DNA of 64,000 nt. Source: Serripes groenlandicus (taxonomy: Eukaryota > Mollusca > Bivalvia > Cardiida > Cardiidae). Below, in pieces: positions 1-64,000 of this stretch (its first letter is position 1; the number at the start of each line of letters is the position of its first letter). The stretch spans positions 57,139,385 to 57,203,384 of the forward strand of contig JASEVX010000007.1 of NCBI GenBank assembly GCA_031761405.1. The letters run 5' to 3'. The notes under the pieces were generated by a model that did not search any database, was not told the origin of the DNA, and saw only the letters and a list, made by a program, of their open reading frames with translations. Position numbers and translations under genes: made by a program.

Positions 1-800
1 TAGCAATTTTGACAATTTCAAGGGCCATATTTCCAGTAATTCATTGGCGGATCTGGCTAGTTTTCGCAAGGATCCGAGCTCTCATAGATATCTAACTACT
101 GTATAAGTTTGGTTGAGATACAATCAAAAGTGAAGACTGTATCGTGTTAACAAGCTCTTTTATAGCAATTTTGACAATTTCAAGGGCCATAATCCAGTCA
201 AGCATGGGCGGATCTGGTTGGTTTTCGAAAGGAACCGAGCTCTCATGGATATCTAATTACTGTATAAGTTTGGTTGCGATACAATCAAAAATAAAGACTA
301 TCGTGTTAAAAAAATCTTTTGTAGCAATTTTGACCATTTCAAGGGCCATTATCCAATCATGCATGGGCGGATCTGGCCGGTTTTCGAAAGGAACCGAGCT
401 CTTATGAATATCTAACTACTGTATAAGTTTGGTTTAGATACAATCAAAAATAAAGACTGTATCGTGTTAACAAAATCTTTTATAGCAATTTTGACGATTT
501 CAAGGGCCATAATCCAGTCAAGCATGGGCGGATCTGGTTGGTTTTCGAAAGGAACCGAGCTCTCATGGATATCTAATTACTGTATAAGTTTGGTTGCGAT
601 ACAATCAAACATAATGACTATCGTGTTAACAAAATCTTTTATAGCAATTTTGAACATTTCAAGGGCCATAACCCAGTCATGCATGGGCGGATCTGGCCGG
701 TTTTCGAAAGGAACCGAGCTCTCATAAAAATCGAACTACTGTATAAGTTTGGTTGCAATACAATCAAAAATAAAGACTGTATCGTGTTAACAAGAAATTG
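1..800 (+). repeat. 160-bp tandem repeat in a 320-bp dimer pattern
   Basis: Units starting TAGCAATTTTGACAATTTCA recur at 1, 163, 322, 483 and 642, about 160 bp apart. Units at 163 and 483 share a GGCGGATCTGGTTGG variant, and units at 322 and 642 share GGCGGATCTGGCCGG, so the true period is a 320-bp dimer. The short ORFs here repeat the same peptide and are not genes. Confidence 0.9.
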
Positions 801-872
801 TTTACGGACGCACGGACGACGGACAAATCGCCACTACATAAGCCCTTCTGGCCTTTGGCCAGTAGAGCTAAT
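799..872 (+). mobile_element. Helitron-like 3' end of the tandem-repeat element
   Basis: After the last 160-bp unit comes a 'cggacgcacggacgacgg' tract, a short hairpin (CTGGCC ttt GGCCAG, 849-863) and then GAGCTAA. A hairpin followed by CTRR is the form of Helitron 3' ends. The same order is seen at 6641-6713. The class is inferred; the 5' end lies outside the window. Confidence 0.4.
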
Positions 873-877
873 ACAAA

Positions 878-1130
878 TGAAGCATTCCAAATGGAATACT
901 CGCAGGGTTGTTACCTGAAATGAACGGAAACAGCCAATATTCTAAGGGCGACAAATCTAATTTCGATTTAAAACCCATTTGCGCAGGAGACCTCAAGTTC
1001 GTGTCCAGTGAGGATATTATGAATGTAAGGCCACCTTTCTTGTGAGGTTCTATATATAACCCGTAATTTATATGGACCCCGCAGGAAAGGTTGAGATTCG
1101 ACCAACTACCCACAAATCATAATATGTGAC
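878..1130 (+). repeat. Dispersed repeat, copy 1
   Basis: About 250 bp from 'atgaagcattccaaatgg' to 'atatgtgactgtacag' matches 11345-11610 in the same orientation with moderate divergence. Shared core: GATTTAAAACCCATTTGCGC, then 'gttcgtgtccagtgaggr' and 'atatggacccc'. Function unknown. Confidence 0.8.
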
Positions 1131-4100
1131 TGTACAGTGACAAAAAATGTATAAAATAGTGCTCATTGTGACTCGAGTTGAATAATTGACCAAACATAGA
1201 TAGGATCAAACACAGCACAGTCGTGTATTTGGTTTCTTAGCATTATTCTACATTTTGATAATGTCTCTCAACTTGCTGATGTTACACTGTTGATACATAA
1301 GAAATGTACATACAAAAAATCATTCTTGGCTGAAGGAAGTTCAAAAAATATTCATACTTTTAGCAAAAAAGGGTTGATTTAACACATTACTTCAGGCCAA
1401 TATAACTGGGGACATATAAAACTAATGCACAAAATTAATACAAAACATAAACATTACATATTGCATTATGAGCTGAAGTTTGGCTTCTACAGGTCAACAA
1501 TTCAAATGATAAAAATGTTTAAAGTATTCAAGAAAATGCTGCTTTAATTCGCTGTTAGGAGCAGACTCATGTGGACCTTAAGGGACACTACAGCAGAACT
1601 GTCTAAAACATGGCTAAAAGTTGAAATTAATGTTAAAATTAGCGTAACATATAAATCAACTTAAACCTGTACCATTCTTCAATCAGATCAGTCAGAAAAG
1701 GGAATTTGAACAAAAATAAATCATAAGAGTTCTCATCAAGTAAAGTATCCTTCAAATGATGACTTTTGTTAATCAATTTAAAGTGCATCAGCCACATATT
1801 TCACAGCCACCTCTTCAAGTAATCCAGTATGAGGATCGTTTTTAAACCACCTCTCCAGTTCACTGACATGAGGATCTTAGAAAATGTGCTTCACACTAGA
1901 ACAAGTATACACTTCCAGATATTTGATTTATCATTTTTCATCATTTCTGAAAAACAGTAAACTTTACACCGAGTGTCAGTTTATGTGATATCAGTCAAGA
2001 TCATTACATACTTATACAGTGACAGAAAATGTATAAAATAACGAGTCATTGTGACTCGAGTTGAATAATTGACCAAACATATATAGGATCAAACACAGCA
2101 CAGTCATGCGTTTAGTTTCTTAGCATTATTCTACATTTTGATAATGTCTATCAACTTGATGATTTTGAACTGTTGAAAATGAGTCAAACATTTTATGATA
2201 CATAAGAAATATACTTAAAAAAAATCCTTCTTGGCTGAAGGCAGTACAAACAAAAAAATCCTCATACATTTAGCAAAAAATGGTTGACTTAACCCTTTCC
2301 CTCATGTATACGCTTTCTGACGCCTCTGCAGCAGACGGCTCTTTGAAAACATAGTGACAAATGAAGAAATTGCTCAAAACGAGCCATTTCTCCTTTTGCC
2401 ACAATATTTTCCACTTTTAGTCATAGGTTATCCACTCAATTATAGAGATTTTCTATCTTTTGACAAAATATGTTCAAAGTCAGCTGCTGCAGAATTGTCG
2501 TATGAGGGAAAGGGTTAACATATTACTTCAGGTCAATAAAACTGGTGACACATATAAAACTAATGCACACAATTAATACAAAACATAAACATTACATATT
2601 GCATAATTAAGCTGAAGTTTAGCTTCAACAGGTTAACAATTCAAATGATAAAAATATTTAAAGTATTCAAGAATCAGTTTTCTGAGAAAATACTGCTTCC
2701 GTTTGCTGTTAGGAGCAAACTCATGTGGACGTCAAGGGACACTACAGCAGAACTGTCTAAAACATGGCTAAAAGTTGAAATTAATGTTACAATTAGTTTA
2801 ACATATAAATCAACTTAAAACTGTACCATTCTTCAATCAGATCAGTCAGAAAAGGGAACTTTGAAGAAAAAAAGTTCATAAGAGTTCTCATCAAGTAAAT
2901 TATTCTATCAAATAAATGATGACTTTTGTAAATCGATTTAAAGTGCATCAGCCACATATTTCACAGCCACCTCTTCAAGTAATCCAAGATCGTTTTTAAA
3001 CCACCTCTCCAGTTCACCGACATGAGGATCTTAGAAAATGTGCTTCACACTAGAACAATTATACACTTCCAGATTTTTGATTAATGATTTTTCATCATTT
3101 CTTAAAACAATCAACTTTACACCAAGTGTCAGATAATGCGATATCAGTCAAGATCATTACATATAATGAGTCATTGTGACTCGAGTTGAATAATTGGCCA
3201 AATATATATAGGATCAAACACAGCACAGTCATGCATTTAGTTTCTTAGCATTATTCTACAATTTGATAATGTCTCTCAACTTGCTGATTTTACACTGTTG
3301 AAAATGAGTCAAACATTTTATGATACATAAGAAATATACATAAAAAAGTCCTTCTTGGCTGAAGGCAGTACAAAAAATCCTCATACATTTAGCAAAAAAA
3401 ATGGTTGATTTAACACATTACTTCAGGTCAATATAACTGGAGACATATAAAACTAATGCACACAATTAATACAAAACATAAACATTACATATTGCATTAT
3501 GAGCTGAAGTTTAGCTTCTGCAGATCAACAATTCAAATGATAAAAATATTTAGAATCAGTTTTCTGAGAAAATGCTGCTTCCATTTGCTGTTAGGAGCAA
3601 ACTCATGTGGACGTCAAGGGACACTACAGCAGAACTGTCTAAAACATGGCTAAAAGTTGACATTAATGTTAAAATTAGTTTAACATATAAATCAACTTAA
3701 AACTGTACCATTCTTCAATCAGATCAGTCAGAAAAGGGAACTTTGAAGAAAAAAAGTTCATAAGAGTTCTCATCAAGTAGATTATTCTATCAAATAAATG
3801 ATGACTTTTGTAAATCGATTTAAAGTGCATCAGCCACATATTTCACAGCCACCTCTTCAAGTAATCCAGTATGAGGATCATTTTTAAACCACCTCTCCAG
3901 TTCACCGACATGAGGATCTTAGAAAATGTGCTTCACACTAGAACAATTATACACTTCCAGATTTTTGATTAATAATTTTTCATCATTTCTAAAAACAATA
4001 AACTTTACACCGAGTGTCAGTTTATGTGATATCAGTCAAGATCATTACATACTTATACAGTGACAGAAAATGTATAAAATAATTAGTCATTGTGAATCGA

Positions 4101-4620
4101 GTTGAATAATTGACCAAACATATATAATATAGGATCAAACACAGCACAGTCATGCATTTAGTTTCTTAGCATTATTCTACATTTAGATAATGTCTCTCAA
4201 CTTGATGATTTTACACTGTTGAAAATGAGTCAAACATTTTATGATACATAAGAAATATACATAAAAAATAAAAAAAGTCCTTCTTGGCTGAAGGCAGTTC
4301 AAAAAATTTCTCATACATTTAGCAAAAAATGGTTGATTTAACACATTACTTCAGGTCAATATAACTGGAGAAACATATAAAACTAATGCACACAATTAAT
4401 ACAAAACATAAGCATTACAAATTGCTTTATGAGCTGAAGTTTAGCCTCTACAGGTCAACAATTCAAATGATAAATATATTTAAAGTATTCAAGAATCAGT
4501 TTTCTGAGAAAATGCTGCTTCCATTTGCTGTTAGGAGCAGACTCATGTGGACGTCAAGGGACACTACAGCAGAACTGTCTAAAACATGGCTAAAAGTTGA
4601 AATTAATGTTAAAATTAGAT
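1130..4620 (+). repeat. 0.9-kb tandem repeat, about four copies
   Basis: The landmark 'gtgactcgagttgaataatt' starts near 1168, 2050, 3177 and 4092, and its downstream blocks (TTAGCATTATTCTAC, CTGAAGGCAGT, CAGCAGAACTGTCTAAAACA) follow in the same order each time. Spacing is about 880-915 bp except where a 222-bp MITE is inserted (2293-2514). The last copy is cut off at about 4620 where a different tandem repeat begins. Short ORFs in it repeat one peptide, so I do not call genes. Confidence 0.9.
2293..2514. mobile_element. piggyBac-like MITE (family A), copy 1
   Basis: A 222-bp element with inverted ends CCCTTTCCCTCAT / ATGAGGGAAAGGG, flanked on both sides by TTAA (2289-2292 and 2515-2518). 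CCC ends plus a TTAA target are the piggyBac signature. It sits inside one copy of the 0.9-kb tandem repeat and so inserted after that copy arose. Confidence 0.85.
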
Positions 4621-5735
4621 TGACCTAGTTTCTGACCCACTATGACCCATATAGATATCTTTAAGACAAACATTCTGACAAAATTTCAAACTGCTGAAGC
4701 AAAATATGCAGCCTTTTAGATTGTTAACAAGATTTTCTTTCAATTTGACTTAGTGTCCTATTTGTTGACCCAACATGACCAATGTTCAAACTTGACTAAC
4801 ATATAATCAAGACAAACATTCTGATAAAGTTTCAACATGCTCAAGCTAGAAAAGCCGTATCAAGAGTGTTTACAAGATTTCCCTTCAATTTGGCCTAGTG
4901 ACCTAGTTTTTTAACCCTAACCCTAACCCTAACCAAAAAAATACAGCCTTTTAGATTGTTAACAAGATTTTCTTTCAATTTGACTTAGTGTCCTATTTTT
5001 TGACCCAACATGACCAATGTTCAAACTTGACTTACATATAATCAAGACAAACATTCTGATAAAGTTTCAACATGCTCAAGCTAAAAAAGCCGTATCAAGA
5101 GTGTTTACAAGATTTCCATTCAATTTGGCCTAGTGACCTAGTTTTTTAACCCAGCATGACCACTATTCGAACTTGACCTAGATATCATTTAGATAAACAT
5201 TCTGACTAAAGTTCTAGCTGCTGTTGCCAAAAAAAGCAGCTTCTACAGTGTTAACAATATTTTCTTTCAATTTAGCCTAGTGGCCTACTTTCTGACCCGA
5301 TGGGACTCATATTCAAACTTGACCTAGATATCTTTCAGAAAATTATTCTGAAAATCTGAAAAATTGCTGAAGCAAATTGCGGCCCCAATGGTGTTAACAA
5401 GATATTCCTTCAATTTGACCTAGTGACCTACTTTTTGACCCAACATAACTCATGTTCAAACTTGACCTGTATATCATCAAAACAAACATTCTGATAAAGT
5501 TTCAACATGCTCAAGTTGAAAATGTGGCCTCTAGAGTGTTAACAAGATTTTCCTTCAATTTGGCATAGTGACCTAGCTTTTGACCTAATATGGCCCAGTT
5601 TCAAACTTGTCCAAGATTTGATGGAGATGAGTGTTTTGATAAACTTTCATGAAGATCGGATGCAAAATGTAGCCTGTAGAGTTAACAATGGCAAATGTTG
5701 ACGACGCACGGCGGCCGGATGCAGGACAAAATAGG
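4615..5735 (+). repeat. ~150-bp tandem repeat ending in a GGTGAGCTAA tail
   Basis: Repeats of 'gacctagtgacctagttt' followed by TTGACCCAACATGACC and ACAAACATTCTGA run to about 5690. A tail 'gacgacgcacggcggcc' then leads to AGGTGAGCTAA at 5733. This is a common bivalve type of repeat. An almost exact duplicate pair lies at about 4680-4915 and 4937-5150. Confidence 0.85.
4912..4937 (-). repeat. Short interstitial telomere-like repeat
   Basis: TTAACCCTAACCCTAACCCTAACC is about four units of CCCTAA, the complement of the animal telomere repeat. It sits exactly where one repeat block jumps back to an earlier part of the same block. Confidence 0.85.
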
Positions 5736-5929
5736 TGAGCTAAACAGTTACTTTTTTAACTTCCCTAGTTTAATATTATTGATCTTTGTCCGAATAACTG
5801 CCTCCAATCTCCCTTGCAGCACGGGGTATTGTTTTTGTGCTGCCCTGATTTCTTGTGAACTGGCGTTACTTTTCTTGCGGATCTGACTTTCAAAGGCTTG
5901 AAAAAATGAACAGCTTTCCTCTTTAGACC

Positions 5930-6640
5930 AACGGTTTTTTACCCTGAAATATCAGTTGAAAATGTCTTGTTGAAATTATTAATAATATTGAGAACTTATT
6001 CCAAATAAATCGGTCAAAGTTTTGCATGAACAAATTATCAACGACCCATGATGGCCCTGGATCGCTCACCTGATTTTTCCCCACTTTAGCCATATAAGCC
6101 CTCCCCCCTGGCGTTTCCGACCAATCAACTTGGCTTGAAGAAATCTGATAACGGGTCACCTTAGGTACATTTCAACAAAAAGTTTTGAAAATCAACCAGA
6201 CACTTTTTTGAGGAGAAGATTTTTTAAGTTTTCACTATATCCATATAAGGCAAAATAGCCCCACCCTGTGGCGGCCATGTTCTTCGATTAATCACATTGA
6301 AGGAACATTTTTGGAGGATTTTTTTTTATAAGTTTTCACTATAGCCATATAAGGCAAAATAGCACCGTCCCCTGGCGGGTATGTTTTTCAACAAATCAAC
6401 ATGGCTTGAAGGAATCTGATAGAGGGTCATCCAAGGAACATTTCAACAAAATATTTTGAAAATCTGTCAACCAGTTTAGGAGAAGAAGAATTTTGAAGAT
6501 TTTTTGTTTTGTTGCCATGGGAACTAGAATTATGCATGGATCCAAAAATTTGAAGGAATTCTGGTGAGGTCATTGATGAGAGGATGCTTTTTGTGATGTT
6601 TAATCTCAATTGACCCACCAGTTACTGAGGAGAAGATGTT
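5930..6640 (-). repeat. Degenerate repeat with 'agccatataag' units
   Basis: Three diverged units contain 'tttagccatataag' or 'atagccatataaggcaaaa', then CCCTGGCG and 'caatcaacttggcttgaag', near 6085, 6235 and 6345. No coding sequence is seen. Confidence 0.6.
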
Positions 6641-6713
6641 GGCAGACGACGCACGACGGTCAAAAGGAGATCACAATAACTCACCTTGAGCACTTCTTGC
6701 TCAGGTGAGCTAA
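6641..6713 (+). mobile_element. Helitron-like 3' end, second copy
   Basis: An ACGACGCACGACGG tract is followed by a hairpin whose arms include CTCACCTTGAGC and GCTCAGGTGAG, then CTAA. It has the same layout as 799-872. The arms are nearly perfect over 11 bp. The transposon class is inferred. Confidence 0.45.
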
Positions 6714-6719
6714 AAAGAA

Positions 6720-7060
6720 GTAGTTTCCCAAAAGCTGCATACACACAATATATTTCAACTCTCCAGTAAACAAGTATCATCCAGTTCAAGTTGTCTATTT
6801 GTTAGGAATAAGCCTGTTATTGCTCAAAGAAGATATATAAGATTTCATAATTTTGCCTTTTTTGTTTTGAATCAAGAGAAAATGACAAGAAAAACATTTT
6901 ATTGTAAACATGGACTTATCCGGAGACATAAATGATTTCAAAATGACTTTGAAGTAAGATATCAGATAGTCAATACTACTTCTGTTCTGATGCAAATTAA
7001 AACATTTCATTACACTTTTCGGGACCATATAATCTTTACAATCTGCATAATGTGAACTGA
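6720..7060. other. No feature recognised
   Basis: AT-rich sequence. I see no coding sequence, tandem repeat or known element end here. Confidence 0.6.
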
Positions 7061-7067
7061 ATTATAT

Positions 7068-7573
7068 CAGGGACGTAGATAACAGGGATAAGTTACTAAA
7101 TTATATACTAAAATATCACCCGTGCCAACATTTGTACCAAGTAAAACTCAAAAACTATTCAAGATATGATAATAACAAAAATATTTTCTAGAAGTTTAAA
7201 CATTCTTCTATTGCAGAAGATAAAAATATTTTAATATATTACAGGTTTTGATAATATGTTATCCGTATGAAAAATGTCAGTCTATTAAACTTTGCAAAAA
7301 AATGATATAATTCAGAAATCCCAATACTGGTGTCTTTTAAATAAGTCATTGTTCAAAATACAAAGAAATTCCAGTTATTCATTGTATCTTTAACTTAAGT
7401 TGAAATGTTAAGCTTTCAGAATATGTATTTTTTGTTTATGTGCCAAATGTGACTTCAAAGTTTTATTTGCTACAAAATGTGAAAATTTTGACAATTTTAT
7501 GTCTATGGGTGATATTTTAACCAGATAACAGGTGTACAGGTGGAGTTGCCTATCCCTCTTATCTACGTCCCTG
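7068..7573. mobile_element. MITE (family E) with 7-bp target duplication
   Basis: Inverted ends CAGGGACGTAGATAA continue for roughly 22 bp, and the same 7 bp ATTATAT lies on each side (7061-7067 and 7574-7580). The 506-bp interior has no ORF. A second copy of the right end is at about 8880-8895. Superfamily not assigned. Confidence 0.8.
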
Positions 7574-7816
7574 ATTATATACACAGAAGAAACAGCTGTT
7601 TTAGGTATTTGAGAGAAAATTTGAATAATTTTTAAATGGGATTTTTAAAAGAAAAAAGGAAAAGAAATTGGTTGGCTCCTTCTCTTATCAGTTGATTATA
7701 GATGCTGATTATTACTCTTCAGTCAGCTTTCAAAATAATTGTAGGGATGGAATTTTGAACTATTTTCATTGTTATAAATATAGATGGTATGCAAGGTTCT
7801 CAAGTTGCAGACATAC

Positions 7817-7957
7817 CTTTAGTTGCAGAAGGACCACTTGCGGTTTCAGATATTGGAACTGCAATCAATGACTGTTCTGTATCAATATCGTCCTCAACAA
7901 CATAGTTCACGTCCATTTCTGGTTCAACTTTCATTTCTGGTTCAGGTTCCGGCAATT
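7817..7957 (-). CDS. Candidate internal exon, acidic Pro/Glu-rich
   Basis: On the minus strand 'ttgttttcttacag' is a strong 3' splice site and AAAG|gtatgt a strong donor. Between them are 141 bp with an open frame rich in acidic and proline residues, beginning LPEPEPEMKVEPEMDV and ending SETASGPSATK. The exon would start in phase 1. I do not recognise a family. It could be the cytoplasmic part of the membrane protein suggested by the exon at about 8520-8737, which lies upstream on the same strand, but I could not find a frame-consistent join. An unrelated ORF occupies the other strand and is probably a shadow. Confidence 0.35.
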
Positions 7958-8083
7958 CTGTAAGAAAACAAACCATTATGACCGGAAATTGCTTATCTGT
8001 AGGTTACAATCACTTAGTACAATCTTGAAAAGTCTTCCGAGTATGATTCTGCAAAACAGTTTTAAAATTGGGAAATTCTTTAA

Positions 8084-8303
8084 CCCTTTCCCACATACAA
8101 TAAACCTGCAGCAGACGATTTAAAAATCTAGGCAAAAACATATAAAAGCTCTAAATGTTAGTATAAATACTGAAGAGTTGGAAACATTGTGACAAAAGAA
8201 GAAATTACATGTTTTGAGCAATTTTTACTTTTGTCAGAATGTTTTCAAATGCCGTCTGCTGCAAAGGTGTCAGAAAGCATCTCATTCTGTATGTGGGAAA
8301 GGG
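8084..8303. mobile_element. piggyBac-like MITE (family A), copy 2
   Basis: Ends CCCTTTCCCACAT and ATGTGGGAAAGGG, flanked by TTAA at 8080-8083 and 8304-8307. 220 bp. The interior carries the family landmarks GCAGCAGACG and GACAAAAGAAGAAATT. Confidence 0.85.
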
Positions 8304-8372
8304 TTAATATTTTTTTTTTTTAAATATTTAGAAATATAATCCCTCAAAGTTTCCCTTATTGGGTCTAGTACA

Positions 8373-8393
8373 GGGGGGGGGGGGGGGGGGGGG
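8373..8393 (+). repeat. Poly-G tract
   Basis: Twenty-one consecutive G bases. The length may be unreliable in the assembly. It could form a G-quadruplex. Confidence 0.9.
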
Positions 8394-8519
8394 TTCAGTT
8401 AAAATAAACAAAATGAATTAAAGTATTAAAGGTACTTTTAGGTAAGATATATTTGGAAATCTCGATTCTACCCCAATTCTTAAGATTATGTGAAAAAAAA
8501 ATCCACAATACAGTAGGGA

Positions 8520-8737
8520 CACATAATCATAAATTTCATCTATGACATTGATTAGTATTCGTGAGTTCCCTTTTTTTACTGAAGATCTCTGTTTCCAACT
8601 TAAAAAAAAGGCATTCCATCTTCTGTAAACTATTATTACTGTGATACCAATTGCAAGAAGTGACAAGAAAATTAAACTTAATAAAAAAAGATGAACCAGC
8701 TGAAATGTGCTCGACTCCATGCTTTCATTGAAAATGG
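8520..8737 (-). CDS. Candidate exon encoding a single membrane span
   Basis: On the minus strand 'gtggtttttcag' is a possible acceptor at 8738. After it the frame is open and encodes a hydrophobic stretch of about 22 residues (LFLLSLIFLSLLAIGITVII), followed by basic residues (YRR, KQR, KKG) and DEIYDYV. This looks like the end of a type I membrane protein: a span, a basic stop-transfer region, then a short tail with a possible tyrosine signalling motif. The frame continues into AT-rich sequence down to 8418, so the 3' end is uncertain. Family not recognised. A chance hydrophobic ORF in AT-rich DNA is the main alternative. Confidence 0.3.
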
Positions 8738-8739
8738 CT

Positions 8740-9540
8740 GAAAAACCACTTCATGTTTATAAATATATAAGAGAACCCCATCAGAATATGGGGTCTATAA
8801 CTGTTATGTATATACCTTATTGAGGGGCATATATACCCAACCCTAGCATAATATATATTAAAGAATACATGTATTATCATCTTATCTACGTCCCTGATTA
8901 TATTAACAAGTATAGATGTGTGTACATTTATAGTCCGAGCCTTCTTTGACCCTAAATGTGAAAATGAAATTAATCCAACAAAATATGAAGAAGCTATGAC
9001 TAAGCATCTTCTGCATACAATGTGCAGAAGGGTAATAGATGTAACTGTATTCCAAATATGGAAAACCTAGTACCAGTACTTATTGAGAAAAAATAAAAAA
9101 TACATCCGAAACTTAAAAGTTGAGCTAAACCGAAAGTTAAAAAGTTAAAAAAAAAAAAAAAAATCACCCAAAAACCTGTTTGTTATGTTGAAGTACTTGA
9201 TTTTTCATATGTATGGCATTGTATGCACAATTTGAAATAAATCTAACAAAAAATGAGGAAGTTATGACCAGATCTCAAAGTCCAACAAAACCCACCAAAT
9301 TCATGTTTTTACCCCAAAAATAAGGTCACACTCAGCACCTTTTAGACTTTAGCAAACAATGTGAAGAAGGGTATTAAAAGAACTATTATATTATTATGTA
9401 ACTATATTCCAAATATGAAAGCCCTAGTACCGGTACTTATTCAGAAAAGTTAAAAAAAACGCTCATTTCAATTTGAAAATATATTCAAATGCCCTTTTAT
9501 TTAATTTCTCCTATATAATTGCATTGACAATAATGTATGT
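8740..9540. other. AT-rich spacer
   Basis: It holds a stray right end of MITE family E (near 8880-8895), a poly-A run of about 17 near 9150, and two diverged copies of a block including 'ttccaaatatg' and 'cctagtaccrgtacttatt' (about 9050 and 9410). No gene seen. Confidence 0.6.
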
Positions 9541-9548
9541 TTTGTTTG

Positions 9549-9806
9549 GTTAGGTTTAACGCCGTCTTTTACTGTTATATACAGGCGTTGTTAGTCTTTA
9601 AAGGTTGACCTGGGACAGTCCTCCAAAACCAGTGCTTTCTTCGGCCTCACTGTAAGGGACTGACAGCTTTCCCACATGAATCAGAGGTGAAAGGCGAATG
9701 ACCTCAGAATAGATCTCCAATCAAATCACCACAGCGAATGTACATAATCGAGCACAGGACCTTAGGTTGTCAGACTAGCTCTTAACCCACTGTGCTAGCC
9801 GGGCCG
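9549..9806 (-). mobile_element. tRNA-derived SINE, minus strand
   Basis: Read on the minus strand, a tRNA-like head (GGCCCGGCTAGCACAGTGGG ... 'gtgctcgatta') is followed by a body and a 3' tail ending ACGGCGTTAAACC. That tail is shared with the other SINEs in this window. Confidence 0.6.
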
Positions 9807-9811
9807 ATCAA

Positions 9812-10650
9812 TAAAGCAATACACAAAACATTTAAATAACCACTGTGTTCCGAAAATAACCTGCCATTTGGTCACATTTTGGTGCCACAAAAAAAATACC
9901 CCTCCCACTATCTCAATTCCAAAATGTTTCATCAAATTATTAACACAATTGATACTGAGCAATGCTACTTTTTAACTTAAATTCCATTTCAAAATATGTC
10001 TATACTAAGCTTTTACATACCTTCAAGGGTTCAGTTATATCTTCCCAGATTTTCGAGAGGAAAAGACGAGCCTTCGACATTGCATGTGTGGTTTTGATTC
10101 GAAATTGAGGCTGAGGCGGGAGTCAATTGTAATTCTCCGTCAAAACTCGGAAAAAGTAATACATTACACAAATTGTGGGGTACCGGTCGCTATGAGACCT
10201 TTACTATGAGGCCTATATAATATTTGTGGGTCCTGTATATATATAATATATCTATAGGTGCTACCTATTTACGAAAAAAAATACGCAAGATAATTATAGA
10301 CAAAAATTAAAGAGCATACTTTGGCCATAAAAAAGGATTTATAAGTATAATTGACTAGATAATAATAATGTTAATGTCATGTTTCTTGCATTATTAAAAC
10401 ATATTTGGAATTCATGTTGATGATGTCTGTTATTTGAACAGAAAATAATAAAGTAAAGACTTTCAGACAATCAAGGAATACATTTATAATGAACGAGGTT
10501 AAAACATGAGGGCCAAGACGATCCTTAATCGATCACCTGCATTATGGCAAAGAAGCAAATAGATCAGCCCTTTTCTGATGCCACCTGGCGACTGCCTTTT
10601 TCAACCAGTCAATATGACTGGAACAAATTATGTAAGGGGTCACATTTCTG
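9812..10650. other. No gene recognised
   Basis: AT-rich intergenic sequence with no clear repeat family or coding exon. Confidence 0.5.
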
Positions 10651-10657
10651 CTAAACC

Positions 10658-10756
10658 CTTTCCCTATTAGAGACGGTTTCTGAGGCCTATGCAACACACG
10701 ATTTAGGAAAAAGATTGTCGCCACAAGAACAATTGCTTCTTATGGGAAAGTTATCC
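10658..10756. mobile_element. Partial piggyBac-like MITE (family A)
   Basis: Starts CTAAACCCTTTCCCTATTAG like family A. The right part is diverged or truncated; 'tatgggaaagtta' near 10741 may be the remnant end. Confidence 0.45.
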
Positions 10757-10799
10757 TTTTGCCACAATGTTTGATAAATAATTATACTTTGAATGAGTG

Positions 10800-11340
10800 A
10801 GTCAATAGCTCATGTATAGGAATTTGGGGTCTTTCATGTGGATACCACTTTTTTGCGGAAAACGACGTCGCTCCATTGACTCCTTCTTTGGCTACGATAC
10901 AGTCAAAATTTAGTTTCGGGCATAGAAGGCTAATGCTGTCGTTTTTTTGACGAACGGGAAAACATATTTCTTACAGATTTCCATTTATTTTTAACTTTTC
11001 GTACAAATGTTAATTGCCACATAACACAGCACTTAAATGATCTTAAATATCGATTTAAAAAAAAAAGATTAAAAAGACGACAATAATAATTTTCAATCTG
11101 TGTCTGCTCATTTTATACATACCCAAAATACCGACTTAAAAAAAAAAAAAAAAAAAAAAGACAATAATTTTCAATCTGTGTTTTACGTCTGCTTTTTATA
11201 CATATCCAAAATGGCGGCCCCCATGGATTTTTTCCAGTTTCATTTCAGAAAGCTTAATGGGTTATTGAAAAAAAAAAAAAAAAAAAAATCTCACACCTGT
11301 TAACTATAAGCGAAAAAACCCATTATGGGTTTTTTTCGTA
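10800..11340. other. Poly-A-bearing direct duplication
   Basis: Two blocks containing 'acaataattttcaatctgtg' then 'tttatacata' (about 11080 and 11160) lie next to A-tracts of about 20. Near 11311-11338 an almost perfect palindrome CGAAAAAACCCAT/ATGGGTTTTTTCG is seen. This resembles retroposed tails. No coding sequence. Confidence 0.5.
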
Positions 11341-11344
11341 TAAA

Positions 11345-11605
11345 AATGAAGCGTTCCGAATGAGAGACTGGTCGGAAATGAACGGAAACAGCCAACAATC
11401 TAAGGGAGACAAATCAAATTTAATTTCGATTTAAAACCCATTTGCGCAGGAGAGTTCAAGTTCGTGTCCAGTGAGGGTATTACGAATATGAGAGGCCACT
11501 TTTTTTACGAGGTTCTATATAGAACCCGTATTTTATATGGACCCCACAGGAAAGGTCGAGATTTGAACGATATCCCACAAATCGCGATATGTAACTGTAA
11601 ATGAA
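11345..11605 (+). repeat. Dispersed repeat, copy 2
   Basis: Matches 878-1130 in the same direction, including GATTTAAAACCCATTTGCGC and 'atatggaccccacaggaaag'. Its right side runs directly into a mariner-like MITE. Confidence 0.8.
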
Positions 11606-11609
11606 AGTA

Positions 11610-11787
11610 CAGTCAATCCTGTACTAAAGACCAATTTTGTATCACAAGTCCCTGTCTATTGCAACCACACTTTTAATTTCTCTGTTACTCATTATCTGCT
11701 TAAATGACCTTGCAATTTAAGACAGCTTGTAAATAAAGACCAGATTCTTCTCTTCCCATGGGTGGTCTTGAAACAGAGGTTAGACTG
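11610..11787. mobile_element. mariner-like MITE (family B), copy 1
   Basis: Starts TA|CAGTCAATCCTG and ends 'cagaggttagactg'. The interior matches the other family B copies ('ccctgtctattgcaaccacac', 'aaataaagaccaga'). TA duplication and CAGT ends suggest Tc1/mariner. The right TA has mutated. Confidence 0.75.
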
Positions 11788-11924
11788 TTTAACTATTTAA
11801 AAGAGTGCAAAACGGGAAAATTGTATATAATGAGCAATATCTCATTTTGCTAAAATGTTCTCAAAAGTAGTCTGCTGTTAACAGATGCATTTATGACTAA
11901 ATTACATGCAGTATGATTGTTTCG

Positions 11925-12178
11925 TGTTTTAAGCTCCCTTCAACATGTTTTCAGTTATATCAAGACGTTTCCCGAGTAAGTTTTAGTACTACTTGTCCTT
12001 TTATCCTGAAACAAGCCAGTCTGTCGTAATGCTAGCCCCGCAACCCTGAGCACCACGGAGGGCAGCCATTGCTAACATTTTTTGTTTAAAGTCTGTGTTA
12101 TAACCCGGTCGGGGATCGAACGCGCGACCTCCCAGGGAACCCGAGGCGAATGCTTTACCACTACACCACCGAGGCGGT
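11925..12178 (-). mobile_element. tRNA-derived SINE, minus strand
   Basis: The minus-strand head reads GCCTCGGTGGTGTAGTGGTA ... GCGCGTTCGATCCCCGACCG, with good A- and B-box likeness. It is followed by a conserved middle ('atggctgccctccgtggtgc', 'gcattacgacagactggctt') and a tail near 11925. The same middle occurs in SINEs at 45905 and 60581. Confidence 0.85.
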
Positions 12179-12292
12179 GAAATTGCATGCAGACGCAGCG
12201 GGACAGTGAATGCTCTGGGGAGATAACGCGCATACCAAGGCTCGCTTGAGTTTTGAGTAGGCGATTGCGCGAACTGCTAGACGCGTCTCATA

Positions 12293-12555
12293 TGAGTCGT
12301 TCCGCGAGAAAACCAACATTGTGAATTCTGCGTAAAATATCGACCCAGATCAGCCTAAGCATGCCGCGCAGGCCAACCCGGATAGACACTTTTCGCCTCC
12401 TGAGGATTTTCTGTTTCATGAATCATTACTCTATACCTCTATCCCCCTGAGACGGAATGTGTCGGACCTGATCAGTCTGCGCGGACTGCGCAGGCTGGTC
12501 TGGCTCGATACATTACACAGAGGCCATAATGTTGGCTTTCTCACGTAGCGGCTAA
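12293..12555. mobile_element. MITE family C, copy 1
   Basis: Inverted ends TGAGTCGTTCCGCGAGAAAA and TTTTCTCACGTAGCGGCTAA, with TA on both sides. The interior has the long inner inverted blocks GATCAGCCTAAGCATGC and TCCCCCTGAGACGGAATGTG. Homologous to 30619-30850 and 60972-61211. Confidence 0.8.
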
Positions 12556-12790
12556 TATACGACTCATGATTCCAAGTTAATCTTATATCTTCTATAGACT
12601 CATTTTGTTTTGATGAACTAAAAACCTAGTTGTGTTTAGATAAAATTTACTTAAACAATACATGGTTTATCGTACGACCAACATAATTGTCAAGGTATTT
12701 TTATAATAGCATGCATTTGGCATACACACTTACACGCCTATTGAACCGGTTTAGTCGGGTGGAAAATTTCTATTTGAACACACACGTTAA

Positions 12791-13013
12791 CCCTTTCCCT
12801 CATATACATGTAGACGCTTTCTGACGCCTCTGCAGCAGACGGCTTTTTGAAAACATAGTGACAAAAGAAGAAATTGCACAAAACGTGCAATTCCTCCTTT
12901 TGCCACAATGTTTTCACCTTTTTGTCATAGGTTATCCATTCAATTATGGAGACTTTCTATTTTTTGACAAAATACGTTCAAAGTCGTGCATAATTGTCTT
13001 ATGAGGGAAAGTG
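12791..13013. mobile_element. piggyBac-like MITE (family A), copy 3
   Basis: Ends CCCTTTCCCTCAT and ATGAGGGAAAGTG with TTAA on both sides (12787-12790 and 13014-13017). 223 bp. Confidence 0.85.
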
Positions 13014-13214
13014 TTAATTAATCGGAAAAATACAACTCGGTTATTGTTCCAAGGTTTAGATTTAGATCAGCTTGTATACCTGCTCCGTCTTATGAGAATC
13101 TAGACAAGTTGACAGAAGCTTCTATAGCGCACGTGTAAGTAATATTTGAACACTGTGCATATCCTATAACCACAAAATACATTTTGTAACTTATCGCACG
13201 AACAAGCGCATTTC

Positions 13215-13538
13215 ATCAACTTGTTTTGAACACTATTAATAGACCAGACATTTGCAGGTTGATAACACAATACGCATTACCAACAAAGCCAACACACAAA
13301 ACTATATCTGTGACAACAAATATCTCCTCATTATGAGCAAGTACCCTTTTCTCGACAACTTTTATAAATCTATAATAAAACCATTCTGCTATTTCTTCAG
13401 ATATTACATAATCTTTCTCATATCATTGTTAGACAGACGACACTAACGTTACTAATCATGTACAGTAAATCAGCTTATCTGCGCCTTCCGACACCTACCA
13501 CGGGATATAGGAGTTAACCAGGATAAGAAATAGAACTG
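13215..13538 (+). repeat. Duplicated segment, copy 1 (partner at 44965)
   Basis: From 'cttgttttgaacactattaa' to 'agttaaccaggataag' this matches 44965-45318 in order and orientation, and the match continues through a family B MITE at the same place in both. The short ORF inside is not conserved with the partner and is not called. Confidence 0.85.
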
Positions 13539-13710
13539 CAGTCGAACCTTTGCTAACGACCACTTTGGATAAGCCATTCCTTGTCTATAGCGACCATTCT
13601 TTTAGTTTCCCAGAATCTGATTTTCTGTATAAATGACCCTGCAATTAAAGACCAACTATAAACAAAGACCAGATTGGCACATCCCACGGATGGTCTTTAA
13701 ACACATGTTA
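13539..13710. mobile_element. mariner-like MITE (family B), copy 2
   Basis: CAGTCGAACCTTTGCTAACG to 'tctttaaacacatgtta'. Homologous to 45320-45497; the right end is eroded. Confidence 0.75.
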
Positions 13711-13879
13711 ATTTCATATTTTTTCCTTTATAAACAATGTATATTTGAAGAAGATACATCATTTCTGAGAACTCAGTTTTTTAATTGAATGGCGATACAT
13801 GTAGACTAACATATGAGTATGTTTGGCAAGTGTCGAATATGATCTAGATTAGATATGCGACTAATACACTCAGCTTAGC

Positions 13880-14010
13880 GCTTTCAAATACACAATACAT
13901 TTTCAGCAGACGACTTTGAAAACATCTTGGCAAAAATATTGGACAATGTAAGCAATTCATCACTGAAAATATGATGAGCCATTTCTTCTTTTGCCATAAC
14001 TTTTCCCAAG
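13880..14010. mobile_element. Diverged family A MITE fragment
   Basis: 'cagcagacgactttgaaaac' followed by 'gagccatttcttcttttgcc' are family A internal blocks. No intact ends. Confidence 0.45.
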
Positions 14011-14157
14011 TTTATGCAAATGTTCAGCGATTTTGCACAACAGATAACTTTTGCTACTGCCCGGTAACCCTGTTATCAACAGGTTATAAACATGTATCGC
14101 ATGCATCAAAGCTTTACCCTGATTTATGTCCATGTTTACTCTTTCATATGTTGACAA
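14005..14157 (-). pseudogene. Possible PIF1-like helicase fragment
   Basis: A minus-strand frame reads QGKALMHAIHVYNLLITG then LPGSSKSYLLCKIAEHLHKL. This resembles the first motif of PIF1/Helitron helicases: a beta strand, a GxxGxxKS P-loop and the following helix. The loop has SSK where GTGK is usual. The similarity covers only about 40 residues and stops where MITE sequence begins. It may be a relic of a Helitron. Chance resemblance cannot be excluded. Confidence 0.3.
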
Positions 14158-14373
14158 TTTCCGGGAAAATTATCACAACAACACTGACCAGTTAGCAGCG
14201 AAAAACCCCGAATCATTCCGAAATGTTTACCGGGAAAATAATCGCAATTACCGCAACGCAAAAAAAACCGAACCATTCCGAAATGTCGATCGCAGGTACT
14301 TTCGTTTTGTGTCCAGGTTGTTGTCCTTTTAGCGAAATCGCGAATATTTCAAGGGAATAAACATACGTATGGC

Positions 14374-14382
14374 GGAAAAAAC
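14374..14382. other. 9-bp target duplication, left copy
   Basis: GGAAAAAAC abuts the left terminal sequence of the giant element. The identical 9 bp abuts its right end at 38845-38853. Confidence 0.8.
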
Positions 14383-17300
14383 AGGTGTGTGAAGTTAGCA
14401 CGTAGGTCGTAGCTCGTAGGTCGACACTCAAATTTATTTTCAGAAAGTGTCGACCTGGCGCATAGGTCGTAGGTCGACAGTCAGATTCACATTAAGATAG
14501 TGTTGACCTGGCGCGTAGGTCGTAGGTCGAAAGTCAAACTTATGTTCAGAGAGTGTTGACCTGGCGCGTAGGTCGTAGGTCGAAAGTCAATTTTATGCTC
14601 AGAAAGTGTTGATCTGGCTCGTAGGTCGTAGGTCGACAGTCAAACTTATGTTCAGAAAGTGTTGACCTGGCGCGTAGGTCGTAGGTCGATAGTCAAATTT
14701 ATTTTCAGAAAGTATCGACCTGGCGCGTAGGTCGTAGGTCGACAGTCATATTCACATTAAGATAGTGTTGACCTGGCGCGTAGGTCGTAAGTCGACAGTC
14801 AACATCACATTAAGACAGTGTTGACCTAGCGCGTAGGTCGTAGGTCGACAGTCAGATTCCCATTAAGACAGTGTTGACCTGGCGTGTAGGTCGTAGGTCG
14901 ACAGTCAAACTTATGTTCAGAAAGTGTTGACCTAGCGCTTAGGTCGTAGGTCGACAGTCAAATTTATTTTCAGAAAGTGTCGACCTGGCGCGTAGATCGT
15001 AGGTCGACAGTCAGATTCACATTTAGATAGTGTTGACCTGGCGAGTAGGTCGTAAGTCGACAGTCAGAATCCCATTAAGACAGTGTTGACCTGGCGCGTA
15101 GGTCGTAGGTCGACAGTCAAATTTATTTTCAGAAAGTGTCGATCTGGCGCGTAGGTCGTAGGTCGACAGTCAGATTCACATTAAGATTGTGTTGACCTGG
15201 CACGTAGGTCGTAGGTCGACAGTCAAACTTATGTTCAGAGAGTGTTGACCTGGCGCGTAGGTCGTAGGTCGACAGTCAATTTTATGCTCAGAAAGTATTG
15301 ATCTGGCTCGTAGGTCGTAGGTCGACAGTAAAACTTATGTTCAGAGAGTGTTGACCTGGCGCGTAGGTCGTAGGTCGACAGTCAATTTTATGCTCAGAAA
15401 GTGTTGTTCTGGCTCGTAGGTCGTAGGTTGACAGTCAAACTTATGTTCAGAAAGTGTTGACCTGGCGCGTAGGTCGTAGGTCGACAATCAAATTTATTTT
15501 CAGAAAGTGTCGACATGGCGCGTAGGTCGTAGGTCGACAGTCAGATTCCCATAAAGATAGTGTTGACCTGGCGTGTAGGTCGTAAGTCGACAGTCAGAAT
15601 CCCATTAAGACTGTTGACCTGGCCCGTAGGTCGTAGGTCGACAGTCAAATTTATTTTCAGAAAGTGTCGATCTGGCGCGTAGGTTGTAGGTCGACAGTCA
15701 CATTCACATTAAGATAGTGTTGACCTGGCGCGTAGGTCGTAAGTCGACAGTCAAACTTATGTTCAGAAAGTGTTGACCTGGCGCGTAGGTCGGAGGTCGA
15801 CAATCAAATTTATTTTCAGAAAGTGTCGACCGGCGCGTAGGTCGCAGGTCGACAGTCAGATTCACATTACGATAGTGTTGACCTGGCGCGTAGCTCGTAA
15901 GTCTACAGTCAGAATCTCATTAAGACAGTGTTGACCTGGCGCGTAGGTCCTAGGTCGACAGTCAAATTTATTTTCAGAAAGTTTCGACCTGGCGCGTAGG
16001 TAGTAGGTCGACAGTCCGATTCACATTAAGATAGTGTTGACCTAGCGCGTAGGTCGTAAGTCGACAGTCAGAATCCCATTAAGACAGTGTTGACCTGGCG
16101 CGTAGGTCGTAAGTCGACAGTCAAACTTATGTTCAGAAAGTGTTGACCTGGCGCGTAGGTCAAAGGTCGACAGTCAAACTTATGTTCAGAAAGTGTTGAC
16201 CTGGCGCGTAGGTCGTAGGTCGATAGTCAAATTTATTTTCAGAAAGTATCGACCTGGCGCGTAGGTCGTAGGTCGACAGTCATATTCACATTAAGATAGT
16301 GTTGACCTGGCGCGTAGGTCGTAAGTCGACAGTCAACATCACATTAAGACAGTGTTGACCTAGCGCGTAGGTCGTAGGTCGACATTCAGATTCCCATTAA
16401 GACAGTGTTGACCTGGCGTGTAGGTCGTAGGTCGACAGTCAAACTTATGTTCAGAAAGTGTTGACCTAGCGCTTAGGTCGTAGGTCGACAGTCAAATTTA
16501 TTTTCAGAAAGTGTCGACCTGGCGCGTAGATCGTAGGTCGACAGTCAGATTCACATTTAGATAGTGTTGACCTGGCGAGTAGGTCGTAAGTCGACAGTCA
16601 GAATCCCATTAAGACAGTGTTGACCTGGCGCGTAGGTCGTAGGTCGACAGTCAAATTTATTTTCAGAAAGTGTCGATCTGGCGCGTAGGTCGTAGGTCGA
16701 CAGTCAGATTCACATTAAGATTGTGTTGACCTGGCACGTAGGTCGCGACAGTCAAACTTATGTTCAGAGAGTGTTGACCTGGCGCGTAGGTCGTAGGTCG
16801 ACAGTCAATTTTATGCTCAGAAAGTATTGATCTGGCTCGTAGGTCGTAGATCGACAGTAAAACTTATGTTCAGAGAGTGTTGACCTGGCGCGTAGGTCGT
16901 AGGTCGACAGTCAATTTTATGCTCAGAAAGTGTTGTTCTGGCTCGTAGGTCGTAGGTTGACAGTCAAACTTATGTTCAGAAAGTGTTGACCTGGCGCGTA
17001 GGTCGTAGGTCGACAATCAAATTTATTTTCAGAAAGTGTCGACATGGCGCGTAGGTCGTAGGTCGACAGTCAGATTCCCATAAAGATAGTGTTGACCTGG
17101 CGTGTAGGTCGTAAGTCGACAGTCAGAATCCCATTAAGACTGTTGACCTGGCGCGTAGGTCGTAGGTCGACAGTCAAATTTATTTTCAGAAAGTGTCGAT
17201 CTGGCGCGTAGGTTGTAGGTTGACAGTCACATTCACATTAAGATAGTGTTGACCTGGCGCGTAGGTCGTAGGTCGACAGTCAAACTTATGTTCAGAGAGT

Positions 17301-20300
17301 GTTGACCTGGCGCGTAGGTCGTAGCTCGACGGTCAATTTTATGCTCAGAAAGTGTTGATCTGGCTCGTAGGTCGTAGGTCGACAGTCAAACTTATGTTCA
17401 GAAAGTGTTGACCTGGCGCGTAGGTCGTAGGTCGACAGTCAAATTTATTTTCAGAAAGTGTCGACCTGGCGCGTAGGTCGTAGGTCGACAGTCAGATTCA
17501 CATTAAGATAGTGTTGACCTGGCGCGTAGGTCGTAAGTCGACAGTCAGAATCTCATTAAGACAGTGTTGACCTGGCGCTTAGGTCGTAGGTCGACAGTCA
17601 GATTCACATTAAGATAGTGTTAACCTGGCGAGCAGGTCGTAAGTCGACGTCAAACTTATGTTCAGAGAGTGTTGATCTGGCGCGAAGGTTGTAGGTCGAC
17701 ATTCAATTTTATGCTAAGAAAGTGTTGATCTGGCCCGTAGGTCATAGGTCGACAGTCAAACTTATGTTCAGAAAGTGTTGACCTGGCGCGTAGGTCGTAG
17801 GTCGACAGTCAAATTTATTTTCAGAAAGTGTCGACCTGGCGCGTAGGTCGTAGGTCGACAGTCAGATTCACATTAAGATAGTGTTGACCTGGCGCGTAGG
17901 TCGTAAGTCGACAGTCAGAATCCCATTAAGACAGTGTTGACCTGGCGCGTAGGTCGTAGGACGACAGTCAAATTTATGCTCAGAAAGTGTTTATCTGGCT
18001 CGTAGGTCGTAGGTCGATAGTCAAATTTATTTTCAGAAAGTGTTGATCTGGCTCGTAGGTCGTAAGTCGACAGTCAGATTCACATTAAGATAGTGTTGAC
18101 CTGGCGCGTAGGTCGTAAGTCGACAGTCAGAATCTCATTAAGACAGTGTTGACCTGGCGCGTAGGTCGTAGGTCGACAGTCACATTCACATTAAGATAGT
18201 GTTGACCTGGCGCGTAGGTCGTAGGTCGACAGTCAAACTTATGTTCAGAGAGTGTTGATCTGGCGCGTAGGTCGTAGGTCGACAGTTAATGTTATGCTCA
18301 GATAGTGTTGATCTGGCTCGTAAGTCGTAGGTCGACAGTCAAACTTATGTTCAGAAAGTGTTGACCTGGCGCGTAGGTCGTAGGTCGACAGTCAAATTTA
18401 TTTTCAGAAAGTTTCGACCTGGGTCGTAGGTCGAAGTTCGACAGTCAGATTCACATTAAGATAGTGCTGACCTGGCGCGTAGGTGGTAAGTCGACAGTCA
18501 GAATCCCATTAAGACAGTGTTGACCTGGCGCGTAGGTCGTAGGTCGATAGTCAAATTTATTTTCAGAAAGTGTTGATCTGGCGCGTAGGTCGTAGGTCGA
18601 CAGTCAGATTCCCATTACGATAGTGTTGACCTGGCGCGTAGGTCGTAAGTCGACAGTCAAAATCTAATTAAGACAGTGTTGACCTGGCTCGTAGATCGTA
18701 GGTAGACAGTCAGATTCACATTAAGATAGTGTTGACCTGGCGCGTAGGTCGTAGGTCGACAGTCAAACTTATGTTCAGAGAGTGTTGACCTGGCGCGTAG
18801 GTCGTAAGTCGACAGTCAGAATCTCATTAAGACAGTGTTGACCTGGCGCTTAGGTCGTAGGTCGACAGTCAGATTCACATTAAGATAGTGTTGACCTGGC
18901 GAGCAGGTCGTAAGTCGACGTCAAACTTATGTTCAGAGAGTGTTGATCTGGCGCGAAGGTTGTAGGTCGACATTCAATTTTATGCTAAGAAAGTGTTGAT
19001 CTGGCCCGTAGGTCATAGGTCGACAGTCAAACTTATGTTCAGAAAGTGTTGACCTGGCGCGTAGGTCGTAGGTCGACAGTCAAATTTATTTTCAGAAAGT
19101 GTCGACCCGGCGCGTAGGTCGTAGGTCGACACTCAGATTCACATTAAGATAGTGTTGACCTGGCGCGTAGGTCGTAAGTCGACAGTCAGAATCCCATTAA
19201 GACAGTGTTGACCTGGCGCGTAGGTCGTAGGACGACAGTCAAATTTTTGCTCAGAAAGTGTTTATCTGGCTCGTAGGTCGTAGGTCGATAGTCAAATTTA
19301 TTTTCAGAAAGTGTTGATCTGGCTCGTAGGTCGTAAGTCGACAGTCAGATTCACATTAAGATAGTGTTGACCTGGCGCGTAGGTCGTAAGTCGACAGTCA
19401 GAATCTCATTAAGACAGTGTTGACCTGGCGCGTAGGTCGTAGGTCGACAGTCACATTCACATTAAGATAGTGTTGACCTGGCGCGTAGGTCGTAGGTCGA
19501 CAGTCAAACTTATGTTCAGAGAGTGTTGATCTGGCGCGTAGGTCGTAGGTCGACAGTTAATGTTATGCTCAGATAGTGTTGATCTGGCTCGTAGGTCGTA
19601 GGTCGACAGTCAAACTTATGTTCAGAAAGTGTTGACCTGGCGCGTAGGTCGTAGGTCGACAGTCAAATTTATTTTCAGAAAGTTTCGACCTGGGTCGTAG
19701 CTCGAAGTTCGACAGTCAGATTCACATTAAGATAGTGCTGACCTGGCGCGTAGGTGGTAAGTCGACAGTCAGAATCCCATTAAGACAGTGTTGACCTGGC
19801 GCGTAGGTCGTAGGTCGATAGTCAAATTTATTTTCAGAAAGTGTTGATCTGGCGCGTAGGTCGTAGGTCGACAGTCAGATTCCCATTACGATAGTGTTGA
19901 CCTGGCGCGTAGGTCGTAAGTCGACAGTCAAAATCTAATTAAGACAGTGTTGACCTGGCGCGTAGATCGTAGGTAGACAGTCAGATTCACATTAAGATAG
20001 TGTTGACCTGGTGCGTAGGTCGTAGGTCGACAGTCAAACTTATGTTCAGAGAGTGTTGACCTGGCGCGTAGGTCGTAGGTCGACAGTCAATTTTATGCTC
20101 AGAAAGTGTTGATCTGGCTCGTAGGTCGTAGGTCGACAGTCAAACTTATGTTCAGAAAGTGTTAACCTGGCGCGTAGGTCGTAAGTCGATAGTCAAATTT
20201 ATTTTCAGAAAGTGTCGACCTGGCGCGTAGGTCGTAGGTCGACAGTCAAACTTATGTTCAGAAAGTGTTAACCTGGCGCGTAGGTCGTAAGTCGACAGTC

Positions 20301-21685
20301 AAATTTATTTTCAGAAAGTGTCGACCTGGCGCGTAGGTCGTAGGTCGACAGTCATATTCACATTAAGATAGTGTTGACCTGGCGCGTAGGTCGTAAGTCG
20401 ACAGTCAGAAGAATCTCATTAAGACAGTGTTGACCTGGCGCGTAGGTCGTGGGTCGACAGTCAGATTCACATTAAGATAGTGTTGGCCTGGCGCGTAGGT
20501 CGTAGGTCGACAGTCAAACTTATTGACCTGGCGCGTAGGTCGTAGGTCGACAGTCAAATTTATTTTCAGAAAGTGTCGACCTGGCGCGTAGGTCGTAGGT
20601 CGACAGTCAGATTCACATTAAGATAGTGTTGACCTGGCGCGTAGGTCGTAGGTCGACAGTCAAACTTATGTTCAGAAAGTGTTGACCTGGCGCGTAGGTC
20701 GTAGGTCGACAATCAAATTTATTTTCAGAAAGTGTCGACCGGCGCGTAGGTCGTAGGTCGACAGTCAGATTCACATTTAGATAGTGTTGACCTGTCGCGT
20801 AGGTCGTAGGTCGACAGTCAAACTTATGTTCAGAGAGTGTTGACCTGGCGCGTAGGTCGTAGGTCGACAGTCAATTTTATGCTCAGAAAGTGTTGATCTG
20901 GCTCGTAGGTCGTAGGTCGACAGTCAAACTTATGCTCAGAAAGTGTTGACCTGGCGCGTAGGGCGTAGGTCGACAGTCAATTTTATGCTAAGAAAGTGTC
21001 GACCTGGCGCGTAGGTCATAGGTCGACAGTCAAACTTATGTTCAGAAAGTGTTGTCCTGTCGCGTAGGTCGTAGGTCGACAATCAAATTTATTTTCAGAA
21101 AGTGTCGACCTGGCGCGTAGGTCGTAGGTCGACAGTCAAATTTATTTTCAGAAAGTGTCGACCTGGCGCGTAGGTCGTAGGTCGACAGTCAGATTCACAT
21201 TAAGATAGTGTTGATCTGGCGCGTAGGTGGTAAGTCGACAGTCAGAATCCCATTAAGACAGTGTTGACCTGGCGCGTAGGTCGTAGGTCGATAGTCAAAC
21301 TCATGTTCAGAAAGCGTAGATCTACACTCAAACTTATGTTCAGAAAGTGTTGACCTGGCGCTTAGGTCGTAGGTCGACACTCACATTTATTTTCAGAAAG
21401 TGTCGACCTGGCTCGTAGGTCGTAGCTCGAGAGTCACATTTAATTTCATAAAGTGTCAACCTTGCGCGAAGGTCCTAGGTTGACACTCACATGTTCTTCA
21501 GAAAGTGTCGACCAGGCTCGTAGGTCGTAGGTCGACACTCACATTTATTTTCAGAAAGTGTCGACCTGGCTCGTAGGTCGACACTTACATTTATTTTCAA
21601 AAAGTGTCGACCTGGAATGTAGGTCGTAGGTCGACACTCACACTTATGTTCAGACTGTGTCGACCTGGCGCGTAGGTCGTAGGTT
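14383..21685 (+). repeat. 53-bp satellite array A1
   Basis: Roughly 135-140 units of 53 bp, each with a conserved half (GTTGACCTGGCGCGTAGGTC then GTAGGTCGACAGTCA) and a variable half. At least five variable types recur: CAAACTTATGTTCAG, CAAATTTATTTTCAG, CAGATTCACATTAAG, CAGAATCCCATTAAG, CAATTTTATGCTCAG. Each unit has a small inverted repeat, GTCGACCT/AGGTCGAC. Larger duplications are visible: a ~1.53-kb one (14687 versus 16221) and a ~1.27-kb one (17631 versus 18902). ORFs here are by-products of the repeat. Confidence 0.95.
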
Positions 21686-24600
21686 GAGTCTGCCGCGTGT
21701 ATTACGGCGAGCACTCCTGCCTACATGCCATTGTCACGGGTGTGGAACAAAAACAAATTCTCAGGAGTTGAACACCTTTTTTTTTTATCTCACGGGAGTG
21801 GAATAACGGCTTTAAAGCGGATTTCTATCCGAGTCTGCCACGTGTATTACGGGGAGCACTCTGGCCTACAGTCCCTTGTCACGGGAGTGGACCAAAAATA
21901 AATTCTTACAGGAGTTGAACACATACGCTATAAGGCAGGTCCCGCCGTCTACGCGCGCTGACGGCGAAGTGCTGGCCTTGTTTAAGGCAAGCACTCCGCT
22001 GGTAGTATGGTAAATGTGAGCCGTCGTCGCATGTGCTATAAGGCAGGTCCCGCAGTCTATCAGCGCTGCCGGCGAAGTGCTGAGCCTTGTTTCAGGCGAT
22101 TACCCCACTGGTAGTAGGGGAAATATGAGCCGCATATGCTATACGGCAGGTCCCGCCGTACCCGCGCTAACGCCAAGTACTGGGCCTTGCGTTAAGCGAG
22201 CACTCCGCTGCTAGTAGGGGAAATGTGAGCCGGGCCCGCATATAATACAAGGCAGGTCCCGTCTATGATCATTTCACGAAATTAGATAGTCCCGTGTAGA
22301 CTAGTTAGTCCAGTAACGTTGCCTGAGATTTCCCCTACTAGAGACATTTTTTACTTTGACATTGACACTCTCTGGTTCCTTTCCTCGCCTGGGTGGAAGA
22401 CCTTATTGCCATTTGGCGTTAAAGACGCCTCAGGTTGTGAACATTTTACATTCTAATACACCCCCTGCCCCTTCTAATGAATAGTATGACTGCCGTACCC
22501 CTACTTCCACAGTGTTTTGGAGGTATAACTCGTTAGGAATTGTTCCTTTTCAGAATTCGCTCTTAAATGTAAGCGTTCTGAGGGCCACAACAGTTTACCT
22601 TTATTCGTTGTGTCTCTGAAATAAAGTAGATGGTTCTACATCATGTTGACATATCCAATCCAAGTGGTCCCGGTCCTTGCCAGCTCCTGCCACAGCCACA
22701 CAGGGCCTACGCGTCTCTACTTAATTGCCCTTGCCTAAATGCGCTACACCCTACCCTGCCCCCTTCGGACAGTGAATGCTCCGCGTCTTATCGGCTACAC
22801 CAATGCGTCGTCTTAAGAGAGTGGTTGTAACTCCCGCCGTTTACCCGCGCGTTCGGCGAAGTGCTTGCCTCGTTTCTAGGCGGCACTCTGCGTATGGCTG
22901 GGTTAATGTGCGCTGGGGCCGAAGTCGCATTTGCGAACCCGCGTACGCAGCGAATTGCTAGGCCTTGTGTCAAGGGGAGACGTGATGGGCTCATCGGCAG
23001 ATGCTCGAAAGAAGGAAATAAAAATAATAAAAATAAATATTTTTTCCAGACCAACCATCTCCCCTATAAGTACGACCGAACACTTCCCATTGCGTTCCGC
23101 TTTTAGGTTAGACGAAGTGCCGCAGTCTACCCGCGCCGACGTCGAAGTGCTGAGCCTTGTTTGACACTAGCACTCCACTGCTAGTAGGGGAAATGTAAGC
23201 CGGGACCGCGGAACTTTTGTTCTAGAAGACTGACAGCTCGTCAACTCGCCCGATCCGTAGAGTGCGTATGCAGGACGCGTAAGCTATCGCGTTTACGGGT
23301 ACAGCTGATACGGTTTCGGGGAAAAACGCAGTTTCCCTTTTTTTCCTCTTTGTTGCATGCGATTTTTTTCACAATGGAGTGGAACACTTTTTTTTTTTTT
23401 TTCGCACGAGAGCTGACGGCCTCAAGTCGGATTTTTACCCGAATTTCTCGCGTGTATTACGGGCAGAACTCTGTCCTACAAGCCCTTGTCACGGGAGTGG
23501 AACCAAAAATAAATTCACAATGGAGTGGAACACCTTTTTTCTTTTCCTCATGGGAGTGCAACGACGGCCTTAAGTCGGAGTTCTACCCGAGTCTGCTGCG
23601 TAAATTACCGGCATCACTCTGTCTTACAGGCCCTTGGCACGGGGAGTGGAACAAGACAATATTTCACAATGGAGTGGAACACTTTATTTATTTTCTTTAG
23701 ATTAGGGTTAGCCTTCTGTAAGGGGAGCACTCCGCTGCCGGCCCGAAGAAATACGCACCGGGTCCCGCATTCGCGAACACGCGTACGCAGCGAAGTGCTT
23801 GGACTTGTGTCAAGGGAGCACTCCGTTGCTGGCCCGAAGAACTAGGCTCCCGCACTTGCGAACCCGCGTACGCAGCGAAGTGCTAGGCCTTAAGACAGTC
23901 CCGCCGATAACCCGCGCTGACGGCAATGTACTCGTCGTCGTTTTCAGGCAGCACTCTGCGTATGGCTAGGGAAATGTGCGCTGGGGCCGAATTCGCTATA
24001 CGGGAGTCCTAGGTCCCTACCATTAAGAGAGTGGTTGTTACTCCCGCCGGTTACCCGCGCCTACGGCGAAGTGCTCGCCTCTTACTAGGCAGCACTCTAG
24101 GTATGGCTGGGGGAAATGTGCGCTGGGGCCGAAGTCGCTATAAGGAAGCTGACGACCTTAAGTCGGATTTCTACTTTTTTTCTTTTTTTTTCGAACGGGA
24201 GCTGAACAACGGCCTTAAGTCGGATTTCTACCCGAGTCTGTAGCGTACATGACGGGCAGCACTCTGTCCTACAGGAAGTTGAACAAGAAACAATTTCACA
24301 ATGGATTGGAACACATTTTTTTCTTTTTTTCTTTCGCACGGGAGCTGATGTCCTTAAGTCGGATTTCTACCCGAGTCTGCCGCGTAAATAACGGGCAGCA
24401 CTCTGTCGTACAGGCCCTTGTCACGGGGATAAAACAAGAAACAATTTCACAATGGAGTGGAACACCTTTTTTTTCCGCACGGGAGCTGACGGCCGTTAGT
24501 TTGCCGCGTAAATGACGGGCAGCACCATATCCTACAGGACCTTGGCACGGGAGTGGAAAAAAGATTTGTTCACAATGGAGTGGAACACTTTTTGTTTTTT

Positions 24601-24787
24601 TTTCGCTGACGGTATTAAATCGGATTTTTACCCGAGTTTCTCGCGTGTATTACGGGCAACACTCTGTCCTACAGGCCCTTGTCAAGGGAGTGAAACAAAA
24701 AGAAAAATCACAATGGAGTGGAACACTTTTTTTATTTTTCTCATGGGAGTGCAACGACGGCTTTTAGTCGGATTTCTACGCTAGTCA
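21686..24787 (+). other. Core B of the giant element, hairpin modules
   Basis: A GC-rich core with two kinds of module. One is ~115 bp with a hairpin of form AGTGCTnGCCTTG...AAGGCnAGCACT; copies near 21970, 22075, 22180, 22860, 23145, 23785, 23880, 24065. The other is ~170 bp beginning CACAATGGAGTGGAACAC, then a T-run, then 'cgcacgggagctgacggcc' and 'gggcagcactctgtcctaca'. 22260-22640 is single-copy within the core. The reverse complement occupies 32972-36578. ORFs of 60-116 codons here read through repeats and match each other, so I call no protein. Confidence 0.85.
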
Positions 24788-27083
24788 TTATGAACATTAG
24801 TTTGACTGTCGACCTACGACCTACGCACCAAGTCGACACTTTCTGAACATAAATATGACTGTCGATCTACGACCTACGCGCCAGGTCAACACTTTCTGAA
24901 CATAAATTTGACCGTCGACCTACGACCTACGCGCCAGGTCAACACTTTCTGAACAACAGTTTCATTGTCGACCTACGACCTACGAGCCAGGTCAACACTA
25001 TCTTAATGTAAATTTGACTGTCGACCTACGACCTACGCACCAGGTCAACACTATCTTAATGTGAATCTAACTGTCGACCTACGACCTACGAGCCAGATCG
25101 ACACTTTCTGAAAATAAATATGACTGTCGACCTACGACCTACGCGCCAGGTCAACACTATCTTAATGTGAATTTGACTGTCGACCTACGACCTACGAGCC
25201 AGGTCGACACTTTCTGAAAATAAATCTGACTGTCGACCTACGACCTACGCGCCAGGTCAACACTATCTTAATGTTAATTTGACGGTCGACCTACGACCTA
25301 CGCGCCAGGTCAACACTGTCTTAATGCGATTCTGACTGTCGACTTACGACCTACGCGCCAGGTCAACACTTTCTGAACATAAGTTTGACTGTCGACCTAC
25401 GACCTACAAGCCAGAACAACACTTTCTGAGCATAAAATTGACTGTCGACCTACGACCTACGCGCCAGGTCAACACTCTCTGAACATAAGTTTGACTGTCG
25501 ACCTACGACCAACGAGCCAGATCAATACTTTCTGAGCATAAAATTGACTGTCGACCTACGACCTACGCGCCAGGTCAACACTCTCTGAACATAAGTTTGA
25601 CTGTCGACCTACGACCTACGTGCCAGGTCAACACAATCTTAATGTGAATCTGACTGTCGACCTACGACCTACGCGCCAGATCGACACTTTCTGAAAATAA
25701 ATTTGACTGTCGACCTACGACCTACGCGCCAGGTCAACACTGTCTTAATGGGATTCTGTCTGTCGACTTACGACCTCCGCGCCTGGTCAACACTATCTTA
25801 ATGTGAATCTGACTGTCGACCTACGATCTACGCGCCAGGTCGACACTTTCTGAAAATAAATTTGACTGTCGACCTACGACCTACGCGCTAGGTCAACACT
25901 TTCTGAACATAAGTTTGACTGTCGACCTACGACCTACACGCCAGGTCAACACTGTCTTAATGGGATGCTGACTGTCGACCTACGACCTACGTGCCAGGTC
26001 AACACTATCTTAATGTGAATCTGACTGTCGACCTACGACCTACGTGCCAGGTCAACACTATCTTAATGTGAATCTGACTGTCGACCTACGACCTACACGC
26101 CAGGTCGACACTTTCTGAAAATAAATTTGACTGTCGACCTACGACCTACGCGCCAGGTCAACACTTTCTGAACATAAGTTTGACTGTCGACCTACGACCT
26201 ACGCGCTAGGTCAACACTTTCTGAACATAAGTTTGACTGTCGACCTACGACCTACACGCCAGGTCAACACTATCTTAATGTGAATATGACTGTCGACTTA
26301 CGACCTACGTGCCAGGTCAACACTGTCTTAATGTGAATATGAGTGTCGACTTACGACCTACGTGCCAGGTCAACACTGTCTTAATGTGAATATGACTGTC
26401 GACTTACGACCTACGTGCCAGGTCAACACTATCTTAATGTGAATATGACTGTCGACCTACGACCTACGCGCCAGGTCGACACTTTCTGAAAATAAATTTG
26501 ACTGTCGACCTACGACCTACGCGCCAGGTCAACACTTTCTGAACATACCTACGACCTACGCGCCAGATCAACACTCTCTGAACATAAGTTTGACTGTCGA
26601 CCTACGACCTACGCGCCAGGTCAACACTATCTTAATGTGAATCTGACTGTCGACCTACGACCTACGTGCCAGGTCAACACTGTCTTAATGAGATTCTGAC
26701 TGTCGACTTACGACCTACGCGCCAGGTCAACACTATCTTAATGTGAATCTGACTGTCGACCTACGACCTACGCGCCAGGTCGACACATTCTGAAAATAAA
26801 TTTGACTATCGACCTACGACCTACGCGCCAGGTCAACACTTTCTGAACATAAGTTTGACTGTCGACCTACGACCTACGAGCCAGATCAACACTTTCTGAT
26901 CATAAAATTAACTGTCGACCTACGACCTACGCGCCAGGTCAACACTCTCTGAACATAAGTTTGACTGTCGACCTACGACCTACGCGCCAGGTCAACACTA
27001 TCTTAATGTGAATCTAACTGTCGACCAAATAAATTTGAGTGTCGACCTACGAGCTACGACCTACTTGCTAACTTCACACACCT
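24788..27083 (-). repeat. 53-bp satellite array A2, inverse orientation
   Basis: About 43 units reading GACTGTCGACCTACGACCTA, the reverse complement of A1. It ends at 27083 with TGCTAACTTCACACACCT, the element terminus. The base after it begins CACAAATCG, which does not match the outer flank. Confidence 0.95.
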
Positions 27084-27179
27084 CACAAATCGCTACAGGT
27101 AAACATCGGGATCGAATGAATTGTACACACAGTGAGTTCTCAAACGAGTATTATTCATGAGCACACTCTTACCACACTT

Positions 27180-28125
27180 ACTTCAATGTCCGTCTATATG
27201 TGCGTTTGTCGTTCGGGTTAGATACTTAGAAGAGTAGCTTCAGTCCACCCTGTCCGTCTATATGTGCGTTTGTCGTTTGGGTTAGATACTTAGAAGAGTA
27301 GCTACAGTCCACCCTGTCCGTCTATATGTGCGATTGTTGGTTGGGTTATATATTTAGAAGAGTAGCTTCAATCCACCCTGTCCGTCTATATGTGCGATTG
27401 TTGGTTGGGTTAGATATTTAAAAGAGTAGCTTCAGTCCACCATGTCCGTCTATATGTGCGCTTGTCGGTTAAGTTATATACTTAGAAGAGTAGACTTCAG
27501 TCCACTCTGTCCGTCTATATGTGCGCTTGTCGGTTAAGTTAGATACTTAGAAGAGTAGACTTCAGTCCACCCTGTCCGTCTATATGGGCGATGGTCGGTT
27601 GGGTTATATACTTAGAAGAGTAGCTTCAGTCCACCCTGTCCGGCTATATGTGCGATTGTCGGTTGGGTTATATACTTAGAAGAGTAGCTTCAGTCCACCC
27701 TGTCCGTCTATATGTGCGCTTGTCGGTTGGGTTATATACTTAGAAGAGTAGCTTCAGTCCACCCTGTCCGTCTATATGTGCGATTGTTGGTTGGGTTAGA
27801 TATTTAGAAGAGTAGACTTCAGTCCACCCTGTCCGTCTATATGTGCGTTTGTCGGTTGGGTTATATACTTAGAAGAGTAGCTTCAGTCCACCCTGTCCGT
27901 CTATATGTGCGATTGTCGGTTGGGTTAGATATTTAGAAGAGTAGCTTCAGTCCACCCTGTCCGTCTGTATGTGCGCTTGTCGATTGGGTTAGATACAAGT
28001 GTAGAAGAGTAGCTTCAGTCCACCCTGTTCGTCTGTATGTGCACTTGTCGATTGGGTTAGATACAAGTTTAGAAGAGTAGCTTCAGTCCACCCTGTCCGT
28101 CTGTATGTGCGCTTGTCGATTGGAT
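27180..28125 (+). repeat. 64-bp minisatellite, about 15 copies
   Basis: Units of CCCTGTCCGTCTATATGTGC followed by 'gattgtcggttgggttatat' and 'acttagaagagtagcttcag', 64-71 bp each. The later units switch to GTCTGTATGTGC. Confidence 0.95.
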
Positions 28126-28274
28126 TAGTCATATGACTGAAAAATTGTTCAAAATGGCGTTAAACCCCAATCAATCAATCGTTCTCTGCGTTTGTCTAAC
28201 TTCGCACTCGGCTATACAACGACCACGTCACCAGCCGTGCGTTCTATGGAAATTTACGATCATCAGGGCAATTC

Positions 28275-28345
28275 CATCCTCGGTACCCAGGCTATTCATA
28301 AACTATATGATCATATATGTTATGAATAGCCTGGGTACCGAGAAT
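28275..28345. mobile_element. 71-bp palindromic element with 9-bp flanking repeat
   Basis: A perfect 23-bp inverted repeat (28279-28301 and 28320-28342; arm begins CTCGGTACCCAGGCTATT) surrounds an 18-bp loop. GGGCAATTC lies on both sides, at 28266-28274 and 28346-28354. It looks like a tiny element that is almost all inverted end, with a 9-bp target duplication. The transcript would form a strong hairpin. Confidence 0.7.
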
Positions 28346-28519
28346 GGGCAATTCACCCGTATGTGATATCGACGATTTGTTTACCTGTATATGTTATTTA
28401 TTTTAAAATTTAAATATGTTGTATTTTGACGACGAACCATATTTGTTCAAGTCATTATTCATGAATACATTTCAGTTCTGTTCTTTTTATTATGGCAAAA
28501 CAAACTGTCACTCGTTTAA

Positions 28520-28736
28520 CCTTTACCCACATATCGACGCTTCCCGGTACCTGTGCAGTAGAAGGCTTCGGGAAACATTGGGACAAATGGAGAAATTGCT
28601 CATGATGAACACTTTTTTTATATTTCGAGTCCAGCTCTGTTCCATAATTATACTTTCATTTATGTAGATTTTTTCATATTTTGGCATGACGGTTTTTAAG
28701 ATCGTCTACTGCTGATTTATTGCATGCGGGGAAGGG
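28520..28736. mobile_element. piggyBac-like MITE (family A), copy 4
   Basis: TTAA on both sides (28516-28519, 28737-28740). The left end CCTTTACCCACAT is diverged from the right end, ATGCGGGGAAGGG. Confidence 0.75.
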
Positions 28737-28896
28737 TTAAACATTTGTAATATGATTTGTCGCATTGTATGCAAAGACATTGATGACAATTGAGATTTGG
28801 CAACCGGATGTAAAACGTAAAAACTAACAAAGCTGCGTATATTGAATAATGGCATGTAAACTCATCTTGACACATCTGCAGCAGGATACGTTTTAA

Positions 28897-29143
28897 CCCT
28901 TTCCCTCATATAGACGCTTTTTGACGCCTCTGCAGCAGACGACCTTTTGAAAACATAGTGACAAAAGAAGAAATTGCTCAAAACGAGCAATTTCTCCTTT
29001 TGCCACAATGTCTTCCACTTTAAGTCCTATGTTATCCATTCAGTTATCCATTCAGTTATTGAGATTTTCCAGTTTTTGACAAAATATGTTCAAAGTCGTT
29101 CAAAGTCGTCTGCTGCAGAATTGTGAATTTGTGAGGGAAAGGG
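28897..29143. mobile_element. piggyBac-like MITE (family A), copy 5
   Basis: CCCTTTCCCTCAT to GTGAGGGAAAGGG with TTAA at 28893-28896 and 29144-29147. The inside carries small tandem duplications ('ttatccattcag' and 'gttcaaagtc'). The right TTAA is also the left TTAA of the next element. Confidence 0.85.
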
Positions 29144-29147
29144 TTAA

Positions 29148-29352
29148 CTCTTTCAGCGCCAAAGGCAATATTGTGGTTTTTGCAAACAATACAGATTCAG
29201 GTGAGTCAGCTCGTACCGAGCTATCTCACCTGAAATCAGCATTGTTTGCCTTTTATTAATCAAAATAGTCCAACACTTTTATTAAATGAGATTGGAGACG
29301 CCCGATTTTGAACATGGAAGAGTCTACTTTAAACAATTCGGCGCTGAAAGAG
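29148..29352. mobile_element. MITE family D, TTAA-flanked
   Basis: Ends CTCTTTCAGCGCC and GGCGCTGAAAGAG with TTAA on both sides (29144-29147 and 29353-29356). 205 bp. A related piece is at 44567-44750. Confidence 0.85.
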
Positions 29353-30618
29353 TTAAGGCGAGACAGCTCGGTATGACTCCGCTGAATCTGTATTATTTGC
29401 AAACATCTACAATAGACATTATTACATACCTGTGGTAACAAACGCCCGACGCCTTTGTTAGTCTGGATGGCAGGTTGACATCTTATTAATCAAGAGCTTC
29501 TATTCAACAAATGTAACCCAAGTCGTACCTATGTGCACATATAATCAAAGGACGTACACGTAGATGTGTTTCTATAAAAGGAAAATATCAACTGGGTGTC
29601 ACTTACATCCAACCGTGTATGTTGTTGACGAAAGTAGTAACAAGTTTGATGAAAATACATGGACATGACATCTATAGTAATATGTACCATTGAACAAAAG
29701 TCATAATCAGGTTAGTAAAATTGAATGATACTTACATCAAAAGTCTCATTGTGGCTACGTTATGATTTCTGATACAATTAAAAAAATGGAACTTATTACA
29801 GACTGAAATCTTGAATCAAGCAGTTTTACTAAACAATTGAAGCCATAATCTCACCTCAGTGCACATGACGTACATGAAGGTGTATTCCTTGAGAAAGAAA
29901 ATATAAACTGCGTGTCACTTACCACCAACTGTGTATACATAATTTCACGAAAGTAATAATAAGTAGATGAAATTGAATGAACAATACAGATAGATAGATA
30001 TATATTGTATTCAGGAACAAGGGAAAGTTTGACCAACATACCACATACACATAACACTTAAGTATTAACAGAGTCAAATAGCAGACTAATTGCAAAAAAT
30101 AAAAGGTAAAAGGAAAAAAAATAGATGTATGGAAACAATCTAGAACATGTATATATTTCCTAGTGGAACTGGTATTTAACGGTCCATCATATTCCGATCT
30201 CATTTAAACCTTACATTTAAGGTTCGCTGTAGCTTCAAATATTTGCTTAGATCTGATAAATGCGTACTGAAGGTCGTCTTGGATTGACATTTGCGGCAGC
30301 CAATCAAATAATCTCCTACAAATGCGTTAGGTATCAACAGTGGGGTGATAAACCGTATACATAACATAGATACAGAAACTAAGATGATCGAGTGTTACAA
30401 CCGTTGTTAAAGCAGAACCGAAAGTTGTTTGTATGGTGCCTTTTCATTTGACGGAAAAACGAGCACCTGCTGATGATGAATTAGCGTCAATTAGAGACGA
30501 CTTTTTATTCGGTGTCGTCAGGTCAAACACGCGTTCAGCGATTTATATTGGTCTGGTTTCAATGAGATTGATACCATCTGTACGTGTTTGTCCAGGGGCG
30601 TAGCTTGGCAAAAATCAA

Positions 30619-30850
30619 TGTGTAGGCCGTCTCGTGAGAAAATTACATCGTGGACTCGGCATAAAGTATCGACCTGGATCAGCCTAAGCATACCACACAG
30701 GCGCACCCGGATATACACTTTTCGTCTACTGTGGGTTTTCTGTTTCAGGAATCACTACTCTATCTATCCCCCCTTAGACGGAATGTGTCGGCCGGATCAG
30801 TCTGCGCGGACATCTCAGGCTGATCTGGTGATACATTACGCAGATGTCTA
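30619..30850. mobile_element. MITE family C, copy 2
   Basis: GATCAGCCTAAGCATACC, 'cacttttcgtctactg' and TCCCCCCTTAGACGGAATGT match the interior of the copies at 12293 and 60972. The ends are diverged. The overlapping plus-strand ORF (30588-31028) is MITE sequence. Confidence 0.75.
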
Positions 30851-31204
30851 TCGCCGCAGCTGCATTGTTAAAAAACACATCAGACGCGTATGCTATTCAT
30901 TTAGTTACTGCATCTGGTATTCAATGCGGTTTTCATTAAAAAGTTCAAGTCAATCAGTAAGTTCAAGTTTTTTCTGTTTTAGTCTCAAAATGAGACATAT
31001 GAAATTAACAATATCATGTGCAAACTAATCAAATACATGTATATAGTATGTCACGTGCAAGAGGATGGAGAGATTTGTAGACTTAAAGTTTTATTTTGAT
31101 TTGAATTTAGCCATCATGTAATAAACTATTCAATTAAGTGAACTCCCTATAACTCGAAGTAGAAAGGTACCCTCAAATTACATCGAGTTATTGACATGTT
31201 CGAG

Positions 31205-32971
31205 AGGTGTGTGAAGTTAGCACATAGGTCGTAGCTCGTAGGTCGACAGTCAAATCTATTTTAAGAAAGTGTCCACCTGGCGCGTAGGTCGTAGGTCGAC
31301 AGTCAGATTCACATTAAGATAGTGTTGACCTGGCGCGTAGGTCGTAGGTCGACAGTCAAATTTATTTTCAGAGAGTGTTGATCTGGCTCGTAGGTCGTAG
31401 GTCGACAGTCAGATTCACATTAAGATAGTGTTGACCTGGCGCGTAGGTCGTAGGTCGACAGTCAGATTTATTTTTAGAAAGTGTCGACCTGGCGCGTAGG
31501 TCGTAGATCGACAGTCAGATTCACATTAAGATAGTGTTGACCTGGCGCGTAGGTCGTAGGTCGACAGTCACATTTCCATTAAGATAGTGTTGACCTGGCG
31601 CGTAGGTCGTAGGTCGACAGTCACATTTCCATTAAGATAGTGTTGACCTGGCGCGTAGGTCGTAGGTCGACAGTCAATTTTATGCTCAGAAAGTGTTGAT
31701 CTGGCTCGTAGGTCGTAGGTCGACAGTCAAACTTATGTTCAGAAAGTGTTGACCTGGCGCGTAGGTCGTAAGTCGACAGTCAAATTTATTTTCAGAAAGT
31801 GTCGACCTGGCGCGTAGGTCGTAGGTCGACAGTCAGATTCACATTAAGATAGTGTTGATCTTTGCGCGTAGGTCGTAAGTCGACAGTCAGAATCCCATTA
31901 AGACAGTGTTGACCTGGCGCGTAGGTCGTAGGTCTACAGTCAGATTCACATTAAGATAGTGTTGACCTGGCGTGTAGGTCGTAGGTCGACAGTCAAACTT
32001 ATGTTCAGAGAGTGTTGACCTGGCGCGTATGTCGTAGGTCGACAGCCAATTTTATGCTCAGAAAGTGTTGATAGTGTTGATCTTGCTCGTAGGTCGTAGG
32101 TCGACAGTCAAACTTATGTTCAGAAAGTGTTGACCTGGCGCGTAGGTCGTAGGTCGACAGTCAAATTTATTTTCAGAAAGTGTCGACCTTGCGCGTAGGT
32201 CGTAGGTCGAATGTCAGATTCACATTAAGATAGTGTTGACCTGGCGCGTAGGTTGTAAGTCGAATGTCAGAATCCCATTAAGACAGTGTTGACCTGGCGC
32301 GTAGGTCGTAGGTCGACAGTCAGATTCACAATAAGATAGTGTTGACCTGGCGCGTAGGTCGTAGGTCGACAGTCAGAATTACATTAAGATAGTGTTGATC
32401 TGGCGCGTAGGTCGTAGGTCGACAGTCAGAATTACATTAAGATAGTGTTGATCTGGCGCGTAGGTCGTAGGTCGACAGTCAGAATTACATTAAGATAGTG
32501 TTGATCTGGCGCGTAGGTCGTAGTTCGACAGTCAATCTGATGTTCAGAAAGTGTTGATCTGGCGCGTAGGTCGTAGGTCGACACTCACATTTATTTTCAG
32601 AAAGTGTCGACCTGGCTCGTAGGTCGTAGGTCGACAGTCATATTTATTTTCAGAAAGTGTCGACCTAGCTCGTAGGTCGTAGGTCAACAGTCAAACTTAT
32701 GTTCAGAAAGTGTCGACCTGGCGCGTAGGTCGTAGGTCGACACTCAAATTTATGTTCAGAAAGTGTTGACCTGACGCGTAGGTCGTATGTCGACACTCAC
32801 ATTTATTTTCAGAAAGTGTCGACCTGGCTCGTAGGTCGTAGGTCGACAGTCAAATTTACATAAAGATAGTGTCGACCTGGCGCGTAGGTCGTAGGTCGAC
32901 ACTGAAATTTATGTTCAGAAAGTGTTGACCTGGCTTGTAGGTCGTAGGTCGACAGTCAAACTAATGTTCAT
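31205..32971 (+). repeat. 53-bp satellite array A3
   Basis: Starts with the terminus AGGTGTGTGAAGTTAGCAC. About 33 units follow, in A1 orientation. It ends in 'gtcaaactaatgttcata', the mirror of the B/A2 junction at 24788. Confidence 0.95.
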
Positions 32972-35900
32972 AAAGACTCGAGTAGAAATCCGACTAAATC
33001 GTTTCACTCCCTTGACAAGGGCCTGTAGGACAGAGTGCTGCCCGTAATACACGCGAGAAACTCGGTTAAAAATCCGACTAAAGACCGTCAGCTCCCGTGC
33101 GAAAAAATAAAAAAAAGTGTTCCACTCCATTGTGAACAATTATTTTTTTCCACTCCCGTGCCAAGGTCCTGTAGGACAGGGTGCTGCCCGTCATTTACTC
33201 GGCAGACTAAAGGCCGTCAGCTCCCGTGCGAAAAAAAAAAGTGTTCCACTCCATTGTGAAATGGTTTCTTGTTTCATTCCCGTGACAAGGGCCTGTACGA
33301 CAGAGTGCTGCCCGTTATTTACGCGGCAGACTCGAGTAAGAATCCGACTAAAGACCGTCAGCTCCCGTGCGAAAAAATAAAAAAAAGTGTTCCACTCCAT
33401 TGTGAACAATTTTCTTTTTCCACTCCCGTGCCAAGGTCCTGAAGGACAGGGTGCCCGTCATTTACGCGGCAGACTAAAGGCCGTCAGCTCCCGTGCGAAA
33501 AAAAAAAGTGTTCCACTCCATTGTGAAATTGTTTCTTGTTTCTTTCCGTGACAAGGGCCTGTACGACAGAGTGCTGCCCGTTATTTACGCGGCAGACTCG
33601 GGTAGAAATCCGACTTAAGGACGTCAGCTCCCGTGCGAAAAAAAAAAAAAAAAATGTGTTCCACTCCATTGTTTATTGTTCCACTTCCGTGCCTGTAGGC
33701 CGAGCACTGTCTGGGCGGTTTTACTTCCCGCTACAGACTCGGGTTGAAATCCGACTTAAGGCCGTCAGCTCCCTTATAGCGACTTCGGCCCCAGCGCACA
33801 TTTCCCCAGCCATACCCAGAGTGCTGCCTAGAAAGAGGCGAGCACTTCGCCGTACGCGCGGGTAACCGGCGGGAGTAACAACCACTCTCTTAAGGGTAGG
33901 GACCTAGGACTCCCGTATAGCGAATTCGGCCCCAGCGCACATTTCCCTAGCCATACACAGAGTGCTGCATGAAAACGACGGCGAGTACTTCGCCGTCAGC
34001 GCGGGTTATCGGCGGGACTGTCACAAGGCCTAGCACTTCGCTGCGAACGCGGGTTCGCATGTGCGGGAGCCTGCGCCTAGTTCTTCGGACCAGTAGCGGA
34101 GTGCTCCCCTGACACAATGCCTAGCACTTCGCTGCGTACCAGTGTTCGCGAATGCGGGGCCCGTCGCGTATTTCTTCGGGCCATCAGCGGAGTGCTCCCT
34201 TGACACAAGGCCAAGCACTTCGCTGCGTAATCGTGTTCGCGAATGCAGGACCCGGCGCCTTTTTCTTCGGGCCGGCAGCGGAGTGCTCCCCTTACAAAAG
34301 GCTAACCCTAATCTAAAGAAAATAAATAAAGTGTTCCACTCCATTGTGAAATATTGTCTTGTTCCACTCCCCGTGCCAAGGGCCTGTAAGACAGAGTGCT
34401 ACCGGTAATTTACGCAGCAGACTCGGGTAGAACTCCGACTTAAGGCCGTCGTTGCACTCCCATGAGGAAAAGAAAAAAAGTGTTCCACTCCATTGTGAAT
34501 TTATTTTTGGTTCCACTCCCGTGATAAGGGCCTGTCGGACAGAATGCTGTCCGTCATCCACGACTTAAGGCCGTTGTTGCACTTCCGTGTGAAAAACAAA
34601 ACAACAAGTGTTCCACTCCATTGTGAATTTTTTTTTGTTCCACTCCCGTGACAAGGGCCTGTAGGACAGAGTACTGCCCTTAATACACGCGAGAAATTCG
34701 GGTAAAAATCCGACTTGAGGCCGTCAGCTCCCGTGAAAAAAAAAAAAATGTGTTCCACTCCATTGTGAAAAATCACATGCAACAAAGATGGAAATCGGGA
34801 AACTGCGTTTTTCCCCGAAACCGTATCAGCTGTACCCGTAAAGGCGATAGCTTACGCGTCCTGCATACGCACTCTACGGATCGGGCGAGTTGACGAGCTG
34901 TCAGTCTTCTAGAACAAAAGTTTCGCGGTCCCGGCTTACATTTCCCCTACTAGCAGTGGAGTGCTAGTGTCAAACAAGGCTCAGCCGTTCGCCGTCGGCG
35001 CGGGTAGACTGCGGCACTTTGTCTAACCTAAAAGCGGAACGCAATGGGAAGTGTTCGGTCGCACTTATAGGGGAGATGGTTGGTCTGGACAAAATATTAA
35101 TTTTTATTATTTTTATTTCCTTCTTTCGAGCCTCTGCCGGGGAGCCCATCACGTATCCCCTTGACACAATGCCTAGCAATTCGCTGCGTACGCGGGTTCG
35201 CAAATGCGACTTCGGCCCCAGCGCACATTTACCCAGCCATACGCAGAGTGCTGCCTAGAAACGAGGCGAGCACTTCGCCGTACGCGCGGGTAAACGGCAG
35301 GAGTTACAATCACTCTCTTAAGACGACGCCTTGGTGTAGCTGATAAGACGCGGATCATTCACTGTAGGGTAGGGTGTAGCGAATTTCGGCAAGGGCAATT
35401 AAGTAGAGACTTGTAGGCCCTGTGTGGTTGTGGCAGGAGCTGGCAAGGACCGGGACCACTTGGATTGGATATGTCAACATGATGTAGAACCATCTACCTT
35501 AAATCAGAGACACAACGAGTAAAGGCAAACTGTTGTGGCCCTCAGAACGCTTACATTTAAGAGCGAATTCTGAAAAGGAACAATTCCTAAGGAGTTATAC
35601 CTCCAAAACACTGTGGAAGTAGGGGTACGGCAGTCATACTACTCATTAGAAGAGGCAGGGGGTGTATTAGAATGTAAAATGTTCACAACCTGAGGCGTCT
35701 TTAACGCCAAATGGCAATAAGGTCTTCCACCCAGGCGAGGAAAGGAACCAGAGAGAGTCAATGTCAAAGTAAAAAATGTCTCTAGTAGGGGAAATCTCAG
35801 GCAACGTTACTGGACTAACTAGTCTACACGGGACTATATAATTCCGTGAAATGATCATAGACGGGACCTGCCTTGTATTATATGCGGGCCCGGCTCACAT

Positions 35901-36578
35901 TTCCCCTACTAGCAGCGGAGTGCTCGCTTAACACAAGGCCCAGTACTTGGCGTTAGCGCGGGTACGGCGGGACCTGCCGTATAGCATATGCAGCTCATAT
36001 TTCCCCTACTACCAGTGGGGTAATCGCCTGAAACAAGGCTCAGCACTTCGCTGGCAGCGCTGGTAGACTGCGGGACCTGCCTTATAGCACATGCGGCCCC
36101 GGCTCACATTTACCATACTACCAGCGGAGTGCTTGCCTTAAACAAGGCCAGCACTTCGCCGTCAGCGCGGATAGACGGCGGGACCTGCCTTATAGCGTAT
36201 GTGTTCAACTCCTGTAAGAATTTATTTTTGGTCTAATCCCGTGACAAGGGACTGTAGGCCAGAGTGCTCCCCGTAATACACGTGGCACACTCGGGTAGAA
36301 ATTCGCCTTAAGGCCGTTATTCCACTCCCGTGAGAAATACAAAAAAAGTGTTCCACTCTTTTGTGAAATGTTTATTGTTCCACTCCAAGGGCCTGTAGGC
36401 CAGAGTGCTCCCCGTAAGACACACGGCAGACTCGGATAGAAATCCGCTTTAAGGCCGTTATTCAACTCCCGTGAGATAAAAAAAAGAAGGTGTTCCACTC
36501 CTGAGAATTTGTTTTTGTTCCACACCCGTGACAATGGCATGTAGGCAGGAGTGTTCGCCGTAATACACGCGGCAGACT
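32972..36578 (-). other. Core B', inverse copy of core B
   Basis: Reverse complement of 21686-24787, with extra ~170-bp modules in 33000-33670. Both junctions are shared with core B: the GAGTCTGCCGCGTGTATTAC end is at the satellite A4 side. The single-copy piece of B corresponds to about 35480-35870. No coding gene called. Confidence 0.9.
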
Positions 36579-38844
36579 TGACCTACGACCTACGCGCCAG
36601 GTCGACACAGTCTGAACATAAGTGTGAGTGTCGACCTACGACCTACATACCAGGTCGACACTTTTTGAAAATATATGTAAGTGTCGACCTACGACCTACG
36701 AGCCAGGTCGACACTTTCTGAAAATAAATGTGAGTGTCGACCTAAGACATACGAGCCAGGTCGACACTTTCTGAAGAACATGTGAGTGTCAACCTAGGAC
36801 GTTCACGCCAGGTCGACACTTTCTGAAAATAAATTTGACTGTCGACCTACGACCTACGCGCCAGGTCAACACTATCTTAATGTGAATCTGACTGTCGACC
36901 TAAGACCTACGCGCCAGGTCGACACTTTCTGAAAATAAATTTGACTGTCGACCTACGACCTACGCGCCATGTCAATACTTTCTGAACATAAGTTTGACTG
37001 TCGACCTACGACCTACGAGCCAGATCAACACTCTCTGAAAATAAGTTTGACTGTCGACCTACGACCTACGCGCCAGGTCAACACTATCTTAATGTGAATC
37101 TGACTGTCGACCTAAGACCTACGCGCCAGGTGGACACTTTCTTAAAATAAATTTGACTGTCGACCTACGACCTACGCGCCATGTCAACACTTTCTGAACA
37201 TAAGTTTGACTGTCGACCTACGACCTACGAGCCAGATCAACACTCTCTGAAAATAAGTTTGACTGTCGACCTACGACCTACGCGCCAGGTCAACACTATC
37301 TCAATGTGAATCTGACTGTCGACCTATGACTTACGCGCCAGCTCAACACTGTCTTAATGGTATTCTGACTGTCGACTTACGACCTACGTGCCAGGTCAAC
37401 ACTATCTTAATGTGAATCTGACTGTCGACCTACGACCTACGAGCCAGATCAACACTCTCTTAATGGGATTCTTACTGTCGAGTTACGACCTACGCGCCAG
37501 ATCAACACTCTCTGCAAAAAAATCTGACTGTCGACCTACGACCTAATCGCCAGGTCAACACTATCCTAATGTGAATCTGACTGTCGACCTACGACTTACG
37601 CGCCAGGTCAACACTGTCTTAATGGGATTCTGACTGTCGACCTACGACCTACGCGCCAGATCAACACTATCTTAATGTGAATCTGACTGTCGACCTACGA
37701 CCTACGCGCCAGGTCGACACTTTCTGAAAATAAATTATAGTGTCGACCTACGACCTATGGGCCAGATCAACACTTTCTGAGCATAAAATTGACTGTCAAC
37801 CTTCGACCTACGCGCCAGGTCAACACTCTCTGAACATGAATTTGACTGTCGACCTACGACCTACGCGCCAGGTCAACACTATCTTAATGTGAATCTGACT
37901 GTCGACCTACGACCTACGAGCCAGATCAACACTCTCTGAAAATAAATCTGACTGTCGACTTACGACCTACGCGCCAGGTCAACACTATCTTAATGTTAAT
38001 CTGACTGTCGACCTACGACCTACGAGCCAGGTCAACACTGTCTTAATGGGATTCTGACTGTCGACCTACGACCTACGCGCCAGGTCGACACTTTCTGAAA
38101 ATCAATTTGACTGTCGACCTACGACCTACGCGCCAGGTCGACACTTTCTGAAAATAAATTTGACTGTCGACCTACGACCTACGCGCCAGGTCAACACTAT
38201 CTTAATGTGAATCTGACTGTCTACCTACGACATACGCGCCAGGTCGACACTTTCTGAAAATCAATTTGACTGTCGACCTACGACCTACGCGCCAGGTCAA
38301 CACTCTCTGAAAATAAGTTTGACTGTCGACCTACGACCTACGCGCCAGGTCAACACTATCTTAATGTGAATCTGACTGTCGACGTACGACCTACGCGCCA
38401 GGTCGACACTTTCTGAAAATCAATTTGACTGTCGACCTACGACCTACGCGCCAGGTCGACACTTTCTGAAAATCAATTTGACTGTCGACCTACGACCTAC
38501 GCGCCAGGTCGACACTTTCTGAAAATCAATTTGACTGTCGACCTACGACCTACGCGCCAGGTCGACACTTTCTGAAAATAAATTTGACTGTCGACCTACG
38601 ACCTACGCGCCAGGTCAACACTCTCTGAAAATAGGTTTGACTGTCGACCTACGACCTACGCGCCAGGTCAACACTATCTTAATGTGAATCTGACTGTCGA
38701 CCTACGACCTACGCGCCAGGTCAACACTGTCTTAATCGGATTCTGACTGTCGACCTACGACCTACGCGCCAGGTCGACACTTTCTGAAAATAAATTTGAC
38801 TGTCGACCTACGAGCTACGACCTACGTGCTAACTTCACACACCT
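36579..38844 (-). repeat. 53-bp satellite array A4, inverse orientation
   Basis: About 43 units reading GACTGTCGACCTACGACCTA, ending GTGCTAACTTCACACACCT at 38844. Much shorter than its mirror partner A1, though the junction with the core is the same. Confidence 0.95.
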
Positions 38845-38853
38845 GGAAAAAAC
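38845..38853. other. 9-bp target duplication, right copy
   Basis: GGAAAAAAC directly follows the right terminus and is identical to 14374-14382. Confidence 0.8.
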
Positions 38854-39950
38854 ACGTTATTTTGGTATAGTTCGATAGAGAAAAGCATTATTGATTGATT
38901 CCCTACTTCAAATTCATATATTTGTTCGAATACTTTGAATAAAATGAGTTAAAGCGAGGAGACCCAGAAATCTGTGTCCACCCTTGTTAATATCTATGCA
39001 TAGTAGGTCATATCTATTTTTAGAGGATCTATTTTTAGAGGAGCAAGTCCCTGTGGGCAGATAATAGACATCATTGTTATATCACTCTCATGATACTCAA
39101 ACACCTCAATTACGCAGTAGAAGTCGTCTGGAAATTCCAAAAAGGTTCTATAAATAGATCGCAAGATTGTTATCGATTGTTCTTAAATCTCAATATTATA
39201 AACGCTTTATTTTGTAGTTGTTGCAATGTATGAAAGCGTCTAGATGATAACACTGGTTTACAAAAGTTAACAGGACACGATGTCATGCAGTGTACAAGTT
39301 AGACACGTATGTACGTCGTTCTAGCGTCAATTAGCAATTAATGCTGAAAGTGTAGCCGAATTTAGTTGGAGATCGAGCATTATCGTATATGCCTATATAT
39401 ATTGAAAATCGCAAGGCCTACAACGAGATACTGCTTGTTACTTTGCAGGATTTTCTACACGATCGCCACTACTGTGCCATCAGCGCTTTGATTTTTTTAT
39501 TGATCATCCTTAACAAAATAATTTTTTTGGACAGCATGTCTCTGAGCGGTTTGAGCATCATGTATATATTCGGATTCGCCTCGCTTAAATTCGGAATCTT
39601 AACTTCTAGTGATTAACGAATTATTTTTTCTCAAAAAATAATACAGTTAACGCGATCGTGTTTGTTTGCGGAAGTCACGGTTAAACTACACTTCCGCTTA
39701 GAATACACATTCGCTGCACCTAAATAGTCCTAGTATTTTTTCGATATTAAAATGACTTCTACGTGTTATTTCAATACAGTGAAGTCATAATTATACTATC
39801 GAATCATCATAGATAATCAATTTTATAGAAAATATCAAATTAACAGTACGCGCATATATATTTCATTTGTCGGCAGGTACGTATAAGGCACGAGTATGAA
39901 TTTTAGTCGTATGCCCATTCACTAGAAGTCGACCCCACGCTGTATAGAAC
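38854..39950. other. No gene recognised
   Basis: Mostly AT-rich. A 75-codon ORF at 39389-39616 is rich in hydrophobic residues, but there is no splice or family evidence for it, and I do not call it. Confidence 0.5.
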
Positions 39951-39952
39951 AA

Positions 39953-40488
39953 TGTTAATCTCACAAATATGCCACCACGCAGATCTCAGTGAAATAGTCA
40001 GTGTGCATTTTAAACGCTCGCATCGCCGTTGTTTCTCCCTTTTCCAACATGATAACGATGATCAAAGGGGCTTTCTAATTATAGATCATGGTTTACATAC
40101 GCGCGCATTCAGTTAGCTATATATATATATACACGAAAGTAACGCTCTAACGTTGTATCAAAGTACCGTGGTGTAATGGAGAGCGTGTAGAACTACTAAT
40201 CATGGACTACCTATGAACGCGAGTTCGTGTCCCAATAGGAACTGTTCTTTTTTTTTTTTTTAATTCTTATTTTATGCGATTTGTTAAACATTATAGATTT
40301 ATAATAATTAATTCACTCACATGAAACATAGTTATAATATAAGCCGAAATCCTGGATCCGCCCCTGGTGACGAAAACAAATCGAACTAACAATGTAAATC
40401 TCACAAATATGCCATGGGTGTTTTGACAGACTTTACGCAGCTCAGTGAAAGAGTTAGTGTGCATGTTAAACGCTCGCATCGCCGTTGA
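39953..40488 (+). repeat. Direct repeat pair with tRNA-like sequence between
   Basis: 'aatctcacaaatatgcca' and 'aacgctcgcatcgccgttg' occur at about 39957-40035 and again at 40395-40487. Between them, 40170-40240 has a tRNA-like stretch (GTGGTGTAATGGAGAGCGTG ... 'gagttcgtgtccc') followed by a T-run. It is probably a SINE head rather than a tRNA gene. Confidence 0.6.
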
Positions 40489-40599
40489 AATGCTACATTT
40501 ACTAAAACTGTCAACTGATAAAAAAAATCTCTGGACAAAAATATTAATAATAATAAAATAGACTAAATTGTGCAATAGCATGATCAATTGCATTCATAA

Positions 40600-41420
40600 A
40601 TTAGATTTTACAATACATGTTCAAAATAATTCGTTACCAGTACTTTCAGTACTTTGATTTTATATTTACTTATTACATGACAGTAGTATGTTTTCAACCA
40701 TTGGGGTAGCTTTCAGGTAAACCAAACGATATCAAGGGTTTGGCGTGAAACGGTTGTAACTAAAAACAATTTTGAAAACCCTGGTTTAGGGGCAATTTTG
40801 ATCCCTTTGTAAACAATGCAAATTTATGTGCTATTGCTAAGAACGAGCAAATGCACCTAAATTTCCATTGTTTACCAAGAAAAATGATTTAACGCTTATA
40901 TCTACTTTATGGCGAGGTGATTAACCTCGGTAAACAAAATACATATTTTAGTTACATCCATTTCTCGTCAATCCCTCGATATTGTAATTTATTTAGATAC
41001 CAATCTATTTGAAAAGCAATCAAACCAATGGAAAATGAGCAAGCCAATCGTGTTGTAGTTGCTGTAAAAGTTTAAATATTCATGAACAATTTTCGATTTA
41101 ATGTATGTATTTTTCTTTTTTATATACCTGTAACTTATGATCCGCGTCTCATCGCATGTTAAAATTTGCACGAGGGACACATAAATCGGAGTGCTAAGTT
41201 TGTTGATATAAATATTCATCATTTGGCAGGTAAACTATTTTCACATATTTATTTCACAGTTGAGCATTATTTGTGAACAAGTGAATATATATAGCTTTGC
41301 GTATTCTACATTACATCGTCATTTTTAAAAAGAACACAAAAAACACCACACACCCAGAAATCAGGTTTTCGGAGGAAAGGAACATTTTACGGAGATTAGA
41401 TAAACAAACAATGTATTCAC
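40600..41420. other. No gene recognised
   Basis: AT-rich sequence without clear repeats or coding exons. Confidence 0.5.
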
Positions 41421-41423
41421 TCA

Positions 41424-41634
41424 CCCCTTTCCCTATTATAGGCGCTTTCTTCAGCAGACGATTTTTATAAAAAAATGTGGCAAAATGAGAAATTGCTTTT
41501 AATGAGAATTTTCTCCATTTTCCTTAATGTTGCTTCATTTGTTCAACAATTATACTTTTATTTATAGATTTACATATATTTGCCTAGATCTTTTCAAAGT
41601 CGTTTGCTGCAAATGTGATGTTAGTGGGAAGGGA
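41424..41634. mobile_element. Diverged family A MITE
   Basis: CCCCTTTCCCTATTATAGGC to TTAGTGGGAAGGG, with the internal CAGCAGACG and 'gagaaattgc' landmarks. The TTAA flanks have been lost. Confidence 0.7.
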
Positions 41635-41635
41635 G

Positions 41636-42545
41636 TATAATACCTCAGCTGTAGATACATGTTTATCATATATTACGTTGGTTGTGGAACTAGGAATACT
41701 ACAATACGTTCCATTCATTATTATTTCGTGATACATTTAACTTGTATAATACCTCAGCTGTAGATACATGTTTATCATATATTACGTTGGTTGTGGAACT
41801 AGGAATACTAAATCCCATTCCATTCATTATTATTTCGTGATACATTTAACTTGTATAATACCTCAGCTGTAGATACATGTTTATCATATATTACGTTGGT
41901 TGTGGAACTAGGAATACTAAATCCCATTCCATTCATTATTATTTCGTGATACATTTAACTTGTATAATACCTCAGCTGTAGATACATGTTTATCATATAT
42001 TACGTTGGTTGTGGAACTAGGAATACTACAACACGTTCCATTCATTATTATTTCGTGATACATTTAACTTGTATAATACCTCAGCTGTATATACATGTTT
42101 ATCATACATTACCCTGGTTGTGGAACTAGGAATACTAAATCCCATTCCATTCATTATTATTTCGTGATACATTTAACTTGTATAATACCTCAGCTGTAGA
42201 TACATGTTTATCATATATTACCCTGGTTGTGGAACTAGGAATACTAAATCCCATTCCATTCATTATTATTTCGTGATACATTTAACTTGTATAATACCTC
42301 AGCTGTAAATACATGTTTACCATATATTACCCTGGTTGTGGAACTAGGAATACTAAATCACAATCCATTCATTATTATTTCGTGATACATTTAACTTGAA
42401 TACTAAATCACATTCCTTTCATTATTATTTCGTGATACATTTAACTTGAATACTAAATCCCATTCCATTCATTATTATTTCCTGATACATTTAACTTGAA
42501 TACTAAATCACATTCCTTTCATTATTAGTTCGTGATACATTTAAC
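41636..42545 (+). repeat. 109-bp tandem repeat, seven full copies plus short copies
   Basis: TACCTCAGCTG starts at 41641, 41750, 41859, 41968, 42077, 42186 and 42295, exactly 109 bp apart. After about 42390 a shortened ~50-bp unit ('gaatactaaatcacattcc') repeats about four times. The very regular spacing indicates recent expansion. Confidence 0.95.
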
Positions 42546-42561
42546 TTGTATAATACATGTA

Positions 42562-42720
42562 CAGTCGAACCTTTGATTATCAATTCCATTTCTAAGCAAT
42601 CATACTTTTAGTTTCCCAAGTAAAACATTTCTGCATAAATGTCCTTGCAAATAAAGCCCATCAGTGAACAAAGACCAGGTTGTTGTCCTCCAATGGGTGG
42701 GTGGTCTTTAAACACAGGTC
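42562..42720. mobile_element. mariner-like MITE (family B), copy 3
   Basis: TA|CAGTCGAACCTTTGATTATC to 'gtggtctttaaacacagg'. Same interior blocks as the other copies. It directly follows the 109-bp repeat. Confidence 0.75.
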
Positions 42721-42721
42721 C

Positions 42722-44020
42722 CTTTCATAACGTAGGACCTTGGTAAAACATGCAATAAAGGTCAATTGTTTCCTCAATATGGTTGGTATGGCTTTGCATA
42801 CTACGTAATTGGTATGATAGCCTCTTCAATACAGAGAATTACATTTAATAAATGCAATGTCAGTGAATAACATTTCTTGAGCACCTTCCGGTGGCTTTTT
42901 AATACACGGAAACATTTCAATTTTAATACTTAAAATTAAGTGCATATTTTGCAAGTCAAAACATAAATTGACGAAATATCTAGGTGATCGGGAATGTTGT
43001 CATTTTGACAGCCAATATCTGTTTAATCGGGAATGTTGTCATTTGATTGGCCAATGTCTTATGAAAGCCGACTGCATTTCGCTGGAACAGAAGTTGTTAT
43101 CGTGCTTCACGGTAATGTTTAGGGTATATTAAAAGCTATGCTACAATTTTAGGAGAACACGATTCGTTCAACATGAATGATATATACATTCGTAAAACAT
43201 TTCAATCTTTGAACTTCGAAGTTCACATTACGGTTGAAAAAAATCCGTCGATTATTAGAATGTAGCCTAAGACTACATTATGGTTTGTTCGTACTACTTT
43301 AATTTCGAAGAGGAACCGTGTTGTTTGTATAATATATAATAAAAACTAGAACCACCCAATTGTAAGCTAAACAAATTACATTTTTCTTTACTTTAATAAG
43401 GTTCAAGCGTAAGACAATATAAGCGACCGAGTTAATTTGAATTGTAAAAACATAATTATGCTTGAATTACACTTTACTCCACTTTCAACAGCATTTCACT
43501 TTTTAAAAGTATCATGTCTTCTTCAAGTAAGCTTATATTAAACTGCCATGTGCACAGGGCGGTCCTGCAGCGCTTCGTGTTAAATTGAGTACCAAAGAAG
43601 TAGCTCTAAATACACTGTTTATCAACACAACAGGTGTTTGAACCTAGAATGCCCCTTGTTAACCGTCTAGTTATTACACGTCCGAGTAAGGATGTCACAC
43701 TTACAAGATCTGCATAATTACTCACACAGTTAACACTTTAAACACACTATTAATTGAAACAAACTAAACGGAAATTCATGTTACAGTTTTAGAAACCCGG
43801 TCTGATCAAAACTTGAAAGTTGAATCTTTTGTATGAAGGAGCAATACGTTGGCGCTTCAAAAGTTGGCTCAGTAGCAAAATCTGAATTCGTGTCCTCTTT
43901 TTAACACCTGATTACATATCACCTTTTAAATTTGATATGCATCCTCGAGCTACCAGAATGTTGTGAAAAGTGATCGATCGATGTGTTTCCTATGTAGTTC
44001 TACCATTGTCACAATTGTAG
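42722..44020. other. No gene recognised
   Basis: No convincing ORF. A short direct repeat 'atcgggaatgttgtcatttt' occurs near 42985 and 43026. Otherwise nothing identified. Confidence 0.5.
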
Positions 44021-44029
44021 CAAATCTGC

Positions 44030-44275
44030 AGCAGACCAAATCATCGAGGTAAAACACTGACAATCTCTAGAAATGAATGTATTATAATTGAAAATGTTGA
44101 AAACATTGTGACAAAAGGAGATATTGCCCGTTTTGAGTGATTTCTACCTTCGTCACAATGTTTTCGAGAGAGTCAGACAACGTCAATGTGGGAAAGAGTT
44201 AGGAGCCGGGCTTAAACCTTGGAATCCTTGGTTTAACGGCGACCCCTCTACCACGTCGCTAGCAAAGCTCGAATA
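44030..44275. mobile_element. MITE A remnant followed by a tRNA-like SINE head
   Basis: GCAGCAGACC ... GTGGGAAAGAGTTA (44032-44202) matches family A. Next to it the minus strand of 44214-44275 reads like a tRNA head (GCGACGTGGTAGAGGGGTCG). Confidence 0.5.
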
Positions 44276-44566
44276 TGGACAAGCATAAGTGTATCCCACG
44301 ATGTATGTAACTGACTTTAAGATGGTACTTTACTATACTTTCCCCTCCCAGGATAGCGATGTTATTACATTGACACACAAATTATTTTTCTCGCAGACGT
44401 TTTCTTTTTCTTTTATATCTTTTGGGTTGAAATATTTTCCTCAACAATTTGCATGAGTATCCACACAGTGACGGCCACGTGACAGAGACAGTAGAACTCC
44501 ATCACAGTAGGGTAACCCTTTCCAACATACAAGAAACCTGCAAGAGACTACTTCGAAAACATTACC

Positions 44567-44750
44567 CCTTTCAGCGCCGAATTGTTTAAAGTAGACTTTT
44601 CCATGTTCAATCTCGGACGACTCTATTTTCATGTTTTAGGATTTTTGGAATATTTTTATAACTCACAGCCAAACAATGCAGATTTCAGGTGAGACAGCTC
44701 GTAACGACTGACTCACCTGAATCTGTATTGTTTGCAAAAATCTCAAAAAG
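44567..44750. mobile_element. MITE family D copy, partial
   Basis: CCTTTCAGCGCCGAATTG, then 'agtagacttttccatgttca' and the hairpin-like 'tcaggtgagacagctcg', all match 29148-29352. The right end is not preserved. Confidence 0.65.
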
Positions 44751-44964
44751 TAAAATATATAAAGGAATTGCATGATTTAGTAAAAATGTTGATATTAGAT
44801 ATTTATATAAGATATGGCGATGTGGAGTGTTTGAATAACCAATGGAAATATGAGCTTAATCATATGATACTTTTGTGAAACTGTTAACACTATCTGTATT
44901 TACGTTATGACTGTAAAACAGCTTGTTCCTGGTTGGCTTAAACAGCCTCAATTGTTTCATCAAC

Positions 44965-45318
44965 TTGTTTTGTAAACTATTAATAGACCAGTCATTTGCA
45001 GGCTGATAACACAATACGCGTTACCTTACTTGTGGTGCCGTCCTACAAATGAAATCATGCTGAAAACGGCGTAAAACTCCAACAAAGCCAACAAACAAAA
45101 CCTCATTTGCGACAACAAATATCTCCTCATTATGAGCAAGTACCCCTTTTTCGACAACTGTTATAAATCTATAATAAAACCATTCTGCTATTACATAATC
45201 TTTCTCATGTCATTGTAGGATGTCACCAATCATTTACAGTGAATCAGTTTGTATCTGCGCCTTTCGACACCTACCACGGGATACAGGAGTTAACCAGTAC
45301 AGGATAATGAATAGAACT
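44965..45318 (+). repeat. Duplicated segment, copy 2, with a SINE-tail insertion
   Basis: Matches 13215-13538. About 55 bp near 45024-45078 are extra here and end in 'aaaacggcgtaaaactcc', a SINE 3' tail. The insertion therefore came after the two copies separated. Confidence 0.85.
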
Positions 45319-45319
45319 A

Positions 45320-45497
45320 CAGTCGAACCTGTGCTAACGACCACCTTGAAATAGCAATTCCTTGTCTATAGCGACCACACCTTTAGTTTCCCAGATACTC
45401 ATTTTCTGTATAAATTACCATGCAATTAAAGACCAACTATGAACAAAGACCAGAGTGTTCACTTCCTACGGATTGTCTTTAAACACAGGTTTGACTG
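45320..45497. mobile_element. mariner-like MITE (family B), best copy
   Basis: 178 bp with ends CAGTCGAACCTGTG and CACAGGTTTGACTG and TA on both sides (45318-45319, 45498-45499). The clearest member of the family. Confidence 0.85.
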
Positions 45498-45624
45498 TAT
45501 ATCATTTCAGGTTGACAACTTATCGTTGATACACGACCATATACTTTAACGACATTCAAGATATACAGAACACGTTAATACACTCAATATGGAAGGTAAG
45601 AAAGCTAATTTCTTTAATTTCGGT

Positions 45625-45826
45625 TCTACGCCGTTATCAACATTATTTCAGTTATATCACGGCGACAGTCCACTTATTCATGCTCCCTGGGTAAAAAAAA
45701 AACTTGGCTAGGAAATGTGTTTTGCCCAAGGGCACTTCACCATGACCGTCGAGCCACGACTGGGAACGAAATCGGGAGGCCCGGTTCCAAATCCCCGACA
45801 CTAACCACTCGGTCACGGCGGAATTA
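45625..45826 (-). mobile_element. tRNA-derived SINE, minus strand
   Basis: Minus strand: a head CCGTGACCGAGTGGTTAGTG, a body with 'ggtgaagtgcccttgggca', and a tail 'aacggcgtagaaccg'. Same family as 57045-57246 and 62890-63102. Confidence 0.8.
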
Positions 45827-45904
45827 AGCCAGATAAGCCACTTGTCTTTGGAACGGGTCTGTTCAAAATATTATGTATATAGTTCTTAGAAGTACATTAA
45901 TTAC

Positions 45905-46170
45905 CGAACGTCTCGGGATGTAGTTGTAGAGCGACCACCTGGGATGCAGGAGGTAGCGGTTTCGATCCCCGGCCGGATCATACCAGAGACTTTAGATATG
46001 ATGGTAATGGTTGCCATCCTTGGCGCTCCGGGTTGCCCTGTTAGCATAACGACTGACTGGCTGGTGTCAGGATAAATGGACCAGTAGTACTAATAACTAA
46101 CCCAAGAAACGCCGGCTGTCTGTGATATAACTGAAACATTGTTGAAAGCGGCGTAAAATATAAACAAAAT
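45905..46170 (+). mobile_element. tRNA-derived SINE, plus strand
   Basis: Head TGTAGTTGTAGAGCGACCAC ... GGTTTCGATCCCCGGCCG, middle 'gcataacgactgactggctg', tail 'gttgaaagcggcgtaaaat'. Same family as 60581-60790 and, inverted, 11925-12178. Confidence 0.85.
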
Positions 46171-46179
46171 CAGACTTTT

Positions 46180-47020
46180 TTCAAGATATAAGAAATTTGA
46201 CAATGAAAATGGCTGACATGTGAGGTAAATATTGTAGTTCTGATAATTATGTGTTATGTAAGAATACAATCTGAACGTAACTGTCAGAATCGAATACATA
46301 CACAAAGTACTTCCTATCATAACTAATAAAGTAATTATGTCATGTTCTATAATTATGTCACCATTCAAGGTGTTTCGATTGGACAACTCAATACAGGTCG
46401 AAGGTTTCCGAATAACTCGAGCGACGAGACCATCTTATCTGACTTTAATAAACGAAAAATTGCTCGTTTCGAAAGATGTTTCAACCAGCCTATAAGCTAC
46501 ATTACACATTCGGTAAAACCGACTTCTGATAGGATCGAACTTCAAACGGGTCAGGAATACACTTCCCTTAATAAATCATAACTTAAAATATGCAAGCCCT
46601 ACGGATTGGTTATTAGGTGAATGGTAAAAAGCGACACCATTACATGAGAAGGTCGCAATCATGTGTCTGCTTAACTGGCAATTTTTCTGTGGAATTGTGC
46701 ATTCGTTTATGATGGTCCATTGAATAACTAGTGAAGTCAAGTGAGATACATATTGATAGTCCTAAATTTGATCTATTTTGGAACAAGTTTTGACAATAAT
46801 GTCAAGAAGCAAGTACGTCATTGCTCTTTTCACTCTATGGTTTCATATTTCAATAAATTTGAAACCCTTAAGATAGTTTTCCAGGGATAAGAAGACTATT
46901 GCGTAAACGAAATATTGTTTAGTCTGTCTACGTAACAAGTGAAACAGAAGCGATACAAAATTCTTTGGAATAACTGTACCAAGCTACCCAATTTTCTATT
47001 GAAATTAAATTTATAAACAC
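46180..47020. other. No gene supported
   Basis: An ORF at 46342-46581 has a protein-like composition in its second half, but no recognised family and no splice support. I leave it uncalled. Confidence 0.4.
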
Positions 47021-47915
47021 AACGTCGCTGTTCCGAGAAAACCTCGTATGTGATTTTGCCAACTTTTCAGGAGAGCGAAAAAAAAAAAAAATATTTTATT
47101 AAAAGCTGTTTCGAAAATATTCTTTGTGTTTTACGTTTCAAATTATGTCTTTATTCATCTGCCAATACCCGTAAGTCTTTGTTTCTATAAGATTGATAAT
47201 CGTGCATATACGTGGATTTCGCATTTAAAATTGCTTTTGTATCATAGATGCGAGATATTCCGCAATATCGCACGTACAGTTTCCTTCTGTAAAGTCTGCT
47301 TTATACTTCTTACATGTTTTTCGCACCAAGATTATCAGCTTTCAAATTTCAAACCGTGTAGGGAAATTAGTATTGATTTCAAAATTGTGTAAATTCAAAT
47401 GATCGTTCATCGTAATTGAGGTAAAATACGACCTACGACTCGAGAGAAAATAGGCCTTAAAAAATAGATTTGACCAAACTACCCGAGCAACCTGGAATAG
47501 TGCTATTATGTATTGAATGGTTCATTCACAACTTACTCACTTGAAAGCGAACAGCGTAGGTCCTGATCAGAATGCACAAAGTGATCAGAATCTACGCTGT
47601 TCGCAAATGCCCGACAACCTATGTTTCACTTTGAAAGCTCGCTTTAATGTTGTATTTTTAAATATTGTAATGTGTCTTTTTAAATATAATTATGCAACAC
47701 ATTTAATGAAACTGGAATTTAAAATTCAAACAAACAGTAAGTTTCTGTCGTTTCAACATGTTGACAGAAGTATTTAGTTACAACTGTTTTACACAATGTC
47801 ATTGAATGTGTAAACAAAAATGGTTCAAGAATTGAAATGTACACTTAAATTTGCATTTTCTTTTGAAAGAGCATCCCAAACGTATAAACGACATCCTACG
47901 TGAACCTTTTCATTG

Positions 47916-48090
47916 AATAAAAATGTTAAGAGTCGTCTGCTTCAGACAGTAACGTTTTGAAACCAAGTTGAAAACAGTGTGAGAAATGGTGAAATTGCTC
48001 ATGATAAACAATTTCACCTTTTCTCACAATGTTTTCAAAAGTCATCTGCTCCAATAAACGTAAAATGTATTATGCATTTTTGAAATGGTT
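47916..48090. mobile_element. Diverged family A MITE inside the transposon
   Basis: 'agagtcgtctgcttcagaca', then 'gtgagaaatggtgaaattgctc' and 'aatttcaccttttctcacaatg', match the family A interior. The ends are eroded. Confidence 0.5.
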
Positions 48091-48107
48091 AAAGGACAAA
48101 CAACATT

Positions 48108-50350
48108 TTAATGAACGTAAGACAGGTTATCATAAAATGGGTGGTAATCTTTCGGAATAACCGCTTTTAACTGCTGCAAGTGATCATACTTGGTTTTCTT
48201 GATTTGTTGTTGATTTTGATACAATGGCAATACAACTTCGTCACGAGATGGAACCTTGACATTCCTACGTATTGGTATGTCGGCAAAATGATCACTGTAT
48301 GAGAGTTTGTATTGTATGACACATTGCGGTTGGTATCTAAGACTGCGAATATCCGCCACACTGGGATCCCCTACTCTGTATCCTGGACGAATTGACTCAT
48401 AATATTTCAAACTACTGAAATCGCCAAAGAACGTGTGATCGAGGTAAATTACTTGATATGGTTGTTCTTTACGAGCAGCCTTGAACAGTTCGACGTAATT
48501 TGACGGTGAGTATATCGGCCTGCGTTTAATACATCTCTCTATTGTACTATGTACCGAATCTACCTCCATCTGGGTGTGACCTTTATCCAAAATGTTTTGA
48601 GTAATTACTGTTTTCTGTTTGACAGCTAGTTTCAATAAAGTGTTTGATAGTGTTACGTTTCTATTTTGATAGCCGCAGCCATCGCTATAAAATATGACTT
48701 ATTCAGTGTCTGGTTTAATGATGCTTTCTACGTGATCATAAATATATGAAGCAAACGAATTTGCAGTCAACCCACCTTCACCTTCGTGCTTAAAGTAACA
48801 TTTGACATGTTTTGTTGACAAATCGTACATCGTAAAAGTATGGCCCGATAACTTTGTTTTATAATACATTGCGCTTGCTTCAACTTTTGGGCAAAGCAGT
48901 ACAGACTGAACGTCCATGGTAAACACTTTGAGATTACCACCTTGTGATGCCTGCTGTTTGTCCCTTTCCTTTTCAACTCTTGCAGCTTCCTTTTTACGAA
49001 TGTGCTGTTGGTACTCATCTTCAGGAATATTGTTATTCTCGTATCCAACACAGACATCGCATTGGTCCTTTTTCGGTCGAAAAAGAGACAAGTTCATATG
49101 ATCAAACATTTTCTTCAAATATATTCTGCCTACAACTTTTTGTTCTTTTTCAATACAGTACTGTTCATATATCCGAAAGAGATCTGCAAAAGATTAAATA
49201 CTGGCTCAAGGTAGACTTTGATAGAAGTCGATCTACAATAATGCGACGGCATCTTTGGTAATGACTCTAAGAATTCCTTAGCCACATCGGTACCATTAAT
49301 CTCCTTCCTTGTTCTAGGTATCGAGTTACTCTCTCTAGGTGTATTCTCTGATACCAAGGGTTGATAGAAAACAATTTTTGCAGACTGGGACCTTGTTATC
49401 TCCATCTCGAAGGTGCTATTTGTATGTATATTGTCTCCTACCATCTCCTTTACTTTTGAGCGATTCACATCTGTTGACTAGACTTATTGCATAACTTTTC
49501 TTTTACAGCTCTGTTCCCCCTGTATTCTTTCACCTCTTTCTTTTGAATGCGACTTCTTTCCACTGATTTTAGCAACACATTTGTAGGCCATCCCTTGCAT
49601 ACGGAGCTTCTTGTTTACATTCCTTATCCATTTATCGGGATTTCCCATTCCTTTCTTTGCTCTTGGTATCTTTATATCATTATCATTAGTCTGACCTGTT
49701 TCTGTTACTACCTCCTCTTCATGATATATTAGTATTTCATCTTGACTTGATCCTGGAAGGATTTCATCACTTGTATCATAAATGTTCTGATTTATTTGGT
49801 TATCTCGTCCTGTTTGTCCTTCATTATCAATTAATTCATGTGCTATTTGATTTGCTTTAACTTGTTTGAGTTTAGACTTAGTCTTTGATCTATTTCTATC
49901 AATGTTGTCAACATCTGAATCACCTGATATTTTACTGAATCATCGGATTCCGAGCAATCATGACTGCAGGTATCTGGCAATGCAAACTCACTTTCCCGTT
50001 CCTTTTGTGTATAAACGCCAGTTGGCTGGACAGTATGTAAGTTGAGGAAATTACCGTTATCTTCGTAACAATGTAGGACATTTTCAACAGGGGTAACCTT
50101 CGAACTATGAATTTGATAAGAATCACAAGACCCCCATATCATTTCGCGTTCTTTCTGTGCAGTCTTTGTTTCGTCGGGTGTTTGTTGTGTGGCATCACTT
50201 ATATCTTCGTTACAGTACAGGTATCTTTCAACATCTGTCACTTTAGCACCTTGCATTCGATAAAGTCTATTATGGGCACATGGTGTTTCCGATGTGGCTT
50301 GCCTTCTTGACTGACAGGACTTCGTGGAGTTATTATTAGTATCCCTTGCA
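48108..50350 (-). pseudogene. Broken DDE-type transposase-like gene
   Basis: The minus strand encodes pieces of one protein in several frames. N-terminal part (50350-49483): acidic, low complexity, with a frameshift near 49860, then a basic segment containing NPDKWIRNVNKKLRMQG. Middle (49468-48699): FLESLPKMPSHYCR, YLEPVF, a frameshift near 49180, then KKDQCDVCVGYE and FTMDVQSVLLCPK. A stop at 48699-48701 interrupts the frame just before YSDGCGYQNRN. The rest (48698-48108) has GHTQMEVDSVHS and ends KKTKYDHLQQLKAVIPKDY. I recall this order from an uncharacterised family in bivalves, insects and hydra. The acidic residues in TMD, YSDG and QMEVD are candidates for the DDE triad. With two frameshifts and several stops (48699, 49478) it is not functional. 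Assigning it as a transposase is inference, supported by the flanking inverted repeats. Confidence 0.7.
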
Positions 50351-50659
50351 GTTGAATGTTTAGGTCACTCTTTTTGAGCGCCAGTTCTACATACAGCTTA
50401 CCACGAGAGAACATTTTCTTAACAGCCGTTTTCACAATGGGGATGATATTTCATTTCAACAAAATTGTATTTGCCGTTTATTTTCTCAACTATAATGTAC
50501 CTGGGTGTTGTTTCCCTGTATAAATAATAATAACAGTTTTATAAAAATTGCAGTTCTCTTACTTTAGTTGAAAACCCCCCTCGTTCGCGGTTCACAATTA
50601 GACTACATACATTGTCTGATTTCATATCTAAACGCATGTCATCTTTACTTCTTAGCCAT

Positions 50660-50911
50660 TTACATGACATCGTCACAAAAACAACAGTAATATCGACCTA
50701 CAATGTCTTGTGGTAAATCAAAAATACACTTTAGGTGAAATCGCAGTCCACAACCCCAGCAGAAAAGCCACACGTCTCCGTTGGAATCTTTTCAAAATAT
50801 TTTATTCCCGGGAAGCAGCTGTTCTTCTAAAATCCAACTATTCATAGGTCGCTGATTACAAGTATCACAAATCCAGTCGTCATCAGGTCCACTGCCAGAG
50901 GATTGAGACAT
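50660..50911 (-). pseudogene. PHD-finger-like ORF with one in-frame TGA
   Basis: From ATG at 50911 to TAA at 50660 there are 83 codons in one frame, interrupted only by TGA at 50792-50794 (codon 40). The protein has WICDTCNQ near residue 13, then FCWGCGLRFHLKC and YYCCFC. This gives C-x2-C ... C-x2-C-x4-H-x2-C ... C-x2-C, the C4HC3 pattern of a PHD zinc finger, with a longer than usual first gap. It lies inside the inverted-repeat-bounded transposon, upstream of the transposase-like gene on the same strand, so it may be that element's second protein. A spliced host gene is the alternative. Confidence 0.5.
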
Positions 50912-50919
50912 ATTCCTGT

Positions 50920-51900
50920 AATGTTCAACGATAATACCATAATTATCCTATAAAATAGACTGGTCAGCCTTCAGATACCTTAATTTACTAGTATGGCTGT
51001 CCCATTTATTATCAAACCAAATCTTTTTGGCCATTTTTGTTAAAGGTGCGGACTTTGATAAGTATGTGCTTGATGCGTAGATTGATCTAAATCTATACTG
51101 ATGTCAGAAAAGAAGATGGATTGATTAAAAGAATATCATCATTTCTATAACAATAACAAAAGCCTTGGACATAGACATTATCAATCTAATAACACTGACT
51201 CTCTTTTTTTGAGATATATGTGATCCAAATCAGTAGCTTTCATCATGTACACAATTCAAAGCAATAATAAGACAAGGCGATAATATAGATAACTATTTCT
51301 ATACATGTACATGTATCTGCGAAAATCTGGTATATGCTGTCACGCGCAACAGATTTGTAGTGGAAAAAATCACGTATAACATAAAAATAGACAAAACGTG
51401 AAGTAAACATCGTCGTATGTTACCCAAAACCAATCTAAACAAAAACAGTAAGTAAAGAATCACAGGGATACACCTGAAATATCAGTATTGTAGACAAAAC
51501 ACATAGCCAGAGTGATCAACAATTCACCGGCTTTGTTCATGTCCAATAAAAACACAACATCAAGAAAATAACAAGATTTACTGACCAACAAAACATTTAA
51601 CAATATATTGAATCGTGAAAATATGAAATACAACATCTAAAGAATAGGTTTCTGCTTACCATTTCGATAAATTTCGCCTTCTCAATAAATCTCCGGGAAT
51701 TCTCAAACGAGTTTTAGGTACAAAAATATTGTACGTGATGTCAGAGATTTTCGCAGAACCAAAAAAACAGACCAACGACAGTCCCGGATTTTGTCAAATG
51801 TTCTTAAAACAACGTAGCGATTGGATGTCGCCTCCGGTATTTTCGCAGATGATGAAATGGATTACCGCCATCACAATGCATCAATAACAATTTTAGAGCC
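50920..51900. other. Right part of the 4.9-kb transposon, no ORF
   Basis: AT-rich sequence between the PHD-like ORF and the right inverted end. No coding exon seen. Confidence 0.5.
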
Positions 51901-52009
51901 AAATCCGTATACGAGGTTTTCTCAGATCAGCGACGATACTGTCAAGTAATTTCAATAAATTACTTTATCAAATATCATGTGTGCATTAACATTGTCAGTG
52001 TTATTCCAG

Positions 52010-52336
52010 GTTTGAACGACCAAACTTGTTCTTCCAAAGACCCTGAAGGCGAGAAGTTCTTGTTCACCGAAGACACAGAAGAGATTACAGAATCACGTGA
52101 GACCTGGGGCAACAGACTTGAGTTTTTACTTGCACTAATCGGATACACTGTGGGAATGGGGTCAATTTGGCGATTTCCCATGCTATGTATAAGAAATGGG
52201 GGCGTGGCTTTTCTTATACCGGTATGTGTAGTTTTGGTGGTGATCGGCGGACCTCTGTATTATTTAGAGATTAACCTGGGTCAGTTTACAGGAAAGGGCG
52301 TGGCGAAGGCTTATGAATTCTGCCCGTTATTCAAAG
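52010..52336 (+). CDS. SLC6 exon 1 in window (TM1-TM2)
   Basis: 'cattaacattgtcagtgttattccag' ends in an acceptor at 52009 with a good branch-like CATTAAC; the donor is AAAG|gtaagc. It encodes an acidic N-terminal tail ([19 protein letters not shown]), TM1 and TM2 (LEINLGQF). No Met precedes TM1 within the exon. The in-frame ATG at 51979 would give a tail of 42 residues before the conserved Trp, a normal length, so it is a real alternative start. 327 bp, ends in phase 1. Confidence 0.85.
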
Positions 52337-55300
52337 GTAAGCTTCCTGTTCAGCGAAAAAGTCATTCTTTGCTGTATTATTGTATTTATGTTGACAGTTA
52401 ATTTTCTAATACAGAACACCATTTTTACTTTTTGTTTAACGTCATTGAAAGCATTTCTGTAATAAGAACATTTCTGAAGGAACTTGTTACTTTCATGCAC
52501 CAGTTCACATTCATGCAAACGAGCATAGTAATGCTTTGATATAATGGGGTTTAACGCTGTTTTCAACTATGTTTTACGGCAACTAGTTCACGGCCCTCCC
52601 TACACCAACACTCCACATAGCAGTCTTACCGAGAAAATGGCTGCTTTTGCATTTGTTAGAAGACGAATGACGACTGTCGAATTGACTTTTGTCAAAAACT
52701 AAAATAATGTTGACCGAGCTGGGGTTCATACTCATAACCTCCGAGTTGACATTCCGCGTCGCTACTACCTGGTTACCGGGGCTCGGCGCATAGTAATGCA
52801 ATTAGTTATCAATGTAAACATGAAGGCGTACTCCATGGGAGAAGCGTTGACATGTTAGTGACGACAAAGACTCAAATTACGAATCTTATTATTTTGCCTC
52901 TTTAAATATTGACTTTCACGTACTGCTACATCTATATTTGCCATCGAATTAGAAATCATTAACACTAGTAATTAGTCTAGTGTTACCTTGAAATTATAGA
53001 GTTTATAAACTTTGAAACTTTTCTACGGGGAATTTTATCCCAAGTGATAGTTTCTATCATGTAACAAAGTATAGACGATTTTTGTTTAGAGCGGGCTAGA
53101 TCACAAGGATATTTCTATAGAAATGTTCGGTTTGGAGAGATCAAGATCCAATTGTCAATTATTAATCCATTACCATGTCATTTCGATTTTATTTGATGCT
53201 ATAAAGGTTTGTCAAAAGACATTTTGAGTTTGAGGTCTCGGATAATCCTAAGTCATCACATCATTGTTTCTGGGACTGATTGACATTGTGACAGACATTC
53301 GTAGTGTACATCGTGATGACATCATTGTTTCTATTCGTATTGCACATTGTTTCAGGGACTGATTGACATTGCGACTGACATTCGTATTGTACATCATAAT
53401 CATATCATTGTTTTTGGGACTGATTGCCATTGCGACTGACATTCATATTGTACATCATGATCATATCATTGTTTCTGGAATTGATTAACGTAGTAACTGA
53501 CGGTCGTAGTGTACATCATGATCATTACATTGTTGCTGGGACTGATTGATATTGTTACAGACAGTCGTATTGTACATCATGGTCATACCATTGTTTCTGG
53601 AATTGATTAACATAGTCACTGACAGTGGTAGTGTACATCATGGTCATATCATTGTTTCATGGACTGATTGACATTGTCACTGACATTCGTATTGTACATC
53701 ATATCAAATCATTCTTTCAGGGACTCGTTATCTGGTATTGACAATCTGATTGAAATTGTGACTGCTATTATGATTATATCATTCTTTCAGGTACTGGTTA
53801 TCTGGTATTGACAATATCCCTGACAGTCGTATGGTACATCATGATCATATCTTTGTTTCAGGGACTGGTTATCTGGTACTGACGATGTCAGTGACAGTGT
53901 ATTTTACATCATGATCATTTCTTTGTTTCAGGGACTGGTTATCTGGTATTGACAATGTCACTGACAGTCGTATGGTATGTCATGATCATACTCGCCTGGA
54001 TTATATACTACTTCTACAACTCATTTAAATCACCACTACCCTGGTCCACGTGTTACAACAAATGGAACACGCCAAATTGTCAGAGTAAGATTGATTTTGT
54101 TGCAGTCTCAAGATTGTTATATTATTATTGTTGTTATTACGAATCACTATAATGCTAAATATCATTTGTTTCTAAAGATGCAAAACCTGTTGCAACTTGA
54201 ACACAAATTTATGTAGCTGAACAATTTAATCACATTCGTTAAATCTGTAAATGCTTGAACCGGATGTTGTGTATCCACATTGTGCATTCATCGACACGTA
54301 CTCGTTTTCCCGACGGCGTCTTGCCAGAGTAATGTACAAAGAGTGTTATAATAATTTGATACAAGAGAAAGTTGATGCAAGGCATCAATGCCGCCAGAAA
54401 AGACTGCATTAACTTAATTTTTACGACCACACACACACATTCTTAACTTTTATTAGTCTAAACATACACATAATGTTTTCATTAAGGACTGATTCCAGGA
54501 TTTTTGAAATTCCACATACAAATTTAAGGGTTTCTTTAGGTCAGACTTTTGAAATATTTGTATTTGTCAATAAAACCTCAACAAATAATACAGTTTGGGA
54601 TTTAGACCTACATGCAATAAAAAGCTATGTATCCCTTTCCATGTTTAAAGCAACATTGAAAACCTTTAAACGTTTACAACATTGAGAAAACGGTTACATT
54701 GCTAAATCATAATTATAATAATTATTTCACGGATGTTAAAACTTATCCCCATATGTTTTAACAGTCGACCACACTTGAAATACCATATCAGCTAAATTGT
54801 TTATTTAAATCATTGATGTATACAATATATGTATGACTCAAAAACAATGCCAGTTGCGAGTCACATGACAATTTAAAAGGTGGCAAGTATGAAACTATTG
54901 GGTGCGAAAGAACCGATTTTCAATTTTTTTAAATTATTGTTTATCAGAGTTCGTTCTTTTCTTAATATGTTTCAAGCCAAATAAACATTTTAAATCACCT
55001 GTATCTTATCATTTTAGTGTGTATTATTAGGTTTTTGAACGATCGAGACGTCGTGACACCGAAGAAATTGAATTTAAAATCAGGCAAAGATCTAGTGCAT
55101 GTTTTATTCCACTGCATGTGAATAACGCATGTTGTGTTAAATAAAATGATTTAGATCTAAGTCTTTGTGGTGAATCAAAAGTCTTCCTTATTAATATAAA
55201 ATAAACAAAAGATGTATATGTAAACTGCATAGCCAATCAGAGAGCAAGCTGCTATCACAACCTCTTTTTGATTAGTAGACAAGAAACAGACCATACACTT

Positions 55301-58300
55301 TACTATGTAAGAGTTTTATGCAATACCGTTTTATGGGAACTACACAAATTAAGAAATATCTTTTAATTTGAAAAGAACGTTCAGTAATGTGGACTAACTA
55401 CTAAAAAGATAATTTGACTTTATTTAATGCTGATATTGTAATGACACTTTAGCATTAGCGGTTGCTGCATGTCTAAACTGGGACGAATGAATAATCCCGA
55501 ATAGCTTGAAATAAAATGAAATGCAATCAAACACAAACTTGAAACCTTGGAAACATGAATTTCTTTTCAAATATATCATTACTTAATTATTTAAACAATC
55601 ACACCCTTAATATTTTCGAGGCATTTACATTTGTTTTTATTTATAAACAACTTGTCCTCCCATGTGATTTCTAAAGGCTTTTATATATAGTCGCGGGCTT
55701 CTGCCCGGCGACTAATACTGTGTACTTATTACAATAATAAGATTGTAGAGTAAGATGGGACTCAAGGAATTTGCAAGCTGATATTGGTCTACACTTTGCA
55801 ATTGTAGGTCAAAACCGTGATTAACATGTCATGCTAAATTCTGTTTAGCCGTACTTTATCGTGATATTCTTATCATCATTGCAGTTGGTATAAATGAAAG
55901 TTTGAACGAAGCACGGTTTGATATGACGAACGAGACCCATTCAGACATGTACATGAACAATAAAACAACAGACGGCACTTCACTACCAGCAGTAGAATTT
56001 TGGAAGTAAGTCATTTTGTGTACTATATGTTTCGGTCCAGTTATGAGAGCATAACAGGAAATTGCCAAATTACTCAGAAAATAGTGTGGAGTGCATTATG
56101 TCAGTTGTAATTTGGCCATACATGTGATATCGTCCCGGACGTCCGGGATTGTCCCGGAAATCGCATCTCTGTCCCAGAGGGACACACGTTTGTCCCGGAA
56201 ATTATAACAAACGGAAAAAATATAATTTATATCCATAAATCTATCAATCTAAGCTGTTGGCCTGTACGGGACAGGACGTTGGTCTCGACACGCTCCACGC
56301 AGTACACGGAACAAACATGTTGACACTAATCCGCAAGTTGGTACGTTTGTCGGTGTGGTCATTGCCAATCATCGGATAATTGATTTAATAGGCTATTTGT
56401 TGTGTTAAAAGTCGGGGGAGCATACTGGCATACTAATTAGTAGTTTTATATGGATTTGTTTATGAATGACAGTGTTTAATTGATGAATTGACAATTTTTG
56501 CCGAAAATCGAGCCTGGAGGTAAGTTGTGTGTCAAAAAGAATCACAAAATGCCCTAAAAAAATACATTTTCCCGACGTTAAAATTAATAAGCGTAAACAA
56601 AATTAACCGCAATTCCTTTTAGTCACGCGATCCATTTTAAATTTAATCTAATCAAATCGAGCGATTCACAGTGCATTTGAACCAACTTCAATTGTACAAA
56701 CATCACAGATTTGAATATTAAAATCAATGCCAAAATCCTTTGATGTCACTTTTTGAATCATCTGATAAAAACTCGACTGTCTTAATTTCTCAATACTTGT
56801 ACGAATATTTAGGTGTAGTCAGTGTTTAAATACGAAATTTAAATACAGCTCAATTCTACTTGGCAAACGATAAACGAGAGCAAATTATACTTGTATAATA
56901 ACTCAACAAACAACACGTTAATATACAGCAATATAGCTCTATGAAATAAGAAATTGTTTTAAAGTACATGAACGCGTGTGGTTATTCAAACATCGTCGGT
57001 ATCCTTATTTCGATTTCGCCCATGTTGTTTTTGTTCAATTGGGGTTGCACGCTGTTTTCAACAACATTTCAATTATATCATGACGACAGTTCACTTATTC
57101 ATGGGCCCTGGGTTATCAAACCAGTGCTAGGCTAGAATATGTAACTTGCACAAGGTCATTCCACCATGACCACCGCGCCGCGACTGTGGATTGAACCCGG
57201 GACATCATGTTCCCTATCCCCGACGCTAACCACTCGGACATCGCGGATTCCTGATTTCACTCATTGAATCGTCCGATGTGAAATTGACTCGCACTTTCTC
57301 GTAATACATATACGAATGGTGATATTGAAGTTACTGTTTATGTTATATTATCATCGACAAGTGCTAAATTTAGATTTTACTGTATATACCTTTCAAGACC
57401 AGGAAAATCTTCATTCATCAAAGCAATCTTAAGAGAGTCTTATATACGTTTTATGTAGTGGATTTACCGTTTTGAGCCAAACACTAAAATGTAACTCCCT
57501 TCCAGATACAATGTTCTACACCAAGCTGATGGCTTAGAAAACATGGGTTCTGTACAAATACATCTCGCAGTGTGCCTTCTATTAGCATGGATGCTATCTA
57601 TACTTGGGGTCATCAAAGGTGTCAAATCACTTGGCAAGGTATGTAGTCATCATTGTGCAAATTATAAGTTTTCAAAGTTAATATATGTCAACCATATAGG
57701 TAACTAAATATGTATGGAAAACAATTGTGTTGAATGAGTTCCATCGGCAGAGTTGCCCGAGCTAGCGAAGGTATACCTCTGCCGAAGGAACGAGTCCCAA
57801 CGTAATTTTCCCATATTTATGCAATAACTTTTTTATTGTAAATTCTGGTATTGGCTATTTAACATTGTCATTTTCATGATTTTTAAATACATTTTACAAT
57901 TATTTGAATTGTTATGTTAAATTAACATTTACAATTTATTGCCCAATAATTGTCTATTTCGATGGTTGTAAATATCATGAAAAATAAATAATGTCAACGA
58001 CATTTCGTGTCGACGCGATATTAAAGCGGTGGTCTTTAAAATCATAAAAAGTTGGATAAAGGTTTTTGTAACGTTACTGTCTGTAAAAAGTTCCGTTCTA
58101 TGCAGCACGTGAAAAGGATCTTGGTGCAATATCAATGCGTTAAATATGGACAGATACTGCATTTCTTTTCATATAGAAATTAGAAGGAGCAATATCGATA
58201 TATACACTAATACCTAATAGATTGGTATTGTGAAAAGCTATCAGTATTCAGCGTGTTTCATGTTTAAAAACAAATTCAGAACTTCTGTTTAGTTTTACCA

Positions 58301-61300
58301 AGACAACTGTTCGCAATGTTCGTATAGTCAAGCCGATAATTTAAACAGTTTCCAGTTCCTATTTGCATAGCTTATCTAATTATATTAACTTACATTTTAC
58401 AATGCATATTTCACGTTAAATTACTTTCAGTGCAACACACACGTCTTTTTAATCATTTGACCTTAATTGTGTATTCAGGTAGTTTATGTGACAGCCCTCT
58501 TTCCATACGTTCTTCTCACCATTTTACTGGTACGGGGCCTAACTCTTGATGGAGCAGTGGATGGATTGTTGTATTTCCTGAAGTTTGAAAGTTACAGATT
58601 AACTTCATATCAGGTTAAAGTATTTTCTATTTACACGTTCGTCTACTAATAAATTCCATGTATCCAAACTCAAGAGGAAGATTAACATTAATCCTTTGTG
58701 GCAGAGTGATTCGCGTTGGGCATTTGATACCGAAGTCTGGGGTTCGATCGCCGATAGTGGCGTCGATAGCTGAGTGCCCATGGAAAAGGCACATTGCCTA
58801 GCATAGTTCAAGTTATACATCAACGGTTGATGTCTTCTGTAGCCATGCTATAACTGATAAAACTCTTGAAAACGGTGTTTATCTCCAAAGTAACACTTAA
58901 CATGCTTGAGCTAAAATATTGTCATTGTTTTATTTCAAAACATCGCACACACATATTTTAATAATATATTATTATGTTGATGGTGGAGTTGAATTCATAT
59001 TCATAAATTATCGTTTTTCTGTTCAAATTATAATAGACGCTCAAGTGCATCTGACCAATATTGCTTTCAGTTCATGCGAATTATTTAAATATATTTCATA
59101 ATTTGTAAATTGACATAATAATTTTATTTAGACATGGTTGGACGCATCAGTGCAAGTATTTTATTCACTGGGTCCACTATGGGGAGGTGTGATAACAATG
59201 TCATCTCACAATAAATTCAACCAACAGACCTTCACGTAAGCGCACAAACAAGGCTTTAAAGGTGTTGAACACCAGATGGAGATCAATTTTTTTTGAAATG
59301 TTGAAACTTCTGCAAATATTGCTAATAATGACAACAAAGTAAGTTATAAATAGTTCAAAACTATTTTGGCAGTAAATGCTGAAAAACAGTCAATTGAAAG
59401 TCATGAAAATGTTCAAAATTTACCTAACTGGGTATGTCTACCGAGTAAATATGAATCATAAACGATCAATATCTAGATGTTTATTGTACTGGAAAGTGAA
59501 ATTATTACTCTCATAAATATGATTCTAATATTTCAAGACAACTTTTGAACAGTTTTAAAACTTTGACTATATTATTTATCATCTGGAGTTCAGTACCTTT
59601 AAGGCTTTTTAAGCATCAGTATAATCTTACTATGCATTGTTCGCGAATAAGTCATGGACGGTTTTAATAAACATCTGAAAAACACTTCTTTTTTTATCCC
59701 ATAGAATGAATGCACAGTCAGATATTTTATTTGTGCTAATGTGTACAAGTTACGCTAAGGTTGGTTTTTATGGAGCACGGCTCATTTTAAAAGTTATTCA
59801 CATTTTTCATTCTTGATAATTTTATAATAACTTGATTTCTACCATTAAGTGAGAAAACGGTTCTTTTGAGCATCATAGGTTTTGAAGATCAAATGTTTCT
59901 TAGCAAAGCATTTGTGTATATAAGATAACGAACTATTTACTGCTGTAGGTGAGTTACTGTAACTGCCCTATGTCCGTCGTCAATCATCCGTCGTCCGGCA
60001 TTGTGATGCCCGTAGATCTACCTTTTTACACAATTTGACTACTTACTTCTTTTTTCAGAGATACTATAATCATCTGTGCGGCCGATATGTTCACAGCTGT
60101 GTATGCCGCGCTGATTGTGTTTTCGACTATCGGATTCATGGCCAAGCAATCTGGTATACCGATCGCAGAAATAGCAACAATCAGCGGTAAATATTTTATA
60201 GTCATAATATTCTGACAAATCAAGGTCGTTGATTTTCTTCATTATGTAACCAAGTTTTGGATTTAGTATACAAATACATACACACTTTGAATGCTGACTT
60301 TTTAGAATGGATTAGTCCATATTTGCATTCGGAACATCTCATAGCCATTTTTTTGAAAAAAAATCAAGATTAAGGTAAAGAGCCCTGTCAGACCGGACGA
60401 ATGACCATGCTGGCCTGGCTCTGTTATGTTGGCATTGGCTTCAAGAAATCGTTTCTAGCAGTCGACGGATCTATAATGTTTAAATTAGTTGCTATGTTGA
60501 TTGCGTAATACATTCATATATTTTTTAAAGTCTCACGAGATTTGGTTCACAAAACATTCAAACGACAGCTTTTTTACAAAATGTCGCGGGTTCGATCCCC
60601 GTCCTAGTTATTCCAAAGACTTGAACAATGGTAGTAATGGCTGCCCTCCTTGTTGCTCAGGGTTACGGGGTTAGTATTACGACCGACTGGCTGATGTCAG
60701 GGAAAATGGACCAGTAGTACTGGTAACTTACCCAGGAAACGCCGTGATATAACTTAAAAAGTGTTGTAAGCGGCGTAAAGTACCAACAAATCATACAGTC
60801 AATTAACGTAAATCTAAGAAAAGCATGAGTAATTTGGTTCAACCTTAGTTGTACATGTAAGTGTATGGAAAGATAATGTTGTAGTGCTGAAAATCAGTAT
60901 TTTAAGTTCCTGCTTTATTTGATCAGGTATCATATTACCTTAAATATCACGATGAAGCTACTTTATATATATGAGCCGTTCCACCAGAAAACCAACATTA
61001 TGGTATCTGCGTCATGTATAGACCAATGCTAATCCGGGCCGACGAATTCCGTCTTAGGGGGATAGAGGTATAGATTAATTACTCCTGAAACAGAAAATCC
61101 ACAGGAGGCGAAAAGTGTCTGTCCGGGTTAGCTTGCGTGGCATGCTTAGGCTGATCTGGGTCGTTAGTTTACGCAGAGTCAACACTGTTTGTTTTCTCAT
61201 GAAACGGCTCATAAAAATATATAACTACAGCTACGAGACGTAACTTGAATTTCCACCTATTTCATATATAATATATAATGTATTTAACATTGAACGTTTA

Positions 61301-64000
61301 ATTGGATAATTCGTATCCCTCGTGATTTTATCAACTAATTACAAACTCGTGCAGACGCACTCGTTTGTTATACGATCGTAAATATCACTCGGAAAAGAAT
61401 GTTTTTCTCGAACGTACCTTAGTAAATAAACTAGTTTCTAAACTTGACAAGTTAGAAGTTAATTCGAAATTGAGCTGAATATCAAAATCAGATCTTTTTA
61501 TGACAAGGACAGAACAATGCCCCTTCACTAAATACAGATGATTTTGACCACAACATTTACTTTTATTTATACATTTTGTATTGTTAAAGGACCTGGTTTG
61601 GCGTTTGTTGCATACCCAACGGCAATTAGCATGATGCCCGTTCCGCGCTTATGGGCGGTTCTCTTCTTTTTGATGTTGATGCTTGTCATCCTGGACAGTA
61701 ATGTAAGTAAACATATTTAGACACACGAGTCGTGCTACAGGATCAGTGTAGAGCCTGATCAACATGTCCTTAGGCGGTCTAATGTAGGTCTGCAGGAATT
61801 GTCTATTAGCCACGAAAGCGTTCAAGAACAACTTTATATGAGCCCGACCATGAAACAATGCAAAGTTTTCTAAACAAGATCTACATTACTCAAATGTTAC
61901 TTACAACACCTTGTTAGAAATGTCAATCAACTTGTGTAGAACCTGATAAGCTGTATCAGATGAACAAGGTAAACTAAACCAACACTATTCAGAAATAGGA
62001 ATCACCCTGTGTCTGTCTGATAAAGACACTTAGATAAGTATTTTTTTTTATTAATTATAACGGGTATCTCATTTGCATATTAACGTTATTCATTCCGTAA
62101 AAGGGAAATTATAACGGAATGAATTGCAAACTTGTGGGGTGCACCCCACAAAAAAACATCAAAGGAAATAACCCCACAAATACACTTGTCCACATTTCTT
62201 GTAAGCACTACTCCTCCTAAACGGCTCAATGGATTTGGTTCAAACTTTACATGAAAATTACACATCATATGTAGATATGCATGAAGGAAGATCATACGCC
62301 TCGGATTCTTCCAAGGGGAGATAATTCAACTTAGAGGTTACCTGCGAGGGACTCCTGTGCACATACCTCCATAATTCTTGTAAGCACTACTCCTCCTAAA
62401 CGGCTCAATGGATTTGGTTCAAACTTTACATGAAGGTTACACATCATATGTAGATATGCATGAAGGGAGATCATACGCCTCGGATTCTTCCAAGGGGAGA
62501 TAATTCAAGAATCACCCTGTCTGTCCGTATGTCCACATTTCTTGTAATCACTACTCTCCTAAACGGCTCAATGGATTTGGTTCAAACTTTACATGAAGGT
62601 TACACATCATATGTAGATATGCATGAAGGAATACCATTGTGACATGGTTTTTTTTTGTATTTGAGTGTCTGGATTTGAATTTTAAATACAAATGGTAAAC
62701 AAACATGTCTAACCAAGAACACAATTAAAAATGTAATCAATATTATGTAACATTCGATATTTATTTGATCAGAAAGACATTTGGAATTTCAACAGCAAAG
62801 TAGAAACTTTACCATTGTATCCGATGCTTTGGGAGGGGAGCGGGGGGTATTCTTCAGAGAGCTTTGCTCACAGTATTTCTAGTTTAACTAAGTTTTACGC
62901 CGTTTTCAATATTTATTCAGTTATCAGTTATATACTGCGCCAGAAGACTTATTCATTCTTTATGATTCTCTTGTAAACAAACCAGTTCTTGGCTAGAAAT
63001 GTGCCTTGCCCAAGGGGACTTCACCATGGCCGCTAAGATGGTATCTAACCTCGGAAGCAAGGTTTCTAATTCCACAGGGTAGCCACTCGGCCACGAATGC
63101 GAAGGTTGGTTCTTCTGGAGCACGGCATATATACAGAGGTCTGGATGATGAGAATTAAACTGGTCCTTTTCCAACAATATCTCTCATTATTCAACCAAAC
63201 CGTGTGTTTGGGGTACCCACAACAAAAGTGTAAGGAAATACAAGAAATATGCACCTTTTCTAACGCAAAGTCTTAAAGTATTGATATTTCTTCGTTACTC
63301 CATAAACACGGTGCATTCACGTTGCGTATATCAAAACTATACAGTTTTGTGTCGCCTGCCTGGATAAGATTAAAAATCCTTCATCTGGTTATCACGCTTT
63401 AACTATTTTCATATCTTGGTAGGCGACACATGTGTTCCTTCGATCAATAATGATGCATTTTGGTAGGTCTTTTAAAGGAGAAAATTAAAGAAACTTCAAA
63501 TATCAAGAAGCTGGATTCCAACAAAGCAGGCTGTCCAGTCCATATTCCTGTAATCAAATTCAAACGGGAGATATATATGATCAAAGTTGTGCGATTTACC
63601 ATGTCAAGCTTATCTTTCTATACAATTACGATACTATTAACCAAGCAGTGACGTCATTACAGCCTTTACGCATAAGCAGATAGTATAGATTACTTTGAAG
63701 ATTTGGTAATTCGTGAAGAATGTATGGTTGATCTGTTATGAGAAAAGGTTGCACCTATGAGTCCGTCCTTGCTAAATGGTACATTACTTTTTGGACCGTT
63801 TAGATACTAACATCAGCTTGTAAGAAGCTGATGTCAACTTGTGAAGACACTGCACACCTGTACCTTTTTCGAGCAGACGCTTACCTGTTGTTTCCAAAGT
63901 TGAGTATCCCCGTATAACCGTCTATCTAATTTTCCTCTTCGTTTCAGTTTGGTTTGATCGAAACAATAGTGTGTGCATTAATGGAACAATTCCCAAGAAC
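52010..64000 (+). CDS. SLC6-family transporter gene (nine exons, 3' end outside)
   Basis: Nine exons join in frame (phases 1,1,2,0,0,2,1,0) to give about 420 residues covering the region before TM1 to about TM8. Family hallmarks: [13 protein letters not shown] in TM1, NGGVAFLIP in TM2, a Cys pair in extracellular loop 2 ([12 protein letters not shown]), three N-glycosylation sites there (NES, NET, NKT), [14 protein letters not shown] in TM5, [13 protein letters not shown] in TM6, [10 protein letters not shown] after TM7. SLC6 proteins use sodium gradients, usually with chloride, to bring amino acids or neurotransmitters into cells. The substrate is not decidable here. Usual Na1 and chloride ligands are replaced (see findings). 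The start codon is unclear: either an upstream exon, or ATG at 51979 if the splice at 52009 is not used. Confidence 0.9.
52548..52786 (-). mobile_element. tRNA-derived SINE in intron 1, minus strand
   Basis: The minus-strand head has GGTAACCAGGTAGTAGCGAC ... 'gagtatgaaccccagctcgg', with a tail 'aacagcgttaaacccc' near 52548. Confidence 0.7.
53240..53931 (+). repeat. Intronic tandem repeat made of the next exon's own acceptor and 5' end
   Basis: Units of about 60-71 bp run up to exon 2. The last ones carry TTTCAG|GGACTGGTTATCTGG almost unchanged: acceptor-like sites end at 53720, 53790, 53861 and 53931, 70-71 bp apart, and the last is the real one. Earlier units are more diverged ('gggactgattgacattg'). 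The exon's beginning plus its splice acceptor was duplicated repeatedly. Confidence 0.85.
53932..54084 (+). CDS. SLC6 exon 2 (TM3, start of loop 2)
   Basis: 'ctttgtttcag' acceptor; donor CAGA|gtaaga. 153 bp, phase 1 to 1. It encodes TM3 ([18 protein letters not shown]), with the Tyr region that lines the substrate site in relatives, then [17 protein letters not shown] holding the conserved disulfide pair. Identical or near-identical acceptors upstream could compete for splicing; using the one at 53861 would add 70 bp and break the frame. Confidence 0.9.
55885..56005 (+). CDS. SLC6 exon 3 (extracellular loop 2)
   Basis: 'atcatcattgcag' acceptor; donor TGGAA|gtaagt. 121 bp, phase 1 to 2. Hydrophilic, with three N-x-S/T sites (NES, NET, NKT), and ends SLPAVEFW, which matches the 'P..eFw' region before TM4 in the family. 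Confidence 0.9.
56120..56215. repeat. Palindromic 'gtcccgg' cluster
   Basis: GTCCCGGA recurs four times, and GTCCCGGACGTCCGGGAT is a near-perfect inverted repeat at about 56129-56146. Possibly the end of an unrecognised element. The rest of this intron to 57040 shows no gene. Confidence 0.5.
57045..57246 (-). mobile_element. tRNA-derived SINE in intron 3, minus strand
   Basis: Minus-strand head CGCGATGTCCGAGTGGTTAG ... 'gttcaatccac', then 'ggtggaatgaccttgtgca', and tail 'tgaaaacagcgtgcaacc'. Confidence 0.8.
57506..57638 (+). CDS. SLC6 exon 4 (TM4)
   Basis: 'taactcccttccag' acceptor; donor GGCAAG|gtatgt. 133 bp, phase 2 to 0. It encodes [15 protein letters not shown], then TM4 ([18 protein letters not shown]) and KGVKSLGK, which matches the conserved 'kGvkssGK' loop. 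Confidence 0.9.
57748..57783. repeat. Short inverted repeat
   Basis: TCGGCAGAG and CTCTGCCGA are 9-bp inverted arms around an 18-bp loop in intron 4. Possibly a fragment of a repeat family. Confidence 0.5.
58479..58613 (+). CDS. SLC6 exon 5 (TM5)
   Basis: 'aattgtgtattcag' acceptor; donor TATCAG|gttaaa (a weaker donor). 135 bp, phase 0 to 0. [20 protein letters not shown] is the typical TM5. The following motif is usually LPGA; here it is LDGA. Confidence 0.9.
58694..58886 (+). mobile_element. tRNA-derived SINE in intron 5, plus strand
   Basis: Head GTGGCAGAGTGATTCGCGTT ... 'ggggttcgatcgccgatag', body 'ggaaaaggcacattgcct', tail 'cttgaaaacggtgttta'. Confidence 0.75.
59132..59235 (+). CDS. SLC6 exon 6 (TM6)
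   Basis: 'ataattttatttag' acceptor; donor TTCAC|gtaagc. 104 bp, phase 0 to 2. [20 protein letters not shown] followed by SSHNKFN is TM6. The Gln and Ser (Q-V-F-Y-S) that bind chloride and sodium in relatives are present. SHN replaces the usual SYN. Confidence 0.9.
59940..60035 (+). repeat. Fragment with 'gtccgtcgtc' and 'cccgtagatctacc'
   Basis: A piece like the tails of the Helitron-type repeats at the window's left end ('gtcgtccggcattgtgatg'). It ends shortly before the acceptor of exon 7. No gene. Confidence 0.4.
60059..60186 (+). CDS. SLC6 exon 7 (TM7)
   Basis: 'acttcttttttcag' acceptor; donor CAGCG|gtaaat. 128 bp, phase 2 to 1. [20 protein letters not shown] then [18 protein letters not shown]. 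By alignment the conserved Asn of TM7 is Asp here (AAD) and the Ser four residues later is Ala (FTA). Confidence 0.9.
60581..60790 (+). mobile_element. tRNA-derived SINE in intron 7, plus strand
   Basis: GCGGGTTCGATCCCCGTCCT (B box), 'atggctgccctccttgttgc', 'attacgaccgactggctgat', tail 'gtaagcggcgtaaagta'. The 5' part of the head is truncated or diverged. Confidence 0.8.
60972..61211. mobile_element. MITE family C, copy 3
   Basis: Ends TGAGCCGTTCCACCAGAAAA and TTTTCTCATGAAACGGCTCA with TA on both sides. The interior is in the opposite orientation to the copy at 12293. Confidence 0.85.
61590..61702 (+). CDS. SLC6 exon 8 (loop 4, start of TM8)
   Basis: 'tttgtattgttaaag' acceptor; donor AGTAAT|gtaagt. 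113 bp, phase 1 to 0. It encodes [20 protein letters not shown], a hallmark stretch of the family, then [18 protein letters not shown]. The Asp-Ser of LDS, used for Na2 in relatives, is kept. Confidence 0.9.
62085..62640 (+). repeat. ~175-bp tandem repeat in intron 8, three copies
   Basis: 'cctaaacggctcaatggatt' occurs near 62216, 62394 and 62559, each followed by 'tggttcaaactttacatga' and 'catatgtagatatgcatgaa'. The ORFs here come from the repeat. Confidence 0.85.
62890..63102 (-). mobile_element. tRNA-derived SINE in intron 8, minus strand
   Basis: Minus-strand head CATTCGTGGCCGAGTGGCTA, body 'ggtgaagtccccttgggcaa', tail 'ttgaaaacggcgtaaaac'. Same family as 45625-45826. Confidence 0.8.
63348..63430. 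mobile_element. 83-bp element with inverted ends
   Basis: TGTGTCGCCTGCC and GGTAGGCGACACA are inverted with one mismatch over 13 bp. Size and form suggest a very small MITE. No target duplication identified. Confidence 0.55.
63948..64000 (+). CDS. SLC6 exon 9 (partial, cut by window edge)
   Basis: 'ctcttcgtttcag' acceptor, phase 0. It reads [17 protein letters not shown], matching the family's 'tFg.vE..ital.dqfP' after TM8. It continues past the end of the window. Confidence 0.9.

Follow-up and report, generated by a model that had tools for sequence, protein, structure and literature searches.

Two complete satellite-armed foldback elements share one 9-bp target-site duplication in Serripes groenlandicus: a probable composite transposon

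The window, that is the whole 64-kb stretch of Serripes groenlandicus DNA analysed here, contains no N bases. It was searched for the 19-bp terminus AGGTGTGTGAAGTTAGCAC with at most 4 substitutions permitted, and four sites were found, two on the plus strand beginning at 14383 and 31205 and two on the minus strand ending at 27083 and 38844. Therefore, the 12.7-kb and 7.6-kb inverted stretches, which a first sequence-only reading had taken for the two arms of one foldback, are two complete foldback elements, each bounded by an inverted pair of termini of its own. The lengths proposed for these stretches were right, but their assignment to a single foldback was not, because four termini delimit two elements. 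The first element, E1 (14383..27083, plus strand, 12,701 bp), was delimited by its two inverted termini and its inverted satellite arms; the second, E2 (31205..38844, minus strand, 7,640 bp), was delimited by the four-terminus search and by comparison with E1, relative to which it is inverted. The GC content is 0.479 in E1 and 0.487 in E2, and 0.348 and 0.356 in the two flanks of the window.

A comparison of the four ends showed that the outer terminus of E1 (14383..14426, plus strand) and that of E2 (38801..38844, minus strand, also recovered by the terminus search) are identical over 44 bp, so that the mirrored 19-bp terminus reported earlier is real and longer than supposed. Each inner terminus carries one change. 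That of E1 (27065..27083, minus strand) has C to A at end position 19, and that of E2 (31205..31223, plus strand) equals the outer termini over 19 bp and has G to A at position 20. At end position 45, both ends of E1 have C and both ends of E2 have G, which marks E1 and E2 as separate units, at this one site only. Of all pairs of ends, the outer two agree best when 100 bp are compared (98/100). This is expected because, with E1 and E2 inverted, both are left ends of the element, and the likeness also fits other histories, such as former membership of one element.

Both elements have the same internal order, in which 53-bp satellite extends from one end to a GC-rich centre, beyond which it continues, inverted, to the other end. 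Long terminal inverted repeats made of short tandem units are thus present in E1 and in E2, and these 53-bp arrays fit the earlier description of foldback-type ends built of short tandem units. The outer (left) arm of E1 (14408..21684, plus strand) contains CGTAGGT heptamer subunits and 140 anchor sites of the satellite, and its inner arm (24801..27026, minus strand) contains 43; the inner arm of E2 (31230..32958, plus strand) has 33 and its outer arm (36580..38819, minus strand), which is much shorter than that of E1, has 43. Anchor spacings of 46 and 60 occur beside 53 and suggest that 7 bases were gained or lost, and the heptamer itself is found in one- and two-copy runs within the arrays. 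No clear higher-order period was detected at lags 1-12, a weak test in which only monomers with a 53-bp step were kept (89/140, 32/43, 25/33 and 36/43 anchors in the order of the arms given above). Tandem Repeats Finder (TRF) reported a period of 159 bp (three units) in the inner arm of E1 and one of 158 bp at 21339-21684. A 23-base piece of the terminus and one of equal length from the satellite had no exact match in viral_contigs, nor had a 29-base satellite piece in genome_contigs; these collections are viral or prokaryotic and the result carries little weight.

The GC-rich centre of E1 (21685..24800, plus strand) consists of repeated modules of ~100-150 bp and aligns in opposite orientation to that of E2 (32959..36579, minus strand); 2,863 positions match, 161 differ and a further 689 columns are gaps. 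The identity is 94.7% over the 3,024 aligned positions, gap columns excluded. On this likeness, E1 and E2 are taken to be inverted copies of one family. Eight ORFs from the two centres gave no Pfam match above the cut-off, and from these ORF scans E1 and E2 are best read as non-autonomous elements.

Between the two elements lies a segment of 4,121 bp (27084..31204), hereafter the passenger, whose composition and repeats are in common with the flanks of the window. Its GC content is 0.39, or 0.372 without the 64-bp tandem array that it contains (27187-28128), and it is thus AT-richer than E1 and E2. When compared with the host flanks, the passenger gave 11 aligned pieces (E up to 1e-5) that fall at ~8 separate places, among them 2289-2481, 12303-12521, 12787-12987, 44562-44740 and 61029-61208. 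At the same setting no match to the flanks was obtained for E1 as a whole, for the E1 centre or for E2. Of its 39 ORFs of at least 40 aa, 10 were scanned and none had a Pfam match above the cut-off; the sole match among them was to PF20281 (E 0.084, 12.8 bits, below the cut-off of 25). From these scans, the composition and the repeats, the passenger is most readily interpreted as ordinary host DNA. The proposal that it forms the structured core of one element was therefore abandoned, since 27084-31204 is a separate AT-richer segment with repeats as in the host flanks. Scans of the window with Rfam (gathering scores) and for tRNAs were empty. Of 8 other ORFs scanned, one that lies in the right flank matched the sodium:neurotransmitter symporter family (PF00209).

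The 9-mer GGAAAAAAC is present on the plus strand of the 64-kb window in exactly two copies by exact search, at 14374..14382 and at 38845..38853, and its reverse complement is absent from the window. Both copies adjoin the mirrored outermost ends to the base, where they touch the inverted termini AGGTGTGTGAAG.../...CTTCACACACCT, as the first reading had it. Among 200,000 random pairs of 9-mers drawn from the window flanks, 6 were identical, which gives a chance of ~3e-5 per pair of ends, or by our own arithmetic ~2e-4 when all 6 pairings of the 4 termini are allowed. A 9-mer match at two preset places is therefore unlikely to have arisen by chance. The 9-mer is of low complexity and has 8 flank sites within one mismatch, none of them exact. 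The next base of the right flank (A) is also the first base of the element, and the direct repeat can be written as 10 bp; a length of 9 bp is favoured by the mirrored ends, which all four termini have in common.

The flanks of the single elements tell a different story from those of the pair. Comparison of the 9 bases next to each end gave 3/9 matches for the two sides of E1, 1/9 for those of E2, 1/9 for the inner pair and 9/9 for the outer pair. Neither E1 nor E2 has a duplication of 8-10 bp of its own; both are foldbacks by structure, and their own insertion marks are absent here. What the locus does have is two complete foldback copies around host-like DNA and a target duplication that is confined to the outermost ends. 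Taken singly, E1 and E2 are literally copies lacking a flanking 9-bp duplication, which the sequence-only reading had named as evidence against itself, and their state is explained if the two form one composite. When the two flanks were joined with one GGAAAAAAC and compared with the window, they aligned at their own positions and otherwise gave only two short matches that lie off the junction, and thus no paralogous empty site was found in the window.

These facts suggest that the locus is probably a composite foldback transposon (macrotransposon), in which two foldbacks and the host DNA trapped between them were mobilised together. The 24.5-kb transposition unit with its 9-bp duplication, as initially proposed, is thus retained, and the single element is replaced by two foldbacks around host-like DNA. 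From the observed anatomy and flank pattern, we infer a trans-acting transposase, an excision and an order of events. E1 and E2 would have inserted independently at a donor site, with ~4.1 kb between them, and the original single-insertion duplications are predicted to be CACAAATCG for E1 and ATGTTCGAG for E2. A 9-bp-duplicating transposase, most likely of the Mutator/foldback type, would then have been supplied in trans and would have brought together the left end of E1 and the right end of E2, skipping the two inner ends. Because the four ends are nearly the same and each element has both, the outermost pair would be a valid substrate in any orientation. The whole 24,462-bp unit would have been excised and then inserted here, duplicating GGAAAAAAC. 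The 5.3% difference between the copies, set against the perfect duplication, fits an older pair of elements and a later joint jump, and the single change in each inner end (position 19 or 20) looks as if the intact outer ends had been the pair used. Joint movement as such is suggested by one 9-bp match, that of the low-complexity GGAAAAAAC.

Other histories were weighed against this composite. In ectopic gap repair, a single foldback would have made the 9-bp duplication and a later break in it would have been repaired with a copy of a foldback-host-foldback stretch at another place, which would yield a matching outer duplication together with unmatched inner flanks, as seen here. The likeness of the outer ends, the closest of any pair over 100 bp, also speaks for it; however, at position 45, a single site, the outer ends agree with their own inner ends and not with each other, and a donor locus in foldback-passenger-foldback order is still needed, plus the replacement, and we consider this history unlikely. 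Alternative transposition with re-replication, as for maize Ac/fAc, appears quite improbable. Reversed inner ends of two nearby copies would move in S phase, re-replication would take in both copies together with parts of their flanks, and the broken ends would be joined inside the passenger. The products in maize consist of transposon copies with flanking DNA and have an 8-bp duplication; some of them, the solo composite insertions, lack a neighbouring duplication (PMC4270019) and formally resemble this locus. Nevertheless, no join was recognised inside the passenger, a weak test because one sequence cannot show it, and the window holds no long near-identical duplication between left and right flank (longest match 438 bp at 83%), where it has to be considered that solo insertions need none and that larger duplications would fall outside the window.

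The 9-bp outer duplication and the long inverted homology would also be produced by one giant 24.5-kb foldback family of repeated occurrence, with E1, passenger and E2 as fixed parts, but complete termini stand at both sides of the passenger, the composition and repeats of the latter are host-like, and no coding capacity was recognised in the ORFs scanned, which makes such a family very unlikely. Long inverted satellite arrays are difficult to assemble and the 9-mer is simple in sequence, so unrelated foldbacks misjoined in the assembly, or a coincidental match, had to be considered as well. The repeat abuts both outermost ends exactly, with the chance per pair of ends given above, and there is no N in the sequence; an artefact or coincidence thus seems highly improbable.

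Foldbacks of Drosophila melanogaster make 9-bp duplications. Maize Ac belongs to the hAT superfamily, and we know of no foldback arms or satellites in it. In the Ising transposing element (TE) of D. melanogaster, host segments of hundreds of kilobases were mobilised between foldback transposons (PMC6431247). As in that system, host DNA would here have moved as a unit between foldbacks; the Ising TE is cytologically visible, whereas the present unit measures 24.5 kb, is known base by base, has 53-bp satellite arms and contains no recognised passenger gene. Maize Ac macrotransposons and composite insertions likewise use the ends of two copies jointly and have a duplication around the whole (PMC4270019, PMC9910405), and after excision of one Ac macrotransposon an altered 8-bp duplication stayed behind (PMC9910405). 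Unlike the elements described here, Ac makes an 8-bp duplication and has distinct 5' and 3' ends (PMC4270019, PMC9910405).

Among foldbacks with repetitive arms, Tetris of Drosophila virilis resembles E1 and E2 in having tandem repeats in its arms and no conserved ORFs (PMC4079207). It makes 8-10 bp duplications and satellite DNA is derived from its arm repeats, which measure ~220 bp against 53 bp here; the word 'composite' is absent from the main text of that paper (PMC4079207). The Mutator/foldback Tm1 of root-knot nematodes also has mostly 9-bp duplications and tandem-motif arms, but its motifs are of ~14 bp, one described copy is 1,080 bp long, and one of its groups has coding sequence for a putative transposase (PMC3169594). 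KolobokP, in which bivalves are rich, is composite-like in that its flanking units have their own inverted ends; in contrast to this locus, these units are direct repeats of ~450 or 660 bp, insertion is at TTAA, and both a transposase and an endonuclease are encoded between them (PMC9587614). An identity with KolobokP was rejected, since the target here is GGAAAAAAC and E1 and E2 are inverted, in place of TTAA and long terminal direct repeats. Similarly, Galileo of Drosophila buzzatii has foldback-like copies paired in opposite orientation, and its inversion exchanged the duplications (PMC2775673). An ectopic-recombination inversion of this type was rejected here, since exchanged duplications are expected and the corresponding comparisons give only 3/9 and 2/9.

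The superfamily of the transposase was considered from the same features. Target duplications of MULEs are 8-11 bp long and MULEs are listed in molluscs (PMC6446971), and a mollusc survey reported them in all genomes analysed (PMC10294476). The 9 bp around the composite fall within this range, which is not specific to MULEs, and the foldback form arises in other superfamilies as well, Galileo being a P element (PMC2775673). No transposase was recognised by Pfam above the cut-off in the 10 of 39 passenger ORFs or the 8 centre ORFs scanned. From the duplication length and the foldback form alone, an assignment to the Mutator group is the most likely.

The composite kind is already known from the Ising TE and the maize Ac macrotransposons, and the satellite-armed version is new. 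No composite foldback of a mollusc is named in the open-access titles and abstract openings listed, which give a partial view and no proof of absence. Most of the published eukaryotic composite transposons of which we are aware were described in genetic work on Drosophila and maize. At this locus, one sequence is enough to follow the logic, with four ends, one duplication and two copies seemingly older than the jump. A genome-wide test is thereby offered, namely a search for pairs of foldbacks whose outer flanks match and whose inner flanks do not, which would gauge how often animal foldbacks take host DNA with them and disperse satellite repeats. If the joint jump is true, paired foldback elements could transport host DNA within an animal genome. 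A wider reading, which we put forward as a tentative and rather doubtful possibility, is that the satellite-armed foldbacks of this lineage are a general vehicle, in which pairing of the outermost ends of any two copies a few kb apart may let them take along the intervening host DNA. If so, satellites, host segments and transposon ends would spread jointly, seeding satellite arrays at new sites.

Within the right flank, the host DNA beyond the proposed composite element, an ORF on the + strand (51856-52401) matched the beginning of a sodium:neurotransmitter symporter (family PF00209, E 9e-30) and is probably a host exon. Several neighbouring ORFs were also observed on the - strand at 48108-50364, one of which gave a below-threshold match to DUF7869 (PF25273, E 0.00056); this region may represent a broken mobile-element gene. 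Minisatellite arrays were located in the same flank, at 41635-42552 (periods of 109/50 bp) and at 53262-53990 (periods of 61/70/141 bp). In the left flank, a minisatellite with a period of 159 bp (1-793) adjoins local repeated segments at 1133-4618, each of about 1.2 kb and 87-91% alike.

Modules of about 100-150 bp recur in the GC-rich centres of the two foldback elements, at 21922-24784 in E1 and at 33001-36523 in E2, and in these modules T-rich runs come after GGAGTGGAACAC.

The passenger, the host-like DNA between E1 and E2, contains, at 27187-28160, a tandem array (period 64 bp, 14.5 copies) and after it a tail, ...GGCGTTAAACCCCAATCAATCAATC, which may resemble those that close SINE or Helitron-like repeats in bivalves. 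It also carries an inverted repeat (28274-28347) with 92% self-complementarity, bordered by the 9-bp direct repeat GGGCAATTC, which was found on the + strand in two copies only, at 28266 and 28346. This stretch (28266-28354, with both copies of the direct repeat) may hold a very small MITE, roughly 71 bp long, which would likewise produce 9-bp duplications.
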